Positions 1 through 64,000 of a DNA stretch of 64,000 nucleotides are shown here, in pieces. The notes below the pieces were generated by a model. It made no database searches and was not told the DNA's origin. It was given only the letters and a program-made list of their open reading frames with translations. Each line of letters starts with the position of its first letter. Positions within the stretch are counted from its first letter, which is position 1. The translations under genes and the position numbers were made by a program. Source of the stretch: Ligula intestinalis (lineage: Eukaryota; Platyhelminthes; Cestoda; Diphyllobothriidea; Diphyllobothriidae); assembly GCA_036362985.1 (NCBI GenBank), contig JAYGXS010000009.1, positions 21,207,159-21,271,158 of the forward strand, given 5' to 3'.

Positions 1-610
1 TCGCCTATCGATCACCTTCATGCAGAGGCTTCCATCCTGGCGGTCGCCCCTCAAAAAGAAACATTCTTAGGCAAGCAGTTTTGGTGGACCTGTTGGACAC
101 CCTGTCATTCTAATCACCATCCTGAGCTCAGCCGCAACGTTCGGCAGTCTTTTCAAGCTCACCACAAGGAAGCTGTCGCCTCGTCCCTGTCGGATCTACC
201 CGTTGATGGCTCTACCACCAAAACAGGCTTCCAGCGTCTCCACCAGAGCCGTTGTCGTAAAGAAACAAGGTTACCGTCTCCCGGTCCTTTTGGGTGGATA
301 TCCACCTCCGATTGCGGCTTCAGAACAACAACTCTCAAGGGTCACTCGCTGTACCCTGGCGTAGCTACGCAAGGGTTACTTCATACTCCAGCGCCAGTAC
401 CAACACCGACTCGACCCGTCTACACCCGATAGCTGTTCCGACTGCGGCGTCTCGCCGCATGACTGTCAGCATCTGTTCACCTGCAGTTCCCGGCCAGGCA
501 CCCAACTCACCCCGTGGACCTTTGGCTCAAGCGGGCTAAGGTCGCGGCTTTTCTCCGTCTCCAAACTGCACCCAGTTTGGACCCCAGCGAGGACTCCTGG
601 TCCAAAATTG
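1..610 (+). mobile_element. 3' end of a LINE ORF2, cut by window start
   Basis: This is the C-terminal end of a non-LTR retrotransposon ORF2 running in from outside the window. Frame 1 from base 1 reads HLHAEASILAVAPQKETFLG, the post-RT motif of jockey/I-group elements. Further on, around 425-485, lies a CX2C...H...C knuckle (CSDCGVSPHDCQHLFTC), followed after a frameshift by a 'DLWLKRAKVAAFL' tail. A second copy of the 225-610 part lies inverted at 19695-20085, which confirms a dispersed family. It is a decayed fragment: the frame changes at least twice. The exact clade is not resolved. Confidence 0.75.
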
Positions 611-879
611 GGCTACCAAGCAACCAACTTCCTGTAGTCGGCCAAGATTGGCAGAACGTTTGGACAATAGACAAACCAGGCTGGTGGCATTAGACTAGAG
701 GTAAGTCCCAGAAAGGTAGAAATAGGAAGGCAGAACGACATAAACGACAACGAAAAGAGTGAGGTTGAAATCGCTAATTCTGGTTTGCTAGCCATAATCA
801 GTCAGCCACACCAAACCCCCGGCCACAAGATCAGTAGTTTAAGCTTTGGACTCCAAAGGGCTGAGAGGATGCACCAGCT
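611..879. other. LINE 3' flank, nothing recognised
   Basis: This stretch probably holds the 3' untranslated part of the preceding LINE. I see no coding or structural signal. Confidence 0.4.
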
Positions 880-972
880 GGGGTCGGGTATGATTGACTG
901 ATGACGGCTTATAAGTCAGAAACGGTAATTCCAGTCTTCCTTGTCGTTTTTGGCTATGCCTTTATGCTTCTC
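880..972 (+). repeat. SINE family 1, tail only
   Basis: It carries the family 1 core: 'gggt.gggtatga', then 'ctgatgacggctt.taag', 'cagaaa.gg', and 'cc.gtc.tccttgtc'. No clear tRNA-like head precedes it, so the copy seems 5'-truncated. Confidence 0.65.
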
Positions 973-1105
973 ATACACTAGCTGTTCAGCAGCAGCAGAT
1001 GGCGGGGCTTGAAAATGTCCGATTTGTGAATGTCCCCCTAGGAAAGAAGGGAAAATATCCTCCAAATGCAAAATCAAATCTCAGCAGAAGAGAAAACAAA
1101 CTAAC

Positions 1106-1294
1106 CTTGTTGTCTAGTACGGCAGCTGGCCAGCCCGAAGCAGGCTGACTGGCAGAGGATGAGGAAGCCACAGCGGTGGTTGGATGCGGCGCGTTGGACT
1201 GAATCGGCGTGAAGAAGGTGCTGCGACCAGCAAGCACCTCCCCTGAGGGCAAAATGCTGCCCACGTTTTGGAAGGTGCAAGTAGCGTGGCAGAT
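1106..1294 (-). CDS. candidate coding exon, unknown gene
   Basis: A 189 bp (63 codon) open block is framed by a pyrimidine-rich acceptor (...gactgcctcag) and a consensus donor (aag|gttagt). Its length is a multiple of three, so it would be phase 0-0. The translation is Ser/Pro/Ala-rich and does not match a repeat family here. I do not recognise the protein. It lies on the same strand as the JIP3/4 exons and could be a distant downstream exon of that gene or part of another gene. Splice-site fit and lack of repeat similarity are the only support. Confidence 0.35.
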
Positions 1295-1607
1295 CTGAGG
1301 CAGTCAGCGGAAAAAAGGGCATAAAAGACGCTCATAGCACGCAGAGGTTAGACAGGTAACCATGAAGTAAGATGCAGACAAAAAAACTATGCATACACAG
1401 AGATAGACGAATAAACCGACTAAATTAGAGGTGGGATGAAACGGACGGGAGGGTCCAAGGCCGGGAAAAAACGTAAGGAGGGGAGGAATCCTGCCGATCT
1501 GAATCTGGACGACCTGGTGATGGCGTTAACTGGCACAACCGTTTTAGCGGGTTGACGGGGAGATGAGACCATAAAGATCCCCTAACTGGAATACACACCA
1601 TAACCAA

Positions 1608-1712
1608 AACTACTGCTACTACTAATATTAAAACAACAAAAACAACAACATCTACTACTACTAATATTACAACAATAGCAACAACAACTACTACTACTTC
1701 TACTGCCAACAT
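1608..1712. repeat. trinucleotide-rich low-complexity tract
   Basis: Imperfect runs of act/aac triplets (actactactaat, aacaacaaaaacaac). The long valine-rich reading on the other strand is an artefact of this tract. Confidence 0.85.
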
Positions 1713-1814
1713 TACTACAACTCGCAGCTCATTCGACTTTCGAAATAACTGGAAGAATTCTCAAAACGCGAAGTGCTGACCATGCGGTAGAAGTGTGAAG
1801 ATACGACGCTAATT

Positions 1815-2460
1815 CTTTAGTTGCGGCCAAACATTCAAAGTTGATGAGACCACAATTTTCACGGGAGGTGACAGCTGTGTGAGTCACGAGTTACTTGAAT
1901 CATGGTTAACAGGCCCGCAGCTTTTAAACAAGTCCAATAACATCCCAATCCATATTCTGCACTGAGACTCAGTTTGGCCCAAGCAGTTTGCCGGTCGGTG
2001 AGAGCACCGGCGGACACATCATCCAATGCTAGTGCCCGTGCGCCGGATGGCCGAGCAATCATAATGCCAAAATCCAGCAGGGGTAATGAAATCTCAGCAT
2101 GTCAGGTCCCACAGGCCGGCGGCCATGGAGCAATTAGCGTATAAGACGGCAGTCATCGTCGATGAAGGGGAGCCGTTAATTGTCATAGTTTGGTAGCAAC
2201 ATAGCGACGGCGTCCTACAAATGCTGTAATTCCCTCTGTACGGACTACCCATTTCTACTACTGCCTTTTATTATGGAATCGTGACGATATACGAAATGGG
2301 TGTTTCTGCTACTGCTCTTTGACTATGGCTCTGATGACGAATCTGCGACGGTTCTCGAAACGTCAGACGAATAAAATTATTGTCCCAGCGATCGAGTCGT
2401 CTTCTTCCCGAAATGCGAAATGTCAGACTAATACAGTTTTTTGTCTCTGCAATGGCTTCC
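1815..2460 (+). mobile_element. Penelope-like element 3' end, degraded
   Basis: The plus strand reads the end of a Penelope-like (PLE) ORF: 'HELLESWLTGPQLLNKSNN' near 1880-1945. This matches the 'RELLESWFTGPQSINKCND' segment downstream of the GIY-YIG domain in the copy at 31075-30618. Stops interrupt it. The 3' untranslated region follows, with a hammerhead-like core at 2327-2368 and the terminal segment 'tcccagcgatcgagtcgtct'. A second degraded copy of the terminal segment follows at about 2400-2450. Confidence 0.75.
2327..2368 (+). ncRNA. hammerhead-ribozyme-like core in PLE terminus
   Basis: CTGATGA (2331-2337) and GAAAC GTC (2357-2364) surround a stem II (GAATC/GGTTC). The bases flanking the core (GGCT / AGAC) give an imperfect stem I. 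Stem III is essentially absent, as reported for hammerhead variants of Penelope elements that act as dimers. Activity is not shown. Confidence 0.55.
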
Positions 2461-2478
2461 ACTTGTTTTAATCATCAG

Positions 2479-3100
2479 TGCATTAAGGCTGCATAGGAAG
2501 TAACCAACAAACTAACTGGAGTCCTATGTAGGCTACTGCTTGGCTTAACCATTCTGTTTTTTGAATAAGTACAATCGAAGGCCAAAGCTTCGATACTGTT
2601 ACGGAGACGGGAGTAGCAAAAGACTTGCGGCCCAAGGCGAAACGAACATGCGGAAACAGGCCAAGTCAACTGTGTAATACAGCCAATTAGCGTGCGCTGT
2701 TACTCGGAACACGACGCGTGACGCCTTCTGTTTGCGCGTGCGGGTCTAATATTCGAGAAGGTTCTGTGAGGGTGCTCCAACGATGGAAGCGACCAATCAG
2801 CGAGTGGCAAACCGTAGACCAAAATGCTCCAGGGTGCTCATCGCACGCCATTGGCAGGAATGTTCGAGAACAACCAGAATTCCATAAATAGGCTACAGTT
2901 GACAGGCTAGGACAGCCGCCCTGTCTGCAGGCCTTGAATAAAGTCTTTGTTTTCAAAAACCAGCGACCGCTTCGACTTCTTCTCGGCGCATTAAGGCTGT
3001 ATATGAGGAAACAGCCAAACTAATTAAAGTTCTCTGCAGGCTACTGGTGGGCTTAATGGTTTTGTTTTCCAAATAATAACACTCGCACAACCGAATGCCA
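2479..3100. repeat. 110 bp direct repeats flanking an LTR-like segment
   Basis: The segment 2479-2590 (cattaaggctgcata... ggcttaa.. ttttgt) recurs at 2986-3100. Between them, about 2698-2989, is a stretch with a TATA-like 'cataaatagg' near 2884, 'aataaag' near 2937, and TG...CA-like ends. This suggests a solo LTR, but no convincing short target duplication was found. Confidence 0.4.
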
Positions 3101-3165
3101 CAACTGGTTACCAGAATTTGATAAAGCATACATTTTCAGTCATAGAGCTTACTGATGAAGCGGAT

Positions 3166-3325
3166 CCGACAAAGCAAAGGGAGAACGGAATGGCCATTTT
3201 TGGCTTATTAGCCGTCATCAACCAGTCAAAACCAATCTCGAGGGTTGGAATCCCCGAGATTTGAACCCGGGACCTTTGGTCATTGAGTTCAATGCTCTAC
3301 CTCTAGTCCACGGGCTCCTTGCTTT
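3166..3325 (-). repeat. SINE family 1, full head and core
   Basis: On the minus strand it starts with a tRNA-like head: A-box-like 'gtggactagaggtagagc' and B box 'gggttcaaatctc'. The core follows, ending '...ggccattccgttctccctttgctttgtcgg'-like (read in pieces). This is the best-preserved order of head then core for the family. Confidence 0.75.
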
Positions 3326-3602
3326 GCCTGTTGAGATCAGGAATATGATGAATATGTTTCGCCGATCTAGTAGAGAAACAACTAAGTTCCGCTTTGCCCA
3401 GGTCTGGAGGGTTTGCGTTGCGAGCTTCCAGATCTGAATTGTTCCTCTATTAGATTAGCAAAACACATGCACTCATAAAGTTTACCGTTGGATGAAATAT
3501 TAAAAACGATTTCGAGTTCAATTAAGTGCGCAGCCCCTGTGATGCAAGAGTTAGGTAGGTATACGGACCATTCGTTGGGGACACTATTTTAATCCTCACG
3601 TA
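3326..3602. other. no feature seen
   Basis: Non-repetitive sequence with no ORF or RNA signal that I can support. Confidence 0.4.
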
Positions 3603-3735
3603 ACTATAACAGGTAAGAGATGATCATTTTACCCAATTGGGAAAACACTTGGCGACCTTGGGGGCATTCAGACCTACACCAGGAAGGCGGCTAACGCTCT
3701 AGGCAAGTGAGCCATGAGGCCCCTCACTAGGAGCC
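3603..3735 (-). repeat. SINE family 2
   Basis: Minus strand: a tRNA-like head (catggctcacttgcctagag) and a tail 'gtcgccaagtgttttcccaa' then 'ttgggtaaaatgatc'. The same tail occurs in the next two entries. It is distinct from family 1. Confidence 0.6.
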
Positions 3736-3854
3736 GTGCGTTTAAACACACATGGGTCAATTTACCCGCCCAGCCTACTGTAACGTAGGATATCCTAAGC
3801 AATCAATATAGAATCCACCATATGACTACGAGACACACTTAGTTACTAGTGTGG

Positions 3855-3918
3855 GGATGGATAGATTTGACCTAGTTGGAAAAAACTAGGCGACCTCGAT
3901 GGGACTCGAATCCCGGTG
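3855..3918 (-). repeat. SINE family 2, truncated inverted copy
   Basis: Minus strand carries B box 'gattcgagtcccatc' and the tail 'gaggtcgcctagttttttcc'. It abuts a plus-strand copy of the same family head to head. Confidence 0.55.
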
Positions 3919-4041
3919 AGGACTCGATAGCTCAGGTGGCTAGGGCGTTCGCTGGGCTAAAGCCTTCTCTTTGCTGGTGTGGGTTCGATTCCCCCCTCCC
4001 CACGAAGTCACCGAGTTTCTCACGAATGGATCAAATGAATT
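3919..4041 (+). repeat. SINE family 2, tRNA-like head and tail
   Basis: A-box-like 'tagctcaggtggctagggcg' and B box 'gtgggttcgattcccc', then the family tail in diverged form (gtcaccgagtttctcacgaa, tggatcaaatga). The head folds as a tRNA D arm and TpsiC arm but lacks a proper acceptor stem, so it is not a tRNA gene. Confidence 0.65.
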
Positions 4042-4430
4042 ATTCAAATCTGCCGTAATCCTCTACTAGTAAGGCAGGAGCGTATTGACGTACATGCATG
4101 CGATTGGATAGCGCTTCCGGTATGGGTCGACGATAGAGCGGTGCGGGTAGAGGAGGAGGGGGAGCCGATGCGGCGGCGGAACGGAGGTGACCACCACCCC
4201 CACTAACGCTCCCTCCCACTAGATCATCCATACTGCGCATCACAACAGGCTGAGGTGGACAGGGTCGACAGGCCACGGGAGCCGCAATCCAGCCCTTGTT
4301 AGTAGCAGCAGTGCCTGTGGTCAAATTTTGAAGGGTTCCTTTGGTCCCAAGGCTGGGCAGCTGCTCCTGGGTTGAGGTACGACCTGACCTGGTGCCTTGG
4401 TTGCTGCCACGTCGATCTGCCAGTGTAGGA
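4042..4430 (-). CDS. candidate coding exon, Pro/Gly/Ser-rich
   Basis: A 389 bp open block begins after a strong acceptor (pyrimidine tract then cacattttag at 4440-4431) and runs open to a stop at about 4042. The translation is low-complexity and probably disordered (RSMDDLVGGSVSGGGGHLRS, then a PPPPLPAPLYRRP stretch), with third-codon bias that looks coding. I recognise no domain. It may be a terminal exon or it may be spliced earlier. It lies on the same strand as the JIP3/4 exons. The stop-proximal end abuts a SINE. Confidence 0.35.
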
Positions 4431-4540
4431 CTAAAATGTGCGTGGGGGGAGGGGATGGGGCAGAGAAAATAAGAATAAACAAGACACACACATAGTAGTT
4501 AATAAGCACAAAGATTCGGATTCTAGATATCATGTCGTCT

Positions 4541-4760
4541 TTATCAGCTCCGGAAGAGGAAGATGATCAAGTGAAGACAAGTACTGGGACCAAGTTGTAT
4601 TTAGGCTGACGGGCGGGCGAAAGAGGATACGCAGGATCGACAGTAGGAACCCGCGAGGGAAGGTGCAACGATCCGAAGTTACATGACTGCCGTGGCACGC
4701 TTTCTTACGGAACCATCGCAAAAGCAATTGATCGACGCGCCTCCATCAGGCATTGTTATA
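4541..4760 (-). mobile_element. PLE terminal segment, minus strand
   Basis: On the minus strand 'gtcagcctaaatacaacttg' then 'gtcccagtacttg' and 'cttcctcttccggagc' match the plus-strand PLE terminus at 4848-4915. The two form an inverted pair of PLE ends about 100 bp apart. No intact ribozyme core is seen in this copy. Confidence 0.5.
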
Positions 4761-4774
4761 AAACGGGGCTTGCG

Positions 4775-4935
4775 GTGAGGGGCATTCATTTGAGGCCAGG
4801 GTACGAGTAAGCAGCACGCTCTGACGATGGAAACGAAAATTTTTTTTTAGAAACGTCAACCTAAATACAACCTGCTCCGAGTACTTGCCTCTGTTCTTCC
4901 TCTTCCGGGGACGATGAAGGGGAAACACATAGAAG
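4775..4935 (+). mobile_element. PLE terminal segment with hammerhead-like core
   Basis: It shares 'gtaagcagcacgctctga.gatg' and the terminal 'cttcttcctcttccgggga' with the PLE end at 16000-16135. The core reads CTGACGA (4821-4827, a change only at the variable position 7 of CUGANGA) and GAAAC GTC (4850-4857), with an A/T-rich stem II. Stem I is weak, so activity is doubtful. Confidence 0.5.
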
Positions 4936-5604
4936 TGCATGGTTTACTGATTTTGACGGGCTGATGAGGCAAATAACAGTGGCCGTGGGCGATGCTCGTA
5001 GGGGAAACCGCCAGAATTGACAGTTAGCGAGTGTAAAGGAATATTTAATGGTGTTGAAAATGAGATCAAGGAATATTAAATGAAGCCACTCATAATTGTT
5101 TTAATGAGCTAAACATCATCAACCCCATCAAAAAAATTTCTCGATACTCAGGCAAGTGATGCCTATTGATGGAATTTAGACCTTATATTGGCGGAATTTA
5201 ACGAAAGAAAGGTAAAGTTGGGCTACTGAAAATGTAAGGTAGATTGTTACTATAAGTCAAGGACAAATAGGACCTCTAGAGACAGCCCTATTGCAGTACT
5301 TGAGGAGAACGTTTTCTTATTGATTTTCATGCCCTTATAAATGCAAGTATATGTTGTACAAAGCATGTATACAAATGTTATGTCTTGTACACGCTTGGTA
5401 GCAAATTAAATGCTACATCTCAAAGGAGTATCTTTTCTTCAAAAAAACTTTCCAAAATCCTGTAGCAGTTTCGACTCCATCGGCAGTTGCGCTTTATTGC
5501 AGGCTTTTAAAACCGCATGCAACACATACTCCGATTGAGTGTATCCAGCAAGTTATGTATTTGATATATGACTTCAATAACTTTACGGATAATAATAAGC
5601 TCAC
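4936..5604. other. A/T-rich, no feature seen
   Basis: No ORF, repeat or RNA signal that I can support. Confidence 0.4.
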
Positions 5605-5614
5605 TTAGTTAAGT

Positions 5615-5870
5615 ATATTTAGGGTAGTAGGCAATGCCTTTGAAGACCCTATTGAAAACAGTATGCATGAAATATCCAACATTAAATATGTCACTATAAA
5701 AGAGTAAGTGACATATATACATGTACAAATTCGGCCGCAGGTGTGTTAACGTGGCGTGAGATGGACTCTTGTGTGCATAATATCCCAACATAAAAATGTG
5801 CTACTGTAAAATAGTGAGTAGCATATACAAATGTAAAGTTTATCTATAGGCATTTCCGAGGCGTAAATTA
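5615..5870 (-). repeat. two diverged repeats in LINE 3' UTR
   Basis: Plus-strand units 5655-5735 and 5770-5845 share 'cataatatccaacat.aaa.atgt.ctac.gtaaa.agt.agtga.atat..a.atgta'. They are probably a tandem repeat in the LINE 3' end. A short related piece occurs at about 45860-45915. Confidence 0.5.
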
Positions 5871-6375
5871 TTCCTGCTTCCTTGTACATATGAACGGTAA
5901 CTGTTAAGTAAGTGTCCATCCAATTTCCGTTTGAATGCATCTGTGGAGTTCACCATTACGACCTCCTCAGGCAGTCTGTTCCAGGCACCGATGACTCGTT
6001 GTGAGAACGACTGCTTGTGGACATCTAGATGCGATAAGATTCACCGCAGTTTGCGGGAATTCCCACGGAGGTTGGTTGAAGTGACGAAGGCGAAAAAATC
6101 ATCAAACTTCAGGGCACACTCCCGATTCCTCACGAGGCGGTACGTCTGTATGAGGGCGACGCGGATTTGTCTATACTCAAGGGGGAAAACGTTAAGTGCT
6201 CCTAGTCTACAGTCGAAAGATGACGACTTTACGCCCTTCACCATTTTCTTTGCTCTTCGCTGAATCCATTCCAGCATCTGGTTATCTTTGTGCGTCCATG
6301 GTCGGCAGGCCTGAACGCCATATTCCAGATGTGAACGAATAAATTTTCCGTATATTTTGCCGAATAGTTCTTTAT

Positions 6376-7368
6376 CTATGTCGACAAAAATTCGCTTAAT
6401 GGCAAACAAGCACTGTTCGCCCTCTTGTTTGCCCTAGCACACTGTAAAGACGGCTTCAGGTATGGCACAATAGCCATACCCAGATCTTTTTGTTCATTGA
6501 AGTTCGAAAGGCAACTTCCATCGAGTACGTAGTTGTGTGAGTCATCCGTCGCGCTCACTTTCTTTGTCTTGAGCCGCAATGTAACACACTTCTCAAAGTT
6601 AAACCGCATTAACCATTTTTTGGACCATTCACCTAGGCGGTCAAGTCCTTCTTGCAGAGTTTGTTCAGCATAAGCGTTTCTGATGGGTTGCCATACCTTA
6701 ATATCATCTGCAAACAAGACTCCATTGCTGACCAGTCCATGCCTACAGTCGTTGACGTAGATTAGGAACAATAGGGGCCCAAGAACGAAGCCCTGAGGCA
6801 CTCCACTCGCAACTGGCACTGAAGAGGATTTTGGGTTTCCGACGCACACGGACTGCGATCGGCCTATGAGAAAATCTCCTACACAATTTAGTAAATTGCC
6901 CCTCATTCCGGATTCGCCAACCTTGCAGAGTAGCTGTTGGTGAGGGACACTATCGAAGGCTTCTTTAAAGTCTATGTAAACACCATCTACGGGGGTATTT
7001 TCGTCTAATGACTTGGACCACTGCTCCGTAGAATCAAAGAAGTCTTTTTCTTCGAGGAACTTCAGAGTGGCCTTTTTGATGATCCTTTCCATAACTTTAC
7101 GACAGATGCAAGTTAGGCTCACTGGTCGAAAGTTGTTCGCGCTGGTTCTGGATCCACCCTTGTGAATAGGATATATGTTCGCAACTTTCCAATCCGATGA
7201 AAGGAGGCCTCGATCAAAGGACAACTGAAAAATGTGCGTAAGTGGTCTAGAAAGTTCCGAAGCCAGCTCTTGCAGTACCTTTGCTGGTATTTTGTCTGGA
7301 CTCGGAGACATAGCTTCATTAAGAAGTGCTATCCTTACATCTTCTTCTGTGAAACGGAGGTCCTCCAT
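6376..7368 (-). pseudogene. LINE reverse transcriptase
   Basis: This part of ORF2 holds the RT palm and thumb that copy the element's RNA at a nicked target. Visible motifs are PRxLTHIFQLSF..DWKVANIYPIHKGG, RPVSLTCICRKVMERI, a shortened region before STEQW, YIDFKEAFDSVPH, SGVPQG, and the catalytic FADDIKVW. Compared with the related copy at 52904-52506, about 20 residues (the QHGFRKNHSCLSSLLL block) are missing in frame. A frameshift near 6400 leads into the C-terminal part read from 6409 to 5915. The active-site aspartates are intact, but the deletion and frameshift make it non-functional. Confidence 0.85.
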
Positions 7369-7730
7369 GATTCTGCCTTTACTCTCTGTATGGAAGTCTG
7401 TCGGATTAAAATGCAGTTCCTCAGTGAAAACAGATGCGAAAAACTTGCTAAGGTGTTTTGCCTTTTCGAGATTGTCTATATAATTTCCTCATTATTTTCA
7501 CCTGTGCAACTGTGTCTTTGTTTTTTAGCCTGCAGTTGATGTAACTGTAGAGCACCTTTGGCTTAGTTACGGTCCGCTCTATAATTAGCGCTTCATAGTC
7601 TTTCCGCGCTTTTCGAATGTTCAATCTAACTTCGTTTCGCTTTTGGCGGAAGTCTTCGTAGTGTGAAAGTTGGCGTGTTGATGCGTACCTTCTCCAGAGT
7701 TTGTTCTTCGATTTATTTGACTCTCCAGAT

Positions 7731-8274
7731 CTCGCGTATATTTATATAATAAGAAACTTTTTTTAAACCCGAAAGACAACCCTTCTCTAAGTGTAAAATG
7801 ATCAGACGACATTTTCTTCCCCAGTAATATAAGTATGTTTTTGCGCATATTTTCTAGAATATATGCTTGAACCTATAACGGCATCAAACATTTACACTTC
7901 TGAAGTAATGTCCTCTGCAGAAAAGTGGTCGGCAGCAGGTTCCTTCAAAAACCGGCATCCTGGCTTGTCTGAAGTACCGCAAGATTATCCTACACGATGA
8001 TTAACATTAAGGCTTTACACATGCAGGAACTTCGGTCAACATTTATTGAGGTAAACCATTTACGTGGGTGATAAAACAGCATGTGAGCAACGGTAGCTCC
8101 GTTAAAACGGGAGGGGGGATGAGGTCCGCAGCAAATCAGCGGAGTTTACCACGTACGTTGCTCAGGTTCCACTGGAAGCCTTCATCGCAGGGCAGCAAAA
8201 ACAACGTGTCAACTAAGCCGCATATATTGATGTAGGAGCGCACTATGCTAACATGCCAAGTGCTATCAAAAAAT
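7731..8274. other. no feature seen
   Basis: Flank of the LINE, with no recognisable gene or repeat. Confidence 0.35.
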
Positions 8275-8890
8275 GCTCAGACACGTGTTTTGCCGTTCTT
8301 CTGCCGCTGCTTGACAAAAATTCGAGAGGGGTCAGCTCATCAGTGCCCCCCCCACCGAGGTCTCCTGTTTGCATTCTGGCTAAAACACGTGCCTGGGCCT
8401 TTTAGCTAGTGACTCGGCTGTTAGTAAGGTAAATTACAACCTCAATAAAAGTCTGTCCGTTGGCAGCATGTGTATGTTACGCAGTGGTTGACCGGTTGTA
8501 GTACAAACATATACACTGACAATTTTGGTATACGCCTACAAACCTTAAATATATACTGATGTTTACCACGAACAAAAATCAATGTCTAAGGAAATTAAAA
8601 AGCTGAACTTTCAAAACCGGTATGCCAACCAGAAAGCAAACAGGGAAAGCTGGGGGACCAAGCGATGAGCCGAACCCATCGCAGCTGTGTCAAGCAGCGG
8701 CAGAATACCTGCGAAACACGTGTCTGGGCCTTTTGGCTACAACCTGCACTGCTCGTATGGTAGGTTACAACCTTAGTATATACTACTACAGTCTATCTAA
8801 GGGCATCAGACGTATAGTACGCAGTAATTGACGGTTTTCAGTCCAAATATATACATAATATCGTTCTATGACTATACACCTTCAATATAC
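8275..8890. repeat. diverged direct duplication
   Basis: Segments 8275-8590 and 8625-8890 share 'acacgtg.ctgggcctttt', 'ggt.a.ttacaacct', 'acgcagt..ttgac.g', and 'ata.actgatgt'. The open frame at 8622-8831 falls in the second unit and is not recognised. Confidence 0.5.
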
Positions 8891-8896
8891 TGATGT

Positions 8897-9075
8897 AGAC
8901 GGGGCATTACCGACAAAGACAACGGTGACCAGGACGGTTATTTCTGGCTTATAAGACGTCATTGGCTAGACACAGAAACTCAAGTGTTGCCCCAGAAATT
9001 GGTTCCTCACTCGAGTGTCGAAACAGCGACCACGTTAGTTAGAAGTCCAACGCTCAAACAATTGCGCTACGGGCT
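8897..9075 (-). repeat. SINE family 1
   Basis: Inverted family 1 copy: core 'accgacaaagacaacggtga', 'tctggcttataag', then a head remnant with a B-box-like 'ctcgagtgtcgaaac' and an A-box-like 'caattgcgctac' (as read on plus). Confidence 0.65.
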
Positions 9076-9202
9076 TGCTGCCTTGTCGGTTTTTGATCGG
9101 GAATGTACAGCACCTGACAACTAAAGGGACTCACCTGTCCCGCTCTGTCTTGGGCCTCGCCAGAAACTCCGACAGCCGTAACAGCTGGTGGTATAGGCAG
9201 AT

Positions 9203-9325
9203 AATATTGCCGGTAAGGACAAGAGAGACCGGAATGCCCATTTCCGGCTTATTAGCTGACTTCAGCCAGTCATACCCCGACCTGAGGGGTGCCCCATTCG
9301 AGCCTCGAACTGAGGCTAGACGACG
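9203..9325 (-). repeat. SINE family 1, head-to-head with next copy
   Basis: Core 'gagaccggaatgcccatttc', 'cggcttattagctga', and B box region 'attcgagcctcgaactgagg'. It abuts the plus-strand copy that starts at 9326. Confidence 0.65.
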
Positions 9326-9600
9326 AGCTCGTGGCTCAATGGTTAGGGCGTTTGACTCTGAACAAAAAGGTCGTGAGTTCGAGGCTCGAGTGGGACAGCA
9401 CTTGGGTCCGGGTATGACGGGCTGACAAAGGCTAATAAGCCAGAAATCGGCATTCAATTTTCCCTTGTCTTAGTCGGCAATGTCCTTCTGCCCATATCAT
9501 TAGTCACCTTGCGGCGAAGGTTCAAGTGTGAGTTCCAAAGGCACTAGCGCGGAACGAGTGTGTCCTGTAACTGATCGGTTTACGCTTATCTGCTAATATA
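9326..9600 (+). repeat. SINE family 1, longest copy
   Basis: tRNA-like head 9326-9400: A box 'gtggctcaatggttagggcg', anticodon-loop-like 'gactctgaac', and B box 'gagttcgaggctcg'. The 'actctgaa' recalls tRNA-Gln(CUG); that origin is inferred. The shared core follows (gggtatgacgggctga ... aataagccagaaat) and then a longer 3' part (cttgcggcgaaggttcaagtg). This 3' part recurs at 15180-15310 and, inverted, at 18965-19165 and 19490-19690. Total length is about 275 bp. Confidence 0.75.
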
Positions 9601-10000
9601 CTGATGTATACCGCTTACAGAAATCAATTTCTACGGAAATATAAAAGCTAACCTTCGCATCTCATCGTTACCTGTCAGTGAAAAGGCGCTAGCTCGCAGG
9701 AGAGCCCTGTGCGAGGCGGGAAACACAGACACACACACACACAACGTAGCAAAAAATTGTGGAACGCCTGTGAAGGCGACGGCACCAAATAATTGCGTTA
9801 GGCAACACACAAACACACGCACACACGGGTGCATCAGCGTGGGTGCGTACGTGCGCACCCAACAAATGCCACTGTGCGGTGGTGGTGGTTGACTCAGGCG
9901 GTATCGCCAAAACAGCCAGCGCGGAGAGTAGGGTACTAACTTGAGTAAAGTACGGTTCAAGGCTCTCAACAGACGGCACGAACAATGTGAGCGTTGCGGA
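9601..10000. other. CA-rich stretch, no gene
   Basis: A short CA microsatellite at about 9729-9743 and an aca/cac-rich stretch at 9805-9830. Nothing else is recognised. Confidence 0.45.
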
Positions 10001-10019
10001 GTCAACGACGAACGCTTTT

Positions 10020-10720
10020 AAAGGTTGTTTGGCTTTTAAGAAAGCCGGCCAAAAAGTCTTCTTTTTCGGTTGAACATTGGGGAAAAGGTACTTCCCGCTC
10101 GGCATATCGGCGGGCCTAGCAATAAATTCTGGAAAGGTACCTATTCTCTTGTCCTGAAAAACTTAACCCTAGGGCAAGGATGTTAGTAAAAGGATATTTG
10201 GGCATTTGTCCAACCGCCTCTTTTCTCCTCGCAGTGACTCGATAGAGGCCAGCGGACTGGAGACGTCAAGCGCAGTGTCTGATATGCCGTGAGGTTTTTG
10301 TCGCAAACAATGCAAATTGACGACGACTGCTATGAGTTACAACGGCGATACGACCTCAGAGTGTGATTGTTTTTTGTTAAGAAAAAGCCGACCAGAAAGG
10401 CTCTTCTTTCGGTTGAACACGGAAGTAGGTAGCCCCCTCCCCCACCGCGTATGATAGGTGGCCCGACGAAAAATTCAAATGTGGTACCTATTTATGTATC
10501 CTTGACGCTAGCCACAAATCTAACCCTAGCCCTGTTTGAAATCTAGCACGAAGCAGCGGTATAGGGGTGGGAGATACTTATTTGTGTTCAACCTCGTCAC
10601 TTTTCGCATGTTCTAGCGACCTGTCAGAGGCAAGCGGACTGCAGGCGTTGAGGGCAGTGCCGGATAGGTCATAAAGTGTCACAGAAGTGAGGAATGCAGG
10701 AAACGTCGAGGGATTCGCAA
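10020..10720. repeat. diverged direct duplication
   Basis: Segments starting near 10035 and 10380 share 'aagccg.ccaaaa', 'tcttctttcggttgaacac', 'ggtacctatt', 'aaccctagggc', and 'gaggc.agcggactg.ag.cg'. Unit spacing is about 345 bp. No coding content is recognised. Confidence 0.5.
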
Positions 10721-11394
10721 TAGTCCGACCCTGGCAGCAGAGAAAGATGGAATAATGTGGGCTGCCGAGGAGCCCTCCTACCTGCAACATTCCGCGCGTG
10801 GTTAAGGCTTGAAGTGTGGAAGATTTACTATTGGTGTGCAGGTCGGCGTGACGAATGTTCTACTACTATCGGTGTTCTGCCAAGGTTTGTCGACTGAATA
10901 ATGACGAGGTTAGGCGCGATGGGGACACGCGGCCTGGGCCTTCGGTCTAACACGCGGCTTACACACATGCAGGCTGATAACAATGAAGCCCCCATCGGGA
11001 GGCCGGGATAGGTGGTCAAGCATTAGATCTGCAAATGACCAAATAAGGCTTTGGCTGACAATAGGATATTCAGCAATTTCAACAACAGCGGCCATCTCAG
11101 TTTTCGTCAGTAATTTCACGGGAAAATCGCTCCCAGCGACAGCAAGTCAAATGGCTAAGCAATAATCAAGCCAACGTGCAGGGGGGGGGTGGAATGATTA
11201 AATTGCGACATTGATAGACTCGGATGCATACTTGCAAGGAATAAGCGCAGGGAGAACAACCCCCAATGGTGATCCAGAGGGCTAGTAATTACAGTACCCA
11301 TGTGGTTGCACAGTAACTAAGTGCTACGAGTGCCTCTAATACCATTTTTTGCGACTGCCTCTAATGACCGGTTCAAGTGAGCACCCGAATCGTC
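10721..11394. other. no feature seen
   Basis: Short overlapping open frames on both strands around 10910-11165 match nothing I recognise. A run of G occurs near 11180. Confidence 0.35.
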
Positions 11395-11934
11395 AAGCCA
11401 ATAATCTTCCCGTTTCGATGGTACGATCTTTGTCGTCTACTTCCGAAGATGAATAAACCTAACTGAGCAACGATAAATCAATGGGCAGGATGAGTTTCTC
11501 GATTATTGATTTGTCTGGTGAGGTAAATTTTCGTTCATGCTCATAATGCCGGAGTGTACGAAATAATCTTACTATCAACGTCACTAACGCAATATCCTTT
11601 TACATAGCCTTTTCGACGTAAAAATCAGTGTGGCTTTTGTACGTCAATATACGGGAATGAAAAAAAAAACAAGCGTACAATTATCCACAAAAACTGCAAT
11701 ATGAAAGATCTTGAAGATAGTAATGAATGCAAAATTTAATGGAACCATAAATTTCATGAGAGCTCTTCAGTTGCATCCACTCATTGCGTTGAAGGATCAC
11801 GAATGATAAAAATACGAAATAGAATTTGTACAGAAAGGTCATAGGTCCTAGTCACATACAGAAGGAACGTCAAAACAAAGTGGAAGGAGAAACAGGGAAA
11901 ATGAGGCAGGGGAATGTGCAAATCTGGGGGCCTG

Positions 11935-12260
11935 TAGTTACCAAGACAAGGCTAGGTCAACCACATGCTCCATTTGTTTGCATAGGTCCGTTTTAAAGCT
12001 TTTACTATAAGCTGCCTCCAGGTAGCGCAAGATTCCAGATGCTCGTGCTCGAACGAGAACTCTGAATGAAGTTATGGGGTCTACAGAATGACCCGTGTCT
12101 AGCAAGTGTTCAGTACGAGGGGAACAGTTTTCCCCCAGTTTGAATAACCAACTAGGCAGATGCTCCTAGGCTCTGGCTGCCAATTGCCTTTGCGTACGCC
12201 CTATGTACTTGCATCCGCAAGTGCATGTGAATTTATAAACGCAGTTAGAGGTGGCGTGCA
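11935..12260 (-). pseudogene. Penelope GIY-YIG endonuclease fragment
   Basis: The minus strand reads VYKFTCTCGCKYIGRTQRQL followed by an 'EHLPSWLF' block. The VYxxxC-CxxxYIGxTxRxL pattern is the Penelope version of the GIY-YIG nuclease, preceded by the typical Cys pair. A stop lies just before EHLPSW. It would nick the target DNA. Confidence 0.75.
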
Positions 12261-12750
12261 AAGGTATCCTTAGCACAAGGAATGGGCAGGGGCTTTGTTG
12301 GAGAGCAAAATATGACTTCAGCGACGTAATAGGTTCTTCCTATGGTCTTGAGCAGGCGCGTCTTGATAGTGTTTAAGACGTTATCACCCTTAAAGGGCAA
12401 AAAAAACAAATACTGGCTTCTTAGAAACTAAATGTTCGCTCATTTTCGGTCGTAGAGGTTTGCTATATTTGTCTATAAACTGAGGTGGATATGCACGCTT
12501 CAGTAAAGTAGCTTTGAGACAAACTAATTCTGCGTCCTGGTCCTCTGGAAAAGGTTACATACCAAGTTACGTTTCCACTGAATGGAGAAAAAAACTTAGA
12601 TAATGTAAGTCTGACCTTTCTAGGTATTCTTGCGGAAGACCCTCCGTGAAATGGAGCCATTTGTCAGTCTGGACAAGTGGACGTCGAGGAAAGAAAGTTT
12701 GCTATCTCGATCTAATTCCATAGTAAATTTAATCTTCGGATGCAGCTTGC

Positions 12751-13180
12751 TCATAGTGGACAATAATTCGTCACCTCCTTTACGTTCCCCACAATCGTGA
12801 AAAAATCGTCTACATATCGTCTGTAGACTGTTTTTTGGTTTAATTTTGCGAATACTTTTTCTTCAAGATGGCCCATAAATATGTTTGCAAAGGTTGGTCC
12901 AAGCGGGCTTCCCATTGCGACTCCGTCAATTTGTCTATAAAATTGGCCAGTAAACAGAAACTGGACATAATTAGTGCACAATTGTAGTAAGTTCCGTAGT
13001 AATTGCGGGAGCAGGTGTGTGTCAGATGAATAAGCACAAATGATGTTTAAGGTTTCTTTCAACGGCACGTTGTTAAACAAGGACTCAACGTCCAGGAATA
13101 ACATACATTTGTCTTGTAAATTAAGCTGCCTGATCTCGTCGATATGACAGATCGGCTGCGGTGGCAGGAATTATCTTGAG
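12751..13180 (-). pseudogene. Penelope reverse transcriptase fragment
   Basis: Open from about 13180, it reads LFLDVESLFNNVPLKETL (RT motif A with its aspartate), YRQIDGVAMGSPLGPTFANI (motif B region) and YRRYVDDFF (motif C, catalytic YVDD at about 12800-12825). These are diagnostic of Penelope-type RTs, which are related to telomerase RT. The fingers domain upstream is missing. The frame ends at 12751, with the homologous reading continuing in another frame (IKFTMELDRDSKLSFLDVHL). Confidence 0.85.
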
Positions 13181-13189
13181 AGTCTAATA

Positions 13190-14640
13190 GTGAATGAAGA
13201 GTAGCATATATCATAGGACAAAACACCCACCAGGCTTCTGTGTTACTAGGTTTTGAATGCATGCACAAATTTATATGCATTTACATAGTTCTGAAAGAAA
13301 AGACTTTGGAAAACGGGCAAAGAAAATAATTACGCAAGCTTTAAGAAAACAGACTGCAACTCAAGCTTTAAGTTCAGGCCTCACAAGTAAATCAGTCGAC
13401 ACTAGGCTACATGATTAATCGTGCTATCGACATACAAAAGGACATATCAGGCAATATCAAACGAAAACGAAATTATATATATCTCTCTGCAAAGTGCAAA
13501 AATCGAAAAATAACATTCTTTCTTACAAACCGGGCAAAAAATAAGAAATGGGAGGGCATTTAGGAAATAAGACCAAATTTGTTATGCAACTCGAAAATAA
13601 ATGGATAAGATAAGCAGTACTGAAGGCGCTATGCTACTCTATTTGTGTAAGCTTACAAACTGCAGAAGGTGACTAACAGACTTAACCATGGTGAACGTCA
13701 GAAAAGGTGATGCAAAACACCTTTTCCAGTGGCAAAAAATAACTTTTGGAGTTAAAAAAACGTACAGTCCGGGCGCAAACAACCCCTCCATATACCCAGG
13801 TCATTTCCTTTGCTAAGCAGCACCACATATACCCACTGGCGACGGATTTTCTGGCAGCGGGCATCAATCAAAATTAAAAAGGTACACCTAAAAGAACCAT
13901 TTTAAACGGAAAACATGACTCTGCAGTGCACACAAATCCGTTAAAAAAAGTCAGGTTTGTTCCCCTGCTAAAAATTATAATTTACAAATCTGGATTGCAA
14001 TGTTTACTCTCCAAAGCCAAAACAGTAACACCAATAGGCCGTCATCTTTTGTAAAAACCGAAAAATTTCATGAGACCAGACTTACTCAAGGAAGGAAAGA
14101 AAGCTTAAAAGACGCTGAAGCATTAGTTTAATACCCCGCCGCAGTACACTGCAAACAGAAGGCACCGTATCCCCAGCAGATCAGAGAAGAAGCAGCAAAA
14201 GCAGCGATGCCCAACGGGCAGAAGAAGTCAAGTGAGACACGCGATTTCACTAAAAGTGACCTTTGAGCGTGTGGCGTGATAAAGTGCTGAGTGGGTCATT
14301 ATGCACTGCCAATAGATGGCGAGCTTACAGTTACTTGCTCAATTCGATGACGAATAAGAGTACAGCCAAGAAGGCTGCGATGCCACAAGAAGAATCAGCT
14401 AGAAGAAAGGGTTAGAACTTCACCAATCACGACAACCAGGTAGAATACTTTGGGTGCAAGAGACAACAATACACTCGGCTGTCACAAAGAATTGGAGAAT
14501 AACACCTTGCATAAATGACAGCGTGCCCTACGGACTTACTCATCGGAATGTATATCAAAATAACCTTGAAATGAAAATGGCTGATACTAATATAGCAAAT
14601 GGGTAAAAAGCCGGGAACTCAGGAAATACAGACTCAACAA
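13190..14640. other. no feature seen
   Basis: About 1.45 kb of A-rich unique-looking sequence. An open frame at 13867-13682 on the minus strand is not recognised. No repeats shared with the rest of the window were noticed. Confidence 0.35.
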
Positions 14641-14649
14641 CAACAGGAA

Positions 14650-14775
14650 AACGAACTATAACTGAGACATGTGCATGTCTCAGACCTGTTTACGAATATC
14701 TATGACTAAGGATTCCCGAGGGAATCCGAAACGTCAGGAAAATAAAGTCCTTATTCCAGTGATCGCATCATCTTC
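14650..14775 (+). mobile_element. PLE terminus, second type
   Basis: It shares 'catgtctcagacctgtttac', 'tatgactaaggattcc', 'ggaatccgaaacgt' and 'ttccagtgatcgca' with the minus-strand copy at 39640-39528. The stem II-like hairpin (GGATTCCC/GGGAATCC) and GAAACGTC persist, but the CUGAUGA half of the hammerhead core is absent, so it is probably not a ribozyme. Confidence 0.5.
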
Positions 14776-14887
14776 TTCGAAACATAACTGTTCCACTTAC
14801 GACAACGACTATTAGTACTAAAAATATAATGACTAGTACTACAGGAAAGAAGGACAGATTCGTCACGAATATATAGATCTATATGCA

Positions 14888-15070
14888 GAAGGACATTACC
14901 GATAAAGACAATGGAGACTAGGATGACTATTCTCGACTTATAAGCAGTCGTCAGATAGTCATACCTAACTTAGGTGTTGCGCCAGAAATTAGTGCTCCGC
15001 TCGAGTTTCGAACCCGCAACCTCCTTGGTTAAAAGTCCAATGCTCCAACTACTGCGCCACGTGTTCGTTG
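14888..15070 (-). repeat. SINE family 1
   Basis: Inverted copy with core 'acattaccgataaagacaat', 'gacttataagcagtcgtcag', B-box-like 'cgagtttcgaacccgcaacc' and A-box-like 'caactactgcgccacg'. Its head resembles that of 8897-9075, so the two may form a subfamily. Confidence 0.65.
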
Positions 15071-15129
15071 GCTTTTCGGTGTTTGATCAGGAACATACAA
15101 TGGCAAATAGGCGTACACCGATCAGTTAG

Positions 15130-15310
15130 AGAACAGAAATTCAGTTAGAGCCAGAAATGGCTATCCTAGTCTTACTGGTCTTTGCCGGTAATTTCCTTAT
15201 GCCAATATCATCAGCTGCCTTGTGGCGAAGGCTCAAGTGTGAGCTCGGAAGGCACCAGCGCAAGACGAGGGTGTCTTTTAATTGATCAGTATATGCGCAT
15301 ATCCGCCATA
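15130..15310 (+). repeat. SINE family 1, 3' part
   Basis: It reads 'agccagaaatggctatccta' and then 'ccttgtggcgaaggctcaag', matching 9430-9600. The head is missing. It lies head-to-head with the inverted copy just upstream. Confidence 0.6.
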
Positions 15311-15329
15311 GAAATATTAATATCTAGAA

Positions 15330-15690
15330 TTTAGTAGTGTTTTGAATGTCGGCACGTCGCTCTTTTTGATTATGACAGCATCCCTTGCCAAGATTGTGAT
15401 GCGAGGTATATCGGTGAAACTGGCAAACGTCTTGGCACGAGGTTGCATGAACATCAGCTCGCAATCAACCGCGAAGACGAGCATTCTATGGTTTACGGCC
15501 ACGTGAAGCAGCGCAAACACGTCTTCGCCTTTGAGAAGGCAAGGGTGATCGGCAGGGCCAGTGACAAGATGACTAGACTAGTGCTCGAAAGCTGGTCGTC
15601 GACTGGCGCACTCAGCAGAGCCATTGAGTTGAATCCTGCCTACCAAGTCATCCGCGCAAGGCTCACGCCCGCACAAAACAGGCACTAAGG
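15330..15690 (+). pseudogene. Penelope GIY-YIG endonuclease, C-terminal
   Basis: The plus strand reads YDSIPCQDCDARYIGETGKR, then LGTRLHEHQLAINR, and later TRLVLESWSSTGALSRAIEL up to a stop at 15687. This is the Penelope GIY-YIG nuclease with its CxxC lead-in and the post-nuclease 'ES W' segment. The reading from 15443 is open to its natural-looking stop, so the domain is well preserved. The RT half is missing, as expected for 5' truncation. A PLE terminus with a hammerhead-like core follows at 16000-16135. Confidence 0.8.
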
Positions 15691-15999
15691 CGGGAGAGTG
15701 GCGACACAGAAAACCGACAGTCCGCCACAATGAGTGGAATTGGCAACCGGTGCGAGTCACATGACCGGCGTGAAATGGGTTCTCACGAGGGCAACTATGA
15801 GACCGCGAACGAGGGGGAGGCCGACGCAGGCGCACACGAGGACTTGAACGCGGGGGGGGGGGGTCGGAGTCGGAGGAACAGGCCGACGCAGCGCCGATAA
15901 CAGCGAAGAGGATGGCGCCAATCAATAGTCAACGGACGTACGAGCGCACGGGCATCACACATGGGTACAACACTCGGCTCGCGGCAAGGCGCATGAATT

Positions 16000-16135
16000 C
16001 AAGGCCAGCGGAAGAGTAAGCAGCACGCTCTGATGATGAAAACGAGCATGTTTTTGAAACTTCAGCAAGAATACAAATTTGGTCCCAGCACTTTCCCCCT
16101 CTTCTTCTTTCTCTTCCGGGGATGATGAGCACGAT
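16000..16135 (+). mobile_element. PLE terminus with hammerhead-like core
   Basis: It lies downstream of, and in the same orientation as, the GIY-YIG fragment. Core: CTGATGA (16030-16036), stem II AAAAC/GTTTT, GAAAC (16056-16060) and a TTC cleavage triplet, bounded by a perfect 3 bp stem I (GCT/AGC). Stem III is absent. It ends with 'cttctttctcttccggggat', shared with 4900. Confidence 0.55.
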
Positions 16136-16164
16136 AATATATCTGGACCCCGAATATTCGCGCA

Positions 16165-16520
16165 TATTATTCGATAAGTATACTCTGAGTGTGGCAGCGG
16201 CACCCTGGTAACAAATAAGGTCAAGTTCACCCAGTGTAGAGGTACCAGCTGTGTTGTGGTACGCGTAGATGGAAATGAAGTGGCTGATGGCCACCAAAAA
16301 GCCCCAAATTGGCATTTCAATTTACATATCACTAGTCACAAGAACGCATGCGGTGCAAAAGGATGGAGAGCTAGGCGCATATCATACGTACTGGGTGGCT
16401 CGGAAGGGATGCTATGAGTGTGGCAAGGGTGTCCGGGTAACTGATAGGACTAAGTTCCCCCGGTGTATATGTACCAGCTGTGTTGTGGTACGCGTAGACA
16501 GGAATGAAGTGTCTCACTAG
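16165..16520 (+). repeat. tandem duplication, about 230 bp period
   Basis: Units at 16188-16290 and 16418-16520 share 'gagtgtggca', 'ggtaac.gata', 'gtaccagctgtgttgtggta' and 'cgcgtaga..gaaatgaagt'. Confidence 0.7.
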
Positions 16521-17035
16521 CTACTACCCAGACCATGACCAGCTGACTTTAGCCTTGCCCACGGCGCGCGACGAAAGATGCAAGATTGGGGATCAATTTG
16601 GAGCAAGGTTTCTGCACGAGAGAAATATCATGTCATGAGGTTTCTTGAGGATGTTGAATACAGGCGGGTCCCCAACGGCCGTTCGAATTCTTTGTTCGAG
16701 AGTGTCTCCTCTAGTACCTTGACCCAAGAACCTAACCACAAGGCAGTGGTGGTGGTGGCAAGCAAACCTATTTAATGGGGGTTCACGTTCGCCATATCAC
16801 AGTGCCGTCATTGGGACTTGCGGAATTTTATAAGGCAGTCGGTGCGCAAGACCTCAGCCCACCGCGCACTGGTAACACTGTCGATGCTACGTCGGCGACT
16901 GCATATTCGCCAGACACAGGAGCCTGCTTATTTCGCAGCTAACCTTCACTGAAGGCGGAGCCACTATCTGCCACCCGTGGACGCGCCAGGTAGCCAGCAG
17001 CTAGGCTAACGGTCCTGCGAGTTAAGTATAGCGGC
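16521..17035. other. open frame of unknown nature
   Basis: A 65-residue open frame at 16578-16775 is not recognised and has no splice or domain support. The rest shows nothing. Confidence 0.3.
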
Positions 17036-17405
17036 TTGATCTCGAATGAGACAGTCCGCACCCGCTGCGATCGTATCACGAGGATATCTCAGACCATGCA
17101 AGAAAGACGACTAAGGCAGTTTGGACGCGTTCTCCGTCGTCCGCCCTAAGAGCTTAGTTATGCTGCTCTCGACCCGGCGCCGTCACCCACTTGGAAACGT
17201 CGAAGAGGAGGGCAACTGAAGACTTGCCTCGACACCATCCGTCAAGACATGGAAGCAGTCCTTGGACCTTCTATGTTCAGTCGCCGTCGCTGGAGGAGAG
17301 ACTGGGTGGAGTTCTCCAGATCCGTTGCCACCAATCGTCAGGCATGGAGAGGTACTGTTCGTGACATCATTGAGGCCGGCTAGATCAGGCATGATCACAG
17401 CCGTA
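17036..17405 (+). pseudogene. RTE-like LINE, ORF2 C-terminus
   Basis: The plus strand reads the end of an RTE-like ORF2: ETVRTRCDRITRISQTMQER, RLRQFGRVLRRPP (one stop after), WKRRRGGQLKTCLDTIRQDM, and the terminal RQAWRGTVRDIIEAG before the stop at about 17381. The same C-terminal end occurs at 27340-27405, 36515-36577 and 38680-38770. The RT core is missing, so this is a 5'-truncated copy. Confidence 0.8.
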
Positions 17406-17559
17406 ACAAGTACAAGTACAAGTACTATACGAATATCTGTGCGATTGAGCTTTCACGTCGTGTGGCTTGAAAGGTTTCAAACTAGATTACCTTACCTGGA
17501 GACTTACGTCTGGGCTTAGAGCACCTTTCGTCGGTATGATATCAAGACGAGCTAGGCGT

Positions 17560-17755
17560 GATATAGAACGTTCGACTGTCGATTTCGACTATTTCCACCG
17601 TGTAATCCACAGCAGGACGGTTCAGAGACGAGGACGGCATGAATTAGTTTAAAGTGACAGTAGACTTGCGTGACATCTACTACACTTTCCCCCTCTTCCC
17701 TCACCCACCCGATCCCGGTGTCAAGACAGAGAACCGGAGGCGAGACCAGGCGCGG
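17560..17755 (+). repeat. repeat shared with 36640-36835
   Basis: It shares 'tcgatttcgactatttccac', 'aattagttt.aa', 'gtagacttgcg..acatcta' and 'gttaagacagaga'. In both places it lies just downstream of an RTE-like 3' end, so the two were probably copied together. Confidence 0.55.
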
Positions 17756-17829
17756 TCGAAACACCCTCTATGTTTACCACCACGCTCCCCCCCACCCGCC
17801 GCCCATCGCATCCGTGTTCAGCATTTGAT

Positions 17830-18170
17830 ATCAGAGAGCAGCCCGATTAAAGCCTAACGTGCCCTGACCTGGTCCCCGTGTTGGTCCACTGCCCCCCCCC
17901 CCCCCCCCTCGGCGGGCAAGGAGCCCTTGTTGGATCCGGAACCCCGCCGGGGGGGCCCCAATCCCGGTGGCGAGGAGGAGGAGGAGGAGGAACAGCATTA
18001 TCAGGAGGGGCTGCTCTGTCATAAAAAAAAACAGATGGAGAGGAGAAGACATGGATCCACCATAGGGAAATTTGGTGTAGCAGACCTTGGCCGCCATGAA
18101 GGCGGGTGGGAACGCGGTTAGGGGGCACGCTAGGCGTAAAAAAAGTCGGTACGAGTACCAGTATGTGCAA
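17830..18170. repeat. low-complexity tract with 17-base C run
   Basis: A run of 17 C at 17892-17908 and GGA repeats near 17971-17993. A Pro/Gly-rich minus-strand reading passes through these and is probably not real. A weak acceptor (tatgacag) on the minus strand means an exon cannot be excluded. Confidence 0.6.
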
Positions 18171-18654
18171 CGCGAACGAGGGACTACGACTTTGACACGG
18201 GGTCAGAAACTGCCCCGACGCTTATCCTTATCTGTCTTTATAAGGTGAAAAAATGATTAACGTGAGAAGTGGTCAAGTGAGTTAGATGCTTTTAAAGTCA
18301 AATTCACCCAAATCCAAATCACGCGCTGGAAAAGCAGTCGTCCACGCCGTTCATCGCAGAAACAAAGTAAGCAGTCCCTTTTTGTCTTCCTTCGAAAAAG
18401 AAGAAGAAGAACGACGGCAGGACCAGGGGGCTGACTGATCTGCCGAATTTGTGGTTCTTAAGCCCTGAACATGGTAGCATCTAACACAATGACGCTGAAC
18501 CCGGAGGAGCATTTTTGGTGCGCGTCACCCATCTGCAGGTGCGCAACAAGAATGTTGCGGCGGATGAGCAATTGCCATCTGCCAGGCGTAATAACGCATG
18601 CGGGTGCAAGCGAGGGCTAATGAGTGGCGGCAGGGTTAGGTCGAGGAGCGGCAC
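18171..18654. other. no feature seen
   Basis: Short opposite-strand open frames around 18480-18720 overlap each other and match nothing. Confidence 0.35.
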
Positions 18655-18964
18655 ACACGCACACCCGCGTAGGCGTAGGCGGGCGCAACACTCTCTGTGC
18701 TGCTGCCGGCATTGTAATCCCATTTTATGCAGGTTGGTTGGTGTTACTTGACGACGTAGGCACTAGCAGACGGCTTGGGGAGGGCGCGGGGCGGTTGAGG
18801 AGGAGAAGTAAGGCTACACCTGCTTTAAGTACACCTTGTAGTTAGCAATTCCAACTGCGCGCTTTAAAACTCTAATTGACTGGACAGAACCCGAACTTCC
18901 GGAGGTCAGGCCAGGTGTACAAAATCGCTTGATGACCAAACACGCAGGCAAAAAGGGGGTAGGA

Positions 18965-19165
18965 GGGCAGGTGCATACAGTGGCAGATAGGCGCGCACAC
19001 CAATCAGATACATGACACACACGTCCATCCCTGGTGCCAGCTGGGCCTCTCTCTCTCTTCCTCGAGCCACACCGCAAGGCGGCTAATGGTGGAGGTAGAA
19101 GGACATTACCGCGACCACGACAAGGGAGACTAGGGTGGTTATTTCTGGCTTATTAGCCGTCGTCA
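18965..19165 (-). repeat. SINE family 1, 3' part in array unit 1
   Basis: Reads 'gccacaccgcaaggcggcta', 'gaaggacattaccg', and 'tttctggcttattagccg' on plus, so it is inverted. The head is missing. Confidence 0.65.
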
Positions 19166-19489
19166 GCGTAGGTGTAGGCATGCGCCGCGGGTTCTATGCT
19201 GCTGCCGGCATTGCGACCTCTTTTTATTATAGGTTAGTTGGTGTTACATGGCGACGCAGACACTAGCAACAAACCTAGAAGCGGAGGAGGAGGAGGAGGA
19301 GGGGAAGTAATGTGCCCAAAAACACCTGCCTACAGTACACATTGCGGTTAGCAACTTGGCAACTGCGCGCCTTAAAACACTAATTAGCCCTTCTTGAGGC
19401 TCTTCGGACAGATCCCGAAATTTTGGAGATCAGGTCAGGTGTACAAAGTCGCTTGATGATCAAACACGCGCGCAGCAAAAGGCGAGAGC

Positions 19490-19690
19490 AGGAGTGCAGA
19501 TGCATACAGTGGCAGATGGGCGCACACACCGATCAGTTACATGACACACGCGTCCACCCCTGGTGCCTTCCGGGCTCTCTCTCTCTCCTTCTCGAGCCAC
19601 GCCGCAAGGCGGCTAATGGTGGAGGTAGAAGGACATTGCCGACCACGACAAGGGAGACTAGGATGGCCGTTTCTGGCTTATTAGCCGTTG
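19490..19690 (-). repeat. SINE family 1, 3' part in array unit 2
   Basis: Nearly the same as the copy 520 bp upstream, so it was amplified with the array unit rather than inserted twice. Confidence 0.65.
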
Positions 19691-19694
19691 GCTG

Positions 19695-20085
19695 GTTAGT
19701 AGCCCATTGTTGGATCAGGAGTCCTCGCTGGGGTCCAAACTGGGTGCAGTTGGGAGACGGAGAAGAGCCGCGACTTCAGCCGGCTTGAGCCAAAGGTCTA
19801 TGGCGGTGAGTTGGGTGCCTGACCAGGAACTGCAGGCGAACAGATGCGGAGAAACGCTACAGTCGGAACAGCAGTCGGCTATGGACGGGTCTAACCGGTG
19901 TTGGTAGTGGCGTAGGGCCATTGAGTAGCCACTGTGTAGTTAAGCCAGAGTACAGCGAGTGACCCTCGGAAGTTGTTGTTTTGAGGCCGCAATCGAGGTG
20001 GATAGCCGCCCAATAGGGCCGTGGGATGATAACCTCGTTTTCCCCCGACAACGGCTCTCTGGTGAAGACGCTCGTCAACGTAAGC
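19695..20085 (-). mobile_element. LINE 3' end, inverted copy of 225-610
   Basis: The minus strand reads IADCCSDCSVSPHLFACSSW then DLWLKPAEVAALLRL, the same Cys/His knuckle and tail as the LINE at the window start. It interrupts the array: the unit sequence resumes on the other side (gccg | caacgtaagc). It is therefore younger than the duplication that made the array. Confidence 0.7.
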
Positions 20086-20400
20086 GTATGTATGCGCCGC
20101 GGGCTCTATGCTGTGGCCGGCATGGTGACCCCTTTTTATTATAGGGTAGTTGGTGTTACTTGGCGACGCGGACACTAGCAACAAGCCTAGAATTGGGGGA
20201 GGGGAATGGCAAGCAATGTGCCCCGAAAGACCTGCCTAAAGTGCACCTTGCGGTCCGCAGTTTCACAACTGCGCGCCCTAAAACGCTAATTGGACCCTCT
20301 TGAGGCTCGTTGGGCAGACCCCGAACTTCTGGAGGTCAGGTCAGGCGTACAGAGTTGCTTGATGACCAAACACGCGCGCAGCAAGGGACGGGAGCAGGTG

Positions 20401-22689
20401 CATACTTTCGTGTGAACTAATTTTTTCGCTTGGTGCCGGCAGCTTCAACGCGAAGTTCCACTCAGGAAAAAAAAATATTGGATGGAATAGTAAAAACGAA
20501 TCCCTACTACAACTCTGAGTGGCATATAGAGACATGACAGTGTACCGACAGATGCTGAAGAAACAGATGTTATTTTGTGAACCTCTGTGTGCTTCCAAAT
20601 ACAGTGCAATAAAGGGTAAGATGGAACCCAATCTGCCCAGAGACTTCAATCTCCCCCCAACCGGCGAGGAAGACTTGGTTGGATAACTAACAAGAAACAG
20701 TCTTACTTAATGAAGCCTCGCTTTGGCTGCCTCAATAAAGTGAAAGCAGCCACTTCAAAATGTTTGATGAGCATACCTAAATCTCGCTGTTTGGGGAACA
20801 CACAATGTGGATTCTACTCTACGTGTTTAGCAAAACCTTTGGAATAAAATATTTCGTACAAAGGAAACTCCGAAGTAGGGAGGTCTTGGATATACTGTGC
20901 CCAGTCACCTCATCCATAAATTCCTCTCGGACAAGGGGAACACGAACTGCACGCAATACAGGCAGCCTTGCGTCACATTCCGGGTAAGTCAGGGTGAGGC
21001 TTGCGAAAGTTCTGGCGTAAGTGTTAACTGCAAGGTTAAGGGCAGAGTGAGGGTTTAGATCAGGGTTAGGACGCAGGAAAATGCGTCCTTCCTGTAATTA
21101 TGCACAGATAGGACGTTCCTACTCAAAGGTGCTCTGTTTAGGTCATATCATGACCTCGTTACCTTTCTCCGCTTTTCCTGAATGAACATCTTTATATTAT
21201 TCAAATCGGCGAGCTATATTGGCAAGATTATTGCTTATTACCCCGTTTACCGACCTAGAAGGTCAACAGAGCGAGGTAGGGCTCATCAGTTTCTACATGC
21301 ACTTATAACGCAGGACAAATTTTATGGTTCACCATTAAAGTTCATTTTTCACCATTTTACGACATGTTTATAGTACAGGGTCAACTGCAGCCTCCATCTT
21401 CACACCAGGCAACGGAAATTTCACGAGAGGTATCTGGACGGGAGATGCAGAAATTAATACAGAGCAGAACGTTTTGTGGCAACAGTACCTTATGTAGCCC
21501 CACTCATTAATGCTTACAACCTGCACGTTTTCCAACGAAAACGGTGGTTATCGGGTTTTATGGGCGGGGAATTAGGACGCGCAGTGAAATATACTTTAAT
21601 AAATGATGAATGCATTTTTATTTTACTGTATTCAGAAGTGATGATTTATATCAGCAGCTTTTCCTAATCTTTATTGTCGTTTAACTTATTGCGGAAAAAC
21701 CCGATTATCAAATTGCAGGTTTCTTGAATTTCCCGAAAAATTGAAATGGTGGTTAGGTCGTCTACTTCAAATTATCTGTGGTCCAAATTATCGTTCTGGA
21801 CTTAGATTAGTATAGTCCGCGGCGCGAAGCTCCGCGCACACCTTCAATTTACATGCTTCCAGTGGCCGCAGGAAGCAACCTTGGCTACATTTTTTCACTT
21901 AACACTTACCTCTAAAAATTTCCTTCTCTGCCTATCCTATTTTCCCACTCCACAAAACTCTATAACCAACGTTTTTGCAGGACAAAATGATGGAACTAGG
22001 GGTGTATGAGCGGGGCTGCATAAGCTATTTTTGCCGGTGTCCCTAGTAGGGAAGCAATCGACTACCTAGGTACCTTCAGAACATAACAAGGGCAGTCATT
22101 AAAGTAAGTATTGAAAACGTTTGTCGAATTTTAACAATTTTTCGCCAGCTCGACAGACTGTTTACAACATTTGGATGACACGGAAGCTTTCGCGGACGGT
22201 AACTACATGTCGAGAAATCAGCGTATAGGCGAGGGTGAAAAACTTCCGGTTAGATAAAACAGACAAAAAGATAAGATGGAAAGCAGAGGGGTTGGGCTTT
22301 ACGATTTCTCAGTAGCTCGACGGATTACGGTGTGGGCTCAAAATTTTTGCAAGACAAGGAAGCTTTCTACGCCTACAATAAGGGTTAGGGAAGACTTTTA
22401 TGGCCACCTAAGCAGAACACGGGAGTAGGAAGACCCAACCCTCATAAAGTAGGTGGCTTTGCCATAAATTTCATAAAGAGTAAGAATACCCGTGTCTTAA
22501 CTGTAACATAAAACTAAACTGTAACGTTGCTCTTAACGCTAGCCCTACCCTATGCCTAAAGCGCACAGTTGAGACGAGCCCACGCCTGAGCTCTTAACCT
22601 AACCTTGACTGACCTAAATTGCAACCTTATTCCTTAACCTAATTTACCCGGAATTTGGACTAAAGCCGATTTTATTGTGGGCGGTTCTT
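20401..22689. other. no gene seen; degenerate TTAGG-like motifs
   Basis: About 2.3 kb, mostly A/T-rich. Scattered 'agggttagg', 'ttaacctaacctt' and 'gggttaggg' motifs occur at 21035-21070, 22380-22390 and 22560-22650. The open frames are short and unrecognised. Confidence 0.4.
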
Positions 22690-25105
22690 GTTTCGGTGTC
22701 CGGCTTAGGCGGCCATACAAATCCTTCCCGTCGAATAAAGAGTCGCCCGTCAAGCTAGAGGAATAGGTCTTGTGCACGCAAAACCCGTAGTTACGGTAGA
22801 TGCAAAACGTGTTGACCCGATACCAGTGCGTAGTGGTCAAAATCTCATCGTTCAGTCAAATTAAGTATGCATCCGCCTTCCTTTTCGAGTCTACTGGGAC
22901 CTCAGGGGGTCTCTAAGCGCAGCTCATCATCGGGCGCGAAATCTTCCACAACCCTCAGTTACCTTCATAATCTTTACAGGATTATCTCCATAGTCAGCCT
23001 TTGTCATGTGTCTGTGCGTGTATGGACTCAAAGGTCAAGGAAGAGTGGGGCACCAACGTTAGAAGTACCTGGTTTGAATGCATGAAACATTCCCAGGCGC
23101 TACTTTGAGGTTGTACTCCATGTGTGTGTGTGCACGCTCCCACTGGGTCTCAGGTCCCACCTCAGGTAGTCAAGCAGCTAGGTGGTTGCAGACGATGGGA
23201 AAAGGGAGTGAGGTCGACCCTCGGCGCGTTTTTCTCCTCACTACAATAAATATGAATGGGCCTTAATCTATCATGCTGCGCTAAAACCCGTGGCTTGGTG
23301 GGTTTGCCAACTGACGGGATAACTCAGGCACCCTACGCTGCTGCTCCTTTAGTACGCGTGTGTTTGTGTGTGCATATGTGAGGAGATGAAGGACTGAGAG
23401 TCAGGCTGCAATGGCTCATCCATAATGTGGCCTTGATGTCGCTCCCGCGCAGGCGGGGGCCTTCCTAGCGAGTTGTACTGAGTCAATTATGCGCGTGATG
23501 AGTGACTATCGCACCAACCACCTACACACCCCTCATCCCCGGTATTATTGACTTCCTCTTTACACCGGAAACGGAGGTGGGAGTGGCGAGCGAGTGGGCA
23601 GATTCCCCGCAAGTCTGCTTTAACTCTTGTTTCATTCGCGGTAGTTCGCTAAGTTGCTTTTAGCTTGCTGTAGCCTTCCTGCAGCTTGCCCAGCTTGCCT
23701 CAGTGTCTGCCTCGGCTTTTGCTGCGGCTTGCTGGAGCACGCGGTGCCCATCGTCAAAATCGATGATGAAACTGTCATGTGTGTGCATGGACTGAAAGGT
23801 CAATGTCGAATGCTGCACCACAGTTAGAAGTACCTGGTTTGAATGCATGAAGCATTCCTAGGCCCTATTTTTAGGTTCTACTCTATTCGCAGTTTTCTTA
23901 TCGCCTCTACCCCGAGGGCACGTAGCTGCCAGGCGTGAATCCCTGTGGAGTCCTCTGACCTCGTGAGAACACAGAAAAACACAGATATGCGCACTGCAAT
24001 AACTGCGGCAAAAACAAATAAACGGCCGACACCAAGTCTAGCCTAGCCAAACTAATAGTGCGTAGCACCGCAAGCCAGCAAAACGTAGCAATAAATCTAA
24101 GGAAATAGCTCCTGTGCACGCAGAACCTGTGCTTATAGTAGCGACAAAAGAGCTGATCCGACACCAGTGCGCAGTGTCAAAAATGCATCGCTCTGTCAAA
24201 TTACGTGTACGTACATTTGCCTTTTCGATTCTACTGGGACATCAGAGGGCCTTTTAAATAAGCTCATCACCGGGCGCGAAATCTTCCACAACCCTCAGTT
24301 TACCTTAATCATCAGTATCAGTGTATTTGAGGGTTACCTTTGAACTCTCTTTTTGCACATGCGTTTTGTGGTGTCAGAAAATAGTATCTCAACGTGTTGG
24401 CGAGGCCAGCTGACCGTGAGCCTATGAGGTGGAACACAGTCAAAAAGAGCTGACAGTGAAAAAAATTCCTTGAGATTTTTTAGGAGAAAAGAAATGCCGC
24501 TCTTGTGGAAGGATCAAATGGGGAGGGGGCATCGCAGAGGTCACCGGGATCACCACCGAAGTTTGGAAGATGCAGATGCCAGATACTCCCATGCCGATTG
24601 CAGTCTGCCGACGAGGTTGCGAAAGCAGTAATATCCGCCTGGATCGTGGAGATTCCGCTGCGGCAGAACGTTTAGGGGCCGCGTTGACTATAGCCGTAAG
24701 GCTGGACAGATGCGATCGCTGATAAGATCCTCACGGTTCACAGATATTCAAGTTTTTACAGGATTATCTCTAAGTTCAGCCCATGTCCATGTGCGTGTGG
24801 ACTTACAGATGAAGTTTGAGTAACGCTAACATCAGACGTATCTGGTCTGACTGCATGAAGCATTCCTAGGTTTTTTTCTTTGAGGTTCTACTCCACTCAC
24901 TGTTTTTTTTTACGGCCATGATTATCTGCCTCCAAACTATGCAGCTATCAGGCGTGAGTTTTTATGTAGTCCTTTGACCTCGTGCGAACGTAAATAGCGC
25001 AGAAAAACACAGGTAAGCGCATTGCATTAACTGCGGCAAAAAGAAATAAACGACCGACACCAGCCTAGCCCAGCCTAGACAAAATAATAGTGCGTGGCGC
25101 TACGA
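22690..25105. repeat. composite repeat, three partial copies
   Basis: Three blocks recur. Block P has 'gggcgcgaaatcttccacaa' then 'ccctcagtt' (22750-22960, 24110-24310). Block Q has 'tttacaggattatctc' and 'gcatga.acattcc.agg' (22965-23120, 23755-23890, 24755-24880). Block S has 'cgtgagaacacagaaaaaca' and 'aactgcggcaaaaa.aaata' (23890-24085, 24900-25105). Order differs between copies, so it is either a rearranged array or a larger element. Confidence 0.7.
23118..23660 (+). repeat. dispersed repeat R1, copy 1
   Basis: It shares 'gctcccactgggt', 'gcggttgcagacg.tgg', 'cggtgcgctaaaa.ccgtgg' (ctgcgct here), 'ccaactgacgggataactca' and 'gctcccgc' with copies at 33498-34400 and 38085-38660. No ORF is conserved between copies. 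Confidence 0.75.
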
Positions 25106-25272
25106 GCCAGTTGGCCCATGTCCATGGCAAAAAGAGTGTCATTGTGACCTGAACTTATGGTATACCGAGTTAGTACAAGCAAATACTCCCGAAACGACCA
25201 TTCTAGACAGGTGCGATGCCAAAAGCTACACATAAATCGGCGATCTCTACATACTCCCGATCTAAACCGAAG

Positions 25273-25432
25273 AAGCAACGAGACCGTGGTGCAATGGTAC
25301 AATGGTAAACTCAATGATCAAAGGTCCCGAGTTCGAATCTCGGGTGATCCACACCTGGGATTGGGTATGACAGGCTGATGACGGCTAATTAGCTAGAAAT
25401 GGCCATTCCGGTCTCACTTTGCATTGTCGGAT
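25273..25432 (+). repeat. SINE family 1, tRNA-like head and core
   Basis: A box 'ggtgcaatggtacaatggta', B box 'gagttcgaatctcgggtg', then the core 'gggtatgacaggctgatgac', 'ggctaattagctagaaat' and 'ggccattccggtct'. This is the clearest core in the window. Its head resembles that of 3166-3325. Confidence 0.8.
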
Positions 25433-25574
25433 CCCCTTCCATACACAATATACCCTAATCACTGTGCAATAACGTAAGGAAGAAGTATCATAATTTCGGG
25501 ATAAAAACCGTTGAGGTTAAACACCTCCAGTGGCAGACGGCACTGCTGGGGAAAGCTCCGTATAAATAACTTAC

Positions 25575-25716
25575 GGAGGTTCACGAAGATACTGGAGTTT
25601 GGCAAAGGGCTCTCCGGATGTGCCCGGAGTGTCGATGCGGATTCTGTCTGTGCTGGTGCGAGAACTGGTGTTATCATAGGAGATGGAGGCGTTCCAGAGG
25701 CCGCCAGTAGCACTGT
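25575..25716 (-). CDS. candidate coding exon, same strand as JIP3/4
   Basis: A 142 bp block begins after an acceptor (cttccgtag) and ends at a perfect donor (cctcc|gtaagt). Taken with one carried-in base it is fully open and reads SATGGLWNASISYDNTSS... ending ...FAKLQYLREP, with C/G-ending codons that look coding. Entry is phase 1 and exit is phase 2. The RH2 exon at 28806 leaves in phase 2, so it cannot join directly; another exon would be needed between. I do not recognise the protein. It could be the variable region after RH2 in JIP3/4. Confidence 0.4.
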
Positions 25717-26330
25717 CTACGGAAGAATGCCTCCCATGTCGACGAAATAACCGCGAAAAGCTGTCAAAAAGAAGACGAATGCCTAGATTATTTGTGCATT
25801 TAATTGGAGAAATCGTGTGGCAAGGAAACTACCTTTCGTTTGCTTCCACAGACGCTAGAGAGGAAGTAAATAATGTTAGCGAAAGAAATCAATGATTCTC
25901 AGAAAAACGCGACTAGGCACCCTCGCAAAGCGCAATAATTTCTCTGACAATGAGAGGGTACATTTTGAAGTAAACTACGACAAGTGTTGTCTGTGAGGCT
26001 GTCGAAACAACCAGCAACAGTGCAAACTAAGAACCCTGGCAGGCTAAGCTATTGTATGCAGAGATTCTGTAGATGGAAAAAACTTTTTCAACGTGTAAAA
26101 CAGCACGAGAGTTAGCAGATGAAAAGCCTTAAAACAGCTGTCGGTAAGGGGGTATTTAAAGGCACTACCCTCGTTGCAGTAGGCAGGAAATGGGACCATG
26201 AAGAAGGGGTTTTGCGTTAAACGCCTAAGAAATTAGGGCTAGAGTTAGGATTAAGGTGAGGGTTAAGGATAGCGCTAAGGTCGGGGATATGGTTAAGGTT
26301 TGGGTTAGTGTTACGGTACGGGAGAATTTC
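25717..26330. other. no gene seen; TTAGGG-like motifs at end
   Basis: Unique-looking sequence. From 26230 it has degenerate 'gggttaagg', 'ggttaaggtttgggttag' motifs. Confidence 0.4.
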
Positions 26331-26394
26331 GTCTTCCTGGAATCGAGCGCAAAGCCACCCGCATAAAGTGGCGGAGGGGAGGGGGGGGCGGTGT

Positions 26395-27425
26395 GTTCCT
26401 ATATCTGTGTCTTCGGGTTCTAGTCCATATCAACCTCTCAGAACCCTTCGCTATTCGCTTTGGCGTTCGAAAAGGCTGTATCATGTCCTCCATCCTCTTT
26501 AACTACGCCATTGACTGGGTTCTCGGGAAGGTCATAGAGGAAAATGACAGTATTGAGCTTGCACCCGGCGTCGGTTGACTGATCTCAACTATGTCGCTTT
26601 ACTAGCTTCAAGTTTTGGCGATCTACAGTCTATGGTGTCACGGGTGAACGAGGTCGCGAGATGGGTCGATTTGTCCGTAAACGCTGGGAAGACCAAAGTT
26701 TTTTCATGCTGCATCCCTGCCCAAGAGAAGGCAGCTCTCGAGATTGGTGACTGTCAACTTGAAGAAGTCGATAGTTTCAAATATTTCGGAACGAGTTAGC
26801 TGCCGAATGGATAGATTAAGGATGACATGGTCACCCGAATTTACAGAGCACGACGAGTTGTCTCCAGCCTTCGGATGTGCCTATGGACCCGGCGGGATAT
26901 CTCTATCTCCACAAAGATCCGCGTGTACCGTGCATTTGTGCGGTTCGTTCTCCTATACGGATGCGAATGTTGGTTTATGCGCGGATAGATGAACGGAATC
27001 CGGAAGTCTTTCACCATTACTGCTTGAGGACCATCTTTCGAGTGAAGTACACCGATTTCGTCCCAAATTAAACAGTCCACGCTCGCTGCGACAAAATCAC
27101 AAGGATATTCCAGGCAATCCAAGAGAAGCGACTGAGGTGGTTTGGACACGTTGTTCATCGTCAATCTCACGAGCCCAGTGTTAATGCCCTCGACCCGAAA
27201 CCTTTACGTACTTGGAAACGGCGAAAAGGGGGTCAGCTCAAAACCTGGCTCGACTCAATCAGTCAGGATACGGATGTGCTTCTTGGACTTTCGGTATTCC
27301 GTCTCCGGCGCCGGCGACGAGAATGGCTCGAACGGGCCAAATCTGCTGCCACGGATAGTCGCGCGTTGAGAAGGACCCCACGGGACATAATTAAGGCCGG
27401 TTAGATCAGTCATGATCGCAGCCAC
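26395..27425 (+). pseudogene. RTE-like LINE reverse transcriptase, C-terminal half
   Basis: The plus strand reads FGVRKGCIMSSILFNYAIDW (RT motif B, where a QG normally gives the turn), then LNYVALLASSFGDLQSMVSR, NAGKTKVFSC, LEEVDSFKYFGT and, after frame changes, KIRVYRAFVRFVLLYGCECW. It ends at the same 'ii.aG' C-terminus and 'tagatcag.catgatcgcagc' 3' end as the copy at 17381. The YADD catalytic motif is replaced by LNY, so both catalytic aspartates are gone. Stops and frameshifts add to this. Confidence 0.85.
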
Positions 27426-28670
27426 AAGATGTGCAAGTACAAAGTAAGTATAACCGTGCCTTATCGCGGGGTGACACGTGTTAGCCATTCCGTAATGAGA
27501 AATGACGCCAAATCGCGGATCGCTAAACGGTACCCGGGTATTTATGGTCCAGCTGGACCAGAACGAATTTGTTCGGAAAGTCGAAGAGAAAGTGAACGGC
27601 CAACTGCCTGAATCAAGGGGTCCTGCTCAACAACCCATCAAGAAGTCTAATGACTTCTCCCGTCACACAGCGGGTGTTTGAGCACAGTATTTAGTCGTGC
27701 GCAGGGCAATGAGGTTGAAGGGCACTAGTTCCAGCGCTGAGTGAGTGGTGGATGTGAATGGCGACGCGCAACTTTACAATGGAGACTGAAAAGACATCGA
27801 CCACACTCCGTTACTGAAAAAGCACGCAAAGCTTTTGCAAACCCAAGTCAATTATTCTCTCTGAAAACACACAGAAGGGCACCGACCATTTGTCTGATAC
27901 CTCAGGTACATGTTATAAGGCATCACCAGATGGAGGCAGTGAATGCATAGAGGAGTTTATAGGATGGTGGTGGTGGTGGTGGTTAAGGGCGCCGACGCGC
28001 GGCAAGCTCTGGGCCTGTGCATGCGCGGGTCTGTCCACTAGGGTGACATGGGCGTGAGGGAATAAATGCAATGAGAGTGGGTGAGTGAGTCGCTGGTCAC
28101 GTGATCAACTGTTTAGCAGTTTGTGATTAGCTGTCTCGGAAACAGCTCGAGGATTGTGAACACATGACCCCTTGCGCGGCGTGGGCGCCACAGATGGGCG
28201 GCGCTACAAGCGCTCAAATAAGTTTTCTGTCCAGGCGAAATAGAGGAGCCGAAGTTGCGGGCTGGAGGGACGTGGTAGTGACAATCGAAACCATGATTCG
28301 AGCGGCTAGCCGCCAACGCGGCTATCGTCTATGGCGTGAGTCCATCGAATTTGTAAATGCGTGTAGTTCGCGACTGGCGATCTGGCGTCATTTCTCTCGC
28401 TCTTTCTCCACTGTTGATGTATGCTCGGCCTTTTTCGGCCACAGTAATCTTCCCTATTGCTTAAAATTATAACAACAGCAGACCCCGTGCGACAGATGTT
28501 TCCTGCTCCGTTGGCACCACAGCAAAAATATGGGAGGTGGCAAAAACGGCTCTCTCGTTCTCTCTATCTCCCTGGATTAAATTCCTAACTAGAAAGGCGG
28601 CAGGGCAAATTTACTACGCTAAAGCCTTTACGCTCCTATACCAACAAGCCGGACAGAATGGGGCGGGGTG
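27426..28670. other. no gene seen
   Basis: About 1.2 kb. A short ggt repeat occurs at 27965-27985. Open frames on both strands around 28113-28470 overlap and are not recognised. Confidence 0.35.
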
Positions 28671-28762
28671 GTGGTGGTGGAGAAGAAGAAGAAGAAGAAG
28701 AAGAAGAAGAAGAAGAAGAAGAAGAAAGAGGAGGAGGAGGAGGAGGAAAAGAGAAGGAAGCC
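28670..28762. repeat. GGT/GAA/GGA trinucleotide microsatellite
   Basis: ggt repeats, then about 13 aag units, then gga units. It sits in the intron 45 bp downstream of the JIP3/4 RH2 exon donor. Long basic or leucine-rich readings here are artefacts. Confidence 0.9.
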
Positions 28763-28805
28763 AAAAATCCGTTAGAATAATCGCGTTGCGGCCGAAAATA
28801 CTTAC

Positions 28806-29014
28806 AAAGTGAGAAAACTGTTTCGATGACCGGGCTCCCGCAGCCATGGTCGAGGATCAGTTTGATTGTCCTGTCCACGCGCATGGAGCACCTCGCTCCA
28901 GCGCATTGATTCCCGCAACTCATAGAGGTCCTCCTTCAATTGGTTCCTCTCCAAGAGCACGCGGGCCATCTCATCACGAGTGAAACGAGTCCGCTTTGAG
29001 AAGGGGGTTCCCTC
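28806..29014 (-). CDS. JIP3/JIP4-like scaffold, RH2-domain exon
   Basis: This 209 bp exon lies between an acceptor (ttctttctggcag) and a perfect donor (ctttt/gtaagt type, GT at 28805-28804). It reads [20 protein letters not shown] then [20 protein letters not shown]. This matches the RH2 block of vertebrate JIP3/JIP4 (RFTRxEMARVLMERNQYKERLxELQEAVRWTE), one of the most conserved parts of the family. In the family RH2 binds Rab GTPases (phosphorylated Rab8/10) and links vesicle cargo to motor proteins. Entry is phase 0 and exit phase 2. The three N-terminal exons are on the same strand at 41984-41158, about 12 kb upstream. A sequencing-level break is not seen. Confidence 0.9.
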
Positions 29015-29560
29015 CTGCCAGAAAGAACAAGCCATCATCATCTTCACGTAAGTCAAGATCGAAACTAGGTAGATTTACCGCTAATCAAGACCCACTTAAA
29101 AGAGACGACTGTCTGGGACCTGAGTGAAGACGTTCAACGTAAGAAGTGACAGTAAAACGACAAAAAAACACGAACAGTTTTCCCCCAAAAAGTCTACTGA
29201 CAAAGACACAACCCATTGGAAAAGACATTTCTTGTTTAGCGACTACGGTCAGTCGGCTATATCTCAACCAAAAGAACACAAAAACATGTCTTTAGTTCAG
29301 TCAAATAACGAATGGGAAAGGAAAAATATCACACTTAAGATTGTTAGAAGAAGAGCACGAAGGGTGACAGTTTCCCACTGTACGAAAAGATCATTTGCAG
29401 AAATCATCTACGTCGATTATTTACGAGTTAAACTATTAACAACAACTCAGGGAAAAAAGACTTACAAATCGAATCGCATTTGCGCAGGAAAGTATTGTCA
29501 GGAGTCAGGCTAACCGGCTGCGAGCATGATCTTGTAGGCTTTTTCAAAATGTTTATTGAC
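29015..29560. other. intron sequence, unrecognised open frame
   Basis: A 129-residue plus-strand open frame (29124-29513) is Lys/Arg/Thr-rich, matches nothing I know, and lies in the JIP3/4 intron on the opposite strand. It is probably chance. Confidence 0.35.
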
Positions 29561-29565
29561 ACTTT

Positions 29566-30227
29566 TTGACATCGGTCATAGATTATATAATCAGCCAACT
29601 AGATGTAGGCGTCGTAGATTCCGAAGCTGTCGGACGCATGCTTTTACCATTTGGAGTTGGAGCCGCTCATAGGCCAAAGGTAAACATTCGGCGTCAGATA
29701 ATGCAACCAAAAGAACCACTTCCACAGCAGGATACTTCTGGAGTCGTCTATAAGGTTTGCGGACAAAGCATCTACGTCGGAAATACTGTAAGACTTACCG
29801 AGACGACAACGGCCGAATACGCGGCAGCAGTGCGACGACATGACGCCCGTTCTCAAATTGTGGCTCATTTGACGAGACCCGGCCACACATTTGAACTTGA
29901 TGAGGGCAAAATTCTCGCGAGATTAGACAACCGTGTGAGCAGCCAGTTGCTTGAGTCGTGATGTACGGGCCTCCAGTGCAAGTGCAATGACGTACCCAAA
30001 CCACATTAGGTGCTCAGGCTCAGTTTGGCCAAAACAATTCGCCCCTCGGGAATCACACAGACGAACGCATCACCTGACGCCAGCGCCAGGGGGTCAGATG
30101 GCCAAGCAATCGTCAGACCCAAATCCAACACGGGTGAAGAGAGTCCAGCAGGTTGACCTCCAAGCAATTAGTGCAGAAGTGGGCAACTATCCCCGTTAAG
30201 GAGAGGCGTTAATTGTCATAGGTATGC
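29566..30227 (+). mobile_element. Penelope-like element 3' half
   Basis: The plus strand reads PFGVGAAHRPKVNIRRQIM (the linker before the nuclease) and then the GIY-YIG segment: DTSGVVYKVCGQSIYVGNTV with EYAAAVRRHDARSQIVAHLT, RPGHTFELDEGKILARLDNR and a stop after SQLLES. The nuclease is recognisable but has lost part of the WCSCGxCNYVGET block seen in the neighbour copy. Its 3' untranslated region runs on, is interrupted at 30228-30333, and resumes at 30334-30400. Confidence 0.8.
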
Positions 30228-30333
30228 CAATACAAGCGAACATCCGTGTCCCAGGAAGCAATTGAGAAGAAGAAGAAGAAGAAGAAGAAGAAGACTCGAT
30301 CGCTGGGACAGTGATCGAGTCTTCTTCTTCTTA
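30228..30333. mobile_element. hairpin insertion made of PLE termini, 12 bp flanking repeats
   Basis: The sequence tcataggtatgc occurs immediately before (30216-30227) and again at the far end (30334-30345) of this 106 bp segment, as a target duplication would. The insert is a minus-strand PLE terminus with an expanded aag tract, followed by a short plus-strand terminus. It can fold on itself: 'aagaagactcgatc' (about 30287-30302) pairs with 'gatcgagtcttctt' (about 30313-30326), extended by the aag/ctt tracts. Confidence 0.65.
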
Positions 30334-30402
30334 TCATAGGTATGCAGTAGCATAGCGACGGTATCCTATAAATACAGCAACTACCTGTGTATGAATTCCA
30401 AT

Positions 30403-31078
30403 GCAAGCGAACATGCGAGTCCCAAGAAGTAATTGATAAGAAGACGACTCGATCGCTGGGACAATACTTTTATTCGCCTGACGTTTCGAGATCCGTCGCG
30501 GATTCTTCATCAGAGGCATAGTCAAAGAGCAGTAGCAGAAACGGGTAATACATGCACAGAGGTTTGCAGTATTTATAGGACGCAATCATTGCTGCAAACA
30601 TACACAGACAATTATCATTAACTGCCCTCTTGTGCATGGATAGTCTGTTGGAGGGCATGTGGGCTCTGACCTGTTGAACTTTCATCACGCGTGGTGGACT
30701 GGGGCGTGATGATTGCTCGGCCATCTGGCCCTGTGGTGTTTGCGTAGGCCTGTCCGTACCCCAAGTGGCGACTTGCTTTGGCCAAATTGAGTCTCAGCAC
30801 CGAATAAGGATTGGGCGAATCGTTGCACTTGTTTATGGATTGGGGGCCCGTGAACCATGACTCAAGTACTTCTCGGCTCACCCGATTGTCATCTCTTGCA
30901 AGAATTTCGGCCTCATTAAATTTGAGTGTGTGGCCAGGTCTCGTCGAATGAGCCGCAACTTGAGAATTGGCATCATTTCGCCGCACTGCTGCCGCGTGTT
31001 CGGCAATTCGCGTCTTGAGAAGTCTGCCAGTTTCTCCGACACAGTTTTTTTGCCCGCAACTGCACCAGATCCTGTAGA
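30403..31078 (-). mobile_element. Penelope-like element 3' half, inverted
   Basis: Minus strand: an intact-looking GIY-YIG nuclease from 31078, reading RIVYRIWCSCGQKNCVGETG, RLLKTRIAEHAAAVRRNDAN, SQVAAHSTRPGHTLKFNEAE and VLESWFTGPQSINKCND, to a stop at 30618. The 3' region holds the hammerhead-like core at 30517-30476 and the terminus to 30403. It is oriented tail-to-tail with the plus-strand PLE at 29566. Its 5' end is cut at about 31080, where a plus-strand PLE terminus begins. Confidence 0.85.
30476..30517 (-). ncRNA. hammerhead-ribozyme-like core, best copy
   Basis: Minus strand order: GCCT, CTGATGA (30513-30507), stem II with bulge (GA-A-TCC / GGATC), GAAAC (30487-30483), GTC (30482-30480), AGGC. 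The GCCT/AGGC stem I is perfect. Stem III is missing, fitting the Penelope-associated variants. Core bases are all consensus. Confidence 0.65.
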
Positions 31079-31079
31079 C

Positions 31080-31215
31080 GATCCGTTTTTGCTATTGTCT
31101 CGGATGACGGATCCGCGACGGCATTCGAAACGCCAAGCGAATAACATTTTGTCCCAGCGATCACATCTACTTCTTCTCAATTACTTCCTGGGACTTCTAT
31201 CATCTCTTGTATTGG
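31080..31215 (+). mobile_element. PLE terminus, plus strand, degraded core
   Basis: It reads 'cggatgacggatccgcgacg', 'cgaaacgccaagcgaataac', 'gtcccagcgatcacatctac' and 'caattacttcctgggact'. The CUGAUGA core is mutated to CGGATGA and GUC to GCC, so it is inactive. It sits inverted against the 5' break of the preceding PLE. Confidence 0.55.
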
Positions 31216-31224
31216 CAAGAGCTT

Positions 31225-31450
31225 AAGAGTTTGTGCACATGTGGGGGTCAGGCAAGCGGAAGTGCCTTAAAACCACGATGAGGGGGCAAATACATACTGA
31301 CGCTCGTCTGAATCTATCGTCTAGCATACCTTAGGTAGCGATACCGATTGCGGTTTGTCAGATTTACTACAGCGAGGAGTGGGCTGATCTCCCACGAAAA
31401 TGAATTCACCCCAACCGGCCTCAATGTCTGTCACAGGCCACGAGGTTAGG
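31225..31450 (+). repeat. dispersed repeat R2, copy 1
   Basis: It shares 'gtgggggtcaggcaagcg.aagtg', 'ctgacgctcgt', 'actacagcga' and 'tctcccac.a.gaa.a.gaattcacc' with 32610-32890. Confidence 0.65.
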
Positions 31451-32110
31451 CTTAGTAGCTAACTAGGTGCTGACTTCCTAAAAGCGCACACAGGCCCTAT
31501 TATAGCATACTATTTACTAGCCTCAATAAGCATGATTACTAGAAGTAACACTTTAGCATAGGCACATACTTCTGGTAGCAGTATCCTAGTCCTCGTAGTC
31601 CGAACCCAGTAGAAACAGACATTGCCTGATGAATAGAGTTGAGAGGGCGGAACTAAGGCAAGCTCTGATGTGCTCAGGGTCTCAAACATGTATTAACTCG
31701 GAATAGCTTGAATCCAGATTCACACTCTTTGTTGGTATGAAGAGGTATGAGCCCTAGCGTGATAGTTAATCCGCGTCACTTGACTAATACTGCTGTCAGA
31801 AATAGTGCCAGTACTACTAACAGTCAGCCACATTTATATTTATTAGTAGTAGCCGTATCAGGCTCGGCCGTCTTGAGCCTGCCTTGACATTTACTGGGGG
31901 TAGGTAGTATCTGCGCAAAGTCTGCTGTCACTCATGATTAAGTAAGGCGGCGTTTTCTGGCTTGCATTGGAGAAAATGGCCAACGACACATCCGGTCTGT
32001 TCTTCTTGACCCATAGTGAACGTGAATAGTGCGGTTGGTGCTAAATACGTCTGCTATCACTTTAAAGCTAACCCCTGTGGCCAGTCACCAACACTGCACC
32101 AACCTGTTGG
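31451..32110. other. no feature seen
   Basis: No gene, RNA or shared repeat recognised. Confidence 0.35.
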
Positions 32111-32119
32111 TGCATATGA

Positions 32120-32485
32120 TGGACCTCATCGAAATCGATGGTCCGACAGTCAAGAGTAACTGAAATGTCACGCGCACTCGCTGTTCTTCCATTTCACGTG
32201 ACCGGTCTCCATCCAAACGCATGCAGTTCTTATGCATGTTGCAAATAAGAAGTCACCAAATTGTGTAGTACAGTAGGTGAGTAGGAAACATTGATCAGGT
32301 CATAGTTTACGTGGATGGCAGAACAGGCTCAGGCATAGCCCGGATGTACTTATGATGCGTGTCGGGAGCCTCAGAGGTGATGAAACGCAGGTCGGGTGCA
32401 TGGCGGGTTGCTGCATGTTTGTAAAAGAGTGCACACGGCAGAGTAGGCACCCCATTCGGTTTTGGAAAGTGAGATGAATGTTGAT
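32120..32485 (+). repeat. R1 repeat, 3' portion
   Basis: It shares 'ctcaggcatag.ccggatgt', 'gggttgctgca.gtttgta' and 'ggcagagtaggcacccc' with 34060-34395, where this part directly follows R1 copy 2. R1 is therefore nearly 1 kb long when complete. Confidence 0.65.
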
Positions 32486-32609
32486 CTTTGCTCTGTTAAA
32501 ATTTCTTCCGGGAAAACAATGTTTCAATTCCACCTTTCAAAATGTTAATTGACGTTTTATGAGATCGGCCGACTGGATGTTGGCGTGGTAGGTGACAGAA
32601 ATAAACCGC

Positions 32610-32890
32610 CTGTGCATGTGGGGGTCAGGCAAGCGAAGTGACTTGAAAGCCCCGCTAAGGGACAATCACGGTCTGACGCTCGTTCTTAAGGAGGACCGGG
32701 TGGCTCTGTCCCTAGCACTCCTCTGAGGCAGCGGTTGACAGAACAACAACAACAACATCGCGATAGATTCCGGCGCATAAGAATCACTACAGCGAAAAAT
32801 GTGCTGGTCTCCCACCACGAAGACGAATTCACCGTGACTGGCCTTCACCTTTTGCGCGCATCAATGTCATGTGCACAGGAGGCCTGTCGG
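32610..32890 (+). repeat. dispersed repeat R2, copy 2
   Basis: Second copy of the 31225-31450 repeat, with a short caa run at about 32741-32755. Confidence 0.65.
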
Positions 32891-33090
32891 CTGACTGGCC
32901 ACGATACATTCTAATGCCCCTTGATGTGGCGGTACGCATAGAGGGCGGCCTCGGTCGCGCCAGCCACCTGCGCCTGATCCCACCTTCGGTCATCTTAACC
33001 ACGTGGGTAAAGGACGAGAGAGTGCGAGAGATGTAGTACAAGTCACTTTAAAATAGGCAAATGTCACATCACCGTACCTGCACCCCCCTG
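32891..33090. other. no feature seen
   Basis: Nothing supported. Confidence 0.3.
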
Positions 33091-33109
33091 ATGTGATGTA
33101 CACGTTGGA

Positions 33110-33330
33110 CATCATAAGCTTCTTCTCATTTCCTTTCCCCCCCCTTCCTCTCCTTCTTACTCGTTATCCCTCATCCATGTGTATCTTTATCTATCTTTCT
33201 CAGTTTTCTTTCGTTCCCTGCACTCTCTCTCTCTCTCTCTTCTTCTTCATCTTCTTCTGCCCGCCCACAATTACAAGATTCACCAGCGTGTCTGTCTGTC
33301 TGTCTCTCCCTCCTAGCCCAGCACACGGAC
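33110..33330. repeat. pyrimidine-rich low-complexity tract
   Basis: tc-rich sequence with a (ct)n run at about 33223-33241 and (tctg)n near 33291-33306. The Phe/Ser-rich reading through it is an artefact. Confidence 0.8.
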
Positions 33331-33497
33331 GCCAACCGGCAACAGAGCATAAGTAGTGCTTTTTCAGTCGATGACTGAATGGTTACCCCGTCTCAGAAGG
33401 GTGTTGGCCCAGGCTTCGTGCAGGGCTGCTCTCACCCCTCTGAGATCCAACGTCTGTATGCACATGCAATGCCAGACTTCGACAGGTTCTGCCTACC

Positions 33498-34400
33498 TGT
33501 CGGTGCATGCGTTCGCGCTCCCACTGGGTTTTAGGCCCCACCTCAGGTGTCCGAGTAGCTAGGCGGTCGCTAGACGGTGGGGGAGAGAGTGAGGTTGACC
33601 TTCGGCGCGTTTCTCTCCTCACTATAGTAAATATAAAAACGCTTGAACCTATCACGGTGCGCTAAAAGCCGTGGCTTGGAGGGTTAGCCAACTGACGGGA
33701 TAACTCAGGCCACCTACTTTACTGCTCCTTCCGTACGCGTGTGTTTGAGTGCGCGTGTGTTTGAGTGCGCGTGTGTGAGGAGGTGGAGGACAGAGAGTCA
33801 GGCTGCAATAGCTCCTTCTTAATGTGGCCTGTATGGCGCTCCCGCAAAGTCGGGAGCATAGCTAGCGAGTTGGCTGAGTCAAGTGTGCGCGTGCTTCATG
33901 ACTATCGCGCCAGCCACCTACATCCTCCCTCCTCCCCGGTCTTATTGACCTTGTCTTAGGACCGGAAATGGAGGTTAGACTGGCGAACAAGTGGGCAGAT
34001 TCTCTGCGTAAGTTACTGCGTCTGTCTCAGCTAGCTGGAGCCCGTGGTGAAGATCGTTCAATCCGACGATCGAATTACCGTTCGCAGCTGACATGATGCG
34101 CGTCACGAACATGCTGGTCATCCACTTCAGGTGACCAGACTTCAGCCAAAGGCACAACGTGTCTCGAATATCAGGTTGGCTAATTGCGTAATGCAGTTAG
34201 TGAGAGCATGGCAAATTAATCAACTCAGGGTTTACGGGTTTATGTGGGTGATAGAAGAGACTCAGGCATAGGCCAGATGTGCTCACGCATGTCGAGGTGA
34301 CGAAGGGTGGGTCAGGTTTGTAGCGGGTTACTGCAGGTTTGTACGTGCGTACACATATGGCAGAGTAGGCACCCCCATACGGCGTCGGAATGTATGTATG
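33498..34400 (+). repeat. dispersed repeat R1, copy 2, longest
   Basis: It contains the whole R1 body (gctcccactggg ... gccaactgacgggataactc ... accggaaatggaggt) and the 3' portion also seen at 32120-32485. A short tgtgtttgagtgcgcg tandem lies at 33740-33775. It does not encode a conserved protein. Confidence 0.75.
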
Positions 34401-35855
34401 TGTGTGGGTTGGCTAGTGATCGGTGGGACTCCTGAAACTGGTTGTCCAGTCAGAGCGCAATGCACTCGCGCAGGTGATCAAGTGGTATTTCTGATCACAA
34501 GACGGACTACAAGTTAGCAGTAGGTGGCATTTCTGACGATAATGGGGGAATGTCTCCGTGGCCTGCTAGCGTTTGCTTTGCTAGGTGTAAGCAGCATGAA
34601 CCCATATGATGATCGCTAGTTACAACGACCACACTACTAGCTCAGAAACGATGAACTTCGTGTTGATACCAAGAAGGACACAGCTGGAAGTGTGCTCGTC
34701 TCTCTCTCTCGCTCTTCCAATGAACGCGAGGGATCAGTAGCTTTCACAGCTACCGAGTCCGCATAAATTACATATCGACCTCATCAGAGCTAAAGCAGTT
34801 TCGTCCCCCAAACTGTCCTCTCTATGCAAATATGCAGTCAATCAGGTGAGTTTGGCAGTGTGTTGAGGAAAATGCGTGAAAGTGAGGTCGATGCGGGTTT
34901 TTACGACTTTGCAAAAACCTCCAGTGATTTTCAGATACGAGATGCATGATATGAAAGAGGCTTTGTGATGTCTTTCAGGTCCCTTCAACATATTCCGTCC
35001 AAATGTATATCTAAGACTCCGTTTTAGAGAAAAATTAAAAAAGCTACACCTTAAGACAGCTCGCGTACACCATGAGAGTTAGATCAAAGTGAAGCAGAAG
35101 GAAACGATTATGTACGCAGTTCCGCGTGAAAACTCTGAAGCCGCATCACACAGGAATTCGCAATGCTAAGCACGGTTCTAGGAAACCAAGATGCTTGCAG
35201 CATAGTTCCACTCAATCCATGTCAAGGTGGCACAAATTGTTCGCACTTCTATAGACAAGCGGCTAAAAAGTTCAAATGTATTGTCCTTGAGCGATGTGAA
35301 TGCTTTCGTGATGAAGAGTCACGAGGCACGCAGTTAGGCCTCCGCAGCATAGTGCAACGTTAAATTCCATTTGTTCGCAGACTCCACGAGCAGGCCTTGT
35401 ACTGTGGAGTGATGAAGGTTATTAGTCAGAGGCTGCATTGACATCGATAGAACTGACCTTTGATCTGCGATCGCTACCGCCTTTTTAGAACCTCAAGTTT
35501 CCTTGACAGCTTGTGCACTTCTGACTTTAGAGAGACTTGGACTGAGTCTGATTGTTAGGTTGTCACTTTAAGCGCTCTATGCCAGGTATCATGAAAGGCG
35601 GATACGTTTAAAACGGATGAATCATCGCTGCATGATTGCGGTAGTATCGCCGCCGCAGGCAGGAGTTAATTTGATAAGTGCGAAATCCCAACCGATAAAT
35701 AAACACCTATTTCATCCGGAGAGAGCCCAATCACAGACAGCGTAAACACACTCACGCATCACCCCAGGAGGCGCAATCAAGACAGGATATGCGCAAACAA
35801 AGTCTGCGACACAGCATAAACCGGTGAAGGTGTTTTGGAGCAGATCCAAGGCATG
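34401..35855. other. no clear gene; Cys-containing open frame
   Basis: A plus-strand frame at 35163-35363 reads DACSIVPLNPCQGGTNCSHF, whose C-x7-C-QGGTN-C spacing recalls the first half of an EGF-like domain, with later cysteines out of place. It is preceded by a possible acceptor (catcacacag). The evidence is too weak to call a gene. Confidence 0.3.
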
Positions 35856-35859
35856 CTAG

Positions 35860-36605
35860 GTGCCAAGAGGATATATGTTTACCTTAGAGAAGCACCCATC
35901 TTAACACCGGAAAATTGTACACAATCATCCGCTAGGATAGTGGTAAGCCCCCGATACTCTGTGATTCTGTTCGCGAGGTGAATGGAGGTTTTATTGCCGA
36001 CAACTCGGCCAAGGACGATCACTGGCGTGAACACTTCGAGCACCTACTCAACTTTGACGAACAACCCATAACACCCTCCCTCTCCTCCACAGCGGAGTTT
36101 CAACCCTCTCCTGCCTACGCAGTGTAGTGTGACTGCCCTTCCGAATACGAAGTTACCGATGCAATGCAGAGGTAACGCAACAACAAGGCGTGCGGAGAAG
36201 ACGGTATTCCTGCGGAAATCTACAAGTCCTGTGTCGACACTCCGTCTCCTCGGCTTCATGAGGTTATTGTACAGGCGTGGCGAGAAGAGGCCGTTCCAGA
36301 TGAGTGGGGTTCAGGCATCCTTGTACCTGACCACAAGAAGGGAGATAAGAAAAGATGCAAAAACTACCGTGGCAAAAGTTTTATCGATGTTGCTGCAAAA
36401 ATCTTCGCTATTGTTCTTCTCAGAAGCTTCCAGTCTGTACGTGATTTCAGGACACGACCCAACCAAGCCGGATTCCGAGCGCGGCGTGGATGTTCGAATC
36501 AGATATTCACACTGAGGTGCCGCCAATCGCCACGCATGGAGAGGTACCGTTCGTGACATCATTGAGGCCAGCTAGATCAGGCATGATCACAGCCGTAACA
36601 AGTAC
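35860..36605 (+). pseudogene. RTE-like LINE with internal deletion
   Basis: The plus strand reads the start of an RTE-like RT: KDDHWREHFEHLLNFDEQP, DGIPAEIYKSCVD, AWREEAVPDEWGSGILVPDH, KKGDKKRCKNYRGKSFIDVA, and RPNQAGFRARRGCSNQIFTL, with stops near 36127 and 36172. At about 36515 it jumps directly to the last 20 or so codons (HAWRGTVRDIIEAS-like) and the 3' end shared with 17381. The palm with its catalytic motif and the thumb are deleted. Confidence 0.85.
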
Positions 36606-36639
36606 AAGTAAGTAAGTGCACCCACTTTGACCCATGACA

Positions 36640-36835
36640 AGTGACAGTTTGACCATCAATTTCGACTATCTCCACTGTAGGCTCCACAACAGGATGGTGC
36701 AGAAACGGTGAATTAGTTTCAAGGGATCGTAGACTTGCGAAGCATCTATCGCACTCTCTCTATCTCTTGCGCTTCTCTCAATTCCCTGAAGCCGTTGTTA
36801 AGACAGAGATAAGGAGACTGCAGGCGGGATCGGGT
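36640..36835 (+). repeat. repeat shared with 17560-17755
   Basis: See the copy at 17560. Again it sits about 60-200 bp downstream of an RTE-like 3' end. Confidence 0.55.
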
Positions 36836-38084
36836 GCAGAGGATTAGAAGGAGCCGCAGCCGTCTGACTCCCAGTCTACTCATAAGGCACTACACACAAC
36901 ACACACTGAGCTGATGGTGTGTTGGTTAAATGCATCAGCTGGTTGCTTTCTCAGCCACAGTAAACTGCGATAGTCACGTACTCGCATCACACATGTAGCA
37001 TGGGCACTGTATGCGGAAGGAACCGGGAGGCAGCCTTACTTGATGAGCTTGCAAACTTACTTTCATACATACCTCGAGTCTAATATGACAATTAAAGTGA
37101 CCTGTATTGTCACATGCGCTTACAACGCTGGCTCAAGTCAGCGCTGAGAGTGAAGCCTGATTTTCCGGCTATTGACGTCCCCTCTATGTATGGCTGCCGT
37201 CGAATAGATTCTCCGGTATTCGTATTTTACAGTCGCTCGTGAAAAACAAACAGCTGTATGGCCTTAAACTGGGTCCAAACAGTCAGGAAAACGAAATAGC
37301 CTAATGGTTTATAGCACACTCGTATTATGTTATTCGAAATACTTTACACTAGGTGCAGCTGTTGGGAGTCAAAAAAACAAGGGGGAGGGGACAATAACGA
37401 CTTGTTAGTTTAGTAAATGCCAATCATTTAAAAGGATGACAACGACGTTCAGTCTTCATTTGTCGTAAAAAGCTGGAAGCTGCTGAGTCAATGGAGACAA
37501 TAATAATAATGATGATTTTCCTAGGCTGAAAGAATAATTCTGAAGATCTATTAAATGGAAAATGCAAAAACTTTAATCGTGAGCTTTTGCGACCGGCGAG
37601 GATTCCTGTGGTCATATAATATAGAAAAAGAAGAGGATAGGGCACTGAAGTCACATGACGCTGTGTACGCTATGTGTACGCAAAATCAGCCCAATTGCTT
37701 GGCGGCAACACTAAGTGGTTATTGTATAAGCGCATGCCAAGGTCACATTATATCCAAAAAGTAGGAACTACTCCACATTTGACAGCCGAATCCAGCCGTA
37801 CACTTAAACGCTCCTCCAATCTGTAAGTTTGACTGCTTACGAAGAACGGCGTCCTTGTCCGCTTTTTTCGCTCGCTTAGATGCGAGCACGTGTATCCACC
37901 AGATGGATGTTGCATGAACGCGTGTAGCCAACTGACGCACTTACCATACACACCATCAGTCAAGTGTGTGTGCGTGTTGTGTGTGGAGTGACTGATGAAA
38001 AATACTGGGAATCAGAGGGCGCCGGCTCCTTCTAATCTGTGTGTGTCAAGGGGGCCTGGCCATGCTGTCGTGTGCGCAGACGGG
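36836..38084. other. no feature seen
   Basis: About 1.25 kb with no recognised gene. A short taa/tga-rich tract lies at 37498-37514. Confidence 0.35.
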
Positions 38085-38660
38085 TTCGCTAGCACTCTCA
38101 GTCACTGCGCCCAACCCATCAGCTAGGTGGTGGCATATTGCTGACGGTGGGGCAGAGAGAGAGGTCGATCTCTAGCGCATTGCCTTCCTCGCTATAATCA
38201 ATCTGACACGCCCAAAGCCATCACGGTGCGCTGAAAGCCACAGCTTGGAGGGTGGTCAACTGATGGGATAATTTGGACACCGCAGTCATCCCAGTGTGTG
38301 TCTTATCGAGCGGAGTGGTTGACGGGCTGCAATAGCTCTTTCTTAATGTGGCTTTTATGGCACTACCGCGCACGCGGGAGCCTACCTAGCAGGGTGTGCT
38401 GTTAGTACGCCCATTGGAGTGTTAGTCACGCCAGCCACCTGCGTCACCCTCCCCCCCCCATCTCCAGTCTTATCGACTCTTGTCTTGACATCAGATACTG
38501 GTATGGGAGTGATGAGGGAATAGGGTAGATCCGGCGAGTCTACTTCCCCTATAATCCAACCATAGTCTCCGCGTCTACCCTCAGAATTCTGAAGCGCATG
38601 GTGGACAGCGACGGTCGAACTGTCAAGGAGGATAATGAGCGATTCTTGGACCTCCATTAG
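38085..38660 (+). repeat. dispersed repeat R1, copy 3
   Basis: It shares 'ggtggggcagagagagaggt', 'cggtgcgctgaaagccacag', 'gggtggtcaactgatgggat' and 'cttgtcttgacatcaga' with the other R1 copies. It ends just before an RTE-like 3' end. Confidence 0.7.
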
Positions 38661-38679
38661 TTGGAACTCCGCATTGAGG

Positions 38680-38790
38680 AAGAGAATGGATCAAACTGTC
38701 CAGATCTGCTGCCATGGATCGTCACGCGTGGAGAAGTACCAACCGGGACATCCTCGAGGCCGGCTAGATCAGTTATGATCGCTGCTTGGC
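38680..38790 (+). pseudogene. RTE-like LINE 3' terminus
   Basis: Reads MDRHAWRSTNRDILEAG and then the 'ctagatcagttatgatcgc' end found in the other RTE-like copies. Only the last codons survive. Confidence 0.65.
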
Positions 38791-39525
38791 TCTCGAACGG
38801 AAAATGGTGAGAGGATGCTGCAGTTTGCCGAAAAGAACCGACTGTTTGTTACCAACACATCCTTTCAGCGTCGTTACAAACATCTACCGACTTGGTATTC
38901 AAACGATGGCCATACGGTCAGTCAGATCAATTACATTCTAGTTGGTTCACGGTTTTGCAGCTGGGTCCACGATACCAGGTCGATGCGAGGTGCTGAAACT
39001 GGTAACGTCCAAGGGTTTGACCATGCTCTTGTTCGCACGCGCCTGAAGGTTCACCTCTCATCTGCGCCCACACTGCCACGTGCGAGACGCCTTGATGTCG
39101 AAAAGCTCCGGCAAACCAACACTACCGAGGCTCTAAGCACAGAAATCCAGTCCTGTCTTATGACCCAGGCTGACAACGAGGGCAGTAGCAAGTGGCCATC
39201 ATTGAAGACATCAATCTATGGGGCAGCTGAGAAGATTCTTGGATTCACTCAGCGGCGCCGCAGTGACTGGATCAGCGGAAGAACCCTGCAGCTATCGGCC
39301 GAGACGACTCGAGCCAGGTCCCGTAACGATGCCTCCTGCCGCCAACTTGGAAAGCTGACAGCAAAGTCGGCTAGAGATGACCGGCAGAAGTATTGGTCCG
39401 AGACGGCGACGTCTTTGGAGTAGGATTCTAATGTTGGTGACACCCGAAAATTATACCAAATCATCTGCCAGGTTAGTGGTAAGCCGCCGACACTCTGTGA
39501 TTCTGTTCGCGATGTGAATGGAGGT
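38791..39525 (+). pseudogene. RTE-like LINE endonuclease (EEP family) fragment
   Basis: Open from 38815 to 39423, it reads LFVTNTSFQRRYKHLPTWYS, NDGHTVSQINYILVGSRFCS and MRGAETGNVQGFDHALVRTR. This is the C-terminal half of the apurinic-type endonuclease that nicks target DNA, with the IxYI and SDH-like (here FDHALV) motifs, followed by the linker to the RT (TRKLYQIICQVSGKPPTLCD, VRDVNGGF). The linker overlaps the sequence at 35945-35990 in the other copy. A stop at 39421 breaks it, and a PLE terminus cuts it at about 39526. Confidence 0.85.
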
Positions 39526-39527
39526 TT

Positions 39528-39640
39528 TGAAGAAAAAGATGCGATCACTGGAACAAGGACTTTATTTTCGTAACGTTTCGGATTCCGTCGGGAATCCTTA
39601 GTCATAGGTAATCGTAAACAGGTCTGAGACATGCGCAGAT
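39528..39640 (-). mobile_element. PLE terminus, second type, minus strand
   Basis: Inverted counterpart of 14650-14775: 'gactttattttcgtaacgtt', 'tcggattccgtcgggaatcc' and 'ttagtcataggtaatcg' on plus. There is a stem II-like hairpin, but no CUGAUGA core. Confidence 0.5.
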
Positions 39641-40251
39641 AGGGGGCGGGGAGGGGTTGTGTGGATTGTTTGGACGAAAATGGCATGCATCTCGAAATAA
39701 AGCGCTACTCTCGCTCTCTCTCTCTCTCTCTTTCGCTCGCCTCCCATACAACCCCCGTCTCGGAGCGACCGACTGGCTTTTGAACACGTGACTCTAACAA
39801 CAGCGCCACCCAGCAAATAACGCCAAAAATAGACTGTTCGGTATGACGCCCTCGTAAACCCTGAGCCTGTCACGTGGATTGCTGAGGCCTTCAACAACAC
39901 CCAGGTACACCTGCAGGCCGGCCGTCCATTCAACAGACAACTTGACCCCGGGTTGCGGCTGCACGTAAAACGTTCGATTAACCTTGACCTTTTATGTGGA
40001 CTGGCTGACTTCGTCGAAAAATGCAGGCAAGGAGCAAAAACAAGAAAACCATCGGGGTAGCCAGAATCAACACGCTGGTGAGCAAAGACGTAGATTGCTG
40101 GTGCATCCGAAGAATTCGCTCGACTGCTCAGCGAATTCGGGATTGGCATCGCTCACCGACCGGAAGCGAGAATCTGCAGGTGCAGCCTAAACGCCCAATA
40201 CCCGTTAACCTAAAATCCGGCGTCATTTAACGCATCGACTGTTTTTTTGGA
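39641..40251. other. no gene seen; CT run
   Basis: A (ct)n run lies at about 39713-39732. Open frames around 39600-40230 on both strands overlap and are not recognised. Confidence 0.35.
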
Positions 40252-40351
40252 NNNNNNNNNNNNNNNNNNNNNNNNNNNNNNNNNNNNNNNNNNNNNNNNN
40301 NNNNNNNNNNNNNNNNNNNNNNNNNNNNNNNNNNNNNNNNNNNNNNNNNNN
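40252..40351. other. assembly gap (100 N)
   Basis: Exactly 100 N, a conventional size for unknown gap length. It lies inside the JIP3/4 intron, where a missing exon could be hidden. Confidence 1.
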
Positions 40352-41157
40352 AACTGAGTATCGATCTACCATTCCGGCCATGGCCAGAAAATGTTTTGCC
40401 TTTGCTTTTCATTTAATCTAAATTAATAATAATCAAGTGATCCTTATGAAAGGACTCTCTGTGCTCATAGGATATTTTACTGTACATATACACATAAAAT
40501 AAGTGGCTATGATTGAGTAAACATGATTTACAGGTAATATGCATATGCAAAAGCCGATGACACTGGCAACCTTCGGGCCAAAATGCCAGCAAGATTTTAT
40601 GGTCCGATAACGTTGTTGTACAAGCATTCAGATAGACCTCTCTCACGATTTCATAGGGAAGGCCTAACAGAGATGCCTGCTACAGTGGAACAATGTGTGG
40701 TGTTATACGCAACGGCGGTAAATTGTACATGTGCAGAAGACGCAACGTAAATTTAAGTATTTAGGCTTGATCTAATTACTGAGGAGCGGCGGTTTAGACA
40801 GCTCTAATGTTCAGTTTAGCAACTAGTCAAAGATCTACTTTATTCGCAAACATATAACGCTGCAGTCGTTTAGTTAGACAGTAGGATCATTGACGACGTT
40901 GATAGCCAGTACACTTAATAGGACGCGACCAGGCTGAAGTCCGAAAAACAATAAACGCGTACGTCTTGAAACTTTACTTGCATTGCAGTCAAAACCACAC
41001 GTGTATTCAATACGCAGTGACCATTGAGCCATTATTATGGAAATCAATAACCAGATATTGTAAAGAGACATGGCACAAAATATAATCCAATAAGAGGAAT
41101 ATACATGATAAGAAGCTATTTTTGATAGGCCAAATTCCCAAAAGGTATAGATCTTAC
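40352..41157. other. JIP3/4 intron, nothing else seen
   Basis: Starts (on the minus strand) with the gtaagatc donor of the third exon. No further exon is recognised here. Confidence 0.45.
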
Positions 41158-41984
41158 CCCAATCGTATGGCGAGTCGCCCTTGTGAGAAACGGATATTAG
41201 AGGACCTGAAATACCCGTGGTCAAACCATATGTAGACATTTCAGTCGATAATAATGCTGCTCCAGCTTTCGGCGCAGCGCCACTTATGTTCGGCTCAGCC
41301 AATTCTTGAGATGCATCAGCGGAAACATGTGCCTTTTCCAAATACTCAACATGAGCGCGAAACAGATCACCATAGCGTTGACGTAAGTTGCCGTAGGCAC
41401 TTCGTAGGTCAGATTCACGCTCTTCAAGTCGACATACTAGAGACTTAAGTCAATACTTTTTTAAGAAATTACTTTGGTCAATGGAATTTTTTAGTTTTAA
41501 CTCTAACAGACGCTGCGAGGAGGCGTTCGCTTGCTTTAGCGTCTCCATATTCTTTTTTGTTTCGTGTAATTCATCCTCCAGAGTGTATAAGTGCTGAAAG
41601 CAGGTTGTCCACGAAAACGACCAATAATACCTCCTCCATTACTTTTGCATCTACTTTTGCTGTCTCATATTTAGATAGAAGAATTGTGTTATGATCTTTC
41701 AGTATATCCAATTCTCTCGCCATCTTATCCTTCTGAAGTCCAAACTCGTTCAGCATCTCCAAAAGATTTGCGACCAAAGGCACGAGTGTGCTCAAGGGTT
41801 TTTCACCGTATGCATTCAAAATACTTTCAAACTCATTGTAGATGTCCATGGCTATTTGGTGCATTTTGACGTCACCGTCATTTGTAAAGTGGGTCCCCTC
41901 GACGTCCTCTTGGACGTTCCCAAAACTATCAGTCATTCTTGATGCAATTTTATGAACACCAGACAAAAAAAGATTATCCGACAT
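41158..41984 (-). CDS. JIP3/JIP4-like scaffold, three N-terminal exons
   Basis: Exon 1 is 41984-41631, exon 2 is 41593-41473 and exon 3 is 41436-41158. The start at 41984 gives MSDNLFLSGVHKIASRM. About residues 41-117 form the RH1 domain: DIYNEFESILNAYGEKPLST, LVPLVANLLEML, ILKDHNTILLSKYETAK. RH1 binds kinesin heavy chain in this family. Exon 2 encodes coiled coil (LEDELHETKKNMETLKQANA). The exon 2/3 join gives a RLEERESDLRSAYGNLRQRY block, matching RLEERESEMKKEYAALHQRH of vertebrate JIP4. All splice sites are GT-AG. Exon lengths 354, 121 and 279 give exit phases 0, 1 and 1. The RH2 exon enters in phase 0, so at least one exon between is unseen. The product would be a cytoplasmic JNK and motor-protein scaffold for axonal and vesicle transport. 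Confidence 0.9.
41437..41472 (-). other. mini-intron 2 of JIP3/4-like gene, 36 bp
   Basis: gtaatttc...gtctctag. It holds an in-frame stop, so splicing is needed to read through. Removing it restores the conserved LEERES block in phase 1. Confidence 0.85.
41594..41630 (-). other. mini-intron 1 of JIP3/4-like gene, 37 bp
   Basis: gtattatt...ctttcag, with exon reading frame kept on both sides (phase 0). Confidence 0.85.
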
Positions 41985-43065
41985 TCGGGTAAACGAACAA
42001 AGAACGAAGACAGGCTATTACTCAATGGGTAATTTACCATCAAAAGACCTCGCAACGTAAAAACCCGAAAAACTACAATACTCAAAAGGCAGAAAAATAC
42101 ATATTAACGCCGCCTGTTCTCCTCATTAAAAGCAACTAAGGGTTTTGTGGACCGCTGGTCCATATTCATATTCACTAGAGTTGCAAATATTCAAGTGCGT
42201 AACGCGCGAAGGAGAAATTGCTACAAGCTTTTTCTGTTTGTTTTTCCTGAATAACATATTAAGTCGAAAATAGTTACAGGCCTTGTCAGCTAAATTGTAT
42301 GTGTAAGCGTTTGTTTCATGTTTTAGGTAGTTCGTCTGGTGAACGAGAGCGAAAAATATTTTCTTTACTTTTATATCACACTATGCTATTTCTGATAAGA
42401 CCAGACTCGTTGAAGCCTACAGCAGACAGCTGACATTCAGTAATGTGGGCTCTTGGCTCAACTTCTGCGTTGTTTAAACCTATCAATAACCAATTTTGTT
42501 TCAACAAAATATAACACACAATCATATTTTCGGTTTTGACGCGTGCCAGCAACTGTCTTGCTAAACACACTCCACAGCTCAATTCTCTCCTCACCTGCCG
42601 CTGTTTATTTTGCCCTTCAACGACACCTCTCTGACGATCATTCTCGGGCTCAGGAGAATCCAACAACAATTTGCAAGCAATAATTTCCTCAATTTGCACA
42701 AGCACGGCCCAATTAACTTGGATCCTGATCTTCGCGGAGTTATCTTTTGGCAACTCCACAGCTTGACTACTGTCGGCTAGGACCGTGAAGGATCTAAGTG
42801 AGTTGTATTATTTCTAATCTTCATCGTCATCTTCATATACCGGTTTTGACAATTTTTCCTTTAGAATAGTCTTGTAAATCACTTACTAGGAGTGAGAATA
42901 CCTTAGAAAGTTTTCCATTGCGTATTTTCCAAGACGTTTTGTATATTTTTAGTGATATAGCCTCTACAAATTTGGTGAACCCATTTCTATTACCATCCAC
43001 GTCTTATTATTTATTCCATTCACCTGTTTTTCCCGTTTGACTCTGCCGTTCATACGTTTTTCAAC
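41985..43065. other. JIP3/4 upstream region, unrecognised open frame
   Basis: It should hold the promoter and 5' UTR of the JIP3/4-like gene; I see no clear core promoter motif. A 127-codon minus-strand frame (42759-42376) has a good donor (cggcag|gtgagg, near 42597) but is not recognised. It could be an upstream exon. Confidence 0.35.
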
Positions 43066-44036
43066 ATGGGCGACGAATACCACCAATTTTACGATTGCGA
43101 CGAAGATGATGCTGGTTCTAACAACTCGTGCATACCGCCTGATCAGGATGAGCCTCAGGCTTTTCAGATATCCATTAAGCTTCCCCGTACGAATTGCGTG
43201 ACCCGATGGTCTGGTTCAAACAGATCGAGAGTATTTTGGCCTCACGTCAAATTACTGGCGAGCGTACGCGTTACGTATACATAGTGCAGTACTTACCGTT
43301 TGATATCGCTTTCGCCGTTCAGGATCTTCTTGATCCTATCCCCAAAGTCAGGCTCTACTCTACCTTAAGAAAGGCTATTCATGAGCGTGCGGCACAATCT
43401 GCCGACAGCAAGCTTCGCCAACTCCTCAAAAAAGTGGAGCTCAGTGATCGAACGCTTTCTGCCCTTATGCGACACATGCGTCACCTGCTTGCTGGTCACA
43501 CCTTAGATGATCCTATTTTCCGTCGCATTTGGATGAATAAATTACCCTATCCAATGCAACACGTGCTCACCCTGCTTGACTATGATGTTCCACTGACCAA
43601 AATTGCGGCTTACGCAGACCGCATCCATCAATGTTACCCCGGTACTATTTCGTACGCTGTAAATAAAGCCTCGAGCTCAGTACCTCAGCATGCCGTCTCC
43701 CATGTTTCGGCCTCACGATCCGACCGTAAACCTGACAACCATACACAGCGAAAGTTGACTAAATCGCTTGATACCTCATCCCCGCGGTCTACTTCACCCT
43801 CTCAACCGATTCGAGACTTTATAGACAACAGAGATGACGACCTGCAGGATCTTAAAGATACTGTCAGGTTATTGTGCTCTCAAGTGAGCACGATGTGTTC
43901 CACACTCAACCGGCTTCAAACCAGTCGTCCCTCTGTATGCCGCAATCGTTCTGAATCAAAAGAGCGTGCCGACGACAAGGTCTGCTGGTACCACCGAACA
44001 TTCGGCCCGGATGCTATTAAATGCGTCCTGCCTTGA
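43066..44036 (+). pseudogene. Gypsy Gag
   Basis: The start at 43066 (MGDEYHQFYD) runs to a frameshift near 43190, after which the second frame (from 43194, about 280 residues) carries the capsid: DPMVWFKQIESILASRQITG, RTRYVYIVQYLPFDIAFAVQ, LSALMRHMRHLLAG and MNKLPYPMQHVL. Near the end is a zinc-binding-like CWYHRTFGPDAIKC (CX3HX9C), a form typical of flatworm Gypsy Gag rather than the usual CX2CX4HX4C. Gag would build the particle around element RNA. Confidence 0.8.
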
Positions 44037-44083
44037 TCTTATGCTAGACGTTCACGTTCGGGAAACGGCGCCGTCAGCCAGTA

Positions 44084-44370
44084 ATGGCGACGACTGTTGC
44101 TGGTCACTCGCGATACAGTCCCCTGTTTTACGTGACCGACAAGTCCACAGGGTTCCGTTTCTTGATCGATACAGGCGCAGAGGTTAACGCTTTACCACCC
44201 CCTCGTCGTCATCATCTCCAGCCATCGCAGTTTACACTGCAGGCTGCGAAAAACAATTCTATCGCCACGTTCGGTCAACGGTCCGTGACTTTAGACCTTG
44301 GGCTTCGTCACCGCTTCCAATGGGTCTTCATCCAGGCCGACTTCCAGTCGCCTATCATTGGAGCGGACAG
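44084..44370 (+). pseudogene. Gypsy aspartic protease
   Basis: Reads SPLFYVTDKSTGFRFLIDTG then AEVNALPP. DTGAE is the catalytic motif of retropepsins (usually DTGAxxS). It continues through FTLQAAKNNSIATFGQRSV to the flap-distal IIGAD motif at about 44355-44370, where the sequence breaks off into RNase H. Confidence 0.85.
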
Positions 44371-44371
44371 T

Positions 44372-44741
44372 TGCAGCCGCCAGTCTTCTTCTCCCAGAAG
44401 CTTCAGCCTGCGCAGACTCACTATAGTACTTTCTCGCGGAACTTCTCGCCATTTACCTAGCCATCCGACATTTTCGCCACCTGCTGGAAGGGAGAGATTT
44501 CCAGGTCTACACGGATCACAAACCTCTCACTTACGCCCTCAAAGCTAAGCCAGATCGATATTCGCCACGTGAAGTACGTCACCTTGACAACATCTCTCAA
44601 TTCACCTCAGACATACGCTATGTCCGCGGTAATGAGAATGTCATTGCTGATGCCTTGCCCCGTCCAGAGGTCAACGCTCTTATCACCACGTTAGACCTGG
44701 CGAAGCTTGCGGAATCGCAGGCGCTTGATGACTCCATCATT
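44372..44741 (+). pseudogene. Gypsy RNase H
   Basis: The plus strand reads YSTFSRELLAIYLAIRHFRH, then LLEGRDFQVYTDHKPLTYAL and QFTSDIRYVRGNENVIADAL, ending at a TAA at about 44741. ELLAIYLAIRHFR and TDHKPL carry the E and D active-site residues of the RNase H fold; VIADALPR is the conserved C-terminal end. It is in a different frame from the protease. Confidence 0.85.
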
Positions 44742-44744
44742 TAA

Positions 44745-45835
44745 ATGCTTGCGTCTTCTGTGCTTCAGCTGCGTGATGCTCCCCTCCCCGCGGCACCAGG
44801 CTCTATCGTGTGTGATTTTTCTACAGGTACTTTTCGTCCTGTAGTACCCCAATCCTACCGGAAGGTTGTTCTCGACCACTTCCACTCGCTATCCCACCCC
44901 GGTGTTCAAGCCGGCCGCAAACTCATCGCAGCCCGTTTCGTCTGGCCATAGATGAACACCGACATTGCTACCTGGACCAGGCAGTGCTTAGCCTGTCAAA
45001 AGAACAAGGTCGAACGACACACCATTTCACCTCCCAGCACGTTCGCGGTTCCCGACGCCCGTTTTCAACACGTCCACATGGATTTAGTCTGACCGTTACC
45101 CCCATCTCGCGGTTTCACGCACATTCTGACCGCTGTTGATCGTTTCACACGATGGCCCATCGCCTTTCCAATCTCAGATACCTCGGCAGAGAATATTGCC
45201 ATTGTTTTCCTTACGCACTGGATAGCCAACTTCGGTGTTCAATTTAAACTCACCACTGACCGCGAAAGTCAGTTTACATCTGCACTCTTCCGTGAGTTCA
45301 CCACACTGCTCGGGTGCTCGCATATCAACACCACTGCCTATCACCCAGCATCAAAAGGCCTCGTGGAACGCCTTCACCGCCAGTTGAAGTCCGCGCTGAT
45401 GTCTCAACCTGCCCCGCAACAAACTGCCGTTCGTCTTCCTGGTCATTCGCTCGGCTGTTAAGGAAGACATTCAATGCACTGCCACCGATCTCGTTTACGG
45501 CACATCCCTCCGTTTACCTGGTGAGCTCGTGCAGTCTTCCCCCGTCAACCCTGACGCTACGAACCACTTCGTACAACAGCTGCAGCAACGCATGGCCGCA
45601 CTGCGCCCAACCCCCACATGCGCGACACCTCGACGCGTTTTCGTGCACGATGACTTGCACACAACCCCATTCGTGGTTGTCCGGCACGACCCAGTTCGCA
45701 GGCTCCTTTGCCCACCATACGATGGTCCCTTTAAAGTGCTTTAACGGAAGAACAAATATTTCGGCATCCAAAAGTCTGATACTACTGAAACGATCTCCAT
45801 CGACAGACTGAAGCCGGCCTACGTTGAATGCACGA
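44745..45835 (+). pseudogene. Gypsy integrase
   Basis: An HHCC zinc finger (HFHSLSHPGVQAGRKLIAAR ... CLACQKNK) is followed by the DDE core. D lies in HMDLV (then a stop where glycine is usual), D in TTDRESQFTSALFRE, and E in YHPASKGLVERLHRQLK; all three catalytic residues remain. A frameshift follows at about 45415. The C-terminal region reads DLVYGTSLRLPGEL, then YDGPFKVL with a stop, then ETISIDRLKPAYVE. At least three stops and one frameshift break it. Confidence 0.85.
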
Positions 45836-46224
45836 CACCATCACTGGGTCCGTCCACTTATATATATGTATATTTTAAGGGTAACAGACAAGAAATGCCC
45901 TTGAGGACCCTATTAATGTAACGCAAACAAGATTATTCTTACAGTTAATGTGCAGTCGGGGGGAGCACATATGATATCATAACAGAATTTCGAGTGAATT
46001 TTCACGGAAAAGAATGAAAACGGTCTAAAGCCAGAAAAATTGTTCACAGTGCTGGCAGTAGGATCATTGGTGGCGGATCTGAGGAGGAGATTAACAGCTG
46101 AAGAAAGTAATATGACTCTCCTAACGAAACAAATAATATAGGAGACTACCATATTACTCTGGAAGCAGCCAATACTTATGACGGCTGTGGCACAGTAGGA
46201 TTTGTAAATTCGTGCCCAAAACAA
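45836..46224. other. short LINE 3' UTR-like piece, otherwise nothing
   Basis: 45860-45915 (aagaaatgcccttgaggacc, ctattaatg) resembles 5620-5660 in the 3' part of the CR1-like LINE. The rest is not recognised. Confidence 0.35.
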
Positions 46225-46975
46225 CTAGATACTGCGGAGTGTCGCCGACTAAAGTGTCTGTATACCAACGTTCAGAATATATTCTCGAAGTTAGATTTAC
46301 TTCGAATACAGGTAGCTGATGTGGCCTCTGCTCTTATAGCAAGGACATAAACATGGCTGCCACAAAACGTCAGTGATATCGATGATGCGCTATCCGGATA
46401 CCAATTATTTAGACAAGATCGTGTGGACTTCCAGGGTGGAGGAGTTGCTATGTATCGAAAGAGTGACTTAAATGTGTGCGAGAGGACTGAAAGGATAACT
46501 GATGATATGGAGGCTATTTGGTTAACAATTAAGGCACGGGGGTCGCAGCCGCTGGAAGCCGTGACTGCCTACCGACCACCGCGGACAGAAGCTGATGCAG
46601 ATGCGTGTTTACTGGAGTGCATAAAGGAGATAGGTAGTCGACCTGATGTTGAATTAAATGCACCCAACATCAGTTTGCATGATTAGCGGGTGAATTACTC
46701 TAGAAACACTTCAAATCACAATCTTCTAAAAACGACAATTAAGGCTCTTCTCACGCAACACGTCCTCGTTCCAGCTAGATCACCTGGAGGGCAAAAGGCT
46801 AGTTTAGACCTTGTCTCCTCCAAGCATACTGACCGTACAGACGAGGTATGCTGCCAACCTCCATTTGGTCTAAATAATTACGTTGTACTTTCGCGGTATT
46901 ATGGTCTCTGTTCGGTACCTCATATAATGGACGAACAAAGACTGAATATATGGCGAAAAAAGACTTCTCTCAAAT
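46225..46975 (+). pseudogene. LINE endonuclease (EEP) fragment, plus strand
   Basis: Reads LKCLYTNVQNIFSKLDLLRI (N-terminal EEP motif), YQLFRQDRVDFQGGGVAMYR, LEAVTAYRPPRTEADADACL and, near the end, LDLVSSKH. It is most like the endonuclease of the LINE at 54138-53239. Stops lie at about 46348 and 46684. The conserved GDFNAP is changed to ELNAP. It is cut at 46975 by the 3' end of the next LINE, on the opposite strand. Confidence 0.75.
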
Positions 46976-47691
46976 AATAATAATAAGGTTTATTTGTAAA
47001 GCACATCTTTGGCGCCGTCAAAAACCCCGGAAGGCAGGAAAAAACCTAACCCAAACCCCTTATTTCGCAGTGACTATTGCATTTGTTTTGGTCTTTTGCT
47101 AGGTCAATAGTGTGCGAAATAAGGGTTTTTTTAAGTAAAAAACCTGACTTCTAAGGTACAATAGTAGAAAACATGAAATAAAATAACTTTACATTGTACG
47201 TGTTACGGTTTTATAGTAAGAATATTTGGGGTCTGAAAAAACTGTTATGTCCTTTAACTGAGGTGGAGTTAGGCACGGTCAGTGTGAAGGCGAAACATGA
47301 TCAGCTGAGGACATCGCATCTTCCGTAGGTATGGGTCTGCTCGATACGGAGATTACAAACATTGTCCATTGGCAGGAGTTTGATAATTAGATGGGGCGTT
47401 GCAGATGTCTGAGGTGGATCGAGACAGCTGGAAGCTGATTGCGAAGCACCATCGTCATTCAAGTGCATCGGCAAAAGACACTTGGCCTTTCGTCTGTCGA
47501 ATATCTAAGTGAGATTGAGATTTACATGATTAACATTTATGCTACTGATACATTATAAGAGGAAACAATATATATTTTAGTATAGTTGTGGCGAAAATTA
47601 TTTTCTTTCATAATAATTTATCATAAACATTAAGATGTTAGTCGAAGAATATTGAATTCAATAAGTTGTTCTTGAATTTTGTTTTTTTATT

Positions 47692-50600
47692 TTAAAGGAC
47701 TGAAAATTGAAGCAAGGCACAATTTTCAGCGAAACCTGCGGGAACTCCCCTGAACCGATAGATACCTCTTGGTGCGAATTGCATGTCAAAGAACTGGTCT
47801 GCAAAGTGTCCTATTTTGTTCAGAAATATCTGCGTCATTTCATTCGAGAAGAACAGCTTGGTCATTTTTCTAAATTCGGCTAAACTGTGGCTTTTGCGAA
47901 TATCGTTGGGTAGGGCATTCCATATGATCGCATATCTTATGGTGTAGAAATTTGATCGCTGGGCCGCCCTAGCTTTAGCGTTATGAATTGTACGCTGGTT
48001 GTTTCTAGTGGGACGGGAACCGTTTTGGTTTGTTAACATATTATTGCTAGGATGTTATGATTATGTGTCACTTTAAATAGGAAAGTTAAACCATTTTGGA
48101 GTCGCCTTTGCCAGAGGGGTTTAAGACCATATCTATTGTACATTATTGTATAGGAGTTTCGGGAGTCATCGCGTTTACACAGAATCTGGTAAGCCTTCTC
48201 TGGATTCTTTCTAGTTTCTGTCTGTCATCTGATGACATGGTACCGAAAAATATTGAGCAGTACTCTAGAATAGGTAAAACGTACATTTTGTAAAGTTTAG
48301 TCTTAAGTGTAATTGATGTGAAATTTTTACTTATGAAGCCACATAGTCGATTGGCTTTTGGTGCAATTTGTTTAACATGTGGGGTTAAGTCAAGAGTATT
48401 AGAATAGCTAAGACCTAAATCTTTTAAAGATGTAAGCTCTTTTATTTCTTGATCGCTAAAAATTATGGGGGGAAGTTTTAGTGGTCCAAAAATCATGAGA
48501 TGACATTTTGTTGGTGAAAACGGCATTTGCCACTGAACACTCCAGTCGTTTAGTTTTTGAAGGTCTAATTCAATTGTTCTATGCAAACTTTTTATCGAAG
48601 GTTTGTTATAGGCACATGCGAGTTTTAAGTCATCTGCATATAAAAATGTTTAAGCAGATGTTGATATCGTGGATAACTCATGAATGTAAATGAGAAATAA
48701 GAGGGGACCTAGGATAGTGCCTTGAAAAACACCACTGCTTATATGAGCTGGTTCTGATACTATATTTCGAAGTTCTACTACTATGGAATCGGTTTTCAAA
48801 ATAGGATTTGAGAAATTCAAGGAGGGGGGGGGGGTGCATCCCGTGACTCACTAGCTTCACGATCAGTCTTTTATGGGGAACTTTGTCAAAGGCTTTTTTT
48901 AGATCACAGTAAATTGTTGCTACCGTGTTCCCATCATCTCGATTTCTGGAGACGAATTCCAAGAAAGTGAGATGGCAGGACTGACATGACTTTTTAGGTA
49001 AAAAGGCATGTTGAGAGGGATGTTTGAGATTTACATTCGTCAGATGGTCAAAATTTGGTTATAAATTATTTTTTCTAAGATTTTTGCTAAAGCCGATGTT
49101 CGGTGAACACCACGATAATTTTGGGCATTGGACCGATTTCCGTTTTTGTAAATTGGGGTGATACATGATTTTTTCCATATTTTTGGATAAGTACCATTTG
49201 ACTGCAGTAACGAGCCAAGGTTAGACAGAAGTATTGGGGCATATGTCATATGTCTCAGTATGCAAGGAGGGATTCTATCCGTTCCATATGATGTGGAATT
49301 GAACAGTTGGCGGATAGCTGTCTCTACAGTTTCTTCGTTAAACAATATCTCTTTTAATACTAGTGCCGTCATTTCTGTTTGTTGGGTTATTGGTTCTTCC
49401 TCGACTGAATAGTTGGTTGAGAAATACTCGTTAAAAAGATGTGCTATTTGGCTGTCATTTGTTATTACTATTCCTTGGTCATCAAGCATGATTTGGGGGC
49501 CTTGTTTTTGATGATTATTTATTGGTTTCCGGACGATTTTGGCTGTCCCTTCTGGGGACTCGATTGCCCGATGTTCTGCTGCTATTGTCTTATTTGTTTT
49601 GGGCTAACTCGTGAATCTATGTAATGCGCCTGAGCGTAGATAGATAACTAATATATGGGTCGTGGAGTTGTTTTTTGAGTTTTTTTAGCCGTTTGGAAAG
49701 GAAGTTTGGGATAAGTGATTTCTTACATGGAGATCTCTCGTCAATTAGGGTATCTCGAATTCAATTAAGGGTGGCACATAATATGTTAACAGCTTCTAGA
49801 GGGGATGTTGTTAGGAGGAAAGAGCTCCAATCCAATGACCTCATGTAGTTATTCATAGATTCAATGTCAAGATTTTTGGGGTTTATAGAAGTATAACTAT
49901 GATCAGGTCTTATTTAAATGTTAAGAGGGAGCACTGCTATTATTTTTTTATGATCACTATCAAAGGTTAAGCTGTCGTAGTGCGTATATAAGGGCCAGAT
50001 ATCATTGGTTAGAATAACATCGAGTATATTGTTTCCTCTGGTTGGTTTGTTTATTATTTGCGTCCAGTTATAAAAGACAATTGATGATAATAATTCAGCA
50101 TGTCTGGATGGGGCTGATAGTTCTGTCCAGTTTATTTCTGGACGGTTTAAGTCTCCTGCAATTATCTTATATTCGGTTTGGATATTCGATATAATATCTA
50201 GTAGATTTGTAAGACCAGTGTCATCATTACTATATTAAGGAGGGGTGTACCAGCATCCAATTAAAATACTTCTAAGGGACTCGGATGTTATTATCGCGAA
50301 GCATGCTGTGCCATTGGAAGTCTCCTGTAGAACATCAAAGCCAGTCTGTTCTATGGTAGGTCTAAAGTAAATCATACAGCCTCCTCCTCATTTATTAGCA
50401 CGGTCCTGTCTATAGAAGATTTAGTTTGCTATCAAAGTGAAGCATTGGACGTTGATTCGTTTACCCATGTTTCTGTTAAAAAGACTTTATCGGGATTGCA
50501 TGTATCAATAAAAGTCCTTAGTCGTGGACCATTGTTTACTATTGATCTAGCATTAATAAGAGCAACACTTATGGTGTCGGATACAAAAGCTGGAATCTGT

Positions 50601-50992
50601 TGTGAAAAAATGGATTCCTATTACTTGTTTGATTGTGTTGAGGGCTCATGTGCGGAAATTATGTGATTAGTGGAGAATATGGTGGTGTTGGACTATTTGT
50701 GGCGAATTGTGCATTATTTGGAAAAATTGGTTATGATAGTGATGGAATTCGATGGCATTGTGTAACTATCGGAGGGTATGGTGTTCTGCGAGGTGGGATT
50801 TGAGTGTGTGTTATATTGAAAGGGTTGGGTGTGTGGTGGTCGTCTTGTGTATGGGCTAGGATACATGGGTTTAGAGAAGGGGTTAGGTGTCATTTGAGGG
50901 TGTGCATTTAAATACGGATATTCGTTTTGATATGCAATTCTGTTTGGGAATGGCGGTCTTTTTTGGGTTGTTGGGGGGAAATAATCTAACAC
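47692..50992 (-). pseudogene. LINE ORF2 (endonuclease and RT), copy A
   Basis: The endonuclease at 50420-49890 reads YKIIAGDLNRPEINWTELSA and NKPTRGNNILDVILTNDIWP, with a stop after WYTPP. RT: YGTDRIPPCILRHM, ITPIYKNGNRSNAQNYRGVH, IYCDLKKAFDKVPHKRLIVK, then a catalytic YADDLKLA at about 48645-48622. The thumb follows: MPFSPTKCHLMIFGPLKL, LKDLGLSYSNTLDLTPHVKQ. The C-terminal part reads AIIWNALPNDIRKSHSLAEF. A run of 9 G at 48825-48833 coincides with a frame break. It carries several frameshifts, but the active site is kept. Confidence 0.8.
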
Positions 50993-51254
50993 TGGTTTAC
51001 TACTTTGGTTCGTGAGTTAGGACTGGTATTGCTATTTGTAGACATGTCTAGACTTGTGCTGCTATTTATCAGTATATCGTGATTAGATCCGGGATAAGTG
51101 TCGTTCATGTCTAATGTGGTTGTACTATTTTGGGGTCTTTTTTTTGAACCTTATTGTTTTCCTCAATTGCTTCGGCAGGTTTATTATTTGCTTTCTGGTT
51201 GTCATTATTATAATTAGAAGAAGTCGCTCTCAAGTCACCTAAGCTGATGCTACG

Positions 51255-51887
51255 TTAATATTGTTCGTTTTCCTTCCTAGAAGAGGAGGAACTCGTTAAT
51301 TGTTCCTCTGAAGTAGCATTTTGTGGAGTGTTTCCGTTCTCTGCGACTATATGTGGCTGAATTTGTTTACGCCCTTTGTCTTTGTAAAAAACTTGTCTGC
51401 GCTGCATCGGGGTCAAGTCAGGGCCTATATATGCTTGAAAACTCCGGAAACTCCTATTTATTTCAGAGTTTTGTAGTAGCATTTGAGCTTTAGCGTGAGT
51501 AGAAGAAGTAAGCAAAATCGGTTTGTTTTTACTTCGCGAATTTAGTCTTTTGATAGACACTATGCGTATACTTATCCCACATTGTTAAAAAACGTTTTGG
51601 ATTGCTACCATTGGATTACTCGTTTGAGGAAAGTTGCGGAAGATTATATTACAGCTACGTTTTGATCTATCTGAAACTTCTGATGATATTAAATGCACCA
51701 CAGACTCAATCTGAGGTATATTCGTGAGGTTGCTTTCAAATGAATTTGAATCCAGAAGTGAATTAAGAATCTTAAATGCAGGTTCATACTTTTCAATAAA
51801 GTTCGTTAGATTTAAGTTGGCTGACAGATCGAAGGATTGATCGAAGACAACTTTCGCGTCAGTCATTGTTTCTAATAAAATTTTCAA
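51255..51887 (-). pseudogene. LINE ORF1 protein, copy A
   Basis: The first part (51887-51585) ends with SDRSKRSCNIIFRNFP, and the second (51560-51255) has YIGPDLTPMQRRQVFYKDKG. The 'R..N.I..N.P' and 'DLTP.QR' pair marks the RRM-like ORF1 protein of CR1/jockey elements, an RNA-binding chaperone. A frameshift and short non-coding break separate the halves. The 62610-61706 ORF1 has the same two motifs. Confidence 0.75.
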
Positions 51888-51915
51888 GTAAAGGATGTTT
51901 TAATGCTAAATATAT

Positions 51916-52015
51916 NNNNNNNNNNNNNNNNNNNNNNNNNNNNNNNNNNNNNNNNNNNNNNNNNNNNNNNNNNNNNNNNNNNNNNNNNNNNNNNNNNNNN
52001 NNNNNNNNNNNNNNN
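51916..52015. other. assembly gap (100 N)
   Basis: Exactly 100 N. The left side is the 5' part of LINE copy A and the right side is the RT thumb of a different LINE, so either an insertion boundary or a misjoin could be hidden here. Confidence 1.
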
Positions 52016-54511
52016 CACTGAGTAGATGGTTTAAGTGAGGAATTTATTAGAACACCGAGATCCTTTTGTTCGTTCACATTTGAAAGCGGGTGCCCATCGA
52101 GGAGGTATTGGAAGGAATCGTTCTCCTCATCAGTCCTTCTAGTACGGAGTCTTAAAACCACACACTTACTAATGTTGAAGTTTAAAAGCCAACGAGCAGA
52201 CTAGCAGCTAAGTCGATTGAGACTCTCTTGAAGCGCTTTCCTATCGGCGTCAGACCTGATGGCTCTCCAGAGTTTGACGTCGTCGGCAAACATGATAGCG
52301 CTGCAACCCAGGTCGTTGACACAGTCGTTGATATAGATAAGTAAGAGCAGGGGCCCTAAGACAGAGCCTTGGGGGACGCCACTCAGAAAAGATGGAGGGT
52401 TTGACTTTGAGTCACCGATGCACACAGTTTGCGATCGCCCTGTGAGAAAATCTGTGATCCATGCCAGCAGGTTTCCTCTTATGCCAATTTCTGACAATTT
52501 ATACATTAACGCTTATGTGGGACGCTGTCGAATGCCTTCTTGAAGTCCGTATAGATGACGTCAACCTTACCATCTTCATCTAGTGCGCGAGTCCACTGCT
52601 CAGTGGAAAGGAGAAGGCTGGAAAGGCAAGAATGGTTCTTTCTGAAGCCGTGTTGGAGCCCTGACAGTAGGTTGTTCTCCTCCAAGAACTCCATTGTCGT
52701 CTTCTTAATTATCGTTTCCATCACCTTACAGCAAATGCAAGTTAGGCTGACGGGCCGGTAATTGTTGACCTTCGTTCGGGCTCCGCCCTTGTATATCGGG
52801 TAAATATTTGCCATTTTCCATTCAGATGGCAGTTTTCCTAGTTCAAATGAAGAACGAAAGATATGTGCTAGGGGCTCTGAGAGTTCGCTTGCCAATTCTT
52901 TCAAGAACTTGGCTGGTATATTGTCTGGACCGGATGACTTTGCTTCTTTGAGGCTCTGCAGCTCCCTCTAAACTGCAGATGTCGGAAATAGTAGAGAATG
53001 AAGTGCCGGACCGGCGTTTGCAACAGCACTGTTGGCATTATCAAAATGAAGCTCAGTTTCCCTAGTGAATACCGAGGCAAAGAACTGGCTACAATACTTG
53101 GCTTTCTTGTCATTCTCAACGACTTCTCCGCCATCATCATTCTTAAGTATTGCGACAGGATCCTTGTTTTTGAATCTACTCTTAATATAGCGGAATTGAA
53201 TTTTGGGCTTTTCTTCGGCCTGTTGGAGGATTCTTGATTCATAGTTTTTCCTGGCCTGGCGAATTGATTTTTTTTACTGAATTTCTTTGGCGTCGGAATT
53301 CCTCGAGGTGTACTGGCGACCCAGTTTTCCTGAATAAATTCCATTTCCTATTCTTCTTCTTCAGTTGCCTGTTAAGGTCTCTCGTCAACCAGGCAGGACG
53401 GCTAGTCGTCTTGTGTACCTTGACCGGACAAAAGCGCTTAAGCAGATCTAATGCAACCCTCTTGAGTGGTCTCCAATCCTCCTCCGGATCCCCCTTGAGT
53501 AGGCAGTCCCAATTCACAGTCGATAGTGCATTCTTCATTGAATTGAAATCTGCCTTCCATATGTTTGGCTGGTCCTCCGTTTTCCTCAGCCGTTGAGTAT
53601 GGAGTGAGTTATCACACATAAGCGTCGTATGGTCACTCTTACCGAGCAGAGCACTTGAATGCACTTCATCTATGTAGGACGAATCCTTCGTGAAAATGAG
53701 ATCCAAACAAGTAGCCCGCTGGTTTTCTCGAAATCTGGTTATGCCCTTAACGTTCTGAACTAGAGACAGGTCAAGCGTGAGATCCATTAATTTGGAACTA
53801 AAGGAAGTTGACGCCGCCTCAACTGTCAGGTTGTTCCATTCAATTGCAGGGGCGTTGAAGTCACCAACGATGAGAACCTGCTGGTGGCTAGCAGCTTCTT
53901 TTACCAGACCAAGGAGTGAGTCGTCGGCTCCGCTCAGAATGTTTGGTGGCCGGTAAACGGCCAGGAATTCAAGGTTCTGTGAATTCGCCTTCTTGATCTT
54001 TAACGAGACGGACTCATACTCCAGGGCTAGAGTGTGTTCTCTTTCTACAACAGATATTTCAGTTCTGACATACACGACAACCCCACCTCCTTGTCGGTTT
54101 TGGCGGTCTTTGCGGAAAAGCTGGTATGCTGGAATCAAAATCTCCGAATCCGCGATTTCTGCTTTTAGTCATGTTTCCATTATGGCAACTACATCAGGTT
54201 TCCGCTCCAAAAGTACTGCCTTGAGTTTGCCAATTTTTGAGGGAAGACTTTGGGCATTAGTGGTGAAGAAAGCTCAATTTAGACTTATTCACCACTTTAT
54301 GCAGGCGGTTGCCTCTTGTGTGAGATTGCATGCAGGGAGCTGTCGGTGCTGATGAAGACGGACTGTTGTCCATCCCGACTAGGCTGCTAATGTTATCGGC
54401 TTTCTCCAGAGGAGTGAACTCGGGACATGGACGATCTCCCCGTTCAGAATTCGAAGATTGCTCTCGCCGAGTTCGCATCTTCTGTGGAGTTCTACTTTTA
54501 GCAATCTCCAT
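52016..54511 (-). pseudogene. LINE ORF2 (endonuclease and RT), copy C
   Basis: It starts at 54511 (MEIAKSRTPQKMRTRREQSS). Endonuclease: NAQSLPSKIGKLKAVLLERK, a stop where tryptophan is expected (MET*LKAE, about 54165), then YQLFRKDRQNRQGGGVVVYV, LEFLAVYRPPNILSGADDSL, VLIVGDFNAPAIEW and SDHTTLMC. RT after a frameshift near 53260: SGPDNIPAKFLKELASELSE, RPVSLTCICCKVMETIIKKT, YTDFKKAFDSVPHKR, a frameshift at 52506, SGVPQGSVLGPLLLLIYIND, and a catalytic FADDVKLW. One more stop lies near 52970. There are few lesions and the catalytic residues are kept, so it is young but dead. Confidence 0.85.
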
Positions 54512-55746
54512 TTCTCCCGCTCCGCGGGGGAAAAATCTCGCTGAAAAAAAACCGTCGGGTGTGAGTATCTAAGTATTGGTTTCCTGCTTAACAATAGCTG
54601 GACCTCAGCCTCACTCTTCAGAACAACCTTCAACGGTCTTGGTTGGCGTTGTTCATCTTTTGAGTCTGTTATACGGCCCATTCGGAATGCCTTTAGAACT
54701 TGGACTTTCTCGTTACCCTTTAGGAGAAATTTCAGATATTCTTTAAATAACTTCCTGTCCTCTTCTAATCTTGATTTCGGGGAATCGGAAGTACCTTCTG
54801 TCATGCCTTTTATGACTATGCAGATTATACGAATGGTACTCACCTTCCGACTGTCGTCCCCTTCTGATTCTCTAGGGTTTGTTAGGACATATTCGCTTCG
54901 AGGTTCAGCGCTCCTGTTCGTTTTGGCCTGCGAAGGTGTCCTTTTTGTTTGGCTCGTGCTCAATCTCGGCCAACTTATATTAGCACTTGGGCTTGGTTGG
55001 CCTTTTTTGGGAGCCCGAGAGCGCTTCTTCGTTCTCTTGGAAGCCAGTGGGTTGACCATTTCCCCTGTCGATGGCAGACTACCAACTCCGTCAAGCACCC
55101 TGGCTGCCGGATCATTTTTGTGCTTAGACACTTCGGCGAGGGATTTTATTTCTCCGTACGTTAGGTTTCCTCGCTCAAGTTCACGCATCGCCGGTTTCTC
55201 CTCACGAGGGAGAAATAAAGAAAACTTTTTCAGCTCCTCCATCTCCACTCTAAGACTATTAACTACCTTCTCAAGGTTTGTAAATTTGTTCAAAAGGGTA
55301 AAATATGATACGGAGGCTTCATCTTCATGAGTTACATCCCTTAAACTTTTACGACTTTTAGTTCGCTTGGCAGGAGGAGATTTCAAAGAACTTCTAGCTC
55401 GAGTTTTCGTAGTTAGTAAGGGCATTTGGAAACCATCGGAGCATCCTGTGATAGCGAAGTGGGGTAGGCGTTCGACTTCTACGCGGGGCACTGGTGAACA
55501 TTCCTTCCCGGCTTCCAAAGCTGTATCGCACATAGTTTCAATTTTTTCTGTCACCATCTTTTCACAACAGACCGTTAATGAATCAAATAATAAAGTGGAT
55601 TGCTTTTTGACTGTTAATAACCGATTTTGATTGCTGTCATCCTGTGTCTTCGTGGAGGAGTTGATAAGACGATCAACTTGGTGTTCGTTAATTGAGTCTA
55701 CTGAACTCGAGAGACTTTTAGCCCTTTTAGCGGGGGATGATTTCAT
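54379..55746 (-). CDS. LINE ORF1 protein, intact, 455 residues
   Basis: It is open from ATG (MKSSPAKRAKSLSSSVDS) to stop and is the only unbroken mobile-element ORF of size here. The N-terminus is Ser/Lys-rich. A coiled coil at about residues 140-175 (YFTLLNKFTNLEKVVNSLRV) probably gives trimerisation. A basic Ser/Pro linker follows (SKRTKKRSRAPKKGQPSPSA). Then an RRM-like domain from about 290 reads ICIVIKGMTEGTSD, KAFRMGRI, RPLKVVLKSEAEVQLLL, with the closing FFQRDFSPAERE motif. It would bind element RNA and act as a chaperone in target-primed reverse transcription. The end overlaps the start of ORF2. Intactness suggests recent insertion. Confidence 0.8.
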   Translation of the reverse strand: MKSSPAKRAKSLSSSVDSINEHQVDRLINSSTKTQDDSNQNRLLTVKKQSTLLFDSLTVCCEKMVTEKIETMCDTALEAGKECSPVPRVEVERLPHFAITGCSDGFQMPLLTTKTRARSSLKSPPAKRTKSRKSLRDVTHEDEASVSYFTLLNKFTNLEKVVNSLRVEMEELKKFSLFLPREEKPAMRELERGNLTYGEIKSLAEVSKHKNDPAARVLDGVGSLPSTGEMVNPLASKRTKKRSRAPKKGQPSPSANISWPRLSTSQTKRTPSQAKTNRSAEPRSEYVLTNPRESEGDDSRKVSTIRIICIVIKGMTEGTSDSPKSRLEEDRKLFKEYLKFLLKGNEKVQVLKAFRMGRITDSKDEQRQPRPLKVVLKSEAEVQLLLSRKPILRYSHPTVFFQRDFSPAEREKWRLLKVELHRRCELGESNLRILNGEIVHVPSSLLWRKPITLAA

Positions 55747-55825
55747 CGCATCAATCTTGCGACTTCTGCCCTCGAAATTGCGACTAGGGGGTTTTAAACC
55801 AAATTAAATTAGAGTTAGCAGTCGA

Positions 55826-55905
55826 CGCTGATGGTGTAGTGGTAACGACTGATATCGACAAACGACAGATTTTGGGTTCGAGTCCCTCTCGCGCCGCAGC
55901 TTTTA
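55826..55905 (+). repeat. tRNA-like element, probable SINE head
   Basis: A box 'tggtgtagtggtaacgact' and B box 'gggttcgagtccc' are spaced as in tRNA genes, and the TpsiC stem is good. The 5' and 3' ends do not pair into an acceptor stem and the anticodon arm is poor, so it is not a functional tRNA. The family 1 and 2 tails are absent. Confidence 0.5.
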
Positions 55906-55954
55906 CAAGCTGATCTACACGTTTATTTTTGTCTCCCATAATAGATCAGACTGA

Positions 55955-56265
55955 CGATAAACGATATTAAAGCTCTATGCAATATGTATAGAGCGTTCAA
56001 CTGTATGAAAAAGGTTATTGAAACGACTCAGCCGTTCGTAGAGAGCTGTAATCCGGGAGAATTGTTGACAGAAGGCAGTGACGGAGATGATGCTCGTTTT
56101 GACTAATGTCCTGTCGTGTCTTCTGAGGCTGGAGTTATTGCGAAAGTGATTCCAATAGCTAACAACGAAAGTCCGCCAGAGGGCTAGGTGAACCGAAATC
56201 CCGAAAATAATATTTCCCACGAAGGACGAGAAATTGAAACCGCAATTTGAAGCGCAAGTCACCTG
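55955..56265 (-). repeat. repeat homologous to 62830-63340
   Basis: On plus, 'gaaacgactcagc.gttcg' and 'aaagtgattccaatagc' match 'gaaacgactcagcgtttgaa' and 'aaaatgattccagagac' at 62867-63060. Both read a similar peptide on the minus strand (WNHF..., then RLSRFNNLF / LSRFPILN). They may be a decayed LINE C-terminus. The pair flanks LINE D on both sides. Confidence 0.5.
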
Positions 56266-56513
56266 ATCATCAACGAAACGCCGGAGATGTGACCTTGTAG
56301 ACTGCGGAGTTTAGCGATGAGCTGGCGAAAACAGCAGAACCGCCACGAGCATGACTAAAGACCATGAAGCCTATCGTCAGGGTTGTAAAACGGAGAATGG
56401 AGAAAACGGCAATGATGACTGGACAGAGAAGTGGACGAAACATCGTTGCAAATACCACTCAAAGGAGGAAGAAATAGACATATATGAAAAAATGCTATAT
56501 AAACATAACCACC

Positions 56514-59500
56514 TCAGATACCAGGGGGACCCTTTTCAAACTCCAAAAGTTGTGTGTTTGGGAAGGAGACGGATAACAAGGACTTTATATATTCTGAAGT
56601 TAAGTGTTTACGTAATTTGACTTTAAAAACTGCTAAGTTAGACGACAGCCTAATTTCGAGGGGAATATTATTCCAGAGGAAGGCATATTGGGAGGCAAAG
56701 AAGTGAGAATGGTTCGAAGTGGAGCTAAAGGGGGGTGCAATTATCCTGGAGGAATTACGGGTGGCATAAGGTCTATCTGCGGGAATGAGAGCATTGATTC
56801 GTGGAAGGTTAGGGGAAAAGTTAACGCGAAAGAGGAAACAGAGGCCCGCTTCGAGTCTTCTGACCCAAAGAAATGTCATGTTCTCTAACTGACATCTCTC
56901 CGTATAAGAAAAAGTGGATCGAGGAAGAGCGAATATTTTGCGAGTAAATACCCTCTGTACATTTTCAATCTTACTGCGGTCGGAAGCATTCATTAGACCA
57001 AAGAGGGGATAGCAGTATTCTAGGATGGGTAGAACATACATGCGATAAAGTTTTAATTGTATGATATAAAACCACATATCTGTGCAGCCTTCGCAGATAT
57101 TCGATCCGCATGAGGCGACAATGCTTGTTTATTTGTGTAGCTTAGACCTTAGTCTTTTATAGTGGATCGTTCTAAAAGTGGAGTATTTTTAAATACTAGG
57201 GGACGAGGAAGCTTGGCGGGACCGAAACACATGAAACTACACTTGGATGGAGAGAATTTTATCTGCCAGGTAGCACTCCAACGTGAGAGTGTAAGTAGTT
57301 TCGCATTTATTTTATCAACGCATATACTTGCCGTGTCCTTAGAAAATGAGTACATGCATTTGAGGTCATCTGCTTAAATGAGATTGTGTGAATTGCTTAG
57401 AACAGTCGAAATTTCGTTAATGTATAGAATGAACAGTAAAGGACCAAGAGAGTGCCTTGAAAAACGCCACTCGTGATCAGCTGAGAAGTGGAGTAACTAT
57501 TACCTACTAGGACCTTCTGGCTGCGGTGAGACAAGTAGGAACCGACGAAGTCAAGGAGAGGAGGACGGATGCCAATGGCTTCCAATTTTACTAGAAGCCA
57601 TCTGTGCGGTACCTTGTCGAAGGCTTTGCTCAGGTCAAAGTAGATAACAACCACGGATTGTCGCTCGTTACGGAAGGGAAGTGACGTGGTTAAGAAAAGC
57701 TATGTGACACGTCTCGCATGATCTTCCGGGTAGAAAACCATGCTGCGAGTCACTTAGAAGCTTATTTTTTAGGCAAAAATCGAGAATTTGGTTAAAAATT
57801 AGCTTCTCTTGAAGTTTAGCTAGGGCCGGGGTTTTATGAACACCGCGGTAGTTATTTATGTCTGAACGAGATCCTGATTTAAAGACTGGAAGAATAATGG
57901 ATGTCTTCCAAGTGTCAGGAAAGTAACCATTTAAGAGATAGTCTGAAAATATATGGCTAAGTAATTTGGGAAATATCGACACTCTTTTGATAACTGAATT
58001 GGGGATACCATCAGTTCCCGAAGAGTGCGAGATTTTTAGACAAATTATCTGCTTACGAATTAATTATGTGGAGAAATCAATGTTGCCGAGAGTATTGCCT
58101 GAGTATGGTTGAAACGACGGGACCGGTTCGAATTCTGTCGTAAAATGCTTCGCAAAGAAAGCATTGAATAATTCAGCCTTATCAGACTCATCAAGTACAA
58201 ATTTTATATTTTCATTAAGCAATGGGGGTATTTCAATTCCTCGTTTTGCGGAGGACCTACAACGAAACAGTTGTGCAACCGATTTTGCAGAGTTTGACTC
58301 GCTCAGGGCGCAAGATTCCCTGTGCTGGTCACGTGCAAGACGAATCTTTTACGCTAATTCGAAGATCTCTACGATCTTAAGAGGCACAGACAGCGAACTA
58401 GTAGATCTATCTTTCAGCTGCCTCCTCAATTTCTTTAGTCTGGGCAAAAGAAAATGAGGGACGGTCGATTCTGGTGTGTAGGGTTTCGCAATTTTAGTGG
58501 GCACAAATTCCAGCATTTTAGTTGAAACGACCGACATGAGTTAAGAAAGATATGCAGCGTGGTTAATGGAAGAGAGGCTCTGCCAACCTAATGAGTCAAG
58601 AAAATTGTTGATTGAGGTCATACGCATGATAGGTACCACTAGCACTAGCCTTTTCCGTAGAAGGAAGCAAAAGGCAACAGTGAATTAATGTGTGATCACT
58701 TTGAAAGATGTCCTGCTTTAAATTAACGAAGAGAGGGGCAATACCATTTGTGAAAATCAGATCTAGGATATGATTCTGTCTTGTTGGGGAACTAACCAGT
58801 TGAGACCAGTTAGGAAAATTAATGGCATCTAGGAAAGGCTGAAATCTAGGTGGACAATAGTTTGAAGGCCAGTCGATTTCAGGAAAATTAAAATCTTCAG
58901 CAATAATTTTAACTTCAAAAGAGGATTCTGAAATAAACTTGAATATTTCACACAAATTTGCATCTTCTTCAGATGAAGAGTTAGAAGGATTATATACACA
59001 TCTGATAATCGCCTTTTGCCGGGGCGACAGGATAATAGAGGCGAAACAGTAATTTCCAGATAAGGACGTGCTAGTTAGATAAAACTGAAAGTGCCTAAAT
59101 GACGTTCTAATATAGAGAAGACAACCACCACCACGCTTATTAATGCGATCGTGACGATAGAAATCATACTCGTCTATGATAAGGGAGGCGTCAGGAATGA
59201 TTGGATGGGTCCAAGATTCTGTTTTGCATATAACATCGGGCGTCGTCTCAAAAGCAATAGCTCGCATTTGAGCCATTTTATTTATAACTGACCTGGCATT
59301 AAGCAATATGACATCTAGTGTGTTTTGAGTGACAGGACTATGGCTATCATTATTCATAAAAAAGAATTTGAGGGTGGGTAGGCAAACTGTAGGCCGTTAT
59401 TATTTGTGGAACAAGTACTGACGGGTAGGGAGCTGTTAGCATAGGGGTAGCCAACAATAAATGGCTAATAAGGTCTGAGATATCTAGGGGCCTCGCTTTC

Positions 59501-59638
59501 TGGCAGGGAAAAATGGGGAGAGGGTAAACCAAAATAAGCTTCTGGGGCGTTTGGGAGGAATGGGGGGAGGCGAGAGGATGGGTAAAGGAACTGATAGGGG
59601 GGAACGGTGACATAAAATTAGTGTTGGGGCCGCTCGCG
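56514..59638 (-). pseudogene. LINE ORF2 (endonuclease and RT), copy D
   Basis: The endonuclease is open from 59357 to 58596: DVILLNARSVINKMAQMRAI, CKTESWTHP, YDFYRHDRINKRGGGCLLYI, VKIIAEDFNFPEIDWPSNYC (GDFN changed to EDFN), RQNHILDLIFTNG and SDHTLIHC. RT: ILPVFKSGSRSDINNYRGVH, VVIYFDLSKAFDKVPHRWLL. Then, at the catalytic site, a stop replaces tyrosine of YADD (reads I*ADDLKCMYS at about 57370). C-terminus: LYRMYVLPILEYCYPLFGLM, AFLWNNIPLEIRLSSNLAVF, ending EFEKGPPGI. Confidence 0.85.
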
Positions 59639-61439
59639 TAAGGACTAATAATAATAATAAGGTTTATTTGTAAAGCACATCTTTGGCGCCGTCAAAAACC
59701 CCGGAAGGCAGGAAAAAACCTAACGCAAACCCCTTCTTTCGCAGTGACTATTGTATTTGTTTTGGTCTTTTGCTAGGTCAATAGTGTGCGAAATAAGGAG
59801 ATGGTTTTACGTGAAAAAAACCTGACTTCTAGGGAAAAAATCTAGAAAAACATGAAATGAAATAGCTATACATTGTACGTGGTATGGTTTTCATAGTAAG
59901 AATACTTGGGGTCTGGATAAAACTGTCAAGTCCTTTAACTGAGGTATACTTAGCCGCGGTCAGTTTGAAGGCGAAAAAAACAGCTGAGGACATGGCATCT
60001 ACCGTATGCATGGGTCTGCTCGATACGGAGATTACAATCGTTGTCCATTGGCACAAGTTTGCTTATTAGATGGGACGTTGCAGATGTCTGAGGTGGGTCG
60101 AGGCTGCTGCGAAGCACCATCGTCATTCAAGTGCATCGGCAGAAGACACTTGGCCATTCGTTTGTCGAATATCTAAGTGAGATTGAGATTTAAATCATTA
60201 GTATTTATACTTCTGATAAATTATAAGAGGAAACAATATATATTTTAGTATAGTTGAAGAGAAAATTATTTTCTTTCATCAAAATTTTTTATAAACATTG
60301 AGATATTAGTCGAGGAATATTGGAATAGATAAATTGTTCTTAGTTTTTGTTTTTTATTTTTATTTTTAAGCAAAATTTTGCTTAAGCTTTGATTTTATCA
60401 CCGTTGGAAACCGTCGACTGGAAAGCTTCCAGCATTGGCCAGTTTTCTCCAAAATGTTCGGGAAATCTCCTTGACCGTTAGATCCCTTTTGGTCCAAATT
60501 GGACGTCAAAGAACTGGTTAGCAAAGTGTCCTATTTTGTTCAGAAATATATGCATCATGTCATTTGAGAAGAACTGCTTGGTCTTTCTTCTAAATTCGGC
60601 TAAACTGTGGCTTTTGCGAATATCGTTGGGTAGGGCATTCCATATGATCGCATATCTTATGGTGTAGAAATTTGATCGCTGGGCCGTCCTAGCTTTAGCG
60701 TTATGAATTGTATGCTGGTTGTTTCTAGTGGGACGGGAACCGTTTTTATTTGTTAGCATATTATTGCTAAGGATGTTCTGATTATGTGTCACTTTAGATA
60801 GGAAAGTTAAACCATTTTGGAGACGCCTTTGCCAGAGGGGTTTAAGACCATATCTATTGTACATTATTGAATAAGAGTCTCGGGCGTCATCGCGTTTACA
60901 CAGAGCTCTGGTAAACCTTCGCTGGATTTTTTCTAATTTCTGTCTGTCATCTGATGACATGGTACCGAAAAATATTGAGCAGTAATCTAGAATAGGTAAA
61001 ACGTACATTTTGTAAAGTTTAGTCTTAAGTGTAATTAATGTGAAATTTTTACTTATGAGACCACATAGTCGATTAACTTTTGGTGCGATTTGTTTAACAT
61101 GTGGGGATAAGTCAAGAGTATTAGAATAGCTAAGGCCTAAATCTTTTAAAGGTGTTAGCTCTTTTATTTCTTGACCACTAAAAATAATGGACGGAAGTTT
61201 TAGTGGTCCAAAAATCATGAGATGACATTTTTTTGGTGAAAACGGCATTTACTACTGAACAATCCAGTCGTTTAGTTTTTGAAGGTCTAATTCAATTGTT
61301 CTATGCACACTACTTATTGAATTTTTGTTATAGGCATATGCGAGTTTTAAGTCATCCGCATATAAAAATGTTTTAGCAGAGGTTGATATCGTGGATAACT
61401 CATGAATGTAGATGAGAAATAAGAGGGGACCTAGGACTT
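59639..61439 (-). mobile_element. LINE copy B, 5'-truncated, nested in copy D
   Basis: It is about 1.8 kb, closely similar to 46976-48714 (copy A): RT from the LGPLLFLIY motif through YADDLKLA to the C-terminus, the 3' UTR and the same aataataataataagg end. Both flanks carry AGGACT (59633-59638 region and 61434-61439), the expected target duplication. The 5' truncation point lies inside the RT, typical of LINE insertion. Confidence 0.85.
60478..61437 (-). pseudogene. LINE RT C-terminal fragment, copy B
   Basis: Open from 61248 to 60478 (256 residues) after two stops near 61253. It reads MPFSPKKCHLMIFGPLKLPS, LKDLGLSYSNTLDLSPHVKQ, LYKMYVLPILDYCSIFFGTM, RRFTRALCKRDDARDSYSIM, RYAIIWNALPNDIRKSHSLA and NQFFDVQFGPKGI. 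Upstream, YADD is intact at about 61375-61364. It keeps a longer open frame than copy A over the same region. Confidence 0.8.
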
Positions 61440-61705
61440 GTGGTCTTAGTCAGTGAATGTCCTGTACCGCAACTCCTATTAGATTTCAAACTATACCAGT
61501 TTGGGTTACTGCAGTGCAAATTAAATTTTTCGTGGTTTGGGCCCGGCGTGTTCAATAACGCATTATACGGGGGAATAATATGACTCCCACGGTCAAAGAA
61601 GGAGCTAGGTTGTGGTGGGAAAGCGCTCGGCATAAACGCTTTCGACGGTGTTGGCGACATTCTTGATGAGCTTGTTGCCGAGTAAGAGGCAGCGGAATTT
61701 ATCGA

Positions 61706-62610
61706 TCAGTGGACAGAGAATGTATTAAGACTAGTTTTAATCGTAGAAGATGATGGAGCGGTGGGGCCTGACGGTCTTGACATCAAGAGGGATGGGCTAA
61801 CTGGTGCACTGATGTTTATGAGCCTATGACTAGACATTCGGGGGGTAGGGATAGCAGGTGCACTGCCACTTACGGGACTATGAATAGACATCAAGGAGGC
61901 AGGGATAACGGGTGTACTGACGGTAGTGGGTGTATGACCAGATATCCGGGGTGGAGGATTAGCGAGTGTATTTACCCTATCGGGACGACGAACAGATTTA
62001 GGAATAGTAGGCTGAGAAGTCGTTGATCTATTGGACTGGAGAACCGCATTTCTTCGCTCCATTGGTGTAAGATCTCGACAGAGAAAACTTTTAGTCATTT
62101 CTAAATATCGGGAAATGCGACCTCGTTGAGCAAAGATTGAGTCCACCTCGATCGGTGAAAACAATTTGACTAGGATGGGCGGGTTTTCGCTACGCGATTG
62201 GAGGCGCCTTGCTTCTGCAATTTTGTAGTTGAAACCACCCGAACATAGAAAATCTTTTGCAATATCCAAAGGGCGACTTAATATGGAGGCATTTTTAGAA
62301 TAAAGTTAAAGTATCGCTTTTGCCTATCAAAAGCTTCCGTGGTTATAAGACGGACGAGGGAGTCTAACTTTTTACAATCTTGCGAGGGGACATCTGCTAA
62401 CTTACCATCAAACAGATTGCCTAGTATTGATAAAACAGAACCAAACTTCATCATGAAGTCATTACAGTTCAGTAATGCAGATAAATCAATTTGCTTAGCC
62501 TTGACAATGGGCTGCATGTTGATATCAAGGCATTGACTAGTAGGCGTGGTCAGGCACCGCTTGCGTCTGGGAGCAGATATCTTACGATGAGCTATAATTT
62601 TCATTCTCAT
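61706..62610 (-). pseudogene. LINE ORF1 protein, copy D
   Basis: The first frame (62610-62278) has the basic N-terminus MRMKIIAHRKISAPRRKRC and the motif EAFDRQKRYFNFILKMP. The second frame (62269-61706) has SIFAQRGRISRYLEMTKSFL and CRDLTPMERRNAVLQ, then a Pro/Ser/Thr-rich tail with imperfect 'SAPAIPTPRMSSHRLI'-type repeats. This is the RRM-like RNA-binding protein of CR1/jockey LINEs. One frameshift at about 62275 breaks it. Confidence 0.75.
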
Positions 62611-62620
62611 AATTTTGATG

Positions 62621-62829
62621 GAAATCTGCTTTAAAGGTAAGATGATTTATCAAAATTCAGCCTATATGATTTTACCGGAGCTTGTTGTTTAAATCCCTTA
62701 AAATTGTTTAACAAACTGTATTAGTTATTACGTTCAGAAAAAAACTAGTTGGTATGATTTTCAGATTATGACTAAGGACAAATAATCAGAGTGAACTTAA
62801 CAAATACTGTAGCTATTTTAATAAACACT
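62621..62829. other. LINE D 5' flank
   Basis: A/T-rich, probably LINE D 5' UTR and flank. Nothing further is seen. Confidence 0.35.
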
Positions 62830-63340
62830 TTTAATTTATTTGAAAAAGTGTATTCAGTATAGGGAAACGACTCAGCGTTTGAAAGCCTCGAAAATACTCA
62901 GATCTTGATGAATTCTTCAACTAGGCCGCGAATTTGTTGGTTTGAAGAGGTTGTGTTCGGTTTAAAGAGGTTGCGTCTCGGTAGAACTGGTTGGAAAACA
63001 AAATCGTCTTAATTTCCGACTTCAAAGGATCGTCAACGCAAGAAAAATGATTCCAGAGACGCAGAAAAAATTCTATACGTACGGTTGTAGCCACAATATC
63101 CTAGATCGTCATTGATGGGGGATATCGATGTAGAATTGTCCTAGGAGGAGCGAGGGGAGATATCGACTGTGATCTTGTAGGGTCTTGGTGCCCAATATAT
63201 CTAACCGATCTCAGTGACTGACAAGAGATCTTAAAAGGGAGATGAATAAGAATGGAATCTTTGGAAGAAGTTTTGCAGAGCAAACCATAGTAAAGTTTTC
63301 GAAGAATACAAAATCGAGCGCAACAAGGTAAAATGTTGGC
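62830..63340 (-). repeat. repeat homologous to 55955-56265
   Basis: It matches the element on the other side of LINE D in 'aaacgactcagcg' and in a decayed minus-strand reading (LRLWNHFS). The open frame at 63346-63101 is not recognised. Confidence 0.45.
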
Positions 63341-63344
63341 TTTC

Positions 63345-64000
63345 AATAAACGACGGAACTTTGAGAGTGATTCACTTCATGGAACAGTCAAAAGTCCGAT
63401 TTGGCTATACAGCTACTTAAGTAAAAGTGCACGTAACGAGAACCCAATTTCTGTTCTAAAAAATAATTAAGGTCTAGAAATCTCTGACTGTAAAAACAAA
63501 GCTGAATATTTTTATGAGTTCTTTTGGTCGGTTTTCACCACATAAATTGCCTTCGTTACAACTAGTGACGAGATCGCGAGAGCACCAAATATTGAGGAAA
63601 TTTTGTTTGGATAGAAGACGACTTTTCAAGAACTAAAAAGCTTGAAGGAATGTGAATCTCGCGGTCTAGATGAGATCACTGCGAAATTGCTCCATGAACT
63701 TGCTAGAGAGTTGGCTTTAACCACTTTCCATGATGTGCCGGAAACCGTTCGATAGTGGAATCCTTCCTTCAGATTGGAAGGCAGTGCACCTTACACTGCT
63801 CTACAAAAGCGGTAGTCGTGCAGTTGCGAACAACTAAAGACCTGCGAGTCTGTGGTCCATATGCTGCAAGGTAATGGAGAAAGTCCTCAAGGAGGAATAG
63901 AAGATATGAAGTGAAACTCAGAATATCTTGTGTAATGTGCAATACAGCTTTCGTAGGGGTAGGTCATGTGTTATAAACTTGCTTTACACGATGCAAAGCT
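63345..64000 (+). pseudogene. CR1-like LINE RT, runs off window end
   Basis: The plus strand reads RNENPISVLKNN, AEYFYEFFWSVFTT, LKSLKECESRGLDEITAKLL and HELAREL, then after frame changes LLYKSGSRAVANN, ICCKVMEKVLKEE and VQYSFRRGRSCVINLLYTM. This is the linker and RT fingers of a LINE like those at 5605 and 52016. It holds several stops. Its 5' end at about 63345 falls in the linker, so it is probably 5'-truncated. The palm lies outside the window. Confidence 0.8.

Follow-up and report, generated by a model that had tools for sequence, protein, structure and literature searches.

A JIP3/JIP4 orthologue of the tapeworm Ligula intestinalis and the likely place of its leucine zipper II exons

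Do the minus-strand exons scattered among repeats on a contig of the tapeworm Ligula intestinalis belong to a single gene of the JIP3/JIP4 family, and where is the stretch that should link its two recognisable domains? The window, as we call the whole 64,000-nucleotide piece of DNA analysed, had been read from its letters as carrying one such gene, split by a single intron of 12 kb or more, packed with repeats. The family is described as binding kinesin-1, dynein-dynactin and Rab GTPases in two papers (PMC6831827, PMC12393467). The one paper that we found on JIP3 in flatworms concerns striated muscle, and none was found on JIP3 RH2 or leucine zipper exons.

From sequence comparison, we put at about 0.9 the probability that the window holds the N-terminal half of one JIP3/JIP4 orthologue, with the leucine zipper II (LZII) exons most likely in an assembly gap and the C-terminal exons probably beyond the window.

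Domains and exon structure

Pfam places the RH1 domain (PF09744) on 41571-42014 with an E-value of 1.6e-10 and 41.1 bits, where 24 bits are required, and exon 1 aligns with the RH1 region of the JIP3 chain 8pr2_B in the PDB (E 7.6e-09). The RH2 exon matches the RH2 region of the same chain (E 1.6e-10), which is distant from the window gene, significant matches being limited to these two regions. LZI is present after RH1: exons 2 and 3 align with JIP3-type proteins of tapeworms, bat, butterfly and nematode. On the RH2 exon no Pfam family passes its cut-off, RILP (PF11461) reaching 14 bits against the 24.8 needed; NCBIfam returned nothing for the two domain ORFs, and Rfam no match at gathering thresholds.

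The gene model comprises at least seven exons over 40,879 bp of the window, all on the minus strand, with GT..AG splice sites and open frames throughout:

41984-41631, minus strand: exon 1, 354 nt, phase 0 out, RH1 domain, likely start codon at 41984
41593-41473, minus strand: exon 2, 121 nt, phase 0 in and 1 out, coiled coil (LZI region)
41436-41158, minus strand: exon 3, 279 nt, phase 1 in and 1 out (symmetrical), remainder of the first coiled-coil region
29014-28806, minus strand: RH2 exon, 209 nt, phase 0 in and 2 out
25760-25575, minus strand: exon after the RH2 exon, 186 nt, phase 2 in and 2 out, beginning FSRLFRR..., with the C-terminal end LREPP
4430-4094, minus strand: exon 3' of a 21,144-bp intron, 337 nt, phase 2 in and 0 out, ..NKGWIAAPVACRPC..ALSNRMH
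1294-1106, minus strand: last matched exon in the window, 189 nt, phase 0 in and 0 out, ICHATCTFQNVGSILPSGEVLAGRSTFFTP.., its 3' end the least certain

Introns 1 and 2 measure 37 and 36 bp; a shorter alternative for intron 2 introduces stops and was dropped. The sequence-only reading had proposed exons 1-3 and the RH2 exon at these places, on the same strand and in the right order, and Pfam, the PDB and the splice sites agree with it. The phases that it gave for leaving exon 3 (1) and entering the RH2 exon (0) were reproduced in the splice-site model.

Orthologues in related tapeworms

The full-length Sparganum proliferum protein SprV_0602121300 (hypothetical protein P0002, 1415 aa), a JIP3/4 judging from its Pfam domains, matches all seven window exons with order and phase agreeing. 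Searched against the window by tblastn, it gives six significant pieces (two of them covering exons 1-3), which all lie on the minus strand and follow the order of the protein. The proposed search with JIP3/4 orthologues thus recovered the expected exons in order, together with three that had been missed: 25760-25575 (E 1.37e-15 with this protein and 2.75e-20 with Spirometra AAHC03_020979), 4430-4094 (4.14e-26 with the S. proliferum protein) and 1294-1106 (1.85e-17 with the same). The window sequence lacks S. proliferum residues 237-393 and anything past about residue 692. Over aligned positions, identity is 204/235 before the missing stretch and 205/308 after it; when the protein is cut into 40-residue tiles, 10 of 10 from residues 1-220 and 10 of 13 after the missing stretch score at least 30 bits against the window.

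In Spirometra sp. Aus1 the same gene appears as AAHC03_020979 (P0001, 524 aa) and AAHC03_020980 (P0123, 498 aa), two models with consecutive locus tags that form one gene; they match S. proliferum residues 1-520 and 916-1415 respectively, residues 521-915 being in neither. For exons 1-2, the nearest protein found is an RH1 domain-containing protein of Dibothriocephalus latus (P0121, 246 aa), identical at 117/120 aligned residues in exon 1 and 41/43 in exon 2. This D. latus model is fragmentary, comes from a contig of 10,420 bp and has final residues unlike the S. proliferum protein.

Could the RH2 exon be part of a separate gene or a paralogue? It is set apart by 12 kb that contain repeats and a gap, and RH2 is known from other proteins too (RILPL2 gives a weak PDB match, E 0.04). 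However, both parts are close to the same two proteins (87% and 90% identical, the latter figure being the tblastn identity of the RH2 exon to SprV_0602121300 and AAHC03_020979), and the RH2 exon is followed by more exons of the same protein, with order and phase fitting, which leaves a separate gene with hardly any probability. The claim of a single JIP3/4 gene holds: in both relatives, one protein is matched by the RH1 exon and the RH2 exon alike.

Towards the other end, the S. proliferum protein carries a C-terminal WD40-type beta-propeller (PF19056). None of 35 tiles from its residues 693-1415 reaches 30 bits in the window, where the final exon matched stops 1.1 kb short of the low end. 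The window covers the protein up to residue 692 of 1415, roughly the N-terminal half, and the beta-propeller exons probably lie beyond its low end.

The interval between exon 3 and the RH2 exon

Exon 3 and the RH2 exon are separated by 12,143 bp, in which the N gap mentioned by the sequence-only reading was located:

40252-40351, no strand: assembly gap, 100 N, candidate home of the exons for S. proliferum residues 237-393

We assume the 100 N to be a placeholder length; 11,237 window bases lie between the gap and the RH2 exon. The missing stretch amounts to about 157 residues and includes JIP_LZII (residues 306-373 of the S. proliferum protein), which bears out the earlier deduction that at least one exon is missing, the second coiled coil among it. 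Leucine zipper II (PF16471) is present in AAHC03_020979 and in the S. proliferum protein and absent from the window sequence, and 0 of 6 40-residue tiles of the missing stretch reach 30 bits there. The best tblastn match of this stretch (E 0.17, at 28972) is the RH2 exon itself; it was rejected, as were weaker matches at 46471, 41951, 50108 and 26948, as chance or coiled-coil look-alikes, and a match with E 0.084 at 41176 is due to the last part of exon 3, which the query took in.

One could suppose that exon 3 is spliced straight to the RH2 exon, the 12 kb being one genuine intron and the product a JIP3 devoid of LZII, as the lack of a readable LZII exon in the interval would suggest. Yet phases 1 and 0 are incompatible: joining exon 3 (or exon 2) to the RH2 exon shifts the frame and meets a stop after 13 further codons, and only exon 1 among those tried would keep the frame open. 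Moreover, AAHC03_020979 and the S. proliferum protein have the entire missing stretch and D. latus its first part, so that a direct splice is extremely unlikely. A true deletion of the LZII exons in this worm, leaving a broken gene, is compatible with their absence from the window's 63,800 known bases; against it, all model exons are open with GT..AG splice sites, the gap sits in the right interval, and the D. latus protein, near-identical in exons 1-2, keeps the first part of the stretch. We regard such a loss as very improbable.

We favour instead placement of the exons for residues 237-393, LZII included, in the N gap, and consider this most likely: the D. latus model joins exons 1-2 and then residues matching S. 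proliferum 234-324, the first part of the missing stretch, on its one contig. The missing exons would be expected within the interval, most likely in the gap, and the single intron of at least 12 kb once proposed between exon 3 and RH2 is not supported.

The gap is also the sole link of exons 1-3 to the rest, as would be expected if the scaffold were misjoined there and the gene halves adjacent by chance. On either side of the gap, strand and order are as in a single gene, which should be rare for a random misjoin, and we give this explanation very little weight.

In the D. latus model, exon 2 continues directly into the stretch after exon 3 with the frame kept. Exon 3 might therefore be a cassette exon, skipped as in that model, although we find this very unlikely: the computed model also lacks about 20 linker residues, making a prediction error likelier than skipping. 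If true, skipping would yield a JIP3/4 without a large part of the first coiled-coil region, possibly a motor switch.

As a separate observation, the D. latus model lacks both exon 3 and residues 325-393, which counts against our main reading.

Repeats and the longest intron

The repeats noted earlier in the 12-kb interval are real in part: at E<=1e-5, 25.9% of 28807-41157 has matches elsewhere in the window. The family names given to them, Penelope and RTE-like, were not firmly confirmed by Pfam or the PDB. None of the nine ORFs submitted to Pfam from the interval, which wholly contains 15 ORFs of at least 90 aa, passes a curated cut-off; a GIY-YIG (Penelope) match stays below it (E 0.067). 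ORF 36176-36556 resembles a reverse transcriptase, and its PDB matches, to retrotransposon polymerases, are weak (best E 0.19); ORFs 38779-39423 and 30618-31091 have no PDB match.

The giant intron is found elsewhere than in this interval:

25574-4431, minus strand: 21,144-bp intron, longer than any other demonstrated in the window, phases 2/2, protein alignment unbroken across it

It contains reverse-transcriptase ORFs, with Pfam RVT_1 at 12751-13170 and 6376-7488. A further candidate, S. proliferum residues 818-949 against 44625-45020 (E 0.037 and 0.003), was rejected: it is interrupted by stops, lies on the other strand and falls among ORFs of an LTR-type element.

Discussion

Repeat-rich genomes with multi-kilobase introns have been published for close relatives of this tapeworm, and here too retrotransposons and other repeats probably enlarged the long introns. 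The gene itself is an ordinary conserved animal gene, the orthologue of a well-known motor-protein adaptor; its type would be that of Sunday driver / UNC-16 in a diphyllobothriid tapeworm. By analogy with the JIP3/4 literature, the predicted product would connect cargo to dynein/dynactin and kinesin-1 via RH1-LZI and LZII, and to Rab GTPases via RH2.

The expectation that automatic annotation would split such a gene came true in Spirometra sp. Aus1 and failed in S. proliferum, where one 1415-aa model spans it. The split does affect the same gene, but the break falls outside the 12-kb interval: the end of AAHC03_020979 corresponds to the exon junction just before the 21.1-kb intron of the window. 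In diphyllobothriids, assembly gaps and long introns bearing repeats can thus fragment a conserved gene, leaving separate or partial models such as the two in Spirometra sp. Aus1 and the 246-aa fragment in D. latus; models fragmented in this way would distort gene counts and claims of domain loss for diphyllobothriid parasites.

Structure of the gene

The sequence-only reading had assigned three N-terminal exons and an RH2 exon of the minus strand to a JIP3/JIP4-like gene, with 12 kb between the two parts; this observation is confirmed. The RH1 domain of exon 1 scores above the curated Pfam cut-off (E 1.6e-10), and a PDB search aligns exon 1 with the RH1 region (E 7.6e-09), and the RH2 exon with the RH2 region (E 1.6e-10), of JIP3 chain 8pr2_B. 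Introns 1 and 2, between exons 1, 2 and 3, measure 37 and 36 bp and are bounded by GT..AG. A shorter alternative intron 2 was rejected: it gives stops.

A tblastn search of the window with a JIP3/4 orthologue, the check suggested at that stage, recovered all these exons and extended the gene. The full-length protein SprV_0602121300 of Sparganum proliferum (P0002, 1415 aa) yields six significant pieces, all on the minus strand and in protein order: two correspond to exons 1-3, one to RH2 and three to new downstream exons, which had been overlooked together with a 21.1-kb intron. Splice sites and phases placed the ends of the last four exons.

Main exons of the JIP3/JIP4-like gene
41984-41631, minus: exon 1, RH1 domain by Pfam
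29014-28806, minus: RH2 exon
25760-25575, minus: exon after RH2 (tblastn piece 25759-25577)
4430-4094, minus: next exon (tblastn piece 4429-4091)
1294-1106, minus: exon 7 (tblastn piece 1297-1127), 3' end from consensus donor and frame alone

Spliced together, the last four exons encode 307 residues free of stops, identical to P0002 at 205 of 308 aligned positions. The phases proposed earlier, 1 out of exon 3 and 0 into the RH2 exon, hold in the seven-exon model, whose 1,675 coding bases lie within a 40,879-bp span. Its between-exon intervals are, in order, 37, 36, 12,143, 3,045, 21,144 and 2,799 bp, which makes the 21.1-kb intron the longest demonstrated. About 80 bp past the RH2-exon donor, at 28681-28726, the trinucleotide AGA is repeated in 15.3 perfect tandem copies.

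None of 35 40-residue tiles of P0002 693-1415 reaches 30 bits in the window. The gene is oriented towards the window's low end, and exon 7, the last one matched, stops 1.1 kb short of it; therefore the remaining exons, with those of the C-terminal propeller, probably lie beyond that end.

The second leucine zipper and the assembly gap

Residues 237-393 of P0002 find no match within the window: at 30 bits, 40-residue tiles score 0 of 6 in this stretch (best 22.3), 10 of 10 before it and 10 of 13 after it. Pfam assigns JIP_LZII to P0002 306-373, so the earlier guess that the second coiled coil was missing proved right.

With exons 1-3 as query, a protein search returned two proteins, the better being an RH1 domain-containing protein of Dibothriocephalus latus, order Diphyllobothriidea (P0121, 246 aa; 98% identity across 64% of the query). 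It continues from exons 1-2 into residues matching P0002 234-324. As P0121 spans both on a single 10,420-bp contig, the exons for 234-324 are close to exons 1-2 in D. latus; this contig support covers residues 234-324, not 325-393. When the beginning of the missing stretch was searched for in its D. latus form, for which near-identity was expected, the window again gave no match (best E 0.60). A 100-N gap (40252-40351) starts 806 bp beyond the end of exon 3, and the simplest reading is that the missing exons would have fallen into it.

Joined straight to RH2, exon 3 would run into a stop after another 13 codons, which rules this splice out as a coding route; the frame would stay open from exon 1 to RH2. 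Exon 3 and about 20 linker residues are absent from P0121, through either prediction error or splicing. Exon 3 itself (41158-41436, minus) is a symmetrical 279-nt exon (phase 1/1), and P0121 keeps its frame without it: it may be a cassette exon, or its absence a prediction error.

Repeats and intron size

At E<=1e-5, 25.9% of the interval 28807-41157 matches other places in the window; for the 21-kb intron (25574-4431) the share is 31.3%. The repeat content claimed for the 12-kb interval is partly borne out. Of the 15 ORFs of 90 aa or more that this interval fully contains, 9 were tested and none exceeds the Pfam cut-off, so Penelope and RTE are putative family names there. The 21-kb intron has two reverse-transcriptase ORFs that pass it, and further elements lie upstream of the gene, where LTR-retrotransposon-like ORFs (43179-45811) run on the opposite strand from about 1.2 kb upstream of the start codon.

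Mobile-element and other features in the window
12751-13170: RVT_1 by Pfam, in the 21-kb intron
6376-7488: RVT_1 by Pfam, in the 21-kb intron
43179-44036, plus: DUF7041, LTR-retrotransposon-like ORF
45093-45461, plus: integrase core rve, LTR-retrotransposon-like ORF
46973-48714 and 59647-61436: 1.8-kb direct repeat, 87% identical, overlapping long minus-strand ORFs
51916-52015: second 100-N gap, breaking an open frame that adjoins presumably reverse-transcriptase-like ORFs
53239-54168, minus: endonuclease-reverse transcriptase type domain (Exo_endo_phos_2, E 1.3e-14), as in non-LTR retrotransposons

For the complete Spirometra Aus1 assembly, introns average 2400 +/- 3599 bp and genes 14,596 +/- 19,177 bp (means, PMC12249497); against these annotated introns, one of 21 kb lies about five standard deviations over the mean. 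In S. proliferum and S. erinaceieuropaei, repeats make up about 53% of the assembled sequence, with LINEs at about 30%, mainly Penelope, RTE-BovB and CR1, and unclassified repeats at about 21% (PMC8166898). The RNA-read mapping described there capped intron length at 10,000, so spliced reads would have been unable to support introns like the 21-kb one there; P0002 may derive from an annotation made later.

Gene models in related tapeworms

With exons 1-3 plus RH2, the search returned 428 proteins; among the best 120, the top two are P0002 and Spirometra sp. Aus1 AAHC03_020979 (P0001, 524 aa), each 87% identical. A query with P0002 522-1415, scored against the 7989 candidates that had most words in common with it, matched 10 proteins, including AAHC03_020980 of Spirometra sp. 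Aus1 (P0123, 498 aa). P0001 corresponds to P0002 residues 1-520 and P0123 to 916-1415, residues 521-915 being absent from both; both are listed with a 46,404,308-base contig. P0001 terminates in LREPQ, at an exon junction whose counterpart in the window (LREPP) is the donor of the 21.1-kb intron; there, read-through meets an immediate stop. By analogy, the P0001 model may stop for the same reason.

Unlike these two models, the S. proliferum gene is one model of 1415 aa, and long single models are found in Taenia crassiceps (1242 aa) and Echinococcus granulosus (1240 aa) among the matches listed. Splitting by annotation, as had been predicted, therefore occurs but is not universal. Overall, the earlier interpretation is partly supported. 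The gene is an ordinary JIP3/JIP4 orthologue; its introns are long, and an assembly gap falls within it.

Proposed function

In the account of PMC6831827, JIP3/4 binds the dynein light intermediate chain and the heavy chain of kinesin-1 through its first leucine zipper (LZI) section, and dynactin p150 as well as the kinesin light chain through LZII. RH2 family proteins, including JIP3 and JIP4, are described as effectors of LRRK2-phosphorylated Rab GTPases (PMC12393467). By homology, the tapeworm product would be a dimeric coiled-coil adaptor with putative motor and Rab binding.
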